Source: Humidesulfovibrio sp. (GTDB taxonomy: Bacteria; Desulfobacterota; Desulfovibrionia; Desulfovibrionales; Desulfovibrionaceae). Taken from it: a stretch of DNA of 64,000 nt. Below the pieces are notes generated by a model. That model worked only from the letters and a program-made list of their open reading frames with translations. It did no database searches and was not told the origin of the DNA. The number at the start of each line of letters is the position of its first letter. Within the stretch, counting starts at the first letter, position 1. Shown in pieces: positions 1 to 64,000 of this stretch. The position numbers and the translations under genes are program-made. The DNA lies in NCBI RefSeq assembly GCF_030689645.1, contig NZ_JAUYFU010000024.1, positions 145,343-209,342 of the forward strand. Reading direction: 5' to 3'.

Positions 1-134
1 TCGGGCACAAACCCTTCCCCTCTCTCGCTTTCGCCCCGGACATGCCGGAGCATCTCGGCCTTTGCCAGCCGCCGTCTGCAGATGCAGCACATGCGGACAG
101 GCCCCGCGCCTTGTGGCTGGCCGTTATCGGTCAT
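1..134 (-). CDS. ylxR: YlxR/DUF448-family RNA-binding protein, N-terminal part (runs off the window)
   Basis: Reverse-strand translation from ATG at 134: MTDNGQPQGAGPVRMCCICRRRLAKAEMLRHVRG...; RxCxxCRxxxxKxEMLR pattern; directly downstream of nusA as usual. Confidence 0.65.
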   Translation of the reverse strand, partial: MTDNGQPQGAGPVRMCCICRRRLAKAEMLRHVRGESERGEGFVP

Positions 135-142
135 GGCCGCAG

Positions 143-1408
143 TTACTCGGCCGTCTCCGCATCGTCGGCGGGCGTGGGGGCCAAGCCAAGGATGTTGATG
201 GCGGCGCGCATGTCGCGGATTTTTTCCGGTGTCATGCCTTCCACCTTGAGCAACTGCTCTTCGGTGGCGTTCACCAGCTGGACAGTAGTGTCTAGTCCGG
301 CGGAAATAAAGGCGTCCATGCCCACCTCGGCCACGCTGGCCAGCTGGTCCATGCCCTTCTTGTCGGCATTCAGCTCTCCGTAGCGGCTCTCGGTGAAGAT
401 GTCGATCTTCCAGCCGAGGAGCTGCGCGGCCAGCTTGACGTTCTGTCCCTTGCGGCCAATGGCCAGGGTGAGCTGGTCGTCGGGCACAACGACTTCAAGA
501 GTCTTCTCGTCGTCATCCACCATAATGCGGCTGATGACGGCGGGGGACAGGGCGTTCTGGGCATAGACGGCGATGTCCGGGCTCCAGACCACGATGTCGA
601 TGCGTTCGCCCTTGAGCTCCTGCACGATGTTCTGGATGCGAGAGCCGCGGATGCCCACGCAGGCGCCGACCGGATCCACGTCGCGGTCGCGGGAGGTGAC
701 GGCCACCTTGGCGCGCAGGCCGGAATCGCGGGCGACGCCCATGATTTTGACCGTGCCGTCGTAAACCTCGGGCACTTCGCGGGCGAAAAGGGCGCCCATG
801 TAATCCGGGTGGGAGCGGGAGACCACGATCTGCGGTCCGCGGGACTCCTTCTGGACTTCGATGATGTATGCCTGGATGCGGTCGCCGCGCTTGTAGCGCT
901 CGCGGGCGATCTGCTCCTCTTTGGGGAGCAGGGCCTCGGTGCGGCCCAGGTTGATGATCCAGCCGGTGCGATCACGGCGCTGAACGATGCCGGAGACGAT
1001 CTCGCCCTTGCGCTCGCGGTATTCCTCGTAGATGATCTCCTGCTCCGCATCACGCATGCGCTGGATTATGACCTGCTTGGCGCTCTGCGCGGCGATGCGG
1101 CCAAGATCCTCGATCCTGACCTTGAAGCCCATCTCGTCGTTGAGTGAGATGTTGGGGTCGTGCTCGCGCGCTTCTTCAAGGGTGATCTCGCTGACGGGGT
1201 CGTTGATCTCGCTGACCACGACCTTGAACTGATAGACCTGGATTTCGCCCAGTTCCTCGTTGAAATTCACTTCGATGTCCATCTGCTCGCCGTATTTGCG
1301 CGCAACGGAAGACCTGACAGCCTCTTCCAAGGTGTCGATGAGCAGGTCACGGTCAATGCCGCGATCTTTGCTGATCTGGTCAATAGCCTTCTTCAATTCC
1401 GAACTCAT
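143..1408 (-). CDS. nusA: Transcription termination/antitermination factor NusA
   Basis: [31 protein letters not shown]..., S1 and KH domain motifs ([33 protein letters not shown]). Confidence 0.95.
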
Positions 1409-1557
1409 GGCGCTCCCTCCGGTGCCGCCGGTGCCGTGTTCACGGCGCTCCCGGCGCGAGATTCTGCGTCCTTGCAACCAATAGGGGCCGACTGGTGCGG
1501 CCTGCCTTACGGGGCCGACAAGCGGCCCGTCCAAAAAACAGTTCAGTCCGGCGGGGC

Positions 1558-2043
1558 TTAAGAGCCCTTGATGCCGGTGTCGGGAAATTCATGCACCAAG
1601 TGGGCGCTCTTCAGGCGGTCAAAGGCCACGCGGGTGACCTGGCCAGCCTCGTCGATGAGGATGTCGTCGCCCTCCACCGCAGCAAGCTTGCCCCGCAGGT
1701 GTCTGCGGTTATCCTGAGGTTCGTGAAGCCGCGCGTCCACCACGCGGTCCAGGTATGCGGCCATCTGCGCGGCGGAGAAAAAGCGCCGCTCCAGGCCGGG
1801 AGAGGAGACCTCAAGCACATAGGCTCCAGGCAGCAGGTCCTCGGCGTCGAACACCGCGCCCAGGCTGCGGCTGGCTTTGGCGCAGGCGGCGATGCTGACG
1901 CCGTCTTCAGCATCAATATAGATGCGCACCACCATGCGGCTGCCAGCCGAGGCGAATTCCACGCCCCAGAGCTGGACGCCCAAAGGTTCCAAGGCCGGGG
2001 TTATATGCCCGGCAAGCCGTTCGATCAGGGGTGAGCGTGTCAT
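1558..2043 (-). CDS. rimP: Ribosome maturation factor RimP
   Basis: MTRSPLIERLAGHITPALEPLGVQLWGVEF...YVLEVSSPGLERRFF motif; rimP-nusA order. Confidence 0.92.
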   Translation of the reverse strand: MTRSPLIERLAGHITPALEPLGVQLWGVEFASAGSRMVVRIYIDAEDGVSIAACAKASRSLGAVFDAEDLLPGAYVLEVSSPGLERRFFSAAQMAAYLDRVVDARLHEPQDNRRHLRGKLAAVEGDDILIDEAGQVTRVAFDRLKSAHLVHEFPDTGIKGS

Positions 2044-2154
2044 TATTAAACCGTCTTTGCTTGCGGTTCCAGTACAAATAAAAAAAAAGTGGACCAAAAG
2101 GCCCACCATATCTCGGGAACCGGCGAGGTACAGGCGGTCGTATCCTTGAGGCCT

Positions 2155-2229
2155 TGGAGCGGGTGACGAGGATCGAACTCGCAACACCGAGCTTGGGAAG
2201 CTCGTACTCTACCATTGAGCTACACCCGC
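2155..2229 (-). tRNA. tRNA-Gly (anticodon CCC), CCA encoded
   Basis: Reverse complement GCGGGTG TAGCTCAATGGTAGAGTA CGAGC TTCCCAA GCTCG GTGTTGCGAGTTCGATCCTCGT CACCCGC T CCA folds as a cloverleaf. Confidence 0.93.
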
Positions 2230-2377
2230 CCGCACGGCCTATCTAGTCGGGCCTATCTATGTTGTCAACGAAAATCCCGGTTTTGGCTAGCAGTTTGTTT
2301 GGTGGCCGTTAACGGTCAGTTGAACTTGGTTCCGCGCCTCCCGGCGGGGCTGAAGCCGGGTGATTGCGAGTGCTGGC

Positions 2378-2393
2378 TGGCGCAGTCCTTGCA
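2378..2393 (+). promoter_or_regulatory. Candidate sigma-54 promoter of the flgF operon
   Basis: TGGCGCAGTCCTTGCA, GG-N10-GC spacing, about 28 nt before flgF ATG. Confidence 0.5.
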
Positions 2394-2420
2394 ACGGTGT
2401 TCGCAGACCAGGAGGGTCCC

Positions 2421-3203
2421 ATGCGCGAAAGTATGTACAGCGCGCTCTTCGGAGCCATGTCGAACGAGGTTCGCCTCAACTCTATCTCCAACAATTTGGC
2501 GAATGTAAATACTACCGGCTTCAAGAAAGAGGCGTACGCCTTCCATGACACCTTTCAGCGTTTCGCCCACGATTATTTGACGGATGACAGGACGAGCCTC
2601 CGGGGGCAGGAGATTTGGCCGCGCGCGTATGTGCAAGCACGACCAAGGCTTTCTGGTCAGTATTTCGACCAGAGCCAAGGCAGCACGCAGGTGACTGGCA
2701 ACCCGCTTGATGTGGCTCTGGTGGGAAAAGGCTACCTCAAGGTCCGCACCCCGGAAGGGGACAGGATGACGCGAAGCGGCAGTTTTCAGCTGGCGAGCGA
2801 CGGGCGCCTCATCACTGAACAGGGGTTTGAGGTTCTGGGGGATGGCGGAACGGCCATTACGCTTCCGCGCGACAACAAGATAACCATTGACGCCAAAGGC
2901 CGCATCACTGCGGATGGCGTTCAGATAAGTATACTTGATATGGTTGATGTTTCTGATCCCAAGGCTCTGGAGCCGCAGGGCAAGAACTTGTTCAGCATCA
3001 AAAAAGGCAGCAGGGCCACGGAGATTCCCCCAGAGGATCTTTCCGTGCAGCAGGGCTACTTGGAAAAGTCAAATGTAGAGATCGTGACCGAGATGGTGAA
3101 CATGATGGAGGCCCAGCGGGCCTTTGAAATAAACCAGAAGATCATGACCACAACGGACAGCATGGAGTCCCTCGTCATCAACAAGGTCGGCCAGATCAGC
3201 TAG
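2421..3203 (+). CDS. flgF: Flagellar basal-body rod protein FlgF
   Basis: MRESMYSALFGAMSNEVRLNSISNNLANVNTTGFKKE...; C-terminal LEKSNVEIVTEMVNMMEAQRAFEINQK. Confidence 0.9.
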   Translation: MRESMYSALFGAMSNEVRLNSISNNLANVNTTGFKKEAYAFHDTFQRFAHDYLTDDRTSLRGQEIWPRAYVQARPRLSGQYFDQSQGSTQVTGNPLDVALVGKGYLKVRTPEGDRMTRSGSFQLASDGRLITEQGFEVLGDGGTAITLPRDNKITIDAKGRITADGVQISILDMVDVSDPKALEPQGKNLFSIKKGSRATEIPPEDLSVQQGYLEKSNVEIVTEMVNMMEAQRAFEINQKIMTTTDSMESLVINKVGQIS

Positions 3204-3231
3204 GCCGTAAGCACTTAGGAGGATCCGCCAC

Positions 3232-4014
3232 ATGATGCGCTCTCTTTGGACCGCCGCAACCGGCATGGTCGCCCAGCAGACGAACATCGACGTCATTTCG
3301 AACAACTTGGCCAACGTGAACACCACGTCCTTCAAGAAAAGCCGCGCCGAGTTCGAGGATCTGATGTACCAGACCCTCACAGTGGCAGGCACCTTGAACG
3401 AGGGCGGCAACCGTTTGCCCACGGGCTTCCAGGTCGGCATGGGCGTGCGCCCGGTGACCGTGCACAAGTTCTTTTCCCAGGGCAGTTTTCAGAACACCGG
3501 CAACACGCTGGACGTGGCCATCGAAGGCCAGGGCTTCTTCAAGCTCAACCAGGACGGCAACGACGTTTACACCCGTGCAGGCAATTTCAAGCCCGACAAC
3601 AACGGGCGCCTGGTGAACTCCAATGGCTACCCCCTGCAGCCGGAGTTCACCATTCCTAATACCGCCACCACCGTCACCATAACGGAAAAGGGGCGCATCT
3701 CGGCTCTGGACGCCAACGGGCAGGAGCTCGCCGGAGCGGATATTCCGATCTATAACTTCGTGAACCCCGCTGGCCTGAAGGCCATGGGCCGCAATCTTTA
3801 CGTCGAAACAGACGGCAGCGGCGCCGCCACCCAGGGCACCCCCGGCGACACCAACTTCGGCACCTTGGCCCAGGGCTACCTGGAGACTTCAAACGTCGAG
3901 ATGGTAGACGAAATGGTTGGTCTCATCATCGGCCAGCGCGCCTACGAGGTGAACTCCAAGGCCATGACCACCAGCGACACCATCCTGCAGACCGCCATCA
4001 ACGTGAAGCGCTAG
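3232..4014 (+). CDS. flgG: Flagellar basal-body rod protein FlgG
   Basis: MMRSLWTAATGMVAQQTNIDVISNNLANVNTTSFKKSRAEFEDLMYQ, classic FlgG N-terminus. Confidence 0.96.
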   Translation: MMRSLWTAATGMVAQQTNIDVISNNLANVNTTSFKKSRAEFEDLMYQTLTVAGTLNEGGNRLPTGFQVGMGVRPVTVHKFFSQGSFQNTGNTLDVAIEGQGFFKLNQDGNDVYTRAGNFKPDNNGRLVNSNGYPLQPEFTIPNTATTVTITEKGRISALDANGQELAGADIPIYNFVNPAGLKAMGRNLYVETDGSGAATQGTPGDTNFGTLAQGYLETSNVEMVDEMVGLIIGQRAYEVNSKAMTTSDTILQTAINVKR

Positions 4015-4037
4015 GCTTGACCGGAGGAGACGCGGAG

Positions 4038-5048
4038 ATGAAGCGCATTCGAACCGCCGCAAAGCTTGAACGGGCCATGCGATGCCTTTTGGCCTCGGCC
4101 CTGGCGGCGCTTTGTCTGCTTGTTCTGGCCGCTCCGGCGTATGCCGTGGAGATGCGCCAGGGCTGGTGGCTTCAAATCAAAGGCGCGGCCTGCGTTCAGG
4201 GGCCGAAGGTGCTCCTGGGCGACATCGCCTTGCCGCAGGGCGACATGCCTGCCAGCCTTTGGAAAGAAATGTCCGTGCGGCCTTTGTGGAACGCGCCAGA
4301 TCGTGCGGGCCATCAGACTGCCCTCTCGCGTGAGCGGCTTCAGTCGCTGCTGCGCTTCCACGCGGAGGACCTGCTCGGGGCCTGCGCATTTCCGGCCCAG
4401 ATCATCGTGCAGCGCGGCGGGTCTGTCGTCGACGGCCCGGAGATAGAAAAGCGCGTCGTCGGATTTTTGACAAAGCATGGCCCAGCCTTCGGCGGCGAGT
4501 TGGAAATCAAGGATATGCATGCCCCGGACGCCATTTTTCTGGGCAGCGAACGCGACCGGTTGGAGATTCAGGCCTCCAGCCCCATACGGGCTGGCCGCAT
4601 CAACATGCTGCTTGAGGTCAAGAGCAGCGACGGCAAGGTGCAGCGGCGCTATGCCGCATCCGCCTTTGCCAACGTGTGGAAGACCGTGCCCTGCGCAACG
4701 CGCCCCATGAACCGCCTGGAGCAGGTGAACCTGGTCAACGTGCAGTTCAAGCGCAAGAACCTGGCATACAACGAGAACGCCTGGGACGGCACCGGCGGGC
4801 CTTGGCGCATGGTCAGAAGCGTTGGCGTGGATCAGGTCATCCGCATGACTGACCTTGAGCCAGTCCCGGTCATCGCCAAGGGCGACAAGATCAACCTCGT
4901 CTTTGAGGGCGAGAACCTGCGCTTGAACGTGAAGGTCGAGGCTCTGGCCGATGGCGGCATAGGCCAGTCCATCCAGGTCCGCAATTTGCAAAGCAACAGA
5001 AAGATACTGGCCACAGTCCAGGACGCCGCCACTGTTGTGGTGCGTTAA
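4038..5048 (+). CDS. flgA: Flagellar P-ring assembly chaperone FlgA
   Basis: Signal peptide; C-terminal SAF-like region (IRMTDLEPVPVIAKGDKINLVFEGENLRLNVKVEALADGGIGQSIQVRNLQSNRKI). Confidence 0.88.
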   Translation: MKRIRTAAKLERAMRCLLASALAALCLLVLAAPAYAVEMRQGWWLQIKGAACVQGPKVLLGDIALPQGDMPASLWKEMSVRPLWNAPDRAGHQTALSRERLQSLLRFHAEDLLGACAFPAQIIVQRGGSVVDGPEIEKRVVGFLTKHGPAFGGELEIKDMHAPDAIFLGSERDRLEIQASSPIRAGRINMLLEVKSSDGKVQRRYAASAFANVWKTVPCATRPMNRLEQVNLVNVQFKRKNLAYNENAWDGTGGPWRMVRSVGVDQVIRMTDLEPVPVIAKGDKINLVFEGENLRLNVKVEALADGGIGQSIQVRNLQSNRKILATVQDAATVVVR

Positions 5049-5078
5049 GGTCCGAAGGCCCGTTTAAACTCAGAGGTT

Positions 5079-5780
5079 ATGATCATGAATGCACGTATTC
5101 CCGCCCTGGTGCTGTTTACGCTGCTGGTTGGCTGCGCAGCGGAGAAGCGGCCCATGCCTGAGCCGATTTTGTCCCAGCTGAACAACATTGAGCCCGAGCC
5201 TGTGAACAACCCCGCTTCGCTTTACGAGGCGGGGCAGTCGGAATTTCTTTTCGACGATAACAGGGCCAACAGGGTGGGCGATATCGTCATGGTCACCGTA
5301 ACCGAGACCACCACCGGCAAGCACAAGGCCGACACCACCGCCACCAAGAGTAATACGAACGCCTACGGGATTAGCATCGTGCCCAAGACAGGGATCTACG
5401 GCACCTTGAGCGATATTGTCCCAGGGGGCAAGGTCGGAAACGATCCTGCCATCGCCACCAACAGCGCAAGTTCGTTCAAGAGCACGGGCGAGACCAAGCA
5501 GGAGTCGAATCTGACGGCCATCGTGGCAACTCGTGTCATCCGCATTCTGCCGGGCAAGGTCATGCAGGTGGAGGGCGCGCGCCAGATCCGCATCAACGAC
5601 GAAACACAAATTTTGGTGGTGCGCGGTCTTTTGCGCCAGCGCGACATCGACTCCAAGAACACTGCGCCGTCCTCGGCCCTGGCAGACGCCCGCATTGAGG
5701 TTTACGGCCAGGGCGCGCTTTCGGACAAGCAGCGCGCGGGCTGGATGTCCAGGGTCATCGACAACGTCTGGCCGTTCTAG
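5079..5780 (+). CDS. flgH: Flagellar L-ring lipoprotein FlgH
   Basis: Lipobox [32 protein letters not shown]; ends [10 protein letters not shown]. Confidence 0.93.
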
Positions 5781-5800
5781 ACCCACCTGAGGAGGTCCCC

Positions 5801-6949
5801 ATGCAGCGCATCAACTCATATAATGACAGGTTCCGCCGCGAACGCTTGCGCACACTGGGCGTGATCCTTCTGTGCCTCATGTTCATGATTCTGGCCGGAG
5901 TGGCTCCGGCGAACGCGGTGCGCCTGAAGGACATCGCCAGCTTCAGCGGCGTGCGCAACAATGAACTGGTTGGCTACGGGCTGGTTGTCGGACTCTCTGG
6001 AACGGGCGACGGCACCACCTCGGAGTTTACGATCCGTTCCCTGACCAACATGTTGGAGAAGATGGGCGTCTCGGTCAATCCGGCGACGCTTAAGCCCAAG
6101 AACACCGCCGCCGTCATGGTTACAGCGCGCATGCCGTCCTCGGCCCGGCCCGGATCGCCTCTTGACGTCACCATCTCATCCATGGGCGACGCCAAGAGTT
6201 TGCTGGGCGGCGTGCTTCTGGTGACGCCCCTGCGCGGCCTGGATGGCCGCGTGTACGCGGTGGCCCAAGGCTCCCTGACTCTTGGAGGCTACTCGGCCGA
6301 AGGGCAGGCCGCCACGGCCCAGAAGAACATCACCACCGTGGCGCGCATACCAAACGGCGCAACCATTGAGCGCGAAGTGCCCTTCCAGTTCAACAAGCAG
6401 GAGGGCCTGACCATCAATCTGTCCGGCACCCCGGATTTCGGCACCGCCATGCAGGTGGTGGGGCGCATCAACTCCGCCATTGGCGGCAACTACGCCAAGG
6501 CCATGGACGGCGCCACCATCCAGATGAATATTCCTCCGAAGTTTCAGAACAACATCGTTCCGCTCATGGCGTCCCTTGAGAACCTGGACATCTCGCCCGA
6601 CTCCCGCGCCCGCGTGGTGGTGGATGAGAAGACCGGAACCGTGGTGCTGGGCGGCTACGTGCGCTTGACCAAGGTGGCCGTGGCCCATGGCAACCTGCAG
6701 ATCGTGGTTTCCGAGACGCCCAATGTGAGCCAGCCCGGACCGTTCTCCCAGGGGCAGACCGTAACCACCCCGCAGAGCAATGTGAAGGTGAAGGAGCAGA
6801 ACAACCGTCTGCTGCTCATGGAGGGCGCGACCCTGCAGGAGCTTGTGGACGGTCTGAACTCCGTGGGCGCAACCCCGCGCGATCTCATCTCCATCCTGCG
6901 CACCCTTAAGAGCGCTGGCTCGCTCCATGCGGACCTGGAGGTCATTTAG
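5801..6949 (+). CDS. flgI: Flagellar P-ring protein FlgI
   Basis: [33 protein letters not shown]... Confidence 0.96.
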
Positions 6950-6951
6950 CC

Positions 6952-7725
6952 ATGGCCGACTTCATCGCTCCTCAGGACGCCTCCCTTGCGGCCAAGAAGG
7001 CCCAGGACAGCGAACTTGTTGCGCTCAAGCAACAGATGGACCGCCTGAAGGGCGATCTGGCTCCTGCTCCGGGGGCCAAGCAGAAGCTGCGCAAGGCCTG
7101 CACGGATTTCGAGGCCGTGTTCATCAGCAAGCTCTGGGAGCAGATGCGCGCCACCATCCCGAAGGGCGGAATGTTGAAGTCGCCCCAGGAAGACATGTAC
7201 CGCGCCATGTTCGACCGCGAGTTCACGGAAAAGATGGCGCAGGACGGCGGCATAGGTCTGGGCGACATGCTCTACAACCAGTTGAAGGACAAGATAAAGG
7301 GCGGCGGCAAGACATCTGGCAAGTCCGGCGCGCAGACCCTGCTTGCCGCTCCCGATTCCGCAGCCCCCATTCAGCCTGCCCCCACGGGGGTCTTGCCGGA
7401 CAAGCCGGAGTTCAAGGTTCCCAGGCGCAACGGGGTAACTGCTTCGCAAACTTCAAGCGTGCCCGCTCCGTCCACGGTTCCCCATGTGGCGGCGGCAACC
7501 CCAAAGCCTCCCGCCTCAGTGCCTGGCGCCGTAATGGCGGACGTGGAGGCTTTGGCGCAGCGCATCGAAGCCGCATACGACCGCCGTCAGGCCGAGACCG
7601 CCGGACAGGCGGCACAGGCTACAGTTCCGTCCCAGGACCAGAACCAGGGCCAGGCGGCCCGATACGGGCGGAGCTCCGGCTCAAGCTCCCTCACCACTGG
7701 CCGCAGATTTGCAACCATCGGGTAG
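6952..7725 (+). CDS. FlgJ-like rod-binding protein without a muramidase domain
   Basis: Rod-binding motif LRKACTDFEAVFISKLWEQMRATIPKGGM...; low-complexity C-terminus. Confidence 0.8.
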   Translation: MADFIAPQDASLAAKKAQDSELVALKQQMDRLKGDLAPAPGAKQKLRKACTDFEAVFISKLWEQMRATIPKGGMLKSPQEDMYRAMFDREFTEKMAQDGGIGLGDMLYNQLKDKIKGGGKTSGKSGAQTLLAAPDSAAPIQPAPTGVLPDKPEFKVPRRNGVTASQTSSVPAPSTVPHVAAATPKPPASVPGAVMADVEALAQRIEAAYDRRQAETAGQAAQATVPSQDQNQGQAARYGRSSGSSSLTTGRRFATIG

Positions 7726-7831
7726 GGCGGCGCTCCATGTGAGCCGGTTCAGAAGCGTTTGTGTGTGCAAGTTTCTTAGATGATGAAGTTTTTTTCGGCA
7801 TTCACGAGGCCGTGAGCAGGAGGGTGAGGCG

Positions 7832-8314
7832 ATGATCAAGAACATTCAGGAAAATTTGACCCGGCAAATCCGTGCGCTGGAACTCCTGTCCTCACTTTTG
7901 GAAGAAGAATTTGCCGACCTGTGCGACCGCAAGCCGCAGGACGTGAGCGTGCTTGAACTTTCCATCCAGGAGCTCATGCGCCAGATAGCCGTGGAGCGCA
8001 GGACACTGCGGGCCATGATCCAAAGAGCCTATCCGGGCAAGGTCCGTGTGCGCGAGGTTGCGCAGGAGCTGAATGCCGAGGATGCCCAAGTGCTGAGCGA
8101 CCAACTGGCCGCCATGGACCGGGTAGAGCAGATTTGCGCCATCCAGGCCGACAAGAACCGCCAGCTCGCCATGGGGCTCTACGATCAGAGCCTGGATCTT
8201 CTGAAGCGCCTTCACCAGGCCATTGAGCCTGGCAAGTCGGACATGTACTCGCGCCGGGGACGTTATGCCAAGAGCATGCAGCCCCAGGTCAGCATGTTTC
8301 GCGGAGGTGTCTAA
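7832..8314 (+). CDS. flgN: FlgN-family flagellar export chaperone
   Basis: Coiled-coil 160-aa protein (MIKNIQENLTRQIRALELLSSLLEEEFADL) directly upstream of flgK. Confidence 0.75.
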   Translation: MIKNIQENLTRQIRALELLSSLLEEEFADLCDRKPQDVSVLELSIQELMRQIAVERRTLRAMIQRAYPGKVRVREVAQELNAEDAQVLSDQLAAMDRVEQICAIQADKNRQLAMGLYDQSLDLLKRLHQAIEPGKSDMYSRRGRYAKSMQPQVSMFRGGV

Positions 8315-10426
8315 ATGTCCGGCCTGACCTCCATAATGAGCACGGCGAAGAGCGGCCTCGAAGCCGCTCAAGCCGCTATCGCCGTCACCGGCCAGAACAT
8401 CTCCAACGTCGACACCCAGGGCTACAGCCGCAGGTCCGTCTCTTTTGTCGAAGCCTACGTGGCGGATGGCGCAGTGGGGCAGGTGGGCTCCGGCGTTTGG
8501 GCCAATGATGTTCAGCGTTACTTCAATCAGTACGTGGAGAACCAATATTACGATCAGGCTACCCAGCGCGACCGCTGGGAGAACCTCTACACCAATCTTT
8601 CGAATACAGAGAGTTTGTTCAACGAGTCTGCCGGGTATGGTCTTTCCAACACGCTGAACAAGTTCTTCGGGTCCTGGAAGGATCTTACCCAGGCCACGGA
8701 GAACGCCAGCAGCCGCAACAGCGTTCTTGAGAGCAGCAAGACTCTCATCTCCACGCTCAATCAGATCAATTCCGACATGATCACCCAGCAGCAGTCCACC
8801 GATGCGGCCATTGTTCAGCAGGTAAGCGAGGTCAATGATCTGCTCAAGCAGATTGCGAACCTGAACAAGCAGCTCTCCACCACTGCGGCGGACAAGAACG
8901 CCTTGTTGGATTCCCGGTCCGGTCTGGTGCGCAAGCTGTCCGGCTACATGGACATCAATTACATCGACAAGGGCAGCGATAATGTCACCATCACCACCAA
9001 GGGCGGGCAGAACCTGGTGGATGGCTCCAATTACTATATTATTTCTTACGACGCCCCGCAGGCTACATCAGCCTTGACCAACGACTCGACTTTTGACGGC
9101 AAGGCGTACTTCTCCGGTTCGGACAACCAGGAGTACACCCTGGAAGTGGTGACGGCGGGCAATGTGACCAGCGGCACGGGCGCGGCCATGTTCCGCGTCT
9201 CCGTAGATGGCGGCAGGACCTGGCTCAAGAACGCGGACGGCACGGAGAAGCTGGTGGCGGCGCGCAATGAAGACAGCGCCGTGAGCGTCGGTCCCTTGTC
9301 CATCTGGTTCGGCACCAGCACGAGTTCGGACGTGGCCCCCGGCACCAGTTTCACCGTGGGCGACAAGTTCTCCATCATGCCCACGCGCGGGCTGTACTGG
9401 AACGAGAACACCTCCACCAAGGAGAACATCACTCCGTTCACGAACGCCTCCGGCACAATGGACCTCTCACGGCTCACCGGCGGCACCCTTTCCGCCCTGT
9501 GCAGCTACAAGAACGATTACCTGGGCGCCTACCGCGAGAGGCTCGACGCCCTCGCCAGCACCGTGGCCTGGGAGGTCAACCGCCTCCACAGCCAGGGAAC
9601 CGGCCTGGCGAACCAGACCGAGTTGAACGGCACCTACTCTGTGCGGCATGACAACGTGGCCCTTGGCAGCAACAGCTCGGGCCTTACTTATGCAAGCAAG
9701 CTCACCTCTGGCAGCGCGTACCTCTTTGTGTATGACAAGAGCACCGGGTTGCAGGTTTCCGGCGCAGCGCTTGACTTCAGCGGCGGCGCTGGCTTGAAGC
9801 TCAACTTCGACCCGAAGACTCACACCCTTGAGGACGTGGCAGATGCGGTGAACAACAGCTATGGTGGCCGTGTCACCGCCACCATTGTCAACCACCAGTT
9901 GTCCTTAAGCGCCGCACCCGGCTACAGCTTCAATATGGGCACGGACACCACGGGCCTGTATGCCGCCCTGGGGTTGAACACCTACTTCACCGGCTCGCAA
10001 TGCTCGAACCTGGGCATCAACACGGCAGTGTCCTCGAACCTGGACCATCTGAACGCGGGCCACGTGAACGGGGCAGGGCAGGCCAACAAGGGCGACGGCA
10101 CAACGGCCACGGCCATTTCGAATCTTCTGGACAACAAGGTGTCCATCTCCACCTTGCGCAGCGGCACCGTGAACCAGAGCATCAGCGGCTATTACTCCGG
10201 TCTGGTGAGCGTCGTCGGAGCGGATACCGCCCAGTCCAAGTACAAGTACCAGTATACAAACGCCCTGGCCAAGGATCTGGACGATCAGCAGCAGGCCATC
10301 TCCGGCGTCAATATTGACGAGGAAATGACGAACCTCATCAAGTATCAGCACGCATACACCGCGGCTGCAAAGCTCATTACCACAGCGGACGAGATGATGC
10401 AGACCCTGCTGTCTCTCAAGTCCTAA
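8315..10426 (+). CDS. flgK: Flagellar hook-associated protein FlgK (703 aa, with inserted domain)
   Basis: N-terminal GLEAAQAAIAVTGQNISNVDTQGYSRRSV; C-terminal SGVNIDEEMTNLIKYQHAYTAAAKLITTADEMMQTLL. Confidence 0.95.
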   Translation: MSGLTSIMSTAKSGLEAAQAAIAVTGQNISNVDTQGYSRRSVSFVEAYVADGAVGQVGSGVWANDVQRYFNQYVENQYYDQATQRDRWENLYTNLSNTESLFNESAGYGLSNTLNKFFGSWKDLTQATENASSRNSVLESSKTLISTLNQINSDMITQQQSTDAAIVQQVSEVNDLLKQIANLNKQLSTTAADKNALLDSRSGLVRKLSGYMDINYIDKGSDNVTITTKGGQNLVDGSNYYIISYDAPQATSALTNDSTFDGKAYFSGSDNQEYTLEVVTAGNVTSGTGAAMFRVSVDGGRTWLKNADGTEKLVAARNEDSAVSVGPLSIWFGTSTSSDVAPGTSFTVGDKFSIMPTRGLYWNENTSTKENITPFTNASGTMDLSRLTGGTLSALCSYKNDYLGAYRERLDALASTVAWEVNRLHSQGTGLANQTELNGTYSVRHDNVALGSNSSGLTYASKLTSGSAYLFVYDKSTGLQVSGAALDFSGGAGLKLNFDPKTHTLEDVADAVNNSYGGRVTATIVNHQLSLSAAPGYSFNMGTDTTGLYAALGLNTYFTGSQCSNLGINTAVSSNLDHLNAGHVNGAGQANKGDGTTATAISNLLDNKVSISTLRSGTVNQSISGYYSGLVSVVGADTAQSKYKYQYTNALAKDLDDQQQAISGVNIDEEMTNLIKYQHAYTAAAKLITTADEMMQTLLSLKS

Positions 10427-10439
10427 AGGGGGGGAAGTC

Positions 10440-12086
10440 ATGCTTCGCGTTTCAACGCAGATGATGTATACTCAGTCAATTGACTACATTAACAACAAGC
10501 TGTCATCCCTTACGGACCTGAATGAGCAGGCGTCATCCCAGAAGCGCGTGAACAGGCCTTCTGACGACGCTGTTGGTGCGGCAACCATTCTGAACCTGCG
10601 CACCACCCTGACCTCCTACGACCAGTATATGGAGAACGCCGACACGGCCAAGGGCTGGCTCGCCACCTCCGACAGCACGCTGACGCAGGTGTCCACGCTG
10701 ATCACCCGCGCCAAGAGCCTGGCCGAGCAGGGCGCAACCGGCACCATGTCTGACGAGAACCGCAAGCAGATTTCCTTCGAGATGCGCCAGATTTATGAGC
10801 AGCTCATCGCCATGGCCAACACCAAGTACCAGAACAAGAGCATCTACGGCGGGCAGGTCACCGACCAGAACGCCTTCAGCGAATGCCTGTGGATGACCTC
10901 CAACGACGCTTCGTTGTCTGCGGCCAGCAACGGTTTCCGCATCGAGGGCAACAGCGACACCACAGTGCTGGTGCAGTTCCTGAAGAGCGGCGCCAGCATC
11001 GGCAGCTCCGCCACCATGAGTTCCTGCGACGTGCGTTACAGTATTGATGGCGGCAAGACTTTCAGGCTTGGCACGGTGACAAGCAATGCCGGTCAAATCG
11101 TTGTGGGCATGCCGGAGAGCGGCACCTCCATCACCTTTGCCAAGGACGTCCAGGTGAAGGTCAACAGCCCGACCGACACCAATGACACCAAGGGCTCCTG
11201 GATGTGGATACGGCCTTCGGCGGTATACAAGGGCGATGACGCTGACATGGCCTCCACAACGGTGAGCAGCACAGGAGCGGGAACCGGGCTGGTTGCCGCC
11301 ACGGCGCGAGGTTCCTTTGCCGGGAACACCTTGGTGCGCATCGACAACTCCACAGCCGTGACCATGGGCGGAGACATCCAGTATTCCTACAGCCTGGACA
11401 ATGGCATGAACTGGGTAACGGGCAACACTGTTGCCGCCGACGCCACCTCGAACGGCACCACCCTGAACATCGCAGGCGGCGGGCTGCTGACTTTGGCGTC
11501 TGGGGGCAGCAATTTGCTGCAACCCGGCGCGCAGTTTCTCATCAATCCGCATACCGCAGGCATCAGCCTGCAGATAAGCTCCAGCGAGTCCGTCAGGGTG
11601 AACGACGTGGGCAAGGATATCTTTGGCGGCATCTACCAGGATCCCAAGAAGGTGCTGGCCAACGGCGGCGCGCGGCTGACCATGTCGAGCAGCAACGCCT
11701 CCGCCGTGTTCGACTCGTCATCGAGCATCTACAACAGCAACGGCGGCAACGCGACCAAGAACCTGTTTGAGACCATGGGCAACCTGGTGGCATTTCTTGA
11801 GACCAACAATCAGCAAGGCGTCAGTCAGGCGTTGGAAGGGCTCAAGCTTTGCCAGATCCAGGTGACCACCTCACTTGCCAGCGTGGGCGGGCGCGAGAAT
11901 CGCGTCAACACCACCAAGACGGTGCTGGGCAACCTGTCGGACAGCGTCACCGCGCAGCTCAGCTCCGTGGAGGACGTGGACCTGACCAAGCTGTTGACGC
12001 ACCTGTCGCAGCAGGAAACGGCCTATCAGGCTGTGCTCAAGTCCTCGTCCATGATCATGCAGATGAGCTTAATGAACTACATTTAG
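10440..12086 (+). CDS. flgL: Flagellar hook-associated protein FlgL (548 aa, with inserted domains)
   Basis: Flagellin-like N-terminus MLRVSTQMMYTQSIDYINNKLSSLTDLNEQASSQKRVNRPSDDAVGAATI and C-terminus ETAYQAVLKSSSMIMQMSLMNYI. Confidence 0.93.
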   Translation: MLRVSTQMMYTQSIDYINNKLSSLTDLNEQASSQKRVNRPSDDAVGAATILNLRTTLTSYDQYMENADTAKGWLATSDSTLTQVSTLITRAKSLAEQGATGTMSDENRKQISFEMRQIYEQLIAMANTKYQNKSIYGGQVTDQNAFSECLWMTSNDASLSAASNGFRIEGNSDTTVLVQFLKSGASIGSSATMSSCDVRYSIDGGKTFRLGTVTSNAGQIVVGMPESGTSITFAKDVQVKVNSPTDTNDTKGSWMWIRPSAVYKGDDADMASTTVSSTGAGTGLVAATARGSFAGNTLVRIDNSTAVTMGGDIQYSYSLDNGMNWVTGNTVAADATSNGTTLNIAGGGLLTLASGGSNLLQPGAQFLINPHTAGISLQISSSESVRVNDVGKDIFGGIYQDPKKVLANGGARLTMSSSNASAVFDSSSSIYNSNGGNATKNLFETMGNLVAFLETNNQQGVSQALEGLKLCQIQVTTSLASVGGRENRVNTTKTVLGNLSDSVTAQLSSVEDVDLTKLLTHLSQQETAYQAVLKSSSMIMQMSLMNYI

Positions 12087-12230
12087 AGGCGAATGCGGGC
12101 GCTTGCCGCGCCAACCGAAGGAAAACGGCTTCCGCGCTGGACATTTGCCCCGGCCATAGGCTAGCATTCTCCATTGCCGCGCTTGAGTGCGGCGCGGCCA
12201 GAGAAACGAAAGGCGATTACTCGAGGCATT

Positions 12231-12473
12231 ATGCTTATCCTCACCAGGCGCCCCGGAGAGAGTCTCTACCTGGGCGACAACATAAAGCTCAAAGTGCTGA
12301 GCATCCAGGGCAAGCAGATCAAGCTTGGCCTGGAGGTGCCTGAGGATATGACTGTGTATCGGGAAGAGGTCTATCTTAAGATCAAGGAACAGAACAGCCT
12401 GGCCCTTCAGGCCAGTGAGCAGGATCTGCTTGCAGCGGCATCGTTATGGCAGGAAGATCAAAAAAAATCGTAA
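12231..12473 (+). CDS. csrA: Carbon storage regulator CsrA
   Basis: [55 protein letters not shown]. Confidence 0.96.
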
Positions 12474-12940
12474 TCCAGACCAAGCTGGGCGAACGCGAAG
12501 TGGCGCGCGATAGCGTGCTCTACTTTCCGCATGGCCTCATCGGGCTGGATGACAAGCGCGAATTCGTGCTCATTCCGGTGCGGGAGAACTCCCCGTTCCT
12601 GCTCTTGCAGTGTGTCACCGATTCCGGGCTGGGACTGCTGGTGGCCGATCCTTTCCCGTTCTTGCCTGATTACAATGTGAAGCTTGAGCAGGCCGAGAAA
12701 AAGATTCTGCGGGTGGAGAGCCTCCGCCAGATCGCAGTGCTGGTCACCGTGACGATCCCAAAGAATCGCCCGCAGGAAACCACGCTGAACCTATCCGGCC
12801 CGATAATCCTGAACACCTCGGCCCGCCTCGGGCTTCAGGCTCCGCAGATGGATTCCAAGTACCCCACGCATTTTCGCCTGGTGGACACCCCGCGCCCGGA
12901 AGACACGCAGCGCGCCGTGAAGGATGAACACCAGGAATAG
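12446..12940 (+). CDS. fliW: Flagellar assembly factor FliW
   Basis: [20 protein letters not shown]...[12 protein letters not shown]; overlaps csrA by 28 nt. Confidence 0.92.
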
Positions 12941-12962
12941 AATTGGGCGCCCGGCTCAACTC

Positions 12963-13002
12963 AAAAGCCCCTGCCGACTTTTTGTCCGCTGGGGCTTTTG
13001 TG
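12963..13002 (+). terminator. Rho-independent-type hairpin between fliW and the convergent flgM
   Basis: AAAAGCCCC ... GGGGCTTTT inverted repeat. Confidence 0.6.
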
Positions 13003-13087
13003 TATTATTGCCGCCGGTTGTGTGGGGCCTGCTTCTGGCGTAAGTGTCGCGTTGCACCGCAGGGCAGCGTTTGGGCGGGAGGCTCGC

Positions 13088-13396
13088 TTAGCGGGTCAGG
13101 TTCACTTCTTCACGAATCAGGTTGGCCGCAGCCTTGCGGATGTCCGGCTTGTAGGTGCCGGCCTGAACCTGGTCCTTGAGGTCGCGGACCTTGTCGGCGC
13201 GCGTATCGGGCGCGGTGTTGGCCACGCTCACGGCCGTCGCCAAGTTGCGGGCCTCTGGCGAGAGCGCCACCTTGTCGCCAAGCTGCCGGGCGCTTGCAGC
13301 GCCTTGGGCCGCCTGGTCCTGCTGCACCCGCGGAGTCTCCTGCAGCTTCTGCGCGGAGTAAGGGTTCAGCTCGCCGTATACCTTCTTGATCTCCAT
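13088..13396 (-). CDS. flgM: Anti-sigma-28 factor FlgM
   Basis: MEIKKVYGELNPYSAQ...DKVALSPEARNLATAV...RADKVRDLKDQVQAGTYKPDIRKAAANLIREE. Confidence 0.9.
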   Translation of the reverse strand: MEIKKVYGELNPYSAQKLQETPRVQQDQAAQGAASARQLGDKVALSPEARNLATAVSVANTAPDTRADKVRDLKDQVQAGTYKPDIRKAAANLIREEVNLTR

Positions 13397-13423
13397 GATT
13401 CTCCCCCTCTGTTTTTGAGGGTC

Positions 13424-13840
13424 TTACAACATCGTGTCGTCAACCTTGTTCAAAGTGATCTCCCAGAGCCTGCGCATGATGCGCATCTTCTCGTCCGGGA
13501 CGATCTCCTGCGGGCCTTCGGTGGTCTGGCGGAGGATCTGGACCTCGCCGCCATCCAGGGGGTAGTCGAAAAGCACCCGCTCGCCCAACTCCTGCTCCAG
13601 GTCCGAAAGAACCTTTGTCACCACCGGATTGTCTTGCCCGTTTACCAGGAGATTTTCAATGACCTCCTGGGCGATTCTCTCGACGAGCTCCTTGCGGCGC
13701 GCCTCCCGGGAGATGCTCACCAAGTCCTGCGCACCGGAAAGAGCAAGCGCACGCTTGAAGCGGGCGAGCCGCTTGGCGCTTGTCAGCTGCTTTCCATAGG
13801 TGCGCAGCATGAGGCGAACATTCACCGATTGAGCAGTCAT
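13424..13840 (-). CDS. Conserved hypothetical protein co-located with flgM
   Basis: 138-aa uninterrupted ORF 28 nt upstream of flgM on the same strand. Confidence 0.75.
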   Translation of the reverse strand: MTAQSVNVRLMLRTYGKQLTSAKRLARFKRALALSGAQDLVSISREARRKELVERIAQEVIENLLVNGQDNPVVTKVLSDLEQELGERVLFDYPLDGGEVQILRQTTEGPQEIVPDEKMRIMRRLWEITLNKVDDTML

Positions 13841-13865
13841 CTCTTACACTCCTAGCTTGAGTCCT

Positions 13866-13893
13866 TTATCGTCACTTGCCGCAGATAACTTTA
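13866..13893 (-). promoter_or_regulatory. Candidate sigma-28 (FliA)-type promoter for the flgM gene pair
   Basis: Minus strand TAAAGTTA-N12-GACGATAA, close to TAAAGTTT-N11-GCCGATAA (one nt longer spacer). Confidence 0.4.
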
Positions 13894-13983
13894 GGGCTGT
13901 AAGCGAAAAAAAACTACTTTGCGTAATTATTGTTGCCCGGAGGATGTGTTGAATGTTCTTGCGGATTTGTCTAGGGTTGACAA

Positions 13984-14853
13984 ATGAGTGATGAAAAACG
14001 GTCTTTCCTTGTGATGCTGCGCACGGGCGATGCCCAGGCCAGAAGCCTTGGGCAGGAGATTTCCGATTGGCTGGCCGGTCGGAACGTGCTTACCACCCTG
14101 TGCGAACACCGCGTGGGGGGCGGCCTTGATTCTTGCGCGCCGCCGCTGGACCGGCCCTGGGACATGGTCCTGGTCCTGGGGGGAGACGGCACCTTCATCG
14201 GCGTTGCGCGCGTGTGTCTTCGCCTGGGCATTCCTGTGCTGGGGCTCAACCTGGGCCGGGTCGGCTTTTTGGCCGAGGGCGCGAGCAACTGGCAAAAGCG
14301 CCTTGAGGCGCTGCTCGCCGGGAAATACACCCTGTCGCGGCGCGTCTGCCTGGCCTACGAGGTGCTGCGCGCGGGGCGGAGCGTTTATACCGGCGTGGCG
14401 GTGAATGATGTGGTGGTTAGCCGGGGCGACATGGCCCGGCTCATTCGCCTGCTGGTGCTGCGCGGCCCGGAGAACGCGCAGGAGCGGGTGGGCGCCATGC
14501 GCGCCGACGGCCTCATCGTAAGCACTCCCACTGGTTCCACGGCCTACGCCTATTCCGCTGGCGGGCCGCTGGTGCACCCGGAGATGCAGGCCTTCTGCCT
14601 CACTCCTGTGTGCCCATTTTTGAATACCTTTGGGCCGATGGTTCTCCCGGCCGATGCTCCGTTGAGCATCCAGGTTGAGGAGCATCGGGGCGAGGTCCGC
14701 ATGACCGTGGATGGCCAGCGCGCCTTCGGTTTGGAGCCTGGCGACGAGGTCTGGATTTCGCGCAGCCCGCATGACTTGGTGATGGCCCAGACCGCCTGTT
14801 GCAGTTCGTATTTCGCCAAATTGGCGAACAAAGGCTTCTTCACCCAGAGGTAG
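13984..14853 (+). CDS. nadK: NAD(+) kinase
   Basis: GGDGTF motif (MVLVLGGDGTFIGVAR), LGLNLGRVGFLAE, STPTGSTAYAYSAGGPLVHPE. Confidence 0.94.
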   Translation: MSDEKRSFLVMLRTGDAQARSLGQEISDWLAGRNVLTTLCEHRVGGGLDSCAPPLDRPWDMVLVLGGDGTFIGVARVCLRLGIPVLGLNLGRVGFLAEGASNWQKRLEALLAGKYTLSRRVCLAYEVLRAGRSVYTGVAVNDVVVSRGDMARLIRLLVLRGPENAQERVGAMRADGLIVSTPTGSTAYAYSAGGPLVHPEMQAFCLTPVCPFLNTFGPMVLPADAPLSIQVEEHRGEVRMTVDGQRAFGLEPGDEVWISRSPHDLVMAQTACCSSYFAKLANKGFFTQR

Positions 14854-14859
14854 TCCGCA

Positions 14860-16599
14860 GTGCACAATTTCGCCTTCAACTCCGCCAAGGAGATCCGCTA
14901 CGGCCAGGACCCGGTTTTGGATGCGCTTCTGCTGCATTTCATGACCGAGAACAGCCTGGAGCACTCCATCGACCCGGAGAACGCCACGCCGGAGCAGATC
15001 CGCTTCATCGTCTCCCTGGACGAAGACAGCTTCTACGCCCCCTGCGGCGACTGGATGCTGCACTTCCTGCTCAAGGCCAGGCTCGACGAGTCTTTGCGGA
15101 ATGAATATGCGGACCAGTGGAATCTGCTGGTGCGCACCGTGTGCGCCGCAGTGCCCAAGGGGCCTGCGCGCCGGCGCATCCTGCACCTGTGCCGCCACAA
15201 GTTCCGCATGACGCTTAAGGCGCCCATCCTCATCCCCTCGCGCCTGCTGAAGCGCATGCTGACCATCTTTCTGGCCCTGAGCGGCATTCCCGATCCCTTC
15301 CAGGAGACGAAGCGGGCCATGAACCGCCGGGCGCAGGCCTTTTTGGAAAGCTCCTTCTACAATCGCTTGGTCAACGTTTGCCCGGATGAAAAGCTTGAGT
15401 GCGTCCGCATCACGGACCTGCGTTTTGAGCTTGATCTGCTTGAGATGGCGCGGCTGTTGTTCTTCTCCACCCACAAGCCTTTCTGGACCCGTGAAGACCC
15501 CACCAACGGCCTCAACGCCGACGACATGCGCAAGAGCCTGGAACGCGTCGATTTCTCACCCCTGCGCACTCTTTTCGCCACGGAGCGCGGCTCCCTGCGC
15601 ATCCTCTACCTGCCCAGGGCCAGCGGTGGCATCCTCATGGACCTCAAGGTGGTGCGTTCGCTGCTTCGCCAAGGCCACCGCGTGGTGCTGGCTTTGAAGG
15701 ACGGCTTCTATTTCGACAGCCCAACCGTATGGGATCTGGAGTCAGACCCCGTGCTGGCCGAGGCCTTCAAGGACGCCTATTTTCTCCAGAGCGACCGCGT
15801 GACCAAAAACGAGCTCCTGCAGGCCACCCGCGAACACGCTCTGGTGGTCATCTCCGATGGCACCCGCGAACGCTTCAACCCTTACCGTTTGAGTGTCACC
15901 TTCGCCCGCGCCTGGAAGGAGTGCGATCTGGTGCTGGCCAAGGGCGAGGCCTATTACCGCCGGTTCATCGGCACCAGCCACGAGTTCACCCGCGACCTGC
16001 TGGTGTTCTTCTGCGATGCACAGGGCAAGTTCCGCATGTTCTTCAAGGCCAAGCCGCCGCATGTGCATAAGTTCGGAGCCGACGCCATCCTGGCCAAGGC
16101 CGACGCCATCATAAGCCAGATGCGCGAGGCCAGGGCCGAGGGCAAGACCGTTATTTTCTACAGCGCCGTGGTGGGCAGCATCCCCGGCCAGGTCAAAACG
16201 GCCATCGAGGTCCTGAACACTTTCGTGAACCACCTGCGCTCGCGCCTGGAGGGCACCTTCATCATCAACCCCGGCGAGCACTTTGAAGAGGGCATGGACG
16301 CCGATGACCTGATGTTCATGTGGGAGCGCGTGCAACGAAGCGGTTTCCTGAACGTTTGGCGCTTCCAGACCGATGCGGACATCGAGAAGAGTTTCGAGCT
16401 CATGGGCAAGCGTGTGCCGCCCATCTGGGCCGGCAAGGATTCCACATACTCCACGGGGTGCACCAAGGAAATGCAGATCGCGCTTTCGGTGCAGAAGCGC
16501 CAGCCGGAATTGCAGATCATCGGCCCCAGCCCGGAAAAGTTCCTGCGTCGCAGGGAATACGGTGTGGGGCGCTTCTCTGACGTGGTTGTGGCGGGCTGA
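14860..16599 (+). CDS. DUF89/ARMT1-like damage-control phosphatase-fold protein
   Basis: GTG start; 579 aa; ILYLPRASGGILMDLKVVRSLLRQGHRVVLALKD and later VVISDGT...LVLAKGEAYYRR are consistent with a DUF89-like fold. Confidence 0.6.
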   Translation: MHNFAFNSAKEIRYGQDPVLDALLLHFMTENSLEHSIDPENATPEQIRFIVSLDEDSFYAPCGDWMLHFLLKARLDESLRNEYADQWNLLVRTVCAAVPKGPARRRILHLCRHKFRMTLKAPILIPSRLLKRMLTIFLALSGIPDPFQETKRAMNRRAQAFLESSFYNRLVNVCPDEKLECVRITDLRFELDLLEMARLLFFSTHKPFWTREDPTNGLNADDMRKSLERVDFSPLRTLFATERGSLRILYLPRASGGILMDLKVVRSLLRQGHRVVLALKDGFYFDSPTVWDLESDPVLAEAFKDAYFLQSDRVTKNELLQATREHALVVISDGTRERFNPYRLSVTFARAWKECDLVLAKGEAYYRRFIGTSHEFTRDLLVFFCDAQGKFRMFFKAKPPHVHKFGADAILAKADAIISQMREARAEGKTVIFYSAVVGSIPGQVKTAIEVLNTFVNHLRSRLEGTFIINPGEHFEEGMDADDLMFMWERVQRSGFLNVWRFQTDADIEKSFELMGKRVPPIWAGKDSTYSTGCTKEMQIALSVQKRQPELQIIGPSPEKFLRRREYGVGRFSDVVVAG

Positions 16600-17945
16600 T
16601 GATTCGACGAAGCGTTGGCGCAGGGCTCCGGGCGGCGCTGGCCGTTCTTCTGCTGGTGGCCTTGAGCGGCTGCGCCCTGCTGGACCATCTGCCCCGGCAG
16701 TCTCCTGGACGGCCAGCCTCCACTGTGCGCCGCGATCGCACTGGCGCCCCGGCCCAGCCGCGCCAGGACGATGGCTACGCCCCCCGGATCGCCGCAGCAC
16801 GGGTGTATGAGCCCGCAGGGGCGGGCATCTCGGCTTTCCGTCCCCGCAGCGCTTCAGAGGCCCGCGTCTTGGCAGGCCGCCTGGACCCGGCGGGTCAGTC
16901 ATTGCCCACTTTTGCCGCCCTGGCCGAGCCGTTGCGCCTGAGCCTGAGCTTTTTGGGCAGGCAGCGGCAGAGCGCGCCTGCGCTCATCCAGCCTGGCGGC
17001 AGCCTCACCTGGGGCCAGCTTTCAGCCACTGCCCAGGAACTGTACGATATTTTGCCCGACCTGGACGCGAACCCCGGCCTTTTGGCCGAGCGCTTCGTGT
17101 GGTATGAACTGGCTCCAAACCCGCTGGTCACCGGTTATTATTCGCCAGAGGTGGAGGCCAGCCTGACGCGCCAGCCGGGCTTCGAACATCCGCTCTACGG
17201 TCAGCCCCCGGACCTGCGCAAGGCCAGCGCCGAGGAACAGCGGCAGGGGCGCCCAAAGGTTTACCGCGCCTCGGGCGGGGCGGTGACCCCGTATCATGAC
17301 CGCAAGGCCATTGACGTGGACGGCGTTCTCACCGGTCAGGGGTTGGAGATTGCCTGGGTGCGCACCCCGCGTGACGCCTTCGTGCTCCAGACCGAGGGAG
17401 CGGGAACACTGCTTTTGACTGACGGCAGTCGCCGCACGGTGCAGTACAAGGCTGGAAACGGGCATGATTTCCAGGGGCTGGGGCAGCTTTTGCTGTCCAC
17501 TGGAACCCTGCCGAAGGAGCGCCTCTCGAAGGAGTCCATCCGCCAGTGGTGTGATGCCAATCCTGAACGTGCGCAAGAGGTTATGGCTCAAAATCGTAGC
17601 TACGTTTTTTTTGAGCTGCGGCCTGGCCCAAACGTCGGAGCCATGGAAAAACCGTTGACTGCGCTGGTCAGTCTGGCTACAGACCCAAGTCTTCTACCCT
17701 TGGGAGCCGTGGCCGCTTTGGACATCGGGCTGCCAGGGAAAAACGGCGGCGCGCCCGTCGGCTTTCATGGGCTGGTCCTGGCCCAGGATACCGGCTCTGA
17801 CATCAGGGGCCATCGGCTTGATCTTTATCTGGGCGAAGGCGAAAGTGCCGAGCGTATGGAAGCGGGTCTGCGCTCAAGCGCCGGGCTGCATCTGCTGGTG
17901 AGCAAGAACGCGCTCCGGGCCACTGCATACACGAGAGGACAATGA
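16599..17945 (+). CDS. mltA: Membrane-bound lytic murein transglycosylase A (lipoprotein)
   Basis: Lipobox LSGCALLD; LVTGYYSPEVEASLTRQPGFEHPLYGQPPDL; 3D motif DTGSDIRGHRLDLYLG. Confidence 0.93.
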   Translation: MIRRSVGAGLRAALAVLLLVALSGCALLDHLPRQSPGRPASTVRRDRTGAPAQPRQDDGYAPRIAAARVYEPAGAGISAFRPRSASEARVLAGRLDPAGQSLPTFAALAEPLRLSLSFLGRQRQSAPALIQPGGSLTWGQLSATAQELYDILPDLDANPGLLAERFVWYELAPNPLVTGYYSPEVEASLTRQPGFEHPLYGQPPDLRKASAEEQRQGRPKVYRASGGAVTPYHDRKAIDVDGVLTGQGLEIAWVRTPRDAFVLQTEGAGTLLLTDGSRRTVQYKAGNGHDFQGLGQLLLSTGTLPKERLSKESIRQWCDANPERAQEVMAQNRSYVFFELRPGPNVGAMEKPLTALVSLATDPSLLPLGAVAALDIGLPGKNGGAPVGFHGLVLAQDTGSDIRGHRLDLYLGEGESAERMEAGLRSSAGLHLLVSKNALRATAYTRGQ

Positions 17946-18598
17946 GTAATCTTTCTTTTGACGACATTCGTTCCTTGCTGCGCCAGGCCTTCGAGGCCCA
18001 GGACAGCACCGTGGCCGACTGGCACCGCCAGGAGCCCGTTTTTTCCACCGAAGTTCCCGACGCAACTGATGCGGCAGGCTTTCTGGATCTTCTCTCGCGC
18101 CAGCACTGGTGCAACTTTCGTTTGTGGCACGTGGAGGACCGCGCGCGCCGCAAGGACGCCGGGGCGGAGCTCATCGCGGACTGCAAGTACGCCATCGACA
18201 AGCTGAACCAGCAGCGCAACGACCTCATTGAGCGCATGGACCTGTTTCTGGTGCGCGCCTTTGATCCCATAGTGCCTTCCGCGCCGCAGGGCGCTCGCGC
18301 CCGTTTCAACACCGAGACCATCGGCGTGGCCCTGGATCGGGGCTCCATCTTGGCGCTCAAGAAATACCATATGCAAGAGCAGGCCGAGCGCGCAGGCGTT
18401 ACGGCGGATTTTGTGTCCGAGTGCAGCCGCAAGTACGCCGTGCTCGCCGAGCAGCGCGCCGATCTCTGCGAGTCGGTCATCGACCTCGTGGATGATTATT
18501 CGGTGGGGCTCAAGCGTCCCAAGGTCTATTACCAGTTCAAGATGTACAACGATCCGCGCCTGAACCCGGAACTTTACACCCGCAAGGCCGGGGCGTAA
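17942..18598 (+). CDS. DUF4254-family protein
   Basis: [16 protein letters not shown]...[20 protein letters not shown] overlap with mltA. Confidence 0.75.
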
Positions 18599-18623
18599 AC
18601 GCGCGAAGCGAAAAGGGGGGCTC

Positions 18624-20054
18624 ATGGCCAGGTTTGAAACCGTCATAGGCCTTGAGGTGCATGCCCAGCTCAAGACCAGGTCCAAGATTTTCTGCTCCTG
18701 CTCCACGCAGTTCGGTGTGGACCCCAACGAGAACGTGTGCCCCGTGTGCTCTGGCATGCCCGGCGTTCTCCCCGTGCTGAACCGCAAGGTGGTGGAGTAC
18801 GCCGCCAAGATGGGCCTCGCCATCGACTGCGAGATCAACCGCAAGAGCGTGTTCGCCCGCAAGAACTACTTCTACCCAGATCTTCCCAAGGGCTACCAGA
18901 CTTCCCAGTTTGAGCTGCCCATCTGCGAGCGCGGTCATGTGGACATTGTCACCGCCAAGGGGACCAAGCGCGTGGGCGTCACGCGCATCCATATGGAGGA
19001 GGACGCGGGCAAGAACATCCACTCCGCCCACGACAACGCCAGCTTTGTGGACCTGAACCGCGCCTGCGTTCCGCTCATCGAGATCGTATCCGAGCCGGAC
19101 ATGCGCAGCGCAGAGGAGGCCGTGGCCTACCTGAAGGCCCTGCGCAGCATCCTGGTGTACCTGGACATCTGCGACGGCAACATGGAGGAGGGCTCCTTCC
19201 GTTGCGACGCCAACGTGAGCGTGCGGCCCTTTGGCCAGGAGGCCTTCGGCACCCGTGCGGAGCTGAAGAACCTGAACTCCTTCAAGCACGTGCAGAAGGC
19301 CATCGAGTACGAGGTGGAGCGCCAGATTGACCTCATCGAAGACGGCGAGCAGGTGGTGCAGGAGACGCGGCTGTACGACTCCAACAAGGGCACCACGCAC
19401 TCCATGCGCGGGAAAGAAGAAGCCCACGACTACCGCTATTTCCCTTGCCCGGACCTGGTACCCCTGGTGCTGGCCGAGGAGTGGCTGGCGCAGTGGAAGT
19501 CCGAGCTGCCGGAGCTGCCCAAGGCGCGCGAGGTGCGCTTCAAAGAACAGTATGGATTGCAGGCTGATGCCGCCGAGGTGCTTACGGCGGAGCGCGACAT
19601 GGCCGAGTACTACGAGGCTGCCGTAAAGGCTTTCAATGAGCCCAAGAAGATTTCCAATTGGCTCATGACCGACATCATGCGCGAATTGAACGTGAGCGGT
19701 GGCCGCGCAGCGGACCTCAAGCTTGCGCCGGAGGGCTTGGCCTGTCTGGTGCGCCTGGTGGAAGAGGGCAAGATCAGCGCCAAGAGCGGCAAGGACATCT
19801 TGCCCGAACTGCTTGAGACCGGCGGCGATCCCGAGGCGCTGGTCAAGGCCAAGGGGCTGGTGCAGATTTCCGACACTTCGGCCCTGGCGGCTGACATCGA
19901 CGCTGTGCTGGCCGAGAACCCCAAGGAGCTTGCGGAGTACCGCGCGGGCAAGACCAAGCTCATGGGTTTCTTCGTCGGCCAGATCATGCGCCGCACCAAG
20001 GGCCAGGCCAACCCGGCTGTAGTGAACCAGTTGTTGGCCGAAAAACTCAACTAG
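18624..20054 (+). CDS. gatB: Asp-tRNA(Asn)/Glu-tRNA(Gln) amidotransferase subunit B
   Basis: [23 protein letters not shown]...[15 protein letters not shown]-type motifs. Confidence 0.97.
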
Positions 20055-20086
20055 CTGATAGAGTATCTATTCCGAAGGATCCCCCC

Positions 20087-21121
20087 ATGACCGAGCATAT
20101 TCAGTACTCTCCGGATAAGGACGCCCTTGTCCTGCTTGACCAGCGCTACCTGCCCACGCGGGAGGAATGGTTCGTCTGCAAGACCGTGAAGGACATCTGC
20201 GAGGCCCTCGTTGTCATGGTGGTGCGCGGCGCCCCGGCCATCGGCGTCACCGCCGCCTATGGCTGCTATCTGGCCGCGCGCGAGGTTGCCGGAACGCCTG
20301 ATTGGAAGCCCGCCCTGGCCGCCAAGCTGGAGCAGATCGCCAGCGCCCGGCCCACGGCTGTAAACTTGCGCTGGGCCGTACGCCTCATGCAGGCGGAATG
20401 GGCCAAGCACCCGGAATTCTCCTTCGACGAACTTGCTGATTTTTGGCTGGCCACGGCCAGGGTCGTCCATGTGGAGGACATCGCCACCTGCGAGGCCATC
20501 GGCCGGTCGGGCGCAGACCTTTTGGACGACGGCGACACGGTGATGACCCACTGCAACGCGGGCGCGCTGGCTACCGCCGGGTACGGCACGGCCCTTGCGC
20601 CCATCCGCGCGGCCATTGCCCAGGGCAAGAGCATCCAAGTCATCGCCAACGAGACCCGGCCCTTTTTGCAGGGTGCGCGCCTTACCGCTTATGAACTGCA
20701 CAAGGACGGCATCCCGGTGAAGGTGGCCTGCGACAATGCCTGCGCCCTGCTCATGCAGCGCGGCCTGGTGCAGAAGGTCATCGTGGGAGCGGATCGCATC
20801 GCGGCCAACGGCGACGCGGCCAACAAGATCGGCACCTTCGGCGTGGCGCTCTTGGCCAAGGAATTCGGCATTCCGTTCTACGTGGCCGCCCCTGTGTCCA
20901 CCATCGACCCGGAAACCGCCGATGGCAGCCTCATCCCCATCGAGGACCGCACCCCCCGCGAGGTGACCCACGTGGGCCATACGCAGATCACCCCGGACGG
21001 AGTAGGCGTGTTCAACTTCGCCTTTGACGTGACTCCGGCCCGGCTGATCCATGGCATCATCACCGAGCGCGGCGTGCTCACCGCTCCCTACACGGAGGCC
21101 ATCGCGAAACTTTTTAAATAG
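20087..21121 (+). CDS. mtnA: S-methyl-5-thioribose-1-phosphate isomerase
   Basis: [54 protein letters not shown]. Confidence 0.96.
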
Positions 21122-21139
21122 TTCCTTTCAGGAACAAGC

Positions 21140-21240
21140 CGTCTCGCGGGAGCTCGGAAAAACCGGGCTGAGAGGATCCCTTGCACTGCTGTGGGATCGA
21201 CCGAGAACCTGTCCGGGTAATGCCGACGAAGGGAGTATCT
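21140..21240 (+). ncRNA. TPP (THI-element) riboswitch
   Basis: GGGCTGAGAGGATCCCTT ... GACCGAGAACCTGTCCGGGTAATGCCGACGAAGGGA matches the THI-box core; upstream of thi4. Confidence 0.93.
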
Positions 21241-21253
21241 GCACTGGCGGAGC

Positions 21254-21280
21254 GCCGTCCCTTCAACGGGACGGCTTTTC
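21254..21280 (+). terminator. Intrinsic terminator, probable expression platform of the TPP riboswitch
   Basis: GCCGTCCC-TTCAAC-GGGACGGC-TTTT. Confidence 0.8.
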
Positions 21281-21328
21281 GTTTGGGGCCCCATTCGGGA
21301 AAACCTTAACAGTAGCAGGAGTATCACA

Positions 21329-22114
21329 ATGATTATTGATGAGAGGATTGTCACAGAGGCCATCGCCAGCACGTTCTTCGACAAGTTCAAGAGCTGCCTG
21401 GATCTCGACGTCGCCATTGTCGGCGGCGGGCCTTCGGGCCTCACCGCAGCCTGGAAGCTGGCCGAGGCTGGCCGAAAGGTGGCGCTTTTCGAGCGCAAGC
21501 TCTCCGTGGGCGGCGGCATGTGGGGCGGCGGCATGACCTGGACCAGCATCGTGGTGCAGGAGGAGGCCAAAAGCATCCTTGAGGACGCCGGCGTGGCGCT
21601 CATCGAATATAAACCTGGATATTTTGTTGCCGACTCTGTGGCCGCCACTGCCGCTTTGGCCTACCAGGCAACCCGCGCAGGGGCTCAGGTGTTCAACTGC
21701 ACCAGCGTGGAAGACGTGGTATTGCGAGAAGTTGACGGCGTGAAGCGGGTCATGGGCCTCGTGGTGAATTCCAGCCCGGTGGAGATCGCGAGGCTGCACG
21801 TTGACCCGCTTGTGCTTCACTGCAAACATGCCATAGAATGCACGGGACACGATGTGGAGATGCTGAAGACCCTGGTGCGCAAAAATGGCGTCAAGCTGAA
21901 CACCCCCAGCGGCGGCATCGAGGGCGAGCAGTCCATGTGGGCCGACGTGGCCGAGGCCAACACCGTGCGCTACACGCGTGAGGTTTTCCCCGGCGTGTGG
22001 GTTGCCGGCATGGCCGCCAACGCCACCTACGGCTCCTATCGCATGGGGCCGATCTTTGGCGGCATGCTGCTCTCCGGCGTAAAGGTGGCCGAGGCCATTA
22101 ACGAATTATTGTAA
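21329..22114 (+). CDS. thi4: Thi4-family thiazole synthase, probably sulfide-dependent
   Basis: DVAIVGGGPSGLTAAWKLAEAGRKVALFERKLSVGGGMWGGGM; ARLHVDP with His at the sulfur-donor Cys position; TPP riboswitch upstream. Confidence 0.93.
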   Translation: MIIDERIVTEAIASTFFDKFKSCLDLDVAIVGGGPSGLTAAWKLAEAGRKVALFERKLSVGGGMWGGGMTWTSIVVQEEAKSILEDAGVALIEYKPGYFVADSVAATAALAYQATRAGAQVFNCTSVEDVVLREVDGVKRVMGLVVNSSPVEIARLHVDPLVLHCKHAIECTGHDVEMLKTLVRKNGVKLNTPSGGIEGEQSMWADVAEANTVRYTREVFPGVWVAGMAANATYGSYRMGPIFGGMLLSGVKVAEAINELL

Positions 22115-22183
22115 TGAAGTATCATAACTTATAGTAACGAAGTCCTGGCCGGGGCGACCCGGCCAGGCATCTGGAAACCGACC

Positions 22184-23695
22184 ATGTTGCCCATTATCGC
22201 TCTTTTAGGCCGCCCCAATGTGGGCAAAAGCAGCCTGTTCAACCGCCTGGTGCGTCAGAACAAGTCCATTACCCACGACCTCCCCGGAGTCACCCGCGAC
22301 CGCATATATGGTGAAGTCTTTGAGGAGGGCGTCCGCTTCGCCGTCATCGACACCGGCGGCATGCTGCCGGACTCCGAGGACGGCGGCATGGACAGGAGCG
22401 TGTTCGACCAGGCCACAGATGCTCTGGACGAGGCCGACGTGGTTCTTTTCGTTGTGGATGGCCGTGAAGGCATGACCGGGCTGGACCAGGCCGTGAGCGA
22501 GAAGATCCGTTCCTCGGGCAAGCCCGTGCTGCTGGTGGTGAACAAGGTGGACGGCCCGGAGCAGGAGGCCAAGGCCACCGTTGATTTTCACGCGCTGGGC
22601 TTTGAGATGACCACGGTCTCCGCTGCCCACGGCTACGGCCTGAACTCCTTCCGCGAGCGTATTGCCGAGCTGGCCAAGCCTTTTGTGACGCCCGAGCCAG
22701 CCGACGGCCCTGAGCTGGGCCTTAAGCTGTGCATGCTGGGCCGCCCCAACGCGGGCAAGTCCTCCCTCGTCAACACCCTTGTGGGCCAGAACCGGCAGAT
22801 CGTCAGCGATGTTGCGGGAACCACCCGCGACTCAGTTGACGTGGGTTTTGAACTGGAGGGTCGCCGCTACACCTTTGTGGACACTGCTGGCGTGCGCCGC
22901 CGCACGTCCATCACCGACCACCTGGAAAAGCTTTCGGTGTACCGGGCCCTGTCCTCCAGCAAGCGCGCCGACGTCACCATTCTTGTGCTGGACGCCATGG
23001 AAGGCTTGAGCCACCAGGACAAGCGGCTCATCGCCTATCTGGCGGAGCAGCGCACCCCCTTCATGGTGGCCGTGAACAAGGTGGACCTTGTGCATAAGGA
23101 TCGCATGGACGAATTGCGCGAGGCCTATGGCGAGGCTCTGCGCATCTGCTCCTATGTCCCGGTGTTGTACATTTCCGCCCTCACAGGCGCAGGCACGAAC
23201 AAGATCCTGCCCTTGGCCGAGGAGATCCGCCGCGAGTGCGTCATCCGCATCGGCACCGGCGCCCTCAACCGCGCCATGTCCGAGGCCACCACCAAGCACC
23301 AGCCCCCGGTCATCAAGCGCCGCAGGGCCAAGTTCTACTACCTGACCCAGGCTGACGAAGATCCGCCAATGTTCGTGTTCTTCGTGAACGATGCGGACCT
23401 GGTGCCTGACGCCTATGGCAAGTACCTCGAAAACCAGTTGCGCAAGCTTCTTAAGATTAAGAAGGCTCCGCTGGCGGCGGTGTTCCGCTCCAGCCACGAG
23501 AAGAAAGAGGCCGAGCGTCCGCTCAATAACCGCCAGCCCCGGCTTGGCAAGTCGCGCCGTGAAATGGACGCCGCAAACGTGGACAAGCCGGCCCGGGCCG
23601 CCAAGCCTGGCAAGTCTTCGTCTTCGGGCAAGGCCTCGGCCAACAGCAAGCGGTCCGCCGGCGCAAAAACTGCGGCGTCGCGCAAGAAGGGTTGA
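22184..23695 (+). CDS. der: Ribosome biogenesis GTPase Der (EngA)
   Basis: Two G domains: LLGRPNVGKSSLFNRLV and MLGRPNAGKSSLVNTLVG. Confidence 0.97.
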   Translation: MLPIIALLGRPNVGKSSLFNRLVRQNKSITHDLPGVTRDRIYGEVFEEGVRFAVIDTGGMLPDSEDGGMDRSVFDQATDALDEADVVLFVVDGREGMTGLDQAVSEKIRSSGKPVLLVVNKVDGPEQEAKATVDFHALGFEMTTVSAAHGYGLNSFRERIAELAKPFVTPEPADGPELGLKLCMLGRPNAGKSSLVNTLVGQNRQIVSDVAGTTRDSVDVGFELEGRRYTFVDTAGVRRRTSITDHLEKLSVYRALSSSKRADVTILVLDAMEGLSHQDKRLIAYLAEQRTPFMVAVNKVDLVHKDRMDELREAYGEALRICSYVPVLYISALTGAGTNKILPLAEEIRRECVIRIGTGALNRAMSEATTKHQPPVIKRRRAKFYYLTQADEDPPMFVFFVNDADLVPDAYGKYLENQLRKLLKIKKAPLAAVFRSSHEKKEAERPLNNRQPRLGKSRREMDAANVDKPARAAKPGKSSSSGKASANSKRSAGAKTAASRKKG

Positions 23696-23770
23696 TTTTT
23701 GAGAATGCCTTGACATTCTGCTGAACGAAAGGGTAAAGGGTTCGTCCGCGCCCGCAAGGGACGCTTTATT

Positions 23771-23868
<98 letters not shown>

Positions 23869-23876
23869 TTATAAAA

Positions 23877-23917
23877 GCCTTGTTCCTCGGTATGTTGCCG
23901 GAGAACAAGGCTTTTTT
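23877..23917 (+). terminator. Intrinsic terminator directly inside attL
   Basis: GCCTTGTTCCTCGG...CCGGAGAACAAGGC-TTTTTT. Confidence 0.8.
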
Positions 23918-23953
23918 CTTTTCACTGCTCCAGTACTCTGTTACAGTGGAGGT

Positions 23954-25741
23954 ATGGAGCAGATGCCCAAACACCCGAGACTTTGCCGTCGTGGCGCGAC
24001 CTATTATCACCGTGCCGCAATCCCCGTTGATATCGCTGACAGCTACCCCAAGACGGAAGAGACCTTTTCCCTTGGCACCAAGGACCACCAGGAAGCGGTG
24101 CGTCGTGTGCGCGTCGCTGCTGCCGAGGTGGACCGGAAGTTCGAGGCTCATCGCAGGATGCTCGCCCAGAAGGCGAAGCCTCCGCTGAAGGAGCTGTCGG
24201 GCGAAGAGATCAAGCGCATCGGCGAGGTCTACTACACGTATCTCCTGGAAGAGGACGAGGCCATCCGCTCCGAGCAGTTCTCCGAAGAGGAACGTCCGAC
24301 CATCGTGCTGGATGATGATGCGGACGTAAACGAGATCATCCGCACCCACGGGTTTCGTCCCCCTAACTTCGAGGGCTACGCCGAGGATAAAGATGCCATT
24401 GATGAGTTGACCCGCCACGATTACGCCCGTGGCAAGGTGAACTCGTTCTACAAGGGCGAGGCCGAAGAGGTGCTGACCTGGGAAGGGATCAGCGTGAACC
24501 TTGATCCAGCCTCGCCCAGTTGGCGCAAGCTGGCCCGCGAACTTCAGGCAGCCACGATCAAGGCCACCAAGGCCGTCCGCTTGAGGAATGAGGGTGAGGT
24601 CGTGGAAACGCCTCGCGTCCCCGGCCAGAGACCAGAGTCGCGTGTGCCGCTGCTTTCCATGGCCGTCGAACAGTGGGTCGAGGAAAAGGCCCGGACGAGT
24701 TGGGTCGCCAAGACCAAGCGTTAGCATTGCAAGTGGATGGAACACTTCATCGCGGCCATCGGGGACCGGCCCCTGGATGCGTACACCAAGACGGACGCCA
24801 GGGCCTACAAGTCCATGCTGCTCAAGCTGCCTGCCAACTGGGTCAAGTTCAGCGAACTTCAGGGCCTGCCGCTCGACAAGGCTTCCACCAAGGCCCAGGA
24901 GCTTGGCATGGAGCCGATGACCGAGAGCAACGTCAACAAGCTGCTGGGCTTTGTCGGCTCGTTCTGGACGTGGGCCTCTGACCAGTATGACGAGGCACCG
25001 GCCAACCCGTTCAAGGGCCTCAAGATCAAGCAGCGCAAGCGCATCCGTGAAGAGCGTGATCCGTTCTCGGTGGAGGAGCTTCGAGCCATCTTCAGCGCTC
25101 CGATCTACACCGGGTGCGCATCACTCCGGGAATGGAAGAGACCTGGAGCGTTTGTTCCCCGCAACTCCGGCATGTTCTGGGTTCCGTTGCTCAGCCTGTT
25201 CACGGGCGCTCGCATGGGGGAGATCATCCAGCTCTACGTCGAGGATGTGCGGCAAGAGGATGGCATCACCTTCCTCGACCTCAATGACAATGGCGAGGAC
25301 AAGCGCCTGAAGACAACCTATTCCCAGCGGTCCATCCCGATCCATGCGTCCATTTTGGACAAGGGCTTCATGGACCATGTGGCCTTGTGCCGCAGCCAGG
25401 GACAGAAGCGGCTGTTTCCTGATCTCGCCATGGGCGAGGATGGCTACTATTCCACGCCCTTTTCCAAGCACTTCAGCCGCTTCCTCAGGGCCATCGGCAT
25501 CAAGAACCGCAAGAACGCCTTCCACAGCTTCCGGCACAGCTTCGAGGACGCCTGCCGTGACTCGGACATCCCCAAGGAGATCATGGACGCTCTCCAGGGG
25601 CATGGCCAGGAGGGCATGTCCGAACGGTACGGGCGGGGCTACTACCTGAAGAAGCTGGACGAGGCGATGAAACGGTTCCAGTACCGCGACCTCGACCTCT
25701 CGCATCTCAATGTTTTGGCGCAAAAATCCGAGAGGCCGTAA
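23954..25741 (+). pseudogene. Tyrosine site-specific integrase interrupted by an in-frame amber (TAG at 24722-24724)
   Basis: ORFs 23954-24724 and 24737-25741 are in the same frame (offset 783 nt); catalytic residues GARMGEI, HSFRHSFE, GHGQ, YGRGYY all in the second part. Confidence 0.85.
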
Positions 25742-25742
25742 C

Positions 25743-26444
25743 ATGGTGATTGACTCGGATTTACCCCCCGTCCCCCGGGTCTCCTTTGATGAGCTGTTGC
25801 TCGAGTGCATCGACGCGCTTGTGACTCCTAGCATGGAAGGTGCTGGGCGCGAGATACATCTCCTGTTGCTTGATGAGGCCTCAAAGGAACCTAGCCACTC
25901 AGAGCATCTCCAGGAAACGCTGAAAGAGGTTGCGGACATCTTCCGTAATCCGGGTAGTATTAATCCCGATCATGATCCTAGCAGCCCCAAAGCTCGAGCA
26001 GAAAGTCTTGCGGCTGCTTTGAGCCAGGAGCTAGGGCAGGCTGGCCCACGTTATATTTTCCACGGGACCATTTGGGGGAGGCTGGCCGGGATCGCCAACG
26101 AAGGTCTTGTTCCGGGGCGGTTTACCGTGTGGAATGATGATGTGGCTTCCAGAAAGTATTGCGATTCAGCGGTATTCTTCACTGCGTCGTGGCGTCGTGC
26201 CGTGTGGTGGGCAGATGCGGCGCATCACTGTTCTCGGGGCAGGCGAGATAGCAAGCACCGAACACCAGTCATTATTCGTATTTCGGCTGACGGGCTGAGA
26301 CTTGAACCGGACCAACGAGCAGTCTTTCCCGGCTGCCTCATGGTGCGTTCCACCGTGAGCTTGGTTGATCCGCACGTCATATCCGGTCAGTTTTCTGGGT
26401 TTCCAATCTGGCGTCCGCTTGCCGAGGTCCTTGCCACCAAGTAG
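25743..26444 (+). CDS. Uncharacterised island protein, possible ADP-ribosyltransferase/KptA-like fold
   Basis: RYIFHGTIWGRLAGIANEGLVPG ... SAVFFTASWRRAVWWA ... LRLEPDQRAVFPGCLMVRSTVSLVDPHVI. Confidence 0.6.
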   Translation: MVIDSDLPPVPRVSFDELLLECIDALVTPSMEGAGREIHLLLLDEASKEPSHSEHLQETLKEVADIFRNPGSINPDHDPSSPKARAESLAAALSQELGQAGPRYIFHGTIWGRLAGIANEGLVPGRFTVWNDDVASRKYCDSAVFFTASWRRAVWWADAAHHCSRGRRDSKHRTPVIIRISADGLRLEPDQRAVFPGCLMVRSTVSLVDPHVISGQFSGFPIWRPLAEVLATK

Positions 26445-26456
26445 CAGGGCGTGCTA

Positions 26457-26496
26457 GGTACAGAATGGCGTAACGAACATTGCGCCAATTTGTACC
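26457..26496. repeat. 40-bp imperfect palindrome upstream of the serine recombinase
   Basis: GGTACAGAATGGCGTAACGA/ACATTGCGCCAATTTGTACC; 15 of 20 position pairs complementary. Confidence 0.8.
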
Positions 26497-26508
26497 CGGA
26501 GGCCCACC

Positions 26509-27225
26509 ATGAAGATCGTCGCTTACCAACGCGTTTCCACAGCCCGGCAGGGCAGGAGTGGCCTGGGGCTTGAAGCTCAGGATCGTGCCATTCAGGAACA
26601 TGCCCGAGCCAAGGACGCCACCCTCATCGGCTCCTTCACGGAGGTTGAGAGTGGGAAGATCAACGCCCGCCCAGAGCTAGCCAAGGCCTTGCACCTCGCC
26701 AAGGTGACAGGGGCGACGCTGGTCATCGCGAAGTTGGACAGGCTCTCCCGCAATGCGGCCTTTCTGCTAGCGCTACGGGACAGCGGGGTCCGTTTCGTCG
26801 CTGCTGACATGCCTGAGGCCAACGATTTGACCGTGGGCATCATGGCCTTGGTGGCTCAGCAGGAGCGTGAGGCAATCGCCAAGCGCACCAGAGAGGCCCT
26901 GACGTCCGCCAAGGCGCGTGGAGTGCGGCTGGGCAATCCCAATGGTGCGGCGGCCCTGCGGCGGGCGGGCAAGGGTAATATTGCGAGCCTCAGCAGTATC
27001 AAGGCCAATGCGGATCGCCACGCCGCAGACCTTTCACCCGTCATCGCGTCCCTTCAGATTGAGGGATTTACTTCGCTCGGAGCCTTGGCGCGGTCCCTCA
27101 ACGAGCGCGGAATGCTGACCCCTCGTGGTGGGCGTTGGCACAAGTCTTCAGTTCTCAATTTGCTTGAGCGCCTAAGCAAACTTTCCGTTGAAACACAGGT
27201 GGCCCAAACACAAGCTCCAAGATGA
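26509..27225 (+). CDS. Small serine recombinase (resolvase/invertase family)
   Basis: MKIVAYQRVSTARQGRSGLGLEAQ; VIAKLDRLSRN; VAQQEREAIAKRTREALTSAKARGVRLGNP; C-terminal HTH-like region. Confidence 0.9.
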   Translation: MKIVAYQRVSTARQGRSGLGLEAQDRAIQEHARAKDATLIGSFTEVESGKINARPELAKALHLAKVTGATLVIAKLDRLSRNAAFLLALRDSGVRFVAADMPEANDLTVGIMALVAQQEREAIAKRTREALTSAKARGVRLGNPNGAAALRRAGKGNIASLSSIKANADRHAADLSPVIASLQIEGFTSLGALARSLNERGMLTPRGGRWHKSSVLNLLERLSKLSVETQVAQTQAPR

Positions 27226-27334
27226 CGCCTTGTGAGTAAATACTCCTCTTCTACTCTGGGATATCTTTATCTTTTCAACTGGCTGACTGCCATGTATAGA
27301 CCCAGTAGTATCAAGCCAATCTCCTGGGGGAATC

Positions 27335-30300
27335 ATGAATATCTTCGAATTTCGAGAGAACCTGATTTCGGACTATGCCTCCTACATCAAGAGCTTCCGC
27401 ACCATTCGTGATTCCCGGATAGACCAAGAGGTTACTCAAAAGATTGAAGAGGGTGTGCTCTGGCCCGATCCACTTATCCAACTCAACCCATCATATGCCC
27501 CAGGCAAGTCCGTTCCAGACCTCGTGGCAGAGAAGCTGCTGCATCCTGAGGCCGAGAAGATCTTTCGCAAGGGCAAGGACAAGGGCGCTGGTACTCCGGT
27601 CAGACTGTACACCCATCAGGAGGCGGCGGTGCGGACCGCCAGAGGTGGCCACAATTACGTCCTCACCACCGGCACAGGATCAGGCAAGAGTCTTGCGTAC
27701 ATCCTGCCCATCGTGGACTTTGTTCTGCGCAATGGCTCCGGTAAGGGAATCAAGGCCATCATCATCTACCCTATGAATGCTTTGGCGAATAGCCAGCACG
27801 GAGAACTCGAGAAGTTCCTCTGCCAGGGGTATCCGGATGGGAAGCCCCTGGTCACGTTTAGGCGGTACACGGGCCAGGAGTCTGAGACGGAAAGGCAGGA
27901 GATCATCACCTCGCCCCCGGACATCATCCTCACCAATTATGTCATGCTCGAGCTGATGCTCACCAGACCTCGTGAACGTGAGTTGATCAAGGCTGCTGTC
28001 GGATTGAAATTTCTTGTCCTGGATGAGCTTCATACCTATCGGGGAAGGCAAGGCGCAGACGTTGCCATGCTGGTCAGGCGAGTCCGGGACCGTCTTGCTG
28101 GAGGAGAACTGCAATGTGTCGGCACTTCTGCGACGCTTGGTGGAGAGGGGACCTTTGAGCAGCAGCGTGTTGAGGTAGCTGGTGTCGCCTCCAAGCTCTT
28201 TGGTGCCGATGTGGCTCCGGAGCATGTCATTGGCGAGACACTGCTCCGAACCACGCCATACCGGGGTGAAGATGACCCCACATTCATCAAAGACCTGACT
28301 GAGCGGGTAAGTGAACCTTCCCGGCCCTTCCCGGTCCTCTATGACGCATTTGTCCGCGATCCCCTGTGCTGCTGGATCGAAAGCACCCTTGGCATCCAGA
28401 AGGAGTCTGGGACTGACCGTCTCGTCCGTGCCACACCCAAGGGTGTGGATGGAAAGGATGGGGCCGCCGCGATGCTCAGCAAGCTCACAGGCCTGGTTGA
28501 GGAGACGTGTTCCCTGGCCATCAAGGCCGCACTGCTTGGCGGAACCCAGTGCGAAGCCAATCCTGTGACCGGCTTCAAGCCCTTCGCCTTCCGTCTCCAC
28601 CAGTTCATCTCGCGTGGAGATGCGGTCTATGCCTCGCCAGAAAGCATTGAGCAGCGGCACATCACCCTGAATGGTCAGAAGTTCGTCCCCGGTAGTCGAG
28701 AGCGAGTTCTTTTCCCTGTCGTCTTCTGCCGGGAGTGTGGTCAGGAGTACTACAGCGTCAACAAGACAAAGAATGCAGAGACGCGTGAAACGTGCTTTGA
28801 AGCCCGAGACTACAAAGACCAACTCCCAGATGGGGAGTCCGTTCCAGGCTTTCTGTTCATCTCCGAGGACAGCTCTTGGCCAGTGGACGCCTCCGAGGTG
28901 GTGGAGCGGGTTCCTGAAGACTGGGTTGAGGAGAAAAACGATAAACGGCGTCTCAAAAGCACGGTCAAGGACCGGGTGCCTGAAGCTATCCGGGTTGCTG
29001 CTTCAGGGGTGGCAAGCAAGGATGGTGTGGATGCCGCGTTCGTCCCTGCGCCATTCCGATTCTGCTTGCAGTGCGGCGTGGCATATGACGCTCGCCAGCG
29101 GGCCGACAGCTCCAAGTTGAGTTCTCTCGCCACAGGTGGTCGCAGTACTGCGACAACAGTCCTCGGGTTGTCCACCGTCAAGCTCCTGCGAGCGGAAGCT
29201 GACCTGGAGGATGAAGCCAAAAAGCTCCTCAGTTTCACCGACAACCGGCAGGACGCTTCCCTTCAGGCTGGCCACTTCAACGATTTTATCGAAGTCAGCA
29301 TGCTCCGTTCTGCGCTCTATCGCGCTGCTCTGGACGCTGGGCCAGATGGCATCTCCCATGATGAATTGGCCCCTCGAGTCTTCAACGCTTTGGGGCTTGA
29401 TCCTGAGGAGTATTCGACCCTGACTGGGGAAGCATCAGAAATCCAGTTGATCAATGCGGGGAAGGCCTTACGCAATGTCCTCGGGTATCGCTTGTACAAC
29501 GACCTCAAGCGTGGTTGGCGCGTGACATCCCCGAACCTGGAGCAATGCGGGCTTCTCGGGATCGATTACCCCGCCTTGTCGTCCATCTGCGGTAATGCCA
29601 CGGCCTGGGGAAGCTGCCATGCGGCGCTTTCTTCGGCGGATGTCGCTACCAGGATACATGTCTGCAAGGTCCTGCTGGACTACTTCAGACGGAATCTGGC
29701 CGTGAAGGTGGACTATCTCGACAGCGCCCACCAAGAAGCCATCCAGCAGCAGAGCTACCAGTACCTGATCGAGCCTTGGGGGTTGGATGAGGCCGAGCAG
29801 AAGAAGATGGAGCATGCCGCCGTCTTGTACCCCAGAGGGATTCGCCCAAAAGAATACCAGGGCTACGTTTACCTTTCTCCACGTGGCGGCTTCGGCCAAT
29901 TCCTGGGGCGCAAGAATACGTTCCCAGCGTATTCTGAACGGATCAAGATGGGTGAGCTGTCGGGGATTTTTGCCAACCTCCTGACCATCCTGACAGAGGG
30001 TGGTCTGCTTGAAGTTGTCAGGCCTCCCAGGAAGCCGGATGAAGTTCCTGGGTTCCAGCTCCGTGCTGCTGCCATCGTCTGGAAAGCTGGTGATGGCTCT
30101 CAGGCATACCACGATCCAATCAGGGTGCCGCACATCTCGGATACTGGTCTCCGTACCAACCCTTTCTTTGTTGATTTCTACAAGTTCGTGGCGTTCGGCC
30201 TGAAGGGGTATACCGCCAGAGAGCATACGGCCCAGGTGCCATACTCTCTCCGCGAGGAGCGAGAGGAGGCATTCCGCAAGGCACGGCTCCCCATCCTCTT

Positions 30301-32518
30301 CTGCTCCCCGACAATGGAGCTTGGTATCGACATCTCGGACTTGAACGTGGTGAACCTCAGGAATGTGCCGCCTACACCCGCGAACTATGCTCAGCGGAGT
30401 GGCCGTGCTGGCAGAGGTGGACAGCCCGCGCTGGTGTTCACCTACTGCACCACGGGTAGTCCCCACGATCAGTATTTCTTCAAGCGCCCGACGAAAATGG
30501 TGGCGGGAAGCGTCACTCCGCCCCGGCTGGACTTGACGAATGAAGACCTTGTCCGCGCTCACATGCAGGCCATTTGGCTTGCGGAGTCGGACCTCGACCT
30601 CAAGAAATCACTCAGGGACATCCTGGACCTTGGTAGTGACCAGCAGCAGTATCCTTTTCTGCCCTCTGTTTTGGAGAAGCTCACTGCCACTGATCCGAAG
30701 AAGCGAGCTTTGACTCGAGCGAAAGAGGTGCTGGCGACCATCAAGGGCGATCTGAGTTTGGTGGACTGGTACGATGACAAGTGGCTGGACGGAGTTTTTG
30801 CCCATGTCGGGAAGAGGTTCAACCAGGCCTGTGATCGTTGGCGTGGCCTCTATCGTTCAGCACTGGCTCAGGCGCACGAGCAGGACGCAGTCATTCGCGA
30901 CGCCACGAGGTCGCACGATGAAAAGGCGCGGGCCAAGCGTCAGCGGCAAGAGGCTGAATCACAGCTTGCCCTGTTGACGGACGTGGACAGCATCCAGCAG
31001 TCTGATTTCTACTGCTATCGCTATTTCGCCAGCGAGGGTTTCCTGCCGGGGTACAACTTCCCCAGGTTGCCACTCTCGGCCTTCATCCCCGCTCGTAAGA
31101 CCAAGCAGCGGGACGAGTACCTCTCACGCCCCAGGTTCCTTGCCATTTCGGAGTTTGGGCCGAGGGCTGTGCTCTACCATGAAGGGGCCAGATACGTGAT
31201 CCACAAGGTCATCATGCCGGTGAGCGAAGAGGAACCGTTGCTGACCAAGGCGAAGATTTGCCCCCTCTGTGGTTACCTCCACAACTGTCCGGACACTGGC
31301 GGCCCAGATTTGTGCGAGCAGTGCGAGAATCCCTTAAACCTCCCTCTTGGCCCTCTCTTCCGTATGCAGAACGTGGCCACGCGGAGGCGGGACAAGATCA
31401 ACTCCGATGAAGAAGAGCGGATGCGTTACGGGTTCGACTTGGTTACCACTGTTAGGTTTGATGAACAGGACGGGACACCGACGTTTCGGCACGGGAGCGT
31501 CACCGGCGACAAGGGTGAGGTCGCCAGCTTGACCTACGGCCATGGCGCAACCCTGTGGCGTATCAACATGGGATGGAGCAGGCGCAAGAACAAGGACGAG
31601 CACGGCTTTGTACTGGATATGGACAAGGGGCTGTGGTCCAAGAATAACGCCGATCAGGACGATGACGACACCGATCCGATGACCAGCAATACCCAACGGG
31701 TCATCCCCTATGTGGCGGATAGGCGCAACAGCCTGATCCTGGAGCCGAAAAGAGCTTTGAACATTGAGTTCATGGCGGCGCTCCAGGCGGCCCTAAAGAG
31801 AGCCATAGAGATCAAGTACCAGCTTGAAAGCATGGAGTTGGCCGTAGAACCGCTGCCAAAATCCACCGACAGGCGGACCATCCTCTTCTACGAATCAGCA
31901 GAAGGTGGGGCAGGAGTGCTCCGCAGACTTCTTGACGGGCCTCAGGATCTTGCTGAAGTGGCTCGGCTGGCATTGGAGATTTGTCACTTCGATCCGGACA
32001 CTGGCGAAGACAGGAGACGGCCTCCTGGAGCCTCGGAGGACTGCGAGGCAGCCTGCTATGACTGCCTGCTGAATTATGCCAACCAGAGGGACCATGGGCT
32101 GCTTGACCGGCAGTTGGTAAAGGACTTCCTCATGGATTTGGCCCAGGCGACTGTGTCCTCATCCCCTGGCCCCAAGCCGAGGGAGAAGCATCTGGACGAT
32201 CTTCTCAAGCTGGCTGGGGTAAAGCTTGAGCGGGATTGGCTCGAGTTCTTAGAGGCGAGAGGTCTCAAGCTGCCAAGCCATGCCCAGCACAGCATCTCTG
32301 AGTGCCACACCCAACCTGATTTCTTCTATGAGAATCACGGCGCGGTCATCTACATCGATGGTCATGTACACACCCATTCCGACGTTCAGGCCAAAGACGC
32401 CACGCAAGAGGCTTGTCTTGCCAACGCCGGCTATCTGGTCATCCGCTTCTCTGGCGATGTTTCCAAGTGGGCAGGCATTATCTCGAACCACCAATCCATC
32501 TTTGGGAAGATCAAATGA
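27335..32518 (+). CDS. Large superfamily-2 helicase with DUF1998-like C-terminal region and a terminal nuclease-like domain; DISARM DrmA/DrmB-like or Druantia DruE-like
   Basis: Walker A TTGTGSGKSLAYILP; DELH box; CICPLCGYLHNC...LCEQCENPL zinc motif; EGGAGVLRRLL and CEAACYDCLLNYANQRDHGLLDRQLV typical of DUF1998; C-terminal QPDFFYENHGAVIYIDGHVHTHSDVQAKDATQEACLANAGYLVIRF. Confidence 0.82.
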   Translation: MNIFEFRENLISDYASYIKSFRTIRDSRIDQEVTQKIEEGVLWPDPLIQLNPSYAPGKSVPDLVAEKLLHPEAEKIFRKGKDKGAGTPVRLYTHQEAAVRTARGGHNYVLTTGTGSGKSLAYILPIVDFVLRNGSGKGIKAIIIYPMNALANSQHGELEKFLCQGYPDGKPLVTFRRYTGQESETERQEIITSPPDIILTNYVMLELMLTRPRERELIKAAVGLKFLVLDELHTYRGRQGADVAMLVRRVRDRLAGGELQCVGTSATLGGEGTFEQQRVEVAGVASKLFGADVAPEHVIGETLLRTTPYRGEDDPTFIKDLTERVSEPSRPFPVLYDAFVRDPLCCWIESTLGIQKESGTDRLVRATPKGVDGKDGAAAMLSKLTGLVEETCSLAIKAALLGGTQCEANPVTGFKPFAFRLHQFISRGDAVYASPESIEQRHITLNGQKFVPGSRERVLFPVVFCRECGQEYYSVNKTKNAETRETCFEARDYKDQLPDGESVPGFLFISEDSSWPVDASEVVERVPEDWVEEKNDKRRLKSTVKDRVPEAIRVAASGVASKDGVDAAFVPAPFRFCLQCGVAYDARQRADSSKLSSLATGGRSTATTVLGLSTVKLLRAEADLEDEAKKLLSFTDNRQDASLQAGHFNDFIEVSMLRSALYRAALDAGPDGISHDELAPRVFNALGLDPEEYSTLTGEASEIQLINAGKALRNVLGYRLYNDLKRGWRVTSPNLEQCGLLGIDYPALSSICGNATAWGSCHAALSSADVATRIHVCKVLLDYFRRNLAVKVDYLDSAHQEAIQQQSYQYLIEPWGLDEAEQKKMEHAAVLYPRGIRPKEYQGYVYLSPRGGFGQFLGRKNTFPAYSERIKMGELSGIFANLLTILTEGGLLEVVRPPRKPDEVPGFQLRAAAIVWKAGDGSQAYHDPIRVPHISDTGLRTNPFFVDFYKFVAFGLKGYTAREHTAQVPYSLREEREEAFRKARLPILFCSPTMELGIDISDLNVVNLRNVPPTPANYAQRSGRAGRGGQPALVFTYCTTGSPHDQYFFKRPTKMVAGSVTPPRLDLTNEDLVRAHMQAIWLAESDLDLKKSLRDILDLGSDQQQYPFLPSVLEKLTATDPKKRALTRAKEVLATIKGDLSLVDWYDDKWLDGVFAHVGKRFNQACDRWRGLYRSALAQAHEQDAVIRDATRSHDEKARAKRQRQEAESQLALLTDVDSIQQSDFYCYRYFASEGFLPGYNFPRLPLSAFIPARKTKQRDEYLSRPRFLAISEFGPRAVLYHEGARYVIHKVIMPVSEEEPLLTKAKICPLCGYLHNCPDTGGPDLCEQCENPLNLPLGPLFRMQNVATRRRDKINSDEEERMRYGFDLVTTVRFDEQDGTPTFRHGSVTGDKGEVASLTYGHGATLWRINMGWSRRKNKDEHGFVLDMDKGLWSKNNADQDDDDTDPMTSNTQRVIPYVADRRNSLILEPKRALNIEFMAALQAALKRAIEIKYQLESMELAVEPLPKSTDRRTILFYESAEGGAGVLRRLLDGPQDLAEVARLALEICHFDPDTGEDRRRPPGASEDCEAACYDCLLNYANQRDHGLLDRQLVKDFLMDLAQATVSSSPGPKPREKHLDDLLKLAGVKLERDWLEFLEARGLKLPSHAQHSISECHTQPDFFYENHGAVIYIDGHVHTHSDVQAKDATQEACLANAGYLVIRFSGDVSKWAGIISNHQSIFGKIK

Positions 32519-35364
32519 GCTACGCCGTTGGTTCACTCGTTAAGGCCAGGAATCGGGAGTGGGTGGTGCTCCCTGAGTCCTCTGACGAATTGTTGGTCCT
32601 GAGGCCTCTCGGAGGAACGGACAAGGAGATCGCTGGAGTTCACCCTGGCCTGGAACCTGTGGGGCCAGCCCAGTTTGATCCACCAGATCCCAGCAAGCCC
32701 GGTGATTTCATCACGTCCAGATTGCTGCGAGACGCGGTGCGCCTGGGGTTCCGTTCCAGTGCAGGTCCGTTCCGTTCTTTTGGCAAGATTGCCGTGGAGC
32801 CGCGCCCATACCAACTTGTGCCGCTGCTCATGGCCCTCAAGCTCGATCCGGTCCGCATCCTGGTGTCAGACGACGTAGGCATCGGGAAAACCATTGAGGC
32901 TTCCCTCATCGCCAGGGAACTTCTGGATCGTGGAGAGGTCCAACGGCTCGCAGTCCTTTGCCCTCCCCACCTTGCTGAGCAGTGGCAGGGCGAACTGCGT
33001 GAGAAGTTCAACATCGAGGTTGTGTTGATTCTGCCCTCCACCGCGAGGAGCCTGGAAAGGCATTGCAGGCCCGACGAGTCCTTGTTTGAGCGGTATCCCT
33101 ATTCCGTGGTCTCTCTGGACTACATCAAAACCGACCACCGCCGTGATGAGTTCCTCCGGACCTGCCCGGAACTGGTCATCATCGATGAGGCCCACACCTG
33201 CGCATGGAGCGGAGAAGGGCGTGGTGTCCGCCATCAGCGCCACCGGCTCATTAAGGACCTAGCCGACAAGCCCGATCAACACATGGTTTTGGTGACGGCC
33301 ACGCCACATAGCGGCAAGGATGTCGCGTTCCGTTCGCTCTTGTCACTGCTCAATCCGGATTTCAAAGACTTGCCAGAAGACCTTGCTGGCCCTGCGCAAG
33401 AACAGAACCGGCGCAAGTTGGCGGCCCACTTCATTCAGCGGAAACGCGCTGATATCAAACACTTTCTCTCAACAGATACCCCCTTCCCAGACAGGGAAGA
33501 ACGAGAACTCCAGTACCGCTTGTCGCCGAACTACAAGAAGCTTTTCGACAAGGTGCTGGAATATGCCCGCGAGACTGTCCAGGCCGGGGCGGCGGAAGGC
33601 AGGCACAGACAGCGGGTCCGCTGGTGGTCTGTTTTGGGCCTGCTGAGGTCTCTGGCCTCCAGCCCTGCCGCTGCTGCTGCCACGCTTCGCAGTCGTGCCA
33701 GCGTTGCGGACACAGAGAGCGCTGAAGAAGCTGACCAGCTTGGGCGGCAGACGGTGCTGGACCTGATGGACGAAGAGGGTGGTGATGCCCTGGACGTGGC
33801 CCCAGGCAGCGATGTCTATGTGGATGATGAGAACGTTCAGGTGCGCAGGCGGCTCTTGCAGATGGCCCGCGAGGCTGATGCCCTTTTGGGAGCTGAGGAC
33901 CAGAAGCTGAAGACGATTCTGTCTGAGGTGAAGAAGCTGCTGGACGAGGGGTTCCATCCCATCGTGTTCTGTCGCTTCATCCCAACGGCGGACTACGTGG
34001 CAGATGAGTTTGGACGGAAGCTCAATGGCGTCGTGGTTGACTCGGTCACGGGCATGCTCCCACCGGCGGAACGCGAGGAGCGTGTTCTCGCCCTGTCCAA
34101 GGCCCCCAAGCGGGTCCTCGTCTGCACCGACTGCCTCAGTGAAGGCATCAACCTCCAAGAACATTTCGATGCTGTCATCCATTATGACTTGTCGTGGAAC
34201 CCGACTCGCCATGAGCAGCGGGAAGGCCGTGTGGACCGCTTTGGCCAGCCCAAGCCTGTCGTTCGCATCCTGACGTATTTCGGCGTCGATAATCAGATCG
34301 ACGGCTTCATCATCGACGTCCTCATCAAGAAGCACAAGAACATAAAGAACGACCTTGGTATTTCCGTTCCGGTTCCAGTCGAGAGTGACGCTGTGGTCCA
34401 GGCCATCTTTGAGGGCTTGCTACTGCGTGGCGGTGCGGCCCAATCTCAAGGGCAGCGTAGCCTCTTCCTGCCGGGCATTGAGGAACTCATCAAACCCAAA
34501 GCCGATGCTCTGTATGCCGAGTGGGAGAATGCCTCCCAGCGGGAAAAGAGAACCCGTACCATGTTTGCTCAGGAGGTCATCAAGACCGAAGAGGTGGCCA
34601 AGGAACTGGATGCCATGCGCTCAGCCATCGGCTCTGGCGTGGAAGTGGAGCGCTTCACCCGCGAGGCGCTTCAGGCGCTGGGAGCCATCGTCTCCATGGC
34701 AGGCCCCAGCCTGAGCGTTGACTTGAAAGGCACGCCTCAAGCGCTCAAAGATGCGCTCCCCGTTGACGATATCCTAAAGGCCCGGTTCGCCATGCCGGTG
34801 CAGGACGATGAGACCTACCTGCACCGCACGCACAACTTTGTGGAGAGCTTGGCCGCTTTCATCATGGACACGGCGCTTGATCCCATCCAGGAAGGCGTGG
34901 CTAAACGCTGTGGAGCTATCCGCACCAGGGCGGTGATGACTCGCACCACGATTCTGATGGTGCGGTTCCGCTACCACATCATCACGCGCAAGGATGGGGT
35001 CGAGACGCCGCTCTTGGCTGAGGACTGCCGCCTGCTGGGTTTTGAAGGGTCTCCTGATGCAATGACTTGGATTCCTGAGGCGGAGGCCGAGAAGCTGCTG
35101 CTGACGATACCAGATGCCAGTGTGCCGCCTGACACGGCCAGGGGCTTTCTCACGCCCATCCTCGAAGGCTTCGGTGCCGTCTGGCCCGAGTTGGAGAAGA
35201 TCGCCATGAGCCGGGGTGACGAGCTGCTGGCCGCCCACAGGCGCGTTCGCACGGAGAGCCGCCACAAGGGCGTCTCCTACGCCATAGAGCCACAGTTGCC
35301 ACCTGACGTGCTGGGCCTCTACGTCTTCATGCCGGTTCCCCGGCAGGCGGGAGGTGCCGCATGA
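32515..35364 (+). CDS. SNF2-family helicase, DrmD-like
   Basis: EPRPYQLVPLLMALKLDPVRILVSDDVGIGKTIEASLIARELL; IIDEAHTCA; LVTATPHSGKD; HEQREGRVDRFGQPK; ATGA overlap with upstream helicase. Confidence 0.85.
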   Translation: MSYAVGSLVKARNREWVVLPESSDELLVLRPLGGTDKEIAGVHPGLEPVGPAQFDPPDPSKPGDFITSRLLRDAVRLGFRSSAGPFRSFGKIAVEPRPYQLVPLLMALKLDPVRILVSDDVGIGKTIEASLIARELLDRGEVQRLAVLCPPHLAEQWQGELREKFNIEVVLILPSTARSLERHCRPDESLFERYPYSVVSLDYIKTDHRRDEFLRTCPELVIIDEAHTCAWSGEGRGVRHQRHRLIKDLADKPDQHMVLVTATPHSGKDVAFRSLLSLLNPDFKDLPEDLAGPAQEQNRRKLAAHFIQRKRADIKHFLSTDTPFPDREERELQYRLSPNYKKLFDKVLEYARETVQAGAAEGRHRQRVRWWSVLGLLRSLASSPAAAAATLRSRASVADTESAEEADQLGRQTVLDLMDEEGGDALDVAPGSDVYVDDENVQVRRRLLQMAREADALLGAEDQKLKTILSEVKKLLDEGFHPIVFCRFIPTADYVADEFGRKLNGVVVDSVTGMLPPAEREERVLALSKAPKRVLVCTDCLSEGINLQEHFDAVIHYDLSWNPTRHEQREGRVDRFGQPKPVVRILTYFGVDNQIDGFIIDVLIKKHKNIKNDLGISVPVPVESDAVVQAIFEGLLLRGGAAQSQGQRSLFLPGIEELIKPKADALYAEWENASQREKRTRTMFAQEVIKTEEVAKELDAMRSAIGSGVEVERFTREALQALGAIVSMAGPSLSVDLKGTPQALKDALPVDDILKARFAMPVQDDETYLHRTHNFVESLAAFIMDTALDPIQEGVAKRCGAIRTRAVMTRTTILMVRFRYHIITRKDGVETPLLAEDCRLLGFEGSPDAMTWIPEAEAEKLLLTIPDASVPPDTARGFLTPILEGFGAVWPELEKIAMSRGDELLAAHRRVRTESRHKGVSYAIEPQLPPDVLGLYVFMPVPRQAGGAA

Positions 35365-38300
35365 TCATCAAGAAGTCCCGCGACATCTTCGCCACCGTCA
35401 CAACCGAAGGTTCGGCCTTGCCCCCGGACATCCTCCAGCGGGTTGCGGACCTGGATCGGGAACTGCCCGGCCTGACGCCTGCGGATTACCACCTAGACGG
35501 GGAGAAGCTCTCCGAGGCCACCAATAGGGCCTGGAACAGGCTGCTGGCCGCCTGGGGCAGCTTCAAGGCCGTCCGCGATGCGATCCCCGGAGACAAGCCC
35601 GGCACCTCCGAGACCCGCGAGAAGTGGCTCCTGCCCCTCTTCAACGAGCTGGGCTATGGCCGCTTGCTCGGGGCCAAGGCAATTGAACTGGGCGGCAAGT
35701 CCTATTCCATCTCCCATGGCTGGGGCAGCACGCCCATTCATCTGCTCGGCTGCAACGTCCCCCTGGACAAGAAAACCAAAGGCATTCAAGGCGCAACCGT
35801 CGCCGCACCCCACGGTCTGGTCCAGGAACTCCTGAACCGCTCAGACGACCACCTCTGGGCCTTTGTCACCAACGGCCTCAAGCTGCGCATCCTGCGCGAC
35901 AACATCAGCTTCACCCGTCAGGCCTATGTCGAGTTCGACCTTGAGGCCATGATGGAAGGCCAGGTCTACCCGGACTTCCGTCTCCTGTGGCTGGTGTGCC
36001 ACCAGTCTCGTGTGGAAGCAGATAGCCCTGAGGACTGCTTCCTTGAGCAGTGGTCCAAGGCCGCTCGAGACATCGGTTCCCGCGTGCTGGAGCATCTCCG
36101 TAACGGAGTTGAATCCGCCATCAACGAACTTGGTGCTGGCTTCCTGGACCACTCGTCCAACTTGGACATGAAGGGAAAACTCCGTTCTGGGGCCTTGGAC
36201 AAGCAGGATTACTTCCGCCAGTTGCTCCGCTTGATCTACCGCCTGCTGTTCCTCTTTGTCTCCGAGGACCGGGGCCTGCTGCACAAGGACCCATCGTCCA
36301 AACAGGCCGAGGTGTTCCTCAAGTTCTATTCCACGGCCCGGCTGCGCCGTCTGGCCGCCACCCTGCGTGGCAGCCGTCACGATGACATCTACGAGAGCCT
36401 GCGCCTTGTCATGCAGCGCCTGGGCAGCGATGAGGGTTGCCAGGAGCTTGGGCTGGCCCCGCTGGGCAGCATGCTCTTCTCCAGCGCAGCCATGCCCGAC
36501 ATTGAAGCCTGCCGCATCAGCAATGAGGCGCTGCTCTCCGCTGTGCGTCATCTGGCCACCATCAGCGGGCCAGAGGGCCTGCGCCCGGTGGACTTCAAGA
36601 ACCTTGGCGCGGAGGAACTGGGCAGCATTTACGAGTCCCTGCTGGAACTGCATCCCAACATGGACGATGGCTTCAAGCTCGAGACCGCCGCAGGCCACGA
36701 GCGCAAGACCACGGGCAGCTACTACACCCCGGAGAGCCTCATCCAGAGCCTGCTGGACACGGCCCTTGATCCGGTGCTGGCCGAGGCCCGCAAGGCCGTG
36801 AATCCTGAGCAGGCCATCCTGGACCTCAAGGTGTGCGATCCGGCATGCGGCAGCGGTCACTTCCTGCTGGCCGCCGCCAACCGCATGGCCAAGGCCTTGG
36901 CCGCTGCCCGCACGGGTGAGGACGAGCCTGCGCCGGAGGCTGTGCGTGAGGCCAAGCGAGCCATCATCAGCCGCTGTATCTACGGCGTGGATTTGAACCC
37001 CATGGCTGTGGAGCTGTGCAAGGTGAACCTCTGGCTGGAGTCCATGGACCCTGGCAAGCCGCTGTCCTTTTTGGACAGCCACGTCCAGTGCGGCAACAGC
37101 CTGCTTGGGGCTACGCCCGCCTTGCTGCGAGCTGGCATTCCGGACGAGGCCTTCAGCCCCATAGAGGGTGACGAGAAGGAACGCTGCCAAGCAGCCAAGA
37201 AGAGTAACAAGGAACAGCGCAAGGACCATGTGGCACGGTTGAAGCGCTCGGGCCTGATGCCCTACACCGAGGAACCATTCATCCAACTCGGAAACCTCGC
37301 CGCGTCCGTGCAGGAGTTCATGCGCATCGACGACTCCACCATCGAGGGTGTCCGTTCGCGCCAGCGCATGTGGGAGGCGCTGGCCAGCGGCAGCGGCTAC
37401 CGCTTTGGCCGAATGTGGGCGGATGCTTGGTGCGCGGCTTTTGTGTGGAAGAAGATCAAGGCCCCGACTGGCGAGGCGTTCTATCCCATCACCGAGGACG
37501 TTTTCCGGCGCATCGAGAAGAATCCGTTCAGCATCCCCGACTGGATGCAGAAGGAGATTGAGCGCCTGTCCCGGCAGTACCAGTTCTTCCACTGGCACCT
37601 GGCCTTCCCGGAGGTCTTCCGCTTGCCTGAAAAGGGGCAGGCCCCGAAAAGCCCGCAGGCTGGTTGGGACGGCGGGTTTGATGTGGTTCTCGGCAATCCA
37701 CCGTGGGAGCGCATCAAGATTCAGGAAAAGGAGTGGTTCGCGAGCAAGCGCCCTGACATCGCCAATGCCCGCAATGCCGCAGAGCGCCAGAGGCTCATCC
37801 GAGAGCTTGCCCAGACCGACCCGGAGTTGCTGAACGGCTTCAACGAAGACAAGCGCAAAGCTGAAGGGGAAAGTCACCTACTGCGTAATGCGGGGAGTTA
37901 CCCGCTTTGTGGTCGGGGTGATATCAACACGTACAGCATTTTCACTGAGCTAGGCCGGTTCGTCCTGTCTTCCATTGGCCGCCTTGGCTGCATCGTCCCG
38001 TCTGGCATTGCCTTCGATGACACAACGAAGTTCTTCTTCCAAGATATCGTTGAAAGGCAGAGCTTGGTGTCCCTGTATGACTTTGAGAATAGGAACATCT
38101 TCCCGTCAGTGCATAGCAGCTACAAATTCTGTCTGCTCACCCTGGCGGGTGCGAACCGGCCAGCCAAGAGCGGGGCGGATTTTGCCTTCTTCCTGCACGA
38201 CGTGGCGGAGATTCGCGAAGAGGAACGCAGGTTCAAGCTCACCGCCGAGGACATCACACTCATCAACCCCAACAGTCGTACATGTCCTATCTTCCGCTCC

Positions 38301-39608
38301 AAGCGCGATGCCGAAATCACCAAAGGTATCTACCGTCGCGTGCCGGTCCTCATCCGCGAGGCCACGGAGAAAGAGCCGGGGAAAAATCCCTGGGGACTTA
38401 GCTTTATGGCGATGTTGCATATGGCCAATGACTCTGGAGTGTTTAAGATTCGCCAGGAGCTTGAGCAGGCCGGTTGGACGCTGCATGGCAATTGCTTTGT
38501 GAAAGATGGTGAGGCTTGTCTGCCTCTTTACGAAGCGAAGATGGTCCATCACTACGACCACCGCTGGGCCACCTACGAGCTGGATGGCAGCACCAGGAAC
38601 GTGACTCTTGAGGAGAAGCAGGACCCAAACTTCGTAATACTGCCTCGCTACTGGGTGCATGAGTGGGAGGTGGCGAAGCGGGCCAGCCGCAGCCCGGACG
38701 TGGTCATCAAGGCCCTTGTGGATGCTGAGCGCAACGACGGTGATGCTGAACGCAAGCTTGTGGTCAATGTCCTGGCCATGTGGTTGGCGGGCTACCATCT
38801 GAACCATGGCGACAAGGAACTTGGCAACAAGCTTTTGGCCGCAACACAGCCCCGCACGACGAGCCTCATTGCCTCCACCACGGGCTGGGTGGCTGTCCAG
38901 GCCATGGAGGAAGAATACCCCCTGACGCCGGGCGAGGCCGAGCAGATTAAACAGGCGCTGACAGGCGATGTCATTCAACAGGGACGGGACTTGGTCCTCA
39001 GCCGCACGCCGAAGTGGTTTATGGGCTGGCGGGATATCTGTCGCAGCACAGACGAGCGGACGGTGATCCCCGGCATTACACCGGCAGCGGCATTCGGCGA
39101 TACATTTTTACTCATGTTCCCTGCGGAGAATACCCGCGAACTCTCGCCCATTTTGGCCTCATCATTGACCTCATTCGCCTTGGACTATGCGGCGAGGCAG
39201 AAGGTTGGCGGGACACACTTAAAGTATCATGTGTTCAAGCAAATTCCTGTCCTTCCCCCCAGCCAGTTCAAGATAGCTACGCCGTGGGCTGCGCATGAAC
39301 CGCTTCAGGATTGGATTCAGACCAGAGCGAGGGCGCTTTATGCGTCCGACTACCAGATGTCTGAGTTGCTGAAGACAGCGTACCAGCCGCGCAGCCCTGA
39401 AGAGCGTTTCGCCATCCGCTGTGAACTCGACGCTGCGTTCTTGCACCTCTACGGCATCACCCGTGAGGACGTGGACTACATCATGGACACCTTCCCCATC
39501 GTGAAGCGCAAAGACGAGGCCGCCTTCGGCTGTTACCGGACCAAGGAGATGATCCTGGAGAAGTATGACGAGATGGCTGTCGCGATGAGGACACTGACGC
39601 AACACTAA
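35361..39608 (+). CDS. Eco57I-like N6-adenine DNA methyltransferase (DrmMI/type IIG-like)
   Basis: Motif I LKVCDPACGSGHFLLAAANRMAK; motif IV FDVVLGNPPWERI; 1415 aa; ATGA overlap with SNF2 gene. Confidence 0.9.
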   Translation: MIIKKSRDIFATVTTEGSALPPDILQRVADLDRELPGLTPADYHLDGEKLSEATNRAWNRLLAAWGSFKAVRDAIPGDKPGTSETREKWLLPLFNELGYGRLLGAKAIELGGKSYSISHGWGSTPIHLLGCNVPLDKKTKGIQGATVAAPHGLVQELLNRSDDHLWAFVTNGLKLRILRDNISFTRQAYVEFDLEAMMEGQVYPDFRLLWLVCHQSRVEADSPEDCFLEQWSKAARDIGSRVLEHLRNGVESAINELGAGFLDHSSNLDMKGKLRSGALDKQDYFRQLLRLIYRLLFLFVSEDRGLLHKDPSSKQAEVFLKFYSTARLRRLAATLRGSRHDDIYESLRLVMQRLGSDEGCQELGLAPLGSMLFSSAAMPDIEACRISNEALLSAVRHLATISGPEGLRPVDFKNLGAEELGSIYESLLELHPNMDDGFKLETAAGHERKTTGSYYTPESLIQSLLDTALDPVLAEARKAVNPEQAILDLKVCDPACGSGHFLLAAANRMAKALAAARTGEDEPAPEAVREAKRAIISRCIYGVDLNPMAVELCKVNLWLESMDPGKPLSFLDSHVQCGNSLLGATPALLRAGIPDEAFSPIEGDEKERCQAAKKSNKEQRKDHVARLKRSGLMPYTEEPFIQLGNLAASVQEFMRIDDSTIEGVRSRQRMWEALASGSGYRFGRMWADAWCAAFVWKKIKAPTGEAFYPITEDVFRRIEKNPFSIPDWMQKEIERLSRQYQFFHWHLAFPEVFRLPEKGQAPKSPQAGWDGGFDVVLGNPPWERIKIQEKEWFASKRPDIANARNAAERQRLIRELAQTDPELLNGFNEDKRKAEGESHLLRNAGSYPLCGRGDINTYSIFTELGRFVLSSIGRLGCIVPSGIAFDDTTKFFFQDIVERQSLVSLYDFENRNIFPSVHSSYKFCLLTLAGANRPAKSGADFAFFLHDVAEIREEERRFKLTAEDITLINPNSRTCPIFRSKRDAEITKGIYRRVPVLIREATEKEPGKNPWGLSFMAMLHMANDSGVFKIRQELEQAGWTLHGNCFVKDGEACLPLYEAKMVHHYDHRWATYELDGSTRNVTLEEKQDPNFVILPRYWVHEWEVAKRASRSPDVVIKALVDAERNDGDAERKLVVNVLAMWLAGYHLNHGDKELGNKLLAATQPRTTSLIASTTGWVAVQAMEEEYPLTPGEAEQIKQALTGDVIQQGRDLVLSRTPKWFMGWRDICRSTDERTVIPGITPAAAFGDTFLLMFPAENTRELSPILASSLTSFALDYAARQKVGGTHLKYHVFKQIPVLPPSQFKIATPWAAHEPLQDWIQTRARALYASDYQMSELLKTAYQPRSPEERFAIRCELDAAFLHLYGITREDVDYIMDTFPIVKRKDEAAFGCYRTKEMILEKYDEMAVAMRTLTQH

Positions 39609-39653
39609 CGCCGCTTCCCAGGCATTCTTGCATGAGAAGTCCACGGAGGGCGC

Positions 39654-40466
39654 ATGCCGAAAGCTATACCGGCTTGGAAAGTCAATCTTCGTTCGCGTCT
39701 AGCGAAGTTGTGCGACAAGCACGGACGAGTTTCGGAGGCTCTCGCCGTTGAGTTGATTAAAGAGAGTGTCTGGTGGGAGACACATCCTTCTGGTTCGATA
39801 CAGGCTCCTGGATTCGCGAAGCATATCTACGAGAACTCCGGTGAATGGAAGATAACTTTTGGCGCAAATACGTTTTTGATTTCTCGTGCAGTGCATGGCT
39901 GCTGCAAAGTTATCGAGAACTGGTTACCTCGACAGTCTGGGCCAATTGCACAGTTGCCTTGGGCAACTCTTCAGACTGAATTAGCCTCGGTACTCAGAGG
40001 TTCAGTGTCCAATTTTATTGGAGAGATATATCAGCGATATACCGGAGGATCGAATGAGCAGATCGTGTTTGGATCTCATGCCATATCAATTCCTGGCTTT
40101 ATCGAGGTTCTGGCTCGCAGCCTTCACAGCCCTGAATTAGGCGCATTTTCGAAGACGTCGCAGCCTAGGGCAAGACAAAGTGGTGCAGATGCTGCTTCAA
40201 CTGCTTCAGAATATACATCCTGCCCGTTGTGTGGTCACAGCGTAAAGACCGTAAATTTGACAAAGCACCAGAGAAGAAAGTGTCCTAGAAGGCCTGCTGC
40301 TTCACCACAAGCTACTATTGTTACTGAAGAGGCGCGGACGACTCCTGGGGGCCTTGTGTGGCCGCTTGGCAAGGACGAGACGTTGTGCCAACAGTGCGGC
40401 GTCAGAATCGGAATGGCGCGACTTGCTGAACATCTAGCTCAACGTTGCCCAAAACGTCCTCTGTAG
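39654..40466 (+). CDS. Uncharacterised protein with two C-terminal zinc-finger-like motifs
   Basis: [22 protein letters not shown] and [22 protein letters not shown] (CxxC-x(n)-H-x(n)-C twice). Confidence 0.7.
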
Positions 40467-40515
40467 ATGCACAAAGCCGTTGGCACCGGAATTCTCACCC
40501 AGAACAGGAGCACCA

Positions 40516-42309
40516 ATGCCCCCTTGCTATTCAGTCAACAGCCACCCCGTTGAAACCATTCTGTCCTGGGTCAAGGCCGGGGAGATTGCCATCCCTGAAA
40601 TTCAACGTCCTTTTGTGTGGGACGCCACCAACGTTCGCGATCTGCTCGACTCCTTGTTCCAGGGCTACCCCGTGGGCTATCTCATCGCGTGGCGCAACCC
40701 CAGCGTGCGGCTGCGGGACGGCTCCCTGAGCGAGGGCAAGAAGGTCCTCATCGACGGTCAGCAGCGCGTCACGGCCCTCATGGCCGCAGTGCTCGGGTAT
40801 CAGGTCCTCACCAAGGACTACAGGCTCACCCGCATCCGCATCGCCTTCAATCCGCTGAGCCGAAAATTTGAGGTTCTCAATCCGGCCATCGAGAAGGATG
40901 TGACGTGGATTCCGGACATTTCAGAGGCCATGAAGAACGCGGCAAACCCGTTCACCGTGTTCAAGGCCTACTGCGCCCTGAACCCAACAGTGGATCAGGA
41001 GCAGGTCATGCAGTCCATCACGGACCTGCTAGCCATCCGGAACAACCTGATCGGTTTTGTGGAGCTGGCGCACGACCTGGACATCGAGACGGTTACGGAC
41101 ATCTTCATCCGCATCAACTCCAAGGGCGTGGTGCTGAACCAGTCGGACTTCGCCATGTCCAAGATCGCCGCCAGCGAGAGCCACGGCGGGCCGATGCTGC
41201 GCAAGGCCATCGACTACTTCTGCCACATGGCGGTGGCGCCAGAGTTCTATGGGCAGATCGCCGAGCGCGACCCGGAGTTCGCGGCCACGGACTGGTTCAA
41301 GAAGATGACTTGGCTCAAGGACGAGAATGACGATCTCTATGACCCGTCCTACACGGACATGCTCCGCGTGGCCTGCATCGCGGCCTTTGAGCGCGGCAAG
41401 CTGTCGGACCTTGTGAGCCTGCTCTCGGGCAGGAACTTCGAGACCCGCCAATATGAGGACGAGATCGCCGCTGAGTCATTCGTGCGTCTCGGCGAGGGCA
41501 TCAAGGACTTCATCAAGGAAACGCATTTCCAGCGCTTCCTCATGATCATCCGCTCCGCCGGGTTCATAGCCCCTGGCCTCATCCGGTCTCAGAACGCCCT
41601 GAACTTCGCCTACGCGTTGTACCTGAAGCTCCGCCGGGACAAGTATGACCCGGCAGTCATCGAACGCACGGTGAGACGCTGGTTCGTCCTCTCGCTGCTC
41701 ACCGCCCGCTATTCCGGTTCCTTCGAAAGTCAGTTCGACTCGGACATCAAACGCGCCAAGGAAGGGGACTTCAGCGAGTTTCTGGCCCAGACGGAGCAGG
41801 CCGTGCTGTCTGAGTCGTTCTGGAGCTTTGGCTTGGTGCAGGAACTGGAGAAGGCTAGCACGAACAGTCCGTACCTGAACCTGTTCTGGGCCGCTCAGGT
41901 GAAGCTGGAGGACCGTGGGTTCCTCTCGAGAGACATCACCGTGGGGCAGCTCATCGCCCACCAGGGTGACATCCACCACATCTTCCCGCGTGAATACCTC
42001 AAGAAGCATGGCATGAAGCAGGGAGCGTACAACCAGATCGCCAACTTCGTGTTCACCCAGTCGGAGATCAACATCCGGATCGGCAACAAGGCCCCCAAGG
42101 CCTACTTCGTCGAGGCATTGGCGCAGTGCGCGGATGGGCCGCTCAAGCTGGGGGGCATTGATGACCGAGCTGAGCTGGAGAATAACCTGATCCAGAATTG
42201 TATCCCCGGCGCATCGCTCGATCTCGAGCAGGGGGATTACGCGGAGTTCCTCAAGGCGCGGCGAGAGCTGATGGCCCAGAAGATCAAGGCGTACTACAAC
42301 ACGTTGTGA
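40516..42309 (+). CDS. DUF262/GmrSD-like protein with C-terminal HNH-like (DUF1524-type) region
   Basis: [71 protein letters not shown]...[26 protein letters not shown]. Confidence 0.85.
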
Positions 42310-42379
42310 CGGGTTTGGTGTATAGATTGCGAGTGTACAGGGCGCGTACGGTTTAGAAAATGGATTCTGGGAGAGGATA

Positions 42380-42934
42380 ATGGATTATTTTGAAGGCGTT
42401 GTGGCAACGTTGCTGGAATTTGAAGGCTATTGGGTAAATAGATCATTTAAGGTTGAGCTGACGATAGAGGATAAAAGAAGGATCGGCTTGCCTTGCATGC
42501 CTCGCGTTGAGTTGGATCTTCTCGCATATTGTGCTGCAAAAAATGAGCTTATAGTGTTTGAAGTGAAGTCGTATCTGGACTCTCCCGGCGTTAAGCTCAA
42601 GGATATATCGGAAAAGCATGATGTTCCCAAAGGCAGATACAAGTTGTTTACATCTGAAAGGTATCGAGAAGTAGTCTTCGGACGTTTGCGACAAGAGCTT
42701 ATGCTTCGTGGCATGGCGAATTCTAAGACCATTGTCACACTTGGACTTGCTGCCGGGAAAGTATACCAAGGAAAAAGCAAAGATGTCGAAATGGTTATGA
42801 GGAATAGTGGGTGGCGGTATATTTCCCCAGAGGAAATAAAGTTATGTGTGATGGCTTTTGCGGACGAGGGTTATGAGAATGATCCAACAGTGATTGCCGC
42901 CAAAATCCTCACTCGAGATAAGCAGAAACAGTAG
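42380..42934 (+). CDS. Small PD-(D/E)XK nuclease-like protein
   Basis: FEGYWVNRSFKVELT...RVELDLLAYCAAKNELIVFEVKSYLDSPGV (E..D..ExK pattern). Confidence 0.6.
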   Translation: MDYFEGVVATLLEFEGYWVNRSFKVELTIEDKRRIGLPCMPRVELDLLAYCAAKNELIVFEVKSYLDSPGVKLKDISEKHDVPKGRYKLFTSERYREVVFGRLRQELMLRGMANSKTIVTLGLAAGKVYQGKSKDVEMVMRNSGWRYISPEEIKLCVMAFADEGYENDPTVIAAKILTRDKQKQ

Positions 42935-43020
42935 TCTTCACCTCGCCGCCATGGCGGTGGCTGGATATTTAGTTTGCTCTTCGACTGCTCTCGTAGTGAC
43001 ACGTCACCAATTATGACATC

Positions 43021-43254
43021 TCATTTCTCGCCCAAGTGCTTCAAGCGTAGCGTGGGTGTGTTTAGAATCCTCTTGCAGTGTCCGCAGGTCACCTCTGCTT
43101 CGATCAGCCTATTGGCAACCTGGGTGAACTTTACGTCTGGCTCGAGCATTTTATGCGCCCCACAGTATGTCAGGCGCTCACCATTCAGGGTGACGATTAT
43201 GTGCCTTGCTCCATCCGGGTGACCTGGGCGGCCCCAGAAACCGATCTCGTACAT
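43021..43254 (-). CDS. Small uncharacterised island protein
   Basis: 77-aa ORF MYEIGFWGRPGHPDGARHIIVTLNGERLTYCGAHKML...VTCGHCKRIL, CxxC motif. Confidence 0.5.
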   Translation of the reverse strand: MYEIGFWGRPGHPDGARHIIVTLNGERLTYCGAHKMLEPDVKFTQVANRLIEAEVTCGHCKRILNTPTLRLKHLGEK

Positions 43255-43282
43255 GTGAATCTCCTGCGTCTAGGTTGTAGGG

Positions 43283-44269
43283 CTATTGGCGGTGTCCAAA
43301 TTGGACGTTGAGCCGCTTGCGCCAATTGTTCACGGTCTGTGGTGAGACCCCGACGATACGGGCAATCTCGCGGTCTGACAGCAGGGACCGCTCAGGACAC
43401 TTGAGGTACTCCAGAACAGCGTCCCTCTTCTTCGCGTTGGTGAAGGGAGCTTGCCGCCCAACTTGGACGCCGTTGGACAGGAAGTTTACGTCGTTACGGA
43501 ACTGTTTGATGAACTTGTCCTGATCCTCATACTCAACGTACATGCCCTGGTTGCAGAGTTCCTCGTACTTGTCGAGCCTCGCCAGGACATCTTCAAGGCT
43601 CTGGGCTGGGAGCGAGACCAGTAGTTCTTCGAGGACAACGAACCGAGCGCTCACGGGTAAAGGGTGGAAGTCGATGTACTCATCAAGTGTGTGCCGTTCG
43701 TGCCAACGGTGGTTCCAATACCGCCACTCTTTCAGTGCATCGACGATGGTTGTCGGCAGGGGGTAAGCTTGGGAAACTGCTCGGCGGACAGAATCAGGTA
43801 AGTCAGCGTTCTTCGACACTGGCCCCCATCCGTCCAAGTTGGACACGTAGCCGTCCTCGTCCACTTCTGCCAAATGAGCGCAGGCTTTCTCCAACAACGC
43901 TTCCCTTTCACAGGGGGCCATGACGGCATCTTCTGAGCCGTAGCGCTCAATAATATCAGCTTGCTCCTTAAGCCGCGCTTCTTCCCGCTGACGGGCTTCC
44001 TCGGCAGCTCGAGCTTTGTATCCGGGTTCGTGCTTCTCCATGTAGTCAGCAAAACCAGCGAAGGGGTTATGCATCGTTGGGGCTGCGTCAGAAGGTGGTG
44101 AGGCGGGCGCGGAAATGACGTCCACCGCTTCCTCGAAGGTCATGCCTGCTGCGCACGCCACAGCCTCAGCCCTGTCCCTCGCGGCTTCTCGTTCGCCGTC
44201 GTAGGTAGTCGAGTTCATCGGGCTGTAGATTTTGGCGAACTTCTTCGTGTCTAGCTTCTCCGGCTCCAT
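43283..44269 (-). CDS. Uncharacterised protein with C-terminal helix-turn-helix
   Basis: C-terminal SLLSDREIARIVGVSPQTVNNWRKRLNVQ. Confidence 0.7.
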   Translation of the reverse strand: MEPEKLDTKKFAKIYSPMNSTTYDGEREAARDRAEAVACAAGMTFEEAVDVISAPASPPSDAAPTMHNPFAGFADYMEKHEPGYKARAAEEARQREEARLKEQADIIERYGSEDAVMAPCEREALLEKACAHLAEVDEDGYVSNLDGWGPVSKNADLPDSVRRAVSQAYPLPTTIVDALKEWRYWNHRWHERHTLDEYIDFHPLPVSARFVVLEELLVSLPAQSLEDVLARLDKYEELCNQGMYVEYEDQDKFIKQFRNDVNFLSNGVQVGRQAPFTNAKKRDAVLEYLKCPERSLLSDREIARIVGVSPQTVNNWRKRLNVQFGHRQ

Positions 44270-44483
44270 GGAATCTCCAGAAATGTGTTGCAGCTAAGGT
44301 AGATGCTGGTTTGGGCTACTCTGTGCGATCCAGCCCGGAGTGGGGGTATAGGTTATGAGCGCACAAGCTGCAAGTGCCTTTGGTGTTTAAGCTTAATGCC
44401 TACCGAAGTGGTTCTTCTGGACATGAGGGCTTTCTTTCATTTATCGGACTCACCCGGCTGCCCGGTAGCGGGGTGGCCATTTT

Positions 44484-45812
44484 GTGTACGAGGAGTTGAC
44501 GTTGCAGGAACAGCACGAGAACCTGACTGAGGCTGCCGATGAGTCCGACCAGCTCCGGGACCGGCACTTCAACCCGTGGCGAATACCACGGACGGAGAAG
44601 GCGCGTGCGGCCATCCAGGATGTTGTCCATCAGCTCCAGAGTTTCGAGCGGCTCTACAAGCACCGCAAGCGCAAGCGCCGAGCGGTTGACCTGGAGGCCT
44701 TTGAGGCAACAGTCTCGGCCATCGCCTCGGACCTCATGTACCACCACCTCCTTGGGCATGGGGATGGGGTCTACATCACCCGGTCCAACCGCTACCTGGG
44801 GCGCAAGAGCCGCTACCGGCCCGCTGCCTACGGCAAAATCCTGCCGACCATCCTGGACCACATGGCCGAGCCTGAGATGGCGTACGCCGAGCAATCCATC
44901 GGCTACAAGGGCTACTTCGGCCCATCCAAGGAGACGACCATCCGCGCTAGCAAGCGGCTCATCACGCGAGTGGTGGAAGCCCGGCTTGAGCTTGGGGACT
45001 TCGGCATCTCCAAAGGTCAGGAGGTGATCCTGCTTAAGCGCGTGAAGAAGGGTGGCTGGGATGACGGCGGTCTTGAGGAGTACGAGGATACCCCGGAGAC
45101 CATCCTGTTCCGGGAGCAGGTCATGACCATCAACGGCTGGCTGGAGTCCGTGGAGATCGACTTCGATGAGTACTACTGGCCAGGAGGCAGACCCGTTGAT
45201 TCACGGGACCGGAGGCTGCGGCGTGTCTTCACACAGGGACGTTTCGATAGCGGAGGACGGCTGTTCGGCGGGTTCTGGCAGCCCCTGGGCAAGGAAGCAC
45301 GCCGGAAGGGCCTGATGATCAACGGCGAGGACGTGGTGGAGCTGGACTACGGCCAGATGAACCCCCGCATCCTCTACGGCCTCTGCGGTGCGGAGCCGCC
45401 TGCGGGCGATGCCTACGCCATTCCCGACTTTCAGCACCACCGCAGTGGGGTGAAGAAGATCATGAACGCCATGCTGTTCGCCACCAAACGGCTGGTCAGG
45501 ATGCCCAAGGGCGTCCGCAAGGCCTTCGAGGAACGGCACCGGGTGGAGGAAGTCATGGTCGCCATTGAGGCTGCCCACCCGGCCATCACGAGCTGCTTCT
45601 TCACCGGGATCGGCCATGAGGCCCAGTTCACCGAGAGCCAGGTGCTGGTAGATGTCCTTCTCACCCTTCGAGACCTGGGCATCCATGCCCTCCCTGTCCA
45701 TGACTCCGTGATCGTGGGGAAGTCGAACCAGGACAAGGTCAGGGAGGTCATGCTCTCCTGCTTCCTCAAGGGAACTGGAGTACCTGGGATAGTGGAGGTG
45801 GTGGGGGGATGA
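44484..45812 (+). CDS. Family-A DNA polymerase palm-like protein of mobile-element type
   Basis: Motif A-like DVVELDYGQMNPRILYGLCG (cf. DYSQIELRVLA); motif B-like RSGVKKIMNAMLFATK; motif C-like ALPVHDSVIV; GTG start. Confidence 0.65.
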   Translation: MYEELTLQEQHENLTEAADESDQLRDRHFNPWRIPRTEKARAAIQDVVHQLQSFERLYKHRKRKRRAVDLEAFEATVSAIASDLMYHHLLGHGDGVYITRSNRYLGRKSRYRPAAYGKILPTILDHMAEPEMAYAEQSIGYKGYFGPSKETTIRASKRLITRVVEARLELGDFGISKGQEVILLKRVKKGGWDDGGLEEYEDTPETILFREQVMTINGWLESVEIDFDEYYWPGGRPVDSRDRRLRRVFTQGRFDSGGRLFGGFWQPLGKEARRKGLMINGEDVVELDYGQMNPRILYGLCGAEPPAGDAYAIPDFQHHRSGVKKIMNAMLFATKRLVRMPKGVRKAFEERHRVEEVMVAIEAAHPAITSCFFTGIGHEAQFTESQVLVDVLLTLRDLGIHALPVHDSVIVGKSNQDKVREVMLSCFLKGTGVPGIVEVVGG

Positions 45813-45879
45813 CCATGATCACCTACAACTACCAGTACCTAGAGGGGCTACTAATCTCCTTTAGTGGGACCCGTAAGCC

Positions 45880-46698
45880 ATGACCGACTGGAACCAGCGC
45901 CAGAAGCGCAAGCAGGACGTGACCGCCCGTGCGGCCCTCCCCAACCATATGTACGGCTACTGCCGGGTGATTCACTGCGGCAAGCCCGCCAGGGCAGGTA
46001 CTCCGGACGGCCTGGACGAGCGATACTGCCGCGCCCATGCCGATCACAATCAGCGGCATGGCAGCCCGCTCAAGGGATCATACACGGCCAAGGAGCTGAA
46101 CCCCTACCGCCGGGCGGCCCTGGCCTGGATCGTGTCCCACGAGGACAGCCGGTGGGTGCAGAACGCGATCCAGCGGGTGAAGGGCCTCTACCAGCAGGCC
46201 GGGCCGTATGTGGAGGCCTTCCGCCTGCGTGGCCTGCCTCCTCAGCAGCGTGCCAAGGCGGCCCTGGCCCGGCTCAGGAAGCACGGCATCGACCCCCGGC
46301 TGGTCGTGGCGGCATGGCTGGCCGTGGAGATGCTGATCCAGGACGATCCTCAGCCCGTCCAGGGAACGGAGTTCAAGCGTGTGCAGGCGGCCAAGGTCAT
46401 CCATCGAATGGCCTCCGGTTCCCACCGGCGCTGGGTGCGAGAGGTCGCCTCACCCGTCTGGTCGGGCCAGAAGCAGGATGTGATCCAGGAGCTTCACGTC
46501 TACCCCCGGAGCCGTGGCCGTGTTCTCAGGCACCTTGGGGAAGAACTGGAGTCGGCAGTGGAGCTGCTGGTGGATCACCACCTCGCGGACATCCACATCT
46601 TCAGGCGTGAGCAGGACGCGGCAGGGTCCTCAGGCGCTCGGGCTTATCCCAGGAATTGGGTGTCCAGACGCAGGCAGAAGGATGACGAAAAGACTTGA
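45880..46698 (+). CDS. Uncharacterised protein with N-terminal Cys/His zinc motif
   Basis: YCRVIHCGKPARAGTPDGLDERYCRAHADHNQRHG. Confidence 0.65.
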   Translation: MTDWNQRQKRKQDVTARAALPNHMYGYCRVIHCGKPARAGTPDGLDERYCRAHADHNQRHGSPLKGSYTAKELNPYRRAALAWIVSHEDSRWVQNAIQRVKGLYQQAGPYVEAFRLRGLPPQQRAKAALARLRKHGIDPRLVVAAWLAVEMLIQDDPQPVQGTEFKRVQAAKVIHRMASGSHRRWVREVASPVWSGQKQDVIQELHVYPRSRGRVLRHLGEELESAVELLVDHHLADIHIFRREQDAAGSSGARAYPRNWVSRRRQKDDEKT

Positions 46699-46784
46699 AA
46701 CTGTTCCAGTGAGGCGTTACATTCGGCTCAGGAACAGTGACGATATCTAGCTGAAGAGAAAGGATTTCCTTGTCTCCAGACGAG

Positions 46785-46807
46785 AATCCCTCCCTCTCCG
46801 CCAGAAA
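46785..46807 (+). repeat. attR core
   Basis: Second copy of AATCCCTCCCTCTCCGCCAGAAA. Confidence 0.92.
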
Positions 46808-46812
46808 AACCA

Positions 46813-46844
46813 AGGGTCACGGTATACGCCGTGACCCTTTTTTT
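46813..46844 (+). terminator. Intrinsic terminator just outside attR (probable original tRNA-Ser terminator)
   Basis: AAGGGTCACGG-TATACG-CCGTGACCC-TTTTTTT. Confidence 0.85.
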
Positions 46845-47183
46845 GCGCCTAAAAACAGACCCAAAAGCGCAACATGTACCCCTGATTTGTACCCTTTGAC
46901 GAAAAATTGTCCGGTTCGCCACTAGAATGCTGGCGATTCTTGCTATCCTGTCTTCAATCATGTGCAGCTTGAGTGACGCGTTCAGCGTTTGTCTTGTGGT
47001 GATAAAAATGTCGTAGCATTGCGGTTGTTTTTCCTTTGGCTTCTTGTATAAATCGTAACACTCTAGTAACGAATCAGAAAAGCGGATACGCTTTCGAAAT
47101 TTTCCGGGAATGAGTGCGCCACTGGTCTCTTCGGCAGACCTGATCCCTTGTCGTTCAAGCCTGCTCTGGAGGGACAAGAAGCG

Positions 47184-49478
47184 ATGGATGAGTCATCTTC
47201 TGGCCGTGGGGAGAAGGGCGGCAAAACGATTGCCGCACCTGCAACTCTGCCGTCAGCCGCTGCGGAGCCTCGCGTTCAGTTTGGGATTCTGGCCCTTCTC
47301 GGCTGTTTGGCGCGATTCTTCAGGCCGTATTGGCGCAGGGCCGCCATCGTTGTCGTCGGCCTCATCGTTGAAATGGCTTTCAGTTCTGCGCTTCCCTTCT
47401 CGTTCAAATTCATCGTCGATGACGGGCTCGTAGGCAAGAATCACAGCCTGCTGATTACGATCATCATCGCCTTGGCGGTCGGCGCTTTGGCTGTGTCGGT
47501 TGTGGGGTTGCTTCGCGATTTTCTCTTCGCTCGTTTGGCTTCGCAGATCTTGAGGGACTTGCGGGCCTCCATGTTCGAGCAGTTGCAGCGTTTGTCCATC
47601 GACTTTTATGGCCGCACCAACGCGGGGGATGTGCTCTCGCGGTTCTCTGGCGATATCGTATCCGTTGAAAACGCCCTCGTCAGCTCAATTCCCTGGGGGG
47701 TGCTGCCCACCCTGGACGTTTTTGCCAACACGTTGCTCTTGTTCTGGCTCGACTGGCGGTTGGCGCTCGTGTCCATGCTTGTTTGGCCGCTGTGCCTGCT
47801 TGGGCCGCGCTTCTTCGCGCCGCGCGCCGTGGATGCGAGCTACGCCCGCAAGCAGGACGAGGGCGGTACGCTCGCCGTGGTCCAGGAGAACATCCAGTCG
47901 CAACCCGCCGTCAAGGTGCTCAACCTGCAGAACGAGGCCATGCGCATCTTCGGCATTCGCAACTCAAAGTTGGCGGAGAGCGTGCTCAAGGTGAGCTTCT
48001 TCTCCGCCATGGTCGAGCGCTCGGCGGGGGTCAGCATCATGCTGCTGCAGGTATTGGTCCTGGCCATAGGAGCCTGGATGACCTCAGTGGACCTGCTCTC
48101 TGTGGGAACCCTGACTGCTTTTCAGGCGCTCTTTCTCAATTTGTCGATATCCCTTTCCTACACCACGCAATATGTGCCGACCCTGGTCCAGGCGGCGGGC
48201 GGCATGGAGCGCATCAACGAACTGTTCGCGGTTGTGCCTGGCGTTGTCGATAAGCCCGCCGCCGTGGAGCTGCCGCAGCTGGTCCGGGGAGTGCGCTTCG
48301 AGTCCGTGAGTTTCGGTTATGACGAGGCGAGCACGGTTCTGCGCGATCTGAACATCGAACTGCGGGCCACGGAGTCGGTGGCTTTTGTCGGCGCCAGCGG
48401 GTCTGGCAAGAGTACGGTCTTGAGCCTGCTGATGCGGCTTTATGAGCCCAGCGCAGGTCGTGTCACCCTGGACGGGGTGGACCTGCGCGACTCGACTCAG
48501 GCATCTCTCAGGGCCCAGATGGGCGTGGTGTTTCAGGAGAGCTTTCTGTTCAACGCAAGTGTTGCCGAGAACATCCGTTTTGGTCGTCTTGATGCCACCC
48601 GCGACGAGATCGAAAACGCTGCGCGCGCGGCTGAGATTCATGAGGTCATTGCCGCCTTGCCTGAAGGCTATGATTCGCAGATAGGCGAGCGTGGTGGCCG
48701 TCTGTCCGGCGGTCAGCGCCAGCGCATCGCCATTGCGCGCGCCATTCTCCGCGAGCCGCGCATCCTCGTGCTCGACGAAGCTACCTCGGCCCTTGACCCG
48801 GGAACCGAGTCCGCCATCAACGCCACCCTGGCTCGGATTGGCAGTGGGCGCATGGTCGTCTCGGTGACGCACCGGCTGGCCGCCGCAGTGAATGCCGACC
48901 GAATCTGCGTTCTGGACAAGGGGCGGCTGGTCGAGTCGGGCAGCCATGCGGAATTGCTTGAACACAACGGACACTATAAGCGGTTATGGGAAAAGCAGAG
49001 CGGATTCCAGCTTAGCCCCAGCGGCGAACAGGCCATCGTGGCGCCGGAATGGCTGCGCCGCGTGAAGCTGTTCGATCAGCTCGACGACCGGCTGTTGCGG
49101 TTGCTTGCGACGCTTTTCGCCACGGAAAGACATCCCGAGGGACGTCTGATCATCCATCAGGGCGATCAGGCCGACCGCTTCTACATCATCGTGCGCGGTG
49201 CGGTTGAGGTTCTCATGACGGAGGAGCCAGGCACCGAGCGGAGGGTGGCGGTTCTGGAGGATGGAGATCATTTCGGCGAGATAGCGCTGCTGCATTCCGT
49301 TCCACGTACGGCCAGCGTGCGCACGCTTATGCAGAGCACATTGCTGTCGTTGCAGCGCCAGCAGTTTGAGTTGTTGCTCGAGCAGGCTCCAGAGCTTCGT
49401 GCTCGCATCGACTCCGTTCATTGTGAGCGCCTCATCGCCTCGGACACAAACAATGAAATGATGGAGAGTCCAGCATGA
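47184..49478 (+). CDS. ABC exporter (TMD-NBD) with C-terminal cyclic-nucleotide-binding-like domain
   Basis: Walker A VGASGSGKSTVL; signature LSGGQRQRIAIARAI; VLDEATSALD; C-terminal IIHQGDQADRFYIIVRGAVEVLM...GDHFGEIALLHSVPRTASVR. Confidence 0.93.
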   Translation: MDESSSGRGEKGGKTIAAPATLPSAAAEPRVQFGILALLGCLARFFRPYWRRAAIVVVGLIVEMAFSSALPFSFKFIVDDGLVGKNHSLLITIIIALAVGALAVSVVGLLRDFLFARLASQILRDLRASMFEQLQRLSIDFYGRTNAGDVLSRFSGDIVSVENALVSSIPWGVLPTLDVFANTLLLFWLDWRLALVSMLVWPLCLLGPRFFAPRAVDASYARKQDEGGTLAVVQENIQSQPAVKVLNLQNEAMRIFGIRNSKLAESVLKVSFFSAMVERSAGVSIMLLQVLVLAIGAWMTSVDLLSVGTLTAFQALFLNLSISLSYTTQYVPTLVQAAGGMERINELFAVVPGVVDKPAAVELPQLVRGVRFESVSFGYDEASTVLRDLNIELRATESVAFVGASGSGKSTVLSLLMRLYEPSAGRVTLDGVDLRDSTQASLRAQMGVVFQESFLFNASVAENIRFGRLDATRDEIENAARAAEIHEVIAALPEGYDSQIGERGGRLSGGQRQRIAIARAILREPRILVLDEATSALDPGTESAINATLARIGSGRMVVSVTHRLAAAVNADRICVLDKGRLVESGSHAELLEHNGHYKRLWEKQSGFQLSPSGEQAIVAPEWLRRVKLFDQLDDRLLRLLATLFATERHPEGRLIIHQGDQADRFYIIVRGAVEVLMTEEPGTERRVAVLEDGDHFGEIALLHSVPRTASVRTLMQSTLLSLQRQQFELLLEQAPELRARIDSVHCERLIASDTNNEMMESPA

Positions 49479-50071
49479 TGCATCCCGACACTGAATTGCG
49501 GTTCATCAGCCCTGAGGTCGGGTACGGGGTCTTTGCGGTCAAGCCCATCCCACGTGGGACAGTGACTTGGATACTGTGCAACTTCGACATGGTTTTCACG
49601 CCAGGCGAGGTGGCCGCATTGCCTGCGCCCTACCAGCCCATCATGGAGAAATACGCCTACACCGATGCCGAGGGGAACCAGGTTTTGTGCTGGGATCATG
49701 GCCGTTACGTGAATCATAGCTGTGATCCGGCCATTCTCGGTGTTGGTCGTGATTTTGAGGTGGCCGTACGAGACGTTGCTCCTGGGGAGGAGATAACTTG
49801 CGAATACGGCGGGCTCAACCTCACCAGGGAGATGCAGTGCTGCTGCGGTGTATCGACCTGCCGGGGGGTGATCGGCGGCGGGGATGTGCTGCTGCTTTGG
49901 CCGGAACTCGATAAATGTATCGCCCAGACCCTGCGCTATGCGCGCCAAGTGCCCCAGCCATTGCTGCCATTTTCCCGCAATGCCGGTCAGTTCTGGGATT
50001 GGGTGGATGGGCGCTCCGCCGTGCCGAGCCATCGCGCCTATCACGCCAAGCCCCCAGTTCAAGGCCGATGA
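49475..50071 (+). CDS. SET-domain protein (putative lysine methyltransferase), copy 1
   Basis: GYGVFAVKPIPRGTV...RYVNHSCDPAI...PGEEITCEYGG...CCCGVSTCRGVI; ATGA-type overlap with ABC gene. Confidence 0.88.
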   Translation: MMHPDTELRFISPEVGYGVFAVKPIPRGTVTWILCNFDMVFTPGEVAALPAPYQPIMEKYAYTDAEGNQVLCWDHGRYVNHSCDPAILGVGRDFEVAVRDVAPGEEITCEYGGLNLTREMQCCCGVSTCRGVIGGGDVLLLWPELDKCIAQTLRYARQVPQPLLPFSRNAGQFWDWVDGRSAVPSHRAYHAKPPVQGR

Positions 50072-50616
50072 TTCATCCTGCCACGGAACTGCGTTTCGTC
50101 GATGCGGTCATGGGATTCGGCGTTTTCGCCACGGCCCCGATTCCTCGCGGCACCATTGTCTGGGTCCTTGATCCACTCGACCGCGTGCTGACGCAGGACG
50201 ATGTCGCATTGTTGCCCGCAGCCATGGGCTTTGACGCGGAGCGGCATCTCTGGCTCAGCCAGGATGGCCGGTATGTGCTGGCCTGGGATTTGGCGCGCTA
50301 CGTCAACCACTCGTGCGTGCCTAATTGCGCGGGCACTGCGGTCGGGTGTGAGATTGCCCTGAACGACATCGCGGTTGGGGATCAAATCACCAACGACTAC
50401 GCCGAACTTGGGATGTCGCCGGGGGAGAGCCTTGTGTGCCGATGCGGTGCCCAGCACTGCCGGGGAATCGTCTCTTCGGGGCAGGAGGATCTGATCCGGC
50501 AAGCCATTGTTAAATCGGTGGAGGGGGCTTTGCTCTGCGTTGGTTCGGTGGAGCAGCCGCTCTTGTCGCTGTTGACTGAGCAGGGGCGGGCGCAGATCCT
50601 GGCCCTGAATGCTTGA
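50068..50616 (+). CDS. SET-domain protein (putative lysine methyltransferase), copy 2
   Basis: GFGVFATAPIPRGTI...RYVNHSCVPNC...GDQITNDYAELG...CRCGAQHCRGIV; ATGA overlap with copy 1. Confidence 0.88.
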   Translation: MIHPATELRFVDAVMGFGVFATAPIPRGTIVWVLDPLDRVLTQDDVALLPAAMGFDAERHLWLSQDGRYVLAWDLARYVNHSCVPNCAGTAVGCEIALNDIAVGDQITNDYAELGMSPGESLVCRCGAQHCRGIVSSGQEDLIRQAIVKSVEGALLCVGSVEQPLLSLLTEQGRAQILALNA

Positions 50617-50807
50617 GGCATTGCTCACCGAGTCAGCACCATAGGGATGTGCACTGGGGGCTGGGCGTATTCGCTCCGTATCGCATCGTGGCGAGTGGAC
50701 TTGGGTGAGGGGGAACGCGTGCTTTCTTGGGCGCGGCGAGTTGACTCCTCTGTGGGGCTGATGCATGCTCATATCAGCCCGAAACCGGAAAAAAATGGAG
50801 TCTCGCC

Positions 50808-51236
50808 ATGGTGTTGACGTTCAAGAAAATTCTGGTCCCGGTGGATAATTCCGAGCATTCACGCAACGCCCTTCGCTATGCCCTTGGCTTGGCGCAGACC
50901 CAGGGGTCTTACGTGGCCCTGCTGCACTGTTTTGGCCGAATCCCCTTGCTCATTGGGGGAGAGCCTAGGAGAGAGCTGGTTCGCGAGCTGGTGCGAGAGT
51001 CGGAAAAGCTGTTGGCCCCCTACGCCAAAAAAATGCGCGACCTCGACCTTGAGCCTGTGCTGATCATCAAGGAGGGTCGCGCGGGTGAAGTCATAGTGCA
51101 GGAGGCCAAGTCCGGCGATTACGACCTCATCGTCATGGGCTCGCGCGGCTTGACTGATGTTCAGGGCCTTATCATGGGCAGCGACGCCCACCGCGTGCTT
51201 TCTGCGGCGCATTGCCCGGTGCTTATTACTCGTTAG
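50808..51236 (+). CDS. Universal stress protein family
   Basis: KKILVPVDNSEHSRNALRYALGLA...DLIVMGSRGLTDVQGLIMGSDAHRVLSAAHCPVLITR. Confidence 0.93.
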   Translation: MVLTFKKILVPVDNSEHSRNALRYALGLAQTQGSYVALLHCFGRIPLLIGGEPRRELVRELVRESEKLLAPYAKKMRDLDLEPVLIIKEGRAGEVIVQEAKSGDYDLIVMGSRGLTDVQGLIMGSDAHRVLSAAHCPVLITR

Positions 51237-51981
51237 AAACTTCCCCGACTTGATGATTGCCGCCTTGGCCCGGCCCTGCATGGGGTCGGGCATTTTTTCT
51301 GTTTTGGGCCTTCGGTTCCAGGCGGTCGGCGTAAAGACGCGCGCCCTCGTGGATGACGTTGTTGTTCAAGAAGTCTGCGGGAGAGGAAATTGTGGTGCTT
51401 TCCACGTGCTTCATGGCGGAGAGGAGCGGCTGGGCCGCCCCGTTGCTTTGATTGATCATGTCGCGCTGCAATTTCTCGCACATGTAGTGGACGCAGCGCG
51501 GCGACTTGAACAACCGCAGGGTGCAGCCGTCCTCGGCCAGCAGGCGGCAGTAGCCTGGTCGCATGGTGCGCCCCTTGCGGTGGTGGGCGCTTTCATCTTT
51601 TTGCAGCAGGCCGATCATGTGCGCCATGTGCAGCGCCGCCGGGGAATTCTGGGAACTCATGAGGTCCGTAATGTTCATAATGACGTAGTGCTCGTGATTG
51701 CAACATCCGGCAGGCGGGGTCGGGCAACCTGCGCCGCAGAAGGCGCGTGGCCCGGATTGGAGAATGACGTCCACCTGGCGGATGTACAGAGAGTAAGCAA
51801 TGACCAGGCGGCGCACGTTGCTGTGCCGAGACCCAAGGTGCCCGCTCAGGCGTTCGATCTGATTATTGACGCTGGAGTCTGAAAGGAACGGGTAATCCCT
51901 GTCGGCCAGTGACTCCAGGTCGCCGTCGATAGCACTGTGGTCCGGCTGCGCAAGAGCGCCAAGCCAGCTTTCTATTTGCAT
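51226..51981 (-). CDS. Cysteine-rich protein, possible zinc/iron-chelating (YkgJ-like) domain
   Basis: FCGAGCPTPPAGCCNHEHYVIMN...GYCRLLAEDGCTLRLFKSPRCVHYMCEKL. Confidence 0.6.
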   Translation of the reverse strand: MQIESWLGALAQPDHSAIDGDLESLADRDYPFLSDSSVNNQIERLSGHLGSRHSNVRRLVIAYSLYIRQVDVILQSGPRAFCGAGCPTPPAGCCNHEHYVIMNITDLMSSQNSPAALHMAHMIGLLQKDESAHHRKGRTMRPGYCRLLAEDGCTLRLFKSPRCVHYMCEKLQRDMINQSNGAAQPLLSAMKHVESTTISSPADFLNNNVIHEGARLYADRLEPKAQNRKNARPHAGPGQGGNHQVGEVSNE

Positions 51982-52221
51982 GGGGAAACCTCTGGTTCCT
52001 GGCGCAGTCGGCCTGCGGAATTGCCAGACGTCCATGCCATTTCTGCTACAATTATAAGTGGTTTGCCGTAAGAAATAAAGGAAACAGTTGTGGCCGCCCC
52101 AGGCAGGTTTTGCTGGCGCATGGTTGTACGTATCTTGCATTGATCGCGCGGCCCGCTAAGCGCTCTCCGGCAGCAACGTTCACGTACGTATCAACATATG
52201 AACTCTTCCAAAGGTCCGAAC

Positions 52222-53439
52222 ATGGAAATATTCGCAAAAATAATCAACGCCTGTTACGATAAGGGGTATTCGGACCTGCATATCACCGGCGATCATCCAC
52301 TGGTGTGCCGTCGCGACGGCGAGATTTTTTTTCAGAAGCAGCACGTGCTCTCGCCTCAGTATGTGGACCAGTTGGTGGAAACCATCCTGAACCCCCGGCA
52401 GAAGCGGCAGCTCAAGGAGCAGTGGTCCACGGACCTGGCCTTGTCCGTTTCCGGCAAGCGGTTGCGCATCAACGCCTTCAGCTCCCACCGGGGCGTCAGT
52501 CTGGCAATCCGCTTTTTGCCCAGCGCAATACCCGACCTTGAGGGTTTGAACCTGCACCCTTCGCTCAAGGACTTTTGCGCCATGAAGTCTGGTTTGTTGC
52601 TCATCTGCGGTTCCACGGGCAGCGGGAAGACTACCACCATCGCCGCCCTCATCAACGAGATCAACACCTCGCGCGCCTGCCACGTGGTGACTTTGGAAGA
52701 TCCCATCGAATACCTGTTCACCTCCAGGAACGCCTTCATCGAACAGCGCGAGCTGGGAAAGCACTTCCACACTTATCAGCATGGCTTGCTTGATGTGCTT
52801 CGCCAGGCACCGGATGTCATCGTGGTGGGCGAAATGCGCACCCCGGAAACAATCCAGCTTTCGCTGGACGCGGCGGAATCGGGGCATCTGGTCATCGCCA
52901 CCATGCACGCAGGATCTCATGAGGAGGCTGTGCACCGCATGTGCAGTTTGACTCATTCGATGTCGAGCGAGCACACCCGCCTGCAACTTTCCCAAAGTCT
53001 TGCAGGCATAGTGAACCAGCAGCTGCTTTACATGCCCAAGCTTCGGCATTCCGTGCCGCTGCTTTCGGTCATGCGCAACACTCGCGCCATCGCCACGCTC
53101 ATCCGCGACAATAAGCTTTCTCAGTTGGACAGCATGATTGAGACTTGCAAGGACAAGGGCATGTTCACCTTGGCGGCCTACCGCGAGGACTACCTCGCCA
53201 AGCGTACAGCGTTCCGCCAGCCCCTGGGGCTGAACGCCCCGAACACCGCCCAGGTTCCGCAGGAATACGCTTCCCGAATTTTCAACTATAACGCCCAGGC
53301 AGAGCTGCGCTGGGACGGGGTGGCTGCGGTAGCGCCCGTTCCTGTGGCCGTGGCGGTCCCCTCCTCGGATAGCGCCTTCGGTTTTCCCTCTGCGGACATC
53401 GACGACTACATTTCTGAACTGGAGCGCCGCTCAGTTTAG
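52222..53439 (+). CDS. PilT-like type IV pilus/type II secretion ATPase
   Basis: DLHITGDHPLVCRRDGEI; Walker A ICGSTGSGKTTTIAALI; VTLEDPIEYLF; DVIVVGEMRTPETIQLSLDAAESGHLVIATMHA. Confidence 0.92.
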   Translation: MEIFAKIINACYDKGYSDLHITGDHPLVCRRDGEIFFQKQHVLSPQYVDQLVETILNPRQKRQLKEQWSTDLALSVSGKRLRINAFSSHRGVSLAIRFLPSAIPDLEGLNLHPSLKDFCAMKSGLLLICGSTGSGKTTTIAALINEINTSRACHVVTLEDPIEYLFTSRNAFIEQRELGKHFHTYQHGLLDVLRQAPDVIVVGEMRTPETIQLSLDAAESGHLVIATMHAGSHEEAVHRMCSLTHSMSSEHTRLQLSQSLAGIVNQQLLYMPKLRHSVPLLSVMRNTRAIATLIRDNKLSQLDSMIETCKDKGMFTLAAYREDYLAKRTAFRQPLGLNAPNTAQVPQEYASRIFNYNAQAELRWDGVAAVAPVPVAVAVPSSDSAFGFPSADIDDYISELERRSV

Positions 53440-53588
53440 GCGCACAGCCGGAGCGCGAGATGCACGCGATTTGCTTCCGGTTCTTGCCATAAGCGTATTG
53501 TTATCATATAGACCGATAGTGTGGGGGCGGCTGCCCCCATTTACAGCTGCAGGGCCAGCAGCCAGATGTTTGCCGTACGGGGGGGGGC

Positions 53589-56255
53589 ATGCCGGGTTTG
53601 TATCTTGACCGCGTACCGCGCTGGGCGGTGTACGTATTGAGCGTAGCGGCCCCGCTGGCGACCCTTGCCCTGCGTATGGGTATTGCCCATGATTTCGGCG
53701 ACAGGCCCATGCTGATCCTTTTTATGGCTCCCATCATTCTCTGCTCGCTGACCGGCGGCCTGTGGCCCGGTCTTCTGGCCACAGCCGTCAGCACCCTTGG
53801 CGTCAATTACATGGCCATCCCGCCGTTGGGCTCCTTAAGCATTGAAACCCGGCACGACCTCGTCCAATGGCTGTTTCTTGTTCTTTGCGGAGTGCTGGTC
53901 AGTGTTCTGAGCGAGCGGCTGCTTCGTATGACTCGCGGGCTGGCCAGGAGCGAGTCCAGCTTTCGCACCTTGTTCAACACCATGAACGAGAGCCTCTGCG
54001 TGCTTGAGCTTGTGCGCGACGCTGACGGAACGCCGGTGGATTTTCTCGTGCGTGACGTTAACCCCGCCTACGAGCGCACCCTTGGCCTCAGCCGATCGCA
54101 GGTGCTTGACAAGCGGGTGACAGAAATCTTTGGCCTGAAAGCCCCGCCGGATCTCGACGTCTACGTCGCCATGCTGGAGCGGCAGCAGCCAACGAATTTT
54201 GACAGTTACCAACATGAGTTGGGCCGACACTTTCAGGTGGCAGCTTTTCCCATTCAGGGCGAGGTGCTCGGCGTTCTGTTTCAGGACATCACCCAACGCC
54301 GCCTTTCAGAGGAAGCGCTCTACGCCAGCGAAAGCCGTTTTCGCGAGCTGTTCAACCGGGCGCCCATGCCCTTGTGCTCCGTGGACAAGCAGGGGAGGGT
54401 GCTGAACGTCAATCAACGGTTTATGAGCACCTTCGGCTACACCCTCGCGGATACGCCCACTCTTGAAGACTGGTGGCGGCTGGCCTACCCGGATCCGCAG
54501 TACCGCGCCGAGGTGCGGGAGACCTGGGGCGAAGATGTGGAAGCCGCCGCAGATGGTCGGCAGGAAATTTCTCCGCGCGTGTACCATGTGACCACAAAAA
54601 GCGGCGAGGTGCGCGACCTCATAATTTCCGGCATCGCCACCCGAGATGGGTTTGTGGCCACCTTCACAGACGTGACGGAGCGTCTGCGCGCCGAGGAAGC
54701 TCTGCGCCAGAGCGAACTCATGTTCCGAACCGTGGCGGACTTCACCTACGACTGGGAGTATTGGCGCGGAACGGACGGCAGGATGGTCTGGGTATCACCT
54801 TCTTGCGAGCGCATTTCTGGGTACAGCGCGGAAGAGTTCATGGCCGATGGCAACCTTGTCTACCGCATCGTCCACCCGGAAGACGCAGCCATTTTTGCTC
54901 GCCATCTTGGCGATATTTCCTATCCTGGCAGCAAGCATTGCTCCATGGACATCCGCGTCGTCACGCGCGCTGGCGAGACCAAATGGGTGAACCATAAATG
55001 TGAGAGCATCGCCCGCGAGGATGGCGCTCCGCTGGGTCGGCGCGTTTGCAACACGGATATTACTGAGCGCAAACGCATGGAGCTGGCCCTTGAGGAAGCC
55101 AAGGACGTGGCCGAGGCCTCCAACTCCGCCAAAAGCGAGTTCCTGGCCAACATGAGCCACGAGATCCGCACTCCGATGAACGGCATGCTGGGCATGCTCC
55201 AGCTTATGCAGGGAGGCGTATCATCACAGGAAGTGAAGGAATATGTCGCCCTGGCCCTGGACGCTGGACGCAGGCTTCTTGGGCTTTTGAACGACATTCT
55301 GGACTTCTCCAGCATGGAGGCCGGGCGCCTGGCCTTGCACCAATCGCCCTTGCGCCTGCAAGCCATGTTCGACTCCGTCGGTAATCTGTTTCACCTGGCT
55401 TGCGCGCCAAAGGGGATTGCACTCTCACTCCATGTCTGGCCTGGTGTGCCGCCCGTGCTGATGGGCGATGAAGCCCGCCTTCGGCAGATCCTCTTCAATC
55501 TGGTGGGCAACGCCATCAAGTTCACACCCAAGGGGTCGGTGCGGGTGGAGGCCTGGAGCGCTCCCCATGCGTCCCAGCCTGAGGCTGTGCGCCTGCACCT
55601 GTGCGTCAGCGATACGGGCATCGGCATTCAGGACGAGCAGGTGGATTATGTGTTCAAGCGCTTCACCCAGTCAGACGCCAGCTTCGCCCGCAAATACGAA
55701 GGCGCTGGGCTCGGGCTGGCCATTGTCAAACGTCTTGTGGATCTTATGGGCGGGACCATCATGGTGGATACCGAGGTGGGCCGTGGAACGGATATTCACC
55801 TTGCGCTGGTGCTCGGACTGCCGAAGGCCGGGGACGAAACCCTGACGCTTCCGGGGGACAGAACCTCATCCGGTCGTCCTTTGCGCCTGCTGCTGGCCGA
55901 GGACGAGCTGGTGAGCCGTCTTGCCGTGCGCACCATGCTTACTCGCATGGGGCATGATGTGGTGGCCGTGGAGAACGGCCTGGAGGCTGTGCGCGCTTTC
56001 AGTGAACAAGATTTTGACTGCGTCTTTATGGATATTCAGATGCCGGAGTTGGATGGCGTTGAGGCAGCCCAACGCATCCGGGCCATGCAGGTCATCGGCG
56101 CGCGGCCACAGGCGCCGGTCATTGCGCTCACGGCCTATGCCATGCCCGGCGACCGCGAGCGTTTTATCGACAGCGGCATGGACGGCTACGTGAGCAAGCC
56201 GGTGCAGGATGTCGACCTGGCCGATGTGCTTGATTCCCTGTTTCCCGCCGTTTGA
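53589..56255 (+). CDS. Hybrid sensor histidine kinase (DUF4118-like TM region, PAS domains, HisKA-HATPase, receiver)
   Basis: SEFLANMSHEIRTPMNGMLGML H-box; GAGLGLAIVKRLVDLMGG; receiver LLLAEDELVSRLAV...DCVFMDIQMPELDGVEAA. Confidence 0.93.
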   Translation: MPGLYLDRVPRWAVYVLSVAAPLATLALRMGIAHDFGDRPMLILFMAPIILCSLTGGLWPGLLATAVSTLGVNYMAIPPLGSLSIETRHDLVQWLFLVLCGVLVSVLSERLLRMTRGLARSESSFRTLFNTMNESLCVLELVRDADGTPVDFLVRDVNPAYERTLGLSRSQVLDKRVTEIFGLKAPPDLDVYVAMLERQQPTNFDSYQHELGRHFQVAAFPIQGEVLGVLFQDITQRRLSEEALYASESRFRELFNRAPMPLCSVDKQGRVLNVNQRFMSTFGYTLADTPTLEDWWRLAYPDPQYRAEVRETWGEDVEAAADGRQEISPRVYHVTTKSGEVRDLIISGIATRDGFVATFTDVTERLRAEEALRQSELMFRTVADFTYDWEYWRGTDGRMVWVSPSCERISGYSAEEFMADGNLVYRIVHPEDAAIFARHLGDISYPGSKHCSMDIRVVTRAGETKWVNHKCESIAREDGAPLGRRVCNTDITERKRMELALEEAKDVAEASNSAKSEFLANMSHEIRTPMNGMLGMLQLMQGGVSSQEVKEYVALALDAGRRLLGLLNDILDFSSMEAGRLALHQSPLRLQAMFDSVGNLFHLACAPKGIALSLHVWPGVPPVLMGDEARLRQILFNLVGNAIKFTPKGSVRVEAWSAPHASQPEAVRLHLCVSDTGIGIQDEQVDYVFKRFTQSDASFARKYEGAGLGLAIVKRLVDLMGGTIMVDTEVGRGTDIHLALVLGLPKAGDETLTLPGDRTSSGRPLRLLLAEDELVSRLAVRTMLTRMGHDVVAVENGLEAVRAFSEQDFDCVFMDIQMPELDGVEAAQRIRAMQVIGARPQAPVIALTAYAMPGDRERFIDSGMDGYVSKPVQDVDLADVLDSLFPAV

Positions 56256-56340
56256 GTTCCCTCTTCACGCCAGCCGCAAATCCGGGTATACCCCCACGAC
56301 ACCTCGCAATTACATTGCAGAGAATCCGGAGGCTCCCCGA

Positions 56341-56931
56341 ATGTTCAGAGATATCCCCCAGTCCGTTGAGGTCACCCAGGGCCATCTGAAGGCTCTTGAG
56401 GCTTGGCGCTGCGCCCAAGGCATGGAGAGCAAACGCCTGTTGCCGCAGGTGACGCTGGAGACAGGCAAGTTGCTGGCGCTGTTGCTGGCCAACTGTCCGG
56501 CTGGAGATGCCGTTGAGCTGGGCACCGGCGCGGGGTATTCCGCCCTTTGGCTGGCTTTGGCCTGCCGGGCCACTTCGCGCAAGCTTGTTACCTTTGAGTT
56601 GGATGCGGCCAAGATTGAACTGGCGCGGCATTGTCTGGATGCGGCGGGCGTGTGGGATGTGGTTGAGCTGCGTGAGGGCGATGCAGTTGAAGGGCTCAAA
56701 TCACTGTCCGAGTTTTCTTTTTGTTTTATCGACGCCGACAGGAGCATGGTCCGGGAAGCCTATGAGCTGGCGCTTGCCGCGTTGGTCAGGGGCGGGCTTA
56801 TCGTCGTCGATGGCACCATCAGCCACGAGTCCGAGATGCATCAGTTTTTGTTTGATATTGAGGTGGACCAGCGCGTGGACGTGGTTATTGTGCCCAACGG
56901 CGCGGGCTTGCTGATCTGCCGTAAGGTGTAG
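56341..56931 (+). CDS. Class I SAM-dependent O-methyltransferase-like protein
   Basis: AVELGTGAGYSALWLALACR...LVTFELDAAKIELARHCLDAAGV...FCFIDADRSM. Confidence 0.85.
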   Translation: MFRDIPQSVEVTQGHLKALEAWRCAQGMESKRLLPQVTLETGKLLALLLANCPAGDAVELGTGAGYSALWLALACRATSRKLVTFELDAAKIELARHCLDAAGVWDVVELREGDAVEGLKSLSEFSFCFIDADRSMVREAYELALAALVRGGLIVVDGTISHESEMHQFLFDIEVDQRVDVVIVPNGAGLLICRKV

Positions 56932-56965
56932 CGGGCAAGCTGCGGGGCTGGTATTTGGCCCACGC

Positions 56966-57023
56966 GAAACATACAAGGGCCGACCCGGACGCGAAAACGT
57001 CTGGATCGGCCCTTGTATGTTTC
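56966..57023. terminator. Bidirectional terminator hairpin between convergent genes
   Basis: GAAACATACAAGGGCCGA...GCGAAAACGT...TCGGCCCTTGTATGTTTC long inverted repeat. Confidence 0.85.
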
Positions 57024-57042
57024 GACGGCGGACGGGCTCCTG

Positions 57043-57906
57043 CTACTTCGCGCCTACGTGGTCCTTGTAGGCCAGCACTGAGTTCTTCATGAGCATGGCG
57101 ATGGTCATGGGGCCGATGCCGCCAGGAACCGGGGTCATGGCGCTGGCCGTGTCCACGATGCATTCGTAGTCGCAGTCGCCCATGAGGCAGTCGTCAACGC
57201 GGTTGATGCCCACATCCACCACCACTGCGCCCTTTTTCACCATGTCGCAGGTGATGAACTTGGGCTTGCCGATGGCGGCGAAGAGGAAGTCGGCCTGGCG
57301 GCACTGCTCGGGCAGGTCCGGTGTGCGGGAGTGGCACAGGGTCACCGTGGCGTCGCCGAAGCGGCCCGGCTGGGAAAGCATGATGGACAGGGGGCGGCCC
57401 ACGATGTTGCTGCGGCCCACCACCACGGCGTGCTTGCCCTGGGTGGACAGGTCGTAGCGGCGCAAAAGCTCCATGACGCCAGCCGGGGTGCAGGGCGCGA
57501 AGCCGGGCAGACCCTGGGCCAGGCGGCCCATGTTCGCAGGGTGGAAGCCGTCCACGTCCTTGTCCGGGCGGATCTGCTCCAGGCAGCGGCGGCTGTCCAG
57601 TCCCTTGGGCACGGGCAGCTGCAGCAGGATGCCGTCCACGTTCACATCAGCGTTGAGCTGGTCGATGAGGGCCTCAAGCTCTTGCTGGGTGGTCTCTGCG
57701 GGCAGGCGGTGGGGGAAGGAGTTGATGCCGACTTCGGTGCAGGCGCGCTCCTTGTTGCGAACGTAGACCTGGGAGGCCGGATCGTCGCCCACCAGGATGA
57801 CGGCCAAGCCGGGCGCGCGTCCGAATTTAGGGGTGAGCTCGGCCACTTCGGCCTTGAGCTCGGTGCGGATGGATTGGGCGGTGGCTTTGCCGTCAAGCAC
57901 GATCAT
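57043..57906 (-). CDS. folD: Methylenetetrahydrofolate dehydrogenase/cyclohydrolase
   Basis: [62 protein letters not shown]. Confidence 0.97.
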
Positions 57907-58019
57907 GGGAACCTCCGGGGCGTGTTGTTTCGCGGCGCGCGCAACTCACGCCGCCCGCTGGCTGTTTACGGAAAAGGCCTGCGCTTGTCGAGGCCCGCGC
58001 TTTTGCTGTGCGGCGCGGC

Positions 58020-58631
58020 TCAGCGCACCGTCACCTCGACCCTGCGGTTCTTGGGCTCGTGGGGATTGCCGCTGATGACCAGCGGGTTGGCCGAGCCGTG
58101 GGAGGCCACCTCAAAGGCTTCGGGCGGCATGCCCGCCTTGAGCAGCAGCTTGCGCACGATCTCTGCCCGGCGGCGCGAGATGTCGATGTTGTAGTTTTCG
58201 TCGCCCGCTGCGCTGGCGTGGCCCACGATGGCGATGTCCCGCGAGGACCGCTCCCGCGCGGTGGACAGAACCTTTGGCAGCAGGGCTTGTGATTCAGGCG
58301 TGAGGCGCGTGGTCTCGCTTTCAAAGTTCAGGATGAAGCGAACCGGCTTTTCGGGCAGGGCGCGCCGCGCCGCGCCGAAGAGCGCCTCGCTCTCGGCCTC
58401 GGTCAAGGCCTCGGGCTGCGTGGGCATGGATTTGGCGTTGGCCACGCGCACGGCGTAGCCAGCCTGCGTCAACTGCGCGGAGCCGCCCTGCGTTGTCACT
58501 GTCACCTGGCCTACATGGCCGTCTGGATCGGGCAGAAGCTGGACCACGTTGCGCGGCTTGCCGCAGCCGGGAAGAATCGTCAGGGCAGACAACAGCAGCA
58601 GGGTGGGAAGGGCGATGCGGCGCGCGGTCAT
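58020..58631 (-). CDS. OmpA-family lipoprotein
   Basis: Lipobox LTILPGCGKP; C-terminal IAIVGHASAAGDENYNIDISRRRAEIVRKLLLKAG...GSANPLV...NRRVEVTVR. Confidence 0.88.
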   Translation of the reverse strand: MTARRIALPTLLLLSALTILPGCGKPRNVVQLLPDPDGHVGQVTVTTQGGSAQLTQAGYAVRVANAKSMPTQPEALTEAESEALFGAARRALPEKPVRFILNFESETTRLTPESQALLPKVLSTARERSSRDIAIVGHASAAGDENYNIDISRRRAEIVRKLLLKAGMPPEAFEVASHGSANPLVISGNPHEPKNRRVEVTVR

Positions 58632-59164
58632 TTGGCGAGTTCCTTCGTGTCAGGAGATGCCTGCGCGGCCTCTTCCGGCGTCTCGAAACCCGGCTCAACA
58701 TTGAGCAGAAAGTGTGTGCCCCGGATGCCGATGCTGTAGATGGGCGTTTCCACTTTGGCCATGGCGGGGTTCAGCTTCACGATCTCGCCGCTCACAGCGG
58801 CCATGGATCCGCGCGAAAGCTTGAGCACCTGGGCCAGCGCTCCCTTCTCGGGCTCAAACAGAAAGCGTTCCACCACGAGCCTGCTTCCAGGCCCCAGCGC
58901 AAGGGTGGAGTTGTCGCGCAGGATCAAACCCAGGGCGGAGCCTTTGCCCGTGGTCAGCACGTCCTTTTCAAAAATGCGATCACCGGATCTGAGCGCCAGG
59001 GGGGCCGCTCCAGCGCGGAGCACCTGTGCTTCGCCGTTGACGGATTTCACGCTTCCGGCTGGGCTTTCCCCTGCGGCCAGGGCTTGGCTCGCAAGGAAAA
59101 GCGGCAGTGCAAGGGTGGCCAGGGCAAGGAGCGGGCGGCATTGGGTGTTGTTGTGTGGTGGCAT
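58628..59164 (-). CDS. FecR-domain protein
   Basis: VKSVNGEAQVLRAGAAPLALRSGDRIFEKDVLTTGKGSALGLILRDNSTLALGPGSRLVVERF. Confidence 0.85.
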   Translation of the reverse strand: MPPHNNTQCRPLLALATLALPLFLASQALAAGESPAGSVKSVNGEAQVLRAGAAPLALRSGDRIFEKDVLTTGKGSALGLILRDNSTLALGPGSRLVVERFLFEPEKGALAQVLKLSRGSMAAVSGEIVKLNPAMAKVETPIYSIGIRGTHFLLNVEPGFETPEEAAQASPDTKELAK

Positions 59165-59232
59165 TGATAATCCTTCAGTTTTCAAAGCTACGCTCGGCTT
59201 TGGATGGGGTCAATGGGATGATTGGAGCTGGG

Positions 59233-60039
59233 CTATGGCAGGGGCAGTCCAAGCCACCAGTGGAGCAGCCAGGGGCCAGCCAGGAGGTACCCTGCGGCCC
59301 CGGCGCACAGGAAAGGGCCAAAGGGCAGCCGGGCCTGCATGCCGCGTGAGCGCGCCGCCAGAAGCCCGGCGGGCAAGGCCAGGCAGGCCCCGGCGAAGAG
59401 TGTAACGCCCACGGCGGCAGGGCCGAGCAGTGCTCCCACCAGGAGCATGAGCTTGGCGTCGCCCAGGCCCATGCCATCCACGCCGCGGATACGGCGGTAG
59501 AGCACGGAAACCAGCCACAGCCCGCCTCCGCCGAGCAGCGCGCCGGTGAGCGCCGGTTGCCAGCCGATGCCCAGGGTCCACAGGGGCGGCAGCAAAAGCG
59601 AGCAGGCCAGCGCCGCAGCCGCGCCAGGCAGGGTCAGCACGTCGGGCAGCAAGTATGTCTCCAAATCAATGAGCGAGAGAATAAGGAAGAGCGTGGCGAA
59701 AAGAATCGCGGCCAGGAAGTGCAGGGTGGGGCCGAACACCGCCATGGCCGCCAGGGCGAAGCCGCTGCTGGCAAGTTCCGTCAGGGGGTAGCGGGCCGGA
59801 ATCTTGCCCTGGCAGAAGCGGCATTTGCCGCCTTGCAGCAGCCAGCCCAGGAGCGGAATGTTTTCGCGCCAGGACAGGGTGTGCCCGCAGGCCGGGCAAT
59901 AGGAGCGCGCAGGGGAGAGTACGCTGCCTCCCTGCGCCAGTCGGTGTCCGGCGCAGGTGGCGAAGCTGCCCAAAATCAGGCCCAGCAAGCCTGCCAAGGG
60001 CAGGAGCAGGGCGCTGGGCGGGAACTGGGTTGCGGGCAT
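59233..60039 (-). CDS. Prepilin peptidase (A24 family)
   Basis: YCPACGHTLSWRENIPLLGWLLQGGKCRFCQGKIPARYPLTEL; LIDLETYLLPDVLTLPG; MGLGDAKLMLLVGALLG. Confidence 0.94.
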   Translation of the reverse strand: MPATQFPPSALLLPLAGLLGLILGSFATCAGHRLAQGGSVLSPARSYCPACGHTLSWRENIPLLGWLLQGGKCRFCQGKIPARYPLTELASSGFALAAMAVFGPTLHFLAAILFATLFLILSLIDLETYLLPDVLTLPGAAAALACSLLLPPLWTLGIGWQPALTGALLGGGGLWLVSVLYRRIRGVDGMGLGDAKLMLLVGALLGPAAVGVTLFAGACLALPAGLLAARSRGMQARLPFGPFLCAGAAGYLLAGPWLLHWWLGLPLP

Positions 60040-60207
60040 TGTTTCGGGGCTCCTTGTGCGCCTTCGCGGACTTGCCGAACGGCGCGATCTGCTGCATGAT
60101 GCGCCGGGCCGGTGGACCCGTCTGCATTGAGGCCAGCTAGCGCATTTCGGCCATGTCCACAAGCCCGGCAACCACGCGACCATCACGCGACCAGCAAGAG
60201 GAAGCTC

Positions 60208-61512
60208 ATGTCCGATACAGCCCGTTTCATTCCGAGCCTTTCAGCCGACGAAATTTCCGCCCTCCAGCTTTCGGGCCTCAAGTGGACCGTGGCCCACGCC
60301 TTTGAGGGCAGCCCGTTCTATCGCGCCCGCCTGGCCGAGAAGGGCCTTGCTCCGGGCGACATCAAGGATCTGTCGGACATCACCAAACTGCCTTTCACCA
60401 CGGCGCAGGATCTACAGACAGGCTACCCCCTGCCGCTTCTCTCCGTGCCGGAAGAGCGCGTGGTGCGCATCCACGGCTCAAGCGGCACCACGGGCAAGCG
60501 CAAGATCCTCACCTACACCCAGAAGGACATCGACGACTGGGCGGGCATGTTTGCCCGCTGCTACGAGATGGCGGGCTTGACCGTGCTCGACCGCGTGCAG
60601 ATCTGCGTGGGCTATGGTTTGTGGACCGCTGGCGCGGGCTTTCAGCTGGGCTGCGAACGCTTCGGGGCCATGGCGCTGCCTGTGGGTCCCGGCATGCTCG
60701 ACATCCAGTTGCAGATGCTCACCGACCTGGGCGCCACTTGCCTGTGCAGCACCGCCAGCATGGCGCTCCTGCTGGGCGAGGAGGTGGAGAAGCAGAACCT
60801 GCGCGGCAAGCTCAAGCTCAAGCGCTCCATCTTCGGGGCCGAGGCCCACACCCGGAAGATGCGCCAGCGCTTCGAGGAGGCCCTGGGGCTGGAGCACAGC
60901 TTCGACATCTCCGGCATGACCGAGATCTACGGACCTGGCGCGGGCATCGAGTGCGAGGCCCACGAAGGCATCCACTACTGGGCCGACATGTACATCCTGG
61001 AGATCATCGACCCGGTGACGCTTCTGCCCGTGGCTCCCGGGGAGCTGGGCGAAATGGTCATCACCAGCCTGAAGAAAGAGGCCAGCCCGCTTATCCGCTA
61101 CCGCACCCGCGACATGACCCGGCTCATCCCCGGCCTGTGCCCCTGCGGTTGCGGCATGCCTCGACATGAGCGCATCCAGGGCCGCAGCGACGACATGATC
61201 ATTTTCCGCGGCGTGAACATCTACCCCGGCCAGGTGGCGGCGGTGCTGGAGAAGCACGCCGAGCTCAACAGCGAGTACCAGATCGAGCTTTCCCGCGTGG
61301 ATGGCCTGGACCATATGGTGGTGCGCGTGGAGAAGCGGCCCGGCGTGGCGGTTTCCGGTTGCGCCTGCGATGACGCCCTGGCTACCGCAGTGGCTGAGGA
61401 CATCCGCAACCAGATCCTGGTGCGCAGCAAGGTGGAGGTGCTGGAGCCCGGCAGCCTGCCGCGCAGCTTCGCCAAGACCAAGCGCGTCATCGATTCCCGC
61501 GACAAGGATTGA
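60208..61512 (+). CDS. Phenylacetate-CoA ligase family protein
   Basis: VRIHGSSGTTGKRKILTYTQKD; GMTEIYGPG; RYRTRDMTRLIPGLCPCGCGMPRHERIQGRSDDMIIFRGVNIYPGQV. Confidence 0.93.
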   Translation: MSDTARFIPSLSADEISALQLSGLKWTVAHAFEGSPFYRARLAEKGLAPGDIKDLSDITKLPFTTAQDLQTGYPLPLLSVPEERVVRIHGSSGTTGKRKILTYTQKDIDDWAGMFARCYEMAGLTVLDRVQICVGYGLWTAGAGFQLGCERFGAMALPVGPGMLDIQLQMLTDLGATCLCSTASMALLLGEEVEKQNLRGKLKLKRSIFGAEAHTRKMRQRFEEALGLEHSFDISGMTEIYGPGAGIECEAHEGIHYWADMYILEIIDPVTLLPVAPGELGEMVITSLKKEASPLIRYRTRDMTRLIPGLCPCGCGMPRHERIQGRSDDMIIFRGVNIYPGQVAAVLEKHAELNSEYQIELSRVDGLDHMVVRVEKRPGVAVSGCACDDALATAVAEDIRNQILVRSKVEVLEPGSLPRSFAKTKRVIDSRDKD

Positions 61513-61586
61513 TTGCGCCAAGACTCATCGTGTTGAGGGCTGGCGTGAGCCTGACCAACCGCACAGATTAACCCCGGAGGGGCGCC

Positions 61587-63158
61587 ATGCCGAGCCTGAC
61601 CAACGCAACGGACCGGCACGTGGTCATTGACCGCCGCGACGGGCATTACCTGTGTTTCCCGGACGTCTGCCCAACCGGCGACGGGACGCTTCTTTGTGCC
61701 TACAACGAGTTCGACCGCCATGTGGGCTCGCGCCGCAGGCTGCTGCTCAAGGAAAGCCGCGACCAGGGCCGCACCTGGAGCGAGCGTCGCATGCTCTGGG
61801 CCCTGGACTCGCACTGCCCTCGTTTGTCCCGACTTTCCGACGGGGTCATCATCCTCACCGATGACGCCGGGCCGACAATCCTTTGGAGCACGGACAATGG
61901 CCGTACCTGGGCCGACCAGCCTGGCACCGGCCTGGGGCATGGGCTCATCGACCGCGTGCTGGAACTGGACGGCCAGACTCTGTTCACCACAGGGCATCTG
62001 CACCGGGGCAGTCAGCCCAGGCACAAGATCCGCCAGGCTCCAACCGAGCAGATGGCCTATGTTTCACGCAACCTGGGTCGTACCTGGGAGGCGTTTTCGG
62101 TCATCGCCAACGAGAAATGCCTGGTGCTGTGCGAGGCCTCTGTGGTGTGCCTGCCGGGCCAGAGCGAAGGAGACGACGGCGCTGTGCGCCTGCTGGCGCT
62201 GATGCGCGAAAATTCCTTCGTGGGCGAGCCTATGTATTTCTGCATCAGCGACGACGGCGGCGCCAATTGGAGCGCCCCCGCGCCCACGCCGTTCATCGGC
62301 CACAGGCCCACCCTGGGCTGGACGCGTTCCAGCAAGCTGCTGTTGACGTATCGCGATGTGGGCCCCAACCCCGGCACCAAGGCCTGGTTGGGCGATCTGG
62401 ACGAACTCTGCTCGGGCTTCGCCGTGCATGGCCTGCACGCCGCCGCAGACAGTGCGGCCCTCGCCCCGGATGGCCTGCTTGTGCGCAACGAGGCCGGACC
62501 GCAGTCGCCGGTGCGCTATTTTTTACGGCCCATCACCGACCCGGGGCGCGCCCACGCGGAGTTCGAGGCCGAGGTGCTGGTGCGCCATGCCGATGAGAAC
62601 GGCTGCGGCATCCGCCTGGGCCTGTGGTGGAGGCTCTACCGGGACTGCATTGTGCCCGACGCCGAGGGGGCCGGGGCTTTCGCCTGGGAGCCGGACAGGC
62701 CGCACACCGTGCGCATCACCTACGAGCCCGGCCTGTGCCGTCTGTTCGTGGATGGTGAACCCTGCGGCGAGTACCCGGTGGACCCGCTGGATGGCGATAC
62801 GCGGCCCATCATTGTGGGCGCGGTGTCGCGCACCGTGGACAACGGCTGCGAGGTGCTGTGGCGGCGCATGTCCTTGTCCATCCGCGAGCCCGGATTCGGG
62901 CGCGAGTATTCCTGGCGCTGGGACCACACCCAGGGCCTGCCCGACGCCTTCATCAACAGCAGGGTGCTGGAGCTCAAGAACGACCGCCTGGCAAGCCCGG
63001 TGGACTTCGGCTACTCCGGCTGGGCCGAACTCGCTGACGGCGAATTTCTATGTGCGTACCACCATGGCGGCGGCGATGAGCCCGGCTATGTGCCCGGCGA
63101 AAGCGCGCACATCATGGGGACGCGGTTTTTTGAAAACGATTTTGGAGTCATTGCGTGA
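61587..63158 (+). CDS. Sialidase/BNR-repeat-like protein with LamG-like C-terminal segment, no obvious signal peptide
   Basis: SRDQGRTWSERR; STDNGRTWADQPG; VSRNLGRTWEAFSV; SDDGGANWSAP repeats. Confidence 0.8.
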   Translation: MPSLTNATDRHVVIDRRDGHYLCFPDVCPTGDGTLLCAYNEFDRHVGSRRRLLLKESRDQGRTWSERRMLWALDSHCPRLSRLSDGVIILTDDAGPTILWSTDNGRTWADQPGTGLGHGLIDRVLELDGQTLFTTGHLHRGSQPRHKIRQAPTEQMAYVSRNLGRTWEAFSVIANEKCLVLCEASVVCLPGQSEGDDGAVRLLALMRENSFVGEPMYFCISDDGGANWSAPAPTPFIGHRPTLGWTRSSKLLLTYRDVGPNPGTKAWLGDLDELCSGFAVHGLHAAADSAALAPDGLLVRNEAGPQSPVRYFLRPITDPGRAHAEFEAEVLVRHADENGCGIRLGLWWRLYRDCIVPDAEGAGAFAWEPDRPHTVRITYEPGLCRLFVDGEPCGEYPVDPLDGDTRPIIVGAVSRTVDNGCEVLWRRMSLSIREPGFGREYSWRWDHTQGLPDAFINSRVLELKNDRLASPVDFGYSGWAELADGEFLCAYHHGGGDEPGYVPGESAHIMGTRFFENDFGVIA

Positions 63159-64000
63159 TCACCATTCCCATCGTCGCCCCAGAATGGCCGGAGTACGAGC
63201 TCATCGACTCTGGCAATGGCCGCAAGCTGGAACGCTTCGGCAAATATTCCATCGTCCGCCACGAGCCTAAGGCCTGGTGGCGGCCCGCCTTGGCCGAGCG
63301 CGACTGGGCCGAGGCCCATGCCAGCCAGGACGAGGAGGGCAGGCTGACCATAACGAAGAAGCTGCCCGCTGCCTGGCCCCTCAAGCTTGATCTCGGCGTG
63401 GGCGGCCCTGGCGGCAAGCCGCTCTGCGTCTCCCTTGAGGCCCGCATGAGCGAGACTTCGCGCCATATCGGCCTGTTCCCGGAGCAGGCGCCCCACTGGC
63501 GGCTCATTGCCAAACTGGGCGCGGAGTTGACGCAGGCCGCCAAATCCGGCCAAGGCAAGCCGGGCGAAGCCAGGCCGCGCCTGCTGAACCTCTTCGGCTA
63601 TACCGGAGCCGCCAGCCTGGCCGCGCAGGCCGCTGGGTTCAGCGCCACCCATGTGGACGCTTCGCGCCCAGCCATCGCCTGGGCGAAACGCAACCAGGAG
63701 CTCTCAGGCCTGTCCGACACGCCGGTGCGCTTTTTGTTGGACGATGTGGTGAAGTTCGTGCAGCGCGAGAAACGGCGCGGCAACCGCTACGAGGTCATCC
63801 TCCTTGATCCGCCGTCCTTTGGCCGCGGCCCTAACCGCGAGGTCTGGAAGGTGGAGGGCATGGTGCGCGACCTGCTGGTGGACTGCCGCGAACTGCTGTC
63901 CGACCAGTCGCGTCTGCTGCTGCTCACCATGTACAATATCGAGGCCTCGGCGCTCATGCTCGGCAACCTTATGGACGACGTGCTGCGCGGCTTGCCCGGC
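63155..64000 (+). CDS. Class I SAM-dependent methyltransferase, RlmI-like (partial, runs off window)
   Basis: GTGA overlap with upstream gene; LLNLFGYTGAASLAAQAAGFSATHVDASRPAIAWAKRNQ...YEVILLDPPSFGRG. Confidence 0.88.
   Translation, partial: MITIPIVAPEWPEYELIDSGNGRKLERFGKYSIVRHEPKAWWRPALAERDWAEAHASQDEEGRLTITKKLPAAWPLKLDLGVGGPGGKPLCVSLEARMSETSRHIGLFPEQAPHWRLIAKLGAELTQAAKSGQGKPGEARPRLLNLFGYTGAASLAAQAAGFSATHVDASRPAIAWAKRNQELSGLSDTPVRFLLDDVVKFVQREKRRGNRYEVILLDPPSFGRGPNREVWKVEGMVRDLLVDCRELLSDQSRLLLLTMYNIEASALMLGNLMDDVLRGLPG

Follow-up and report, generated by a model that had tools for sequence, protein, structure and literature searches.

The window analysed here, a 64,000-nucleotide stretch of a Humidesulfovibrio sp. 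contig (NZ_JAUYFU010000024.1), carries three very long genes joined by ATGA stop/start overlaps at 32515-32518 and 35361-35364, within a mobile island inserted at a tRNA-Ser gene (Table 1). The earlier note had recognised the genes and their overlaps, and its length of 983 amino acids for the second gene needs correction. That version begins at an upstream TTG (32413); since this start is not required, and since the orthologs in two genomes of the same genus also align as 949 amino acids, the gene is taken from the ATG at 32515. In the same-genus genome G217 the insertion site is empty: window positions 23627-23869 and 46785-46849 are contiguous there (3597-3839 and 3816-3879), overlapping over the repeat.

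Table 1. The island, its attachment site and its genes, in window coordinates.
Feature	Position	Strand	Evidence or remark
Integrated mobile island, ~22.9 kb, with the operon as cargo	23846..46807		23-bp direct repeats as bounds; empty site in G217
tRNA-Ser(GCT), attachment site	23771..23864	+	ARAGORN
Attachment repeat 1, AATCCCTCCCTCTCCGCCAGAAA, tRNA 3' end	23846..23868	+	23-bp direct repeat
Attachment repeat 2	46785..46807	+	23-bp direct repeat
Tyrosine integrase, DUF6538 N-terminus and Phage_integrase C-terminus	23954..25741	+	PF20172, PF00589
244-aa protein, no assigned family	25710..26444	+	Found in each of the three sister islands; diverges fast (identity 62% and 43-47%)
Small serine resolvase	26509..27225	+	PF00239, E=1.4e-24
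Gene 1, YprA-family helicase with predicted C-terminal Vsr-like nuclease (~aa 1620-1715), 1727 aa	27335..32518	+	ATG start; PF00270, PF00271, PF09369, PF04480
Gene 2, SNF2/RapA-like (BrxHII/DrmD-like) helicase, 949 aa	32515..35364	+	Pfam SNF2/Helicase_C; NCBIfam; PADLOC; RapA structures
Gene 3, PglX/DrmMI-like predicted N6-adenine DNA methyltransferase, 1415 aa	35361..39608	+	ATG start; PF07669 (Eco57I), PF02384 (N6_Mtase), motifs
Gene 4, accessory, 270 aa, ends in CPxC-H-C zinc fingers	39654..40466	+	Shared by the three sister islands at 36-38% identity
Gene 5, accessory, DUF262 (GmrSD_N) with C-terminal HNH-like HHIFP motif	40516..42309	+	PF03235, E=6e-28
Gene 6, accessory, 184 aa, no family	42380..42934	+	Only in the window and G216

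All Pfam calls on genes 1-3 were above the gathering cut-offs. In gene 1 a DEAD RecA1 domain, a RecA2 (Helicase_C) domain, an OB/CON/DUF1998 (MZB) region with zinc cysteines and a DUF559 (Vsr-like) tail share a single open reading frame, which bears out the proposal that DrmA- and DrmB-like parts and a nuclease are combined in one polypeptide. The helicase motifs are intact (Walker A 113-119, DELH 230-233, QRSGRAGR 1020-1027), and two CxxC pairs, 465/468 and 577/580, are conserved, which is compatible with a Zn beta-barrel. Three lines of evidence support the prediction that the C-terminus is an active Vsr-type nuclease. First, PF04480 scored above its cut-off. Secondly, the C-terminal model (pLDDT 93) matched both MrfA (DUF1998; 6znp, the top structural match) and the Vsr-fold endonuclease I-Bth0305I with a Foldseek probability of 0.99 each; the E-values, 0.045 and 0.096, are both above 0.001, and the fold assignment relies on the probability, a TM-score of 0.63 over a small target and the conserved residues. 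Thirdly, the predicted nuclease residues E1632, D1662, D1675, H1679 and D1688 are 92-97% conserved.

Gene 2 has intact motifs (Walker A GIGKT, DEAH, QREGRVDR) and matches RapA structures (E=2e-21). It also matches the NCBIfam model DISARM_DrmD, in agreement with the DrmD-like character proposed for it, with a score (E=4e-89, 300 bits) below the cut-off of 610 bits. Its full-length match to the PADLOC model PDLC02853 (E=7e-261) carries a DpdE label. A Dpd system (7-deazaguanine modification genes with DpdE and DpdJ) was nevertheless rejected: the DpdE score lies below the NCBIfam cut-off, PDLC02853 also matches a Deinococcus ARMADA-I SNF2 protein over its full length, and no 7-deazaguanine modification gene was present among the nine proteins scanned. 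Gene 3, likewise DrmMI-like as proposed, matches DrmMI models and retains the SAM motif DPACGSGH (493-500) and NPPW (779-782). Conserved residues in its N-terminus lack a PD-ExK nuclease motif, and a nuclease there was rejected. Conservation and mosaicism point to a putative target-recognition region at approximately aa 1000-1310. This specificity region is a mosaic between relatives, a new detail, and that of the window resembles G212; such mosaicism predicts that two almost identical systems, at 99% for each motor, methylate different motifs.

Of 51 independent loci with 7.5 kb or more of DNA downstream, 50 have the same three genes in the same order; the search covered ~85,000 genomes and the loci span at least ten phyla, and an arrangement so consistently repeated is far beyond chance. 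It corresponds to ARMADA Type I, named by Bell et al. (bioRxiv, September 2025; PMC12458937), in which a YprA helicase is followed by a BrxHII/RapA-like SNF2 helicase and a PglX-like methyltransferase, the order being reversed in many cyanobacteria and archaea; the cyanobacterial homolog found here (Chroococcidiopsis) is indeed reversed. Type I YprA proteins are described with a BrxA-like helical insertion after RecA1 and a Zn beta-barrel in RecA2 (PMC12458937). McrBC adjoins the ARMADA I homolog in Deinococcus and Nocardioides, and the same group has reported McrBC beside a DISARM-like cassette. In our tree, gene 1 falls with proteins of these loci in a clade of 29 rows (100/100), apart from ARMADA II and DruE; the tree was built without the reference Type I protein WP_108720193.1, and the assignment to Type I follows the published description. 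DrmA and two Deinococcus helicases, which had occupied very long branches in a first tree, were left out of it.

By comparison, then, the operon encodes a predicted YprA helicase-nuclease, a BrxHII/RapA-like SNF2 protein and a PglX-like methyltransferase in Type I order, and represents, in well-preserved form, a kind of system described only recently, not a new one. Of the earlier suggestion of a DISARM-related system or a new architecture, the relationship stands; the architecture had already been described, with matching content, order and domains. This placement in a named system comes from the literature: PADLOC 2023 and NCBIfam 2026, neither of which has an ARMADA model, returned no ARMADA match. 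Their labels were DruE, DpdE and DrmMI, and automatic annotation may therefore mistake loci of this type for incomplete Druantia, Dpd or DISARM systems. We consider it highly probable that the locus is an ARMADA Type I anti-phage operon, carried as cargo of the tRNA-Ser island and acting as proposed below, its function being assigned by analogy with Type II.

Could the system extend beyond three genes? Five Type I loci elsewhere carry a gene resembling ArmD, which is otherwise typical of Type II; this too is a new detail. ARMADA I might have a modular fourth slot with exchangeable content, occupied in some lineages by an ArmD-like gene (RelE-UvrD) that lies between YprA and SNF2, and in this genus by a rapidly diverging zinc-finger protein that follows a methyltransferase with a swappable recognition region. 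If so, Types I and II would be a single system whose effectors are optional, and the zinc-finger protein would be a new component of ARMADA, but we regard this as unlikely. A stand-alone ArmD homolog on another contig (C99:33216-35285) was rejected as a fourth component: it adjoins a ResIII-like helicase gene, is absent from the sister genomes and probably belongs to a different system.

Slightly less likely still is a functional six-gene system that includes genes 4-6, with the zinc-finger protein as target adaptor. All six genes are codirectional with short gaps, genes 4 and 5 are present in all three sister islands, and gene 4 has a zinc-finger architecture. However, genes 4 and 6 were absent from all 80 wider Type I loci, where DUF262 appeared once, as a weak match; the zinc-finger gene also occurs in islands of two genomes without ARMADA; DUF262 genes of the gene 5 type are found in 27 of 348 genomes of the class, mostly without ARMADA; and gene 6 was not found in G212. 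Genes 4-6 were therefore rejected as core components. The idea that gene 4 covaries with the methyltransferase recognition region also failed, the region of the window being G212-like and its gene 4 unlike those of both G212 and G216. The confidence of the gene 4 model (61.9) was too low for a fold search. Gene 5, with motifs DGQQR and HHIFP, is predicted to be a single-chain Type IV-like (GmrSD-like) restriction enzyme. In the favoured reading, the three genes are separate island cargo behind the ARMADA operon.

That the island is a decayed, non-functional relic is very improbable. An in-frame stop at 24722-24724 interrupts its integrase, the frame of which is intact in the sister islands of G216 and G212. 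Yet all three core genes have kept their full length and their motifs, and YprA and SNF2 are 99% identical to those of G216 and 88-92% to those of G212, so selection appears to be active.

The mechanism that we propose, including the division of work between the two motors, is inferred from motifs and relatives. The PglX-like enzyme would mark self DNA by N6-methylation at a motif that its C-terminal recognition region selects. The SNF2/RapA-like motor would move along double-stranded DNA and, the methyltransferase serving as reader, license attack on DNA, incoming or replicating, that is unmethylated. YprA would load where single strands are exposed or at replication structures; translocation would be gated by its OB-DUF1998 canopy, and the DNA would be cut by its C-terminal Vsr-type nuclease. 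DruE, a relative, is an ssDNA-loading helicase-nuclease. The cell would survive, making this a direct, non-abortive defence. In ARMADA II all four proteins, the Walker motifs of ArmA and ArmC and the NPPW motif of the methyltransferase are required, and defence is non-abortive (PMC12458937). The antiphage activity reported by Bell et al. is that of Type II (E. coli NCTC 12900 and ATCC 8739), Type I being named there but not assayed (PMC12458937). The analogy is weakened insofar that Type II needs the fourth gene ArmD, absent from the window operon. With its operon complete and intact, two comparators from the same genus and a clean empty site, the locus should lend itself to testing the function of Type I for the first time.

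Class 1 DISARM (drmD, drmMI, drmA, drmB, drmC) shares with the window an SNF2 helicase, a large adenine methyltransferase and a YprA-family helicase with a DUF1998 module, and genes 2 and 3 match its DrmD and DrmMI models. A true variant, with drmA and drmB fused and drmC replaced by the fused nuclease, nonetheless deserves very little credence. Gene 1 is far closer to DruE3 than to DrmA (E=1e-94 vs E=2e-15 in PADLOC), as the preprint also states for ARMADA (PMC12458937), its helicase and DUF1998 parts form one chain where class 1 DISARM has separate drmA and drmB genes, and the DrmD match falls short of its cut-off. As the earlier note had observed, drmC is missing: no PLD nuclease gene occurs in the operon or in the set of scanned genes between 24737 and 42934. 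Moreover, a Nocardioides plasmid holds separate drmA and drmB genes plus the three-gene system in one 33-kb stretch. Least credible of all is a Druantia-type system in which DruE has taken other partners: Druantia shares the YprA-family helicase, DUF1998 and a nuclease at the C-terminus, and DruE models were the best PADLOC matches to gene 1, but every such match is partial, DruH and DruA-D are absent as the earlier note held, the partners are SNF2 and methyltransferase genes that Druantia lacks (50 of 51 loci), the nuclease domains of Druantia III are of PLD type, and DruE III and the Microchaete homolog lie outside the clade of the window.

MrfA/YprA of B. subtilis has the helicase core and DUF1998 fold of gene 1, but is a repair enzyme of ~750 aa with neither nuclease tail nor methyltransferase operon. 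ARMADA Type II has three homologous core proteins; its order, however, is SNF2-methyltransferase-YprA, with a YprA of ~2100 aa followed by the RelE-UvrD protein ArmD, whereas YprA comes first in the window operon, so that the order is not that of Type II, and no ArmD homolog was found there. With ARMADA Type I the window shares gene content, order, a single-chain YprA-OB/DUF1998 protein with C-terminal Vsr-type nuclease, and an island that sits in a tRNA gene and has short direct repeats; the zinc-finger and GmrSD-like accessory genes are specific to the island, and nothing excludes membership.

By its sequence, the operon is a well-preserved member of the already described ARMADA Type I (ARMADA-I). 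The three long genes lie where the earlier note had placed them and the ATGA overlaps of genes 1/2 and 2/3 are both present, but its length of 983 aa for gene 2 stems from an upstream TTG and gives way to the shorter product of the ATG (see table). A ribosome-binding-site-like GGGGGAA stands directly 5' of the gene 1 ATG, and three further codirectional genes (genes 4-6) follow gene 3.

Coordinates of the features discussed (in the window unless another locus is named)
Feature	Positions	Size	Start
tRNA-Ser 3' end repeat, first copy	23846-23868	23 bp	
Integrase in-frame stop	24722-24724		
Fast-evolving island gene	25710-26444	244 aa	
Gene 1 (YprA)	27335-32518	1727 aa	ATG
Gene 2 (SNF2)	from 32515	949 aa	ATG
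Gene 3 (MTase)	35361-39608	1415 aa	
Putative target-recognition region of MTase	38361-39290	aa 1001-1310	
Genes 4-6	39654-42934		
phrog_4756-like island gene	44484-45812	442 aa	
tRNA-Ser 3' end repeat, second copy	46785-46807	23 bp	
Fused ABC transporter	47148-50071		
ArmD-like gene, locus L108	15538-17595		
ArmD-like gene, locus L111	15520-17598		
Stand-alone ArmD-like gene	G000:C99:33216-35285		

Gene 1 carries DEAD, Helicase_C, MZB (DUF1998) and DUF559 domains, each above the Pfam cut-off; the RapA-like gene 2 has SNF2-rel_dom and Helicase_C, and gene 3 has Eco57I and N6_Mtase with the motifs DPACGSGH and NPPW. Both helicases (genes 1 and 2) retain an intact Walker A, DEAD-box and motif VI. 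The top PADLOC models were DruE for gene 1 and DrmMI for gene 3, both partial matches, and PDLC02853, labelled DpdE, for gene 2 (full length, E=7e-261). No operon protein reached an NCBIfam equivalog cut-off, so the HMM check proposed in the earlier note, run with PADLOC, NCBIfam and Pfam, left the system unnamed. PDLC02853 probably describes ARMADA-I SNF2 proteins, because a Deinococcus ARMADA-I SNF2 protein matches it too (1e-231, full length); the DpdE label is probably wrong and would lead to misassignment of ARMADA I loci.

The C-terminal 273 aa of YprA, modelled with 46 sequences, reached a pLDDT of 93. Its two best distinct PDB matches were the DUF1998 part of MrfA and the homing endonuclease I-Bth0305I (catalytic domain, which has a Vsr-like fold), with a probability of 0.99 each yet E-values of 0.045 and 0.096. 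Residues E1632, D1662, D1675, H1679 and D1688, all present in the window YprA, are 92-97% conserved among 77-80 homologs. In a tree of 35 proteins, the first protein, likened to fused DrmA and DrmB in the earlier note, fell inside a 29-row ARMADA-I clade (support 100/100), apart from ARMADA II of Haematobacter and E. coli, from E. coli DruE III and from a Druantia-like protein of a cyanobacterium. Finer placement is unsafe because of long branches. In E. coli, the DruE III gene has Zorya II and an operon of ARMADA II as neighbours.

A contig search found at least 585 relatives, and the best 80, which were kept, represent at least 10 phyla. Among these 80, co-occurrence of the three genes was borne out: SNF2 and MTase homologs stand in the same order in 50 of the 51 loci whose downstream DNA spans 7.5 kb or more, the sole exception having a truncated YprA. 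Plasmids of Deinococcus, Nocardioides, Roseomonas, Rhodococcus and Acidithiobacillus share this order, which is reversed in a Chroococcidiopsis locus, as stated for cyanobacteria. YprA occurs in 9/348 genomes of the sampled class and SNF2 in 24/395 of the sampled phylum; some IMG/VR contigs also carry the gene set. Type I operons at L022 (Rhodococcus), L019 (Chlorohelix) and L159 (Agrobacterium) are interleaved with or trailed by other defence-like genes (PIN, EVE, DUF2357, SMC-like), which suggests that they often have local accessories.

The operon itself combines intact motifs, a fused nuclease fold, fixed partners and an island context. By analogy with ARMADA II genetics, DruE biochemistry and DrmAB structures, gene 3 would mark self DNA with m6A, the SNF2 motor and MTase would survey duplex DNA, and YprA would load on exposed single strands, followed by Vsr-type cutting; the outcome would be non-abortive.

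Sister islands occur in two same-genus genomes, G216 and G212. YprA and SNF2 are 99% identical between the window and G216, whereas MTase aa 1101-1300 drop to 44-66%. With G212, identity is 88-92% for the motors and 78-96% for this MTase stretch. The putative target-recognition region is G212-like despite G216-like motors, a mosaic that fits a swap of such a region. Most homologs from other genera lack MTase ~aa 1113-1212. Gene 4 shares 36-38% identity with each sister copy, and so does not follow the mosaic. Genes 4-6 are best read as island cargo: gene 4, with C-terminal CPxC...H...C fingers, is also in two genomes without ARMADA (one copy adjoins genes resembling, by eye, a Type III RM system), gene 5, a single-chain DUF262 + HNH-like protein, is in 27/348 class genomes, and gene 6 was found only in the window and G216.

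The island is bounded by a repeat of the tRNA-Ser 3' end, and the integration site is uninterrupted in G217, of the same genus. The integrase in the window has an in-frame stop, read through in both sister islands. Unless this stop reflects a sequencing error, the island copy here is therefore probably unable to move. A 244-aa protein, fast-evolving between sister islands and without a family match, has the motifs 'FHGTIWGRLAGIANEGLVPG' and 'VFFTASWR', which by eye resemble those of ADP-ribosyltransferase or KptA folds. A 442-aa island gene has a match (E=2e-28) to phrog_4756, a viral family of unknown function, and its 'DYGQMNPRILY' resembles, by eye, a family-A polymerase palm motif. Just beyond the island, a fused ABC transporter with a cNMP-binding domain adjoins a SET-domain protein.

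Bell et al. 2025 (PMC12458937), who define ARMADA, predict an active Vsr-type nuclease at the YprA C-terminus and describe ARMADA II islands integrated at tRNA genes with direct repeats of 16-20 nt. Their activity tests concern Type II, which is antiphage and non-abortive and requires all four genes; we came across no publication in which Type I had been tested functionally. The same group described a DISARM-like cassette adjoining McrBC. In the source genome, a stand-alone ArmD-like RelE-UvrD gene has as neighbours a 923-aa gene and one for a ResIII-like helicase; together they may be a defence system of their own. In five Type I loci of unrelated taxa (L042, L054, L065, L108 and L111), a conserved ~685-aa gene separates YprA from SNF2. 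Its N-terminus looks RelE-like by eye, and the three copies that were scanned have a UvrD helicase. The one protein compared is 35% identical to E. coli ARMADA II ArmD (708 columns, E=2e-122). The main text of PMC12458937 presents ArmD as a feature of Type II.
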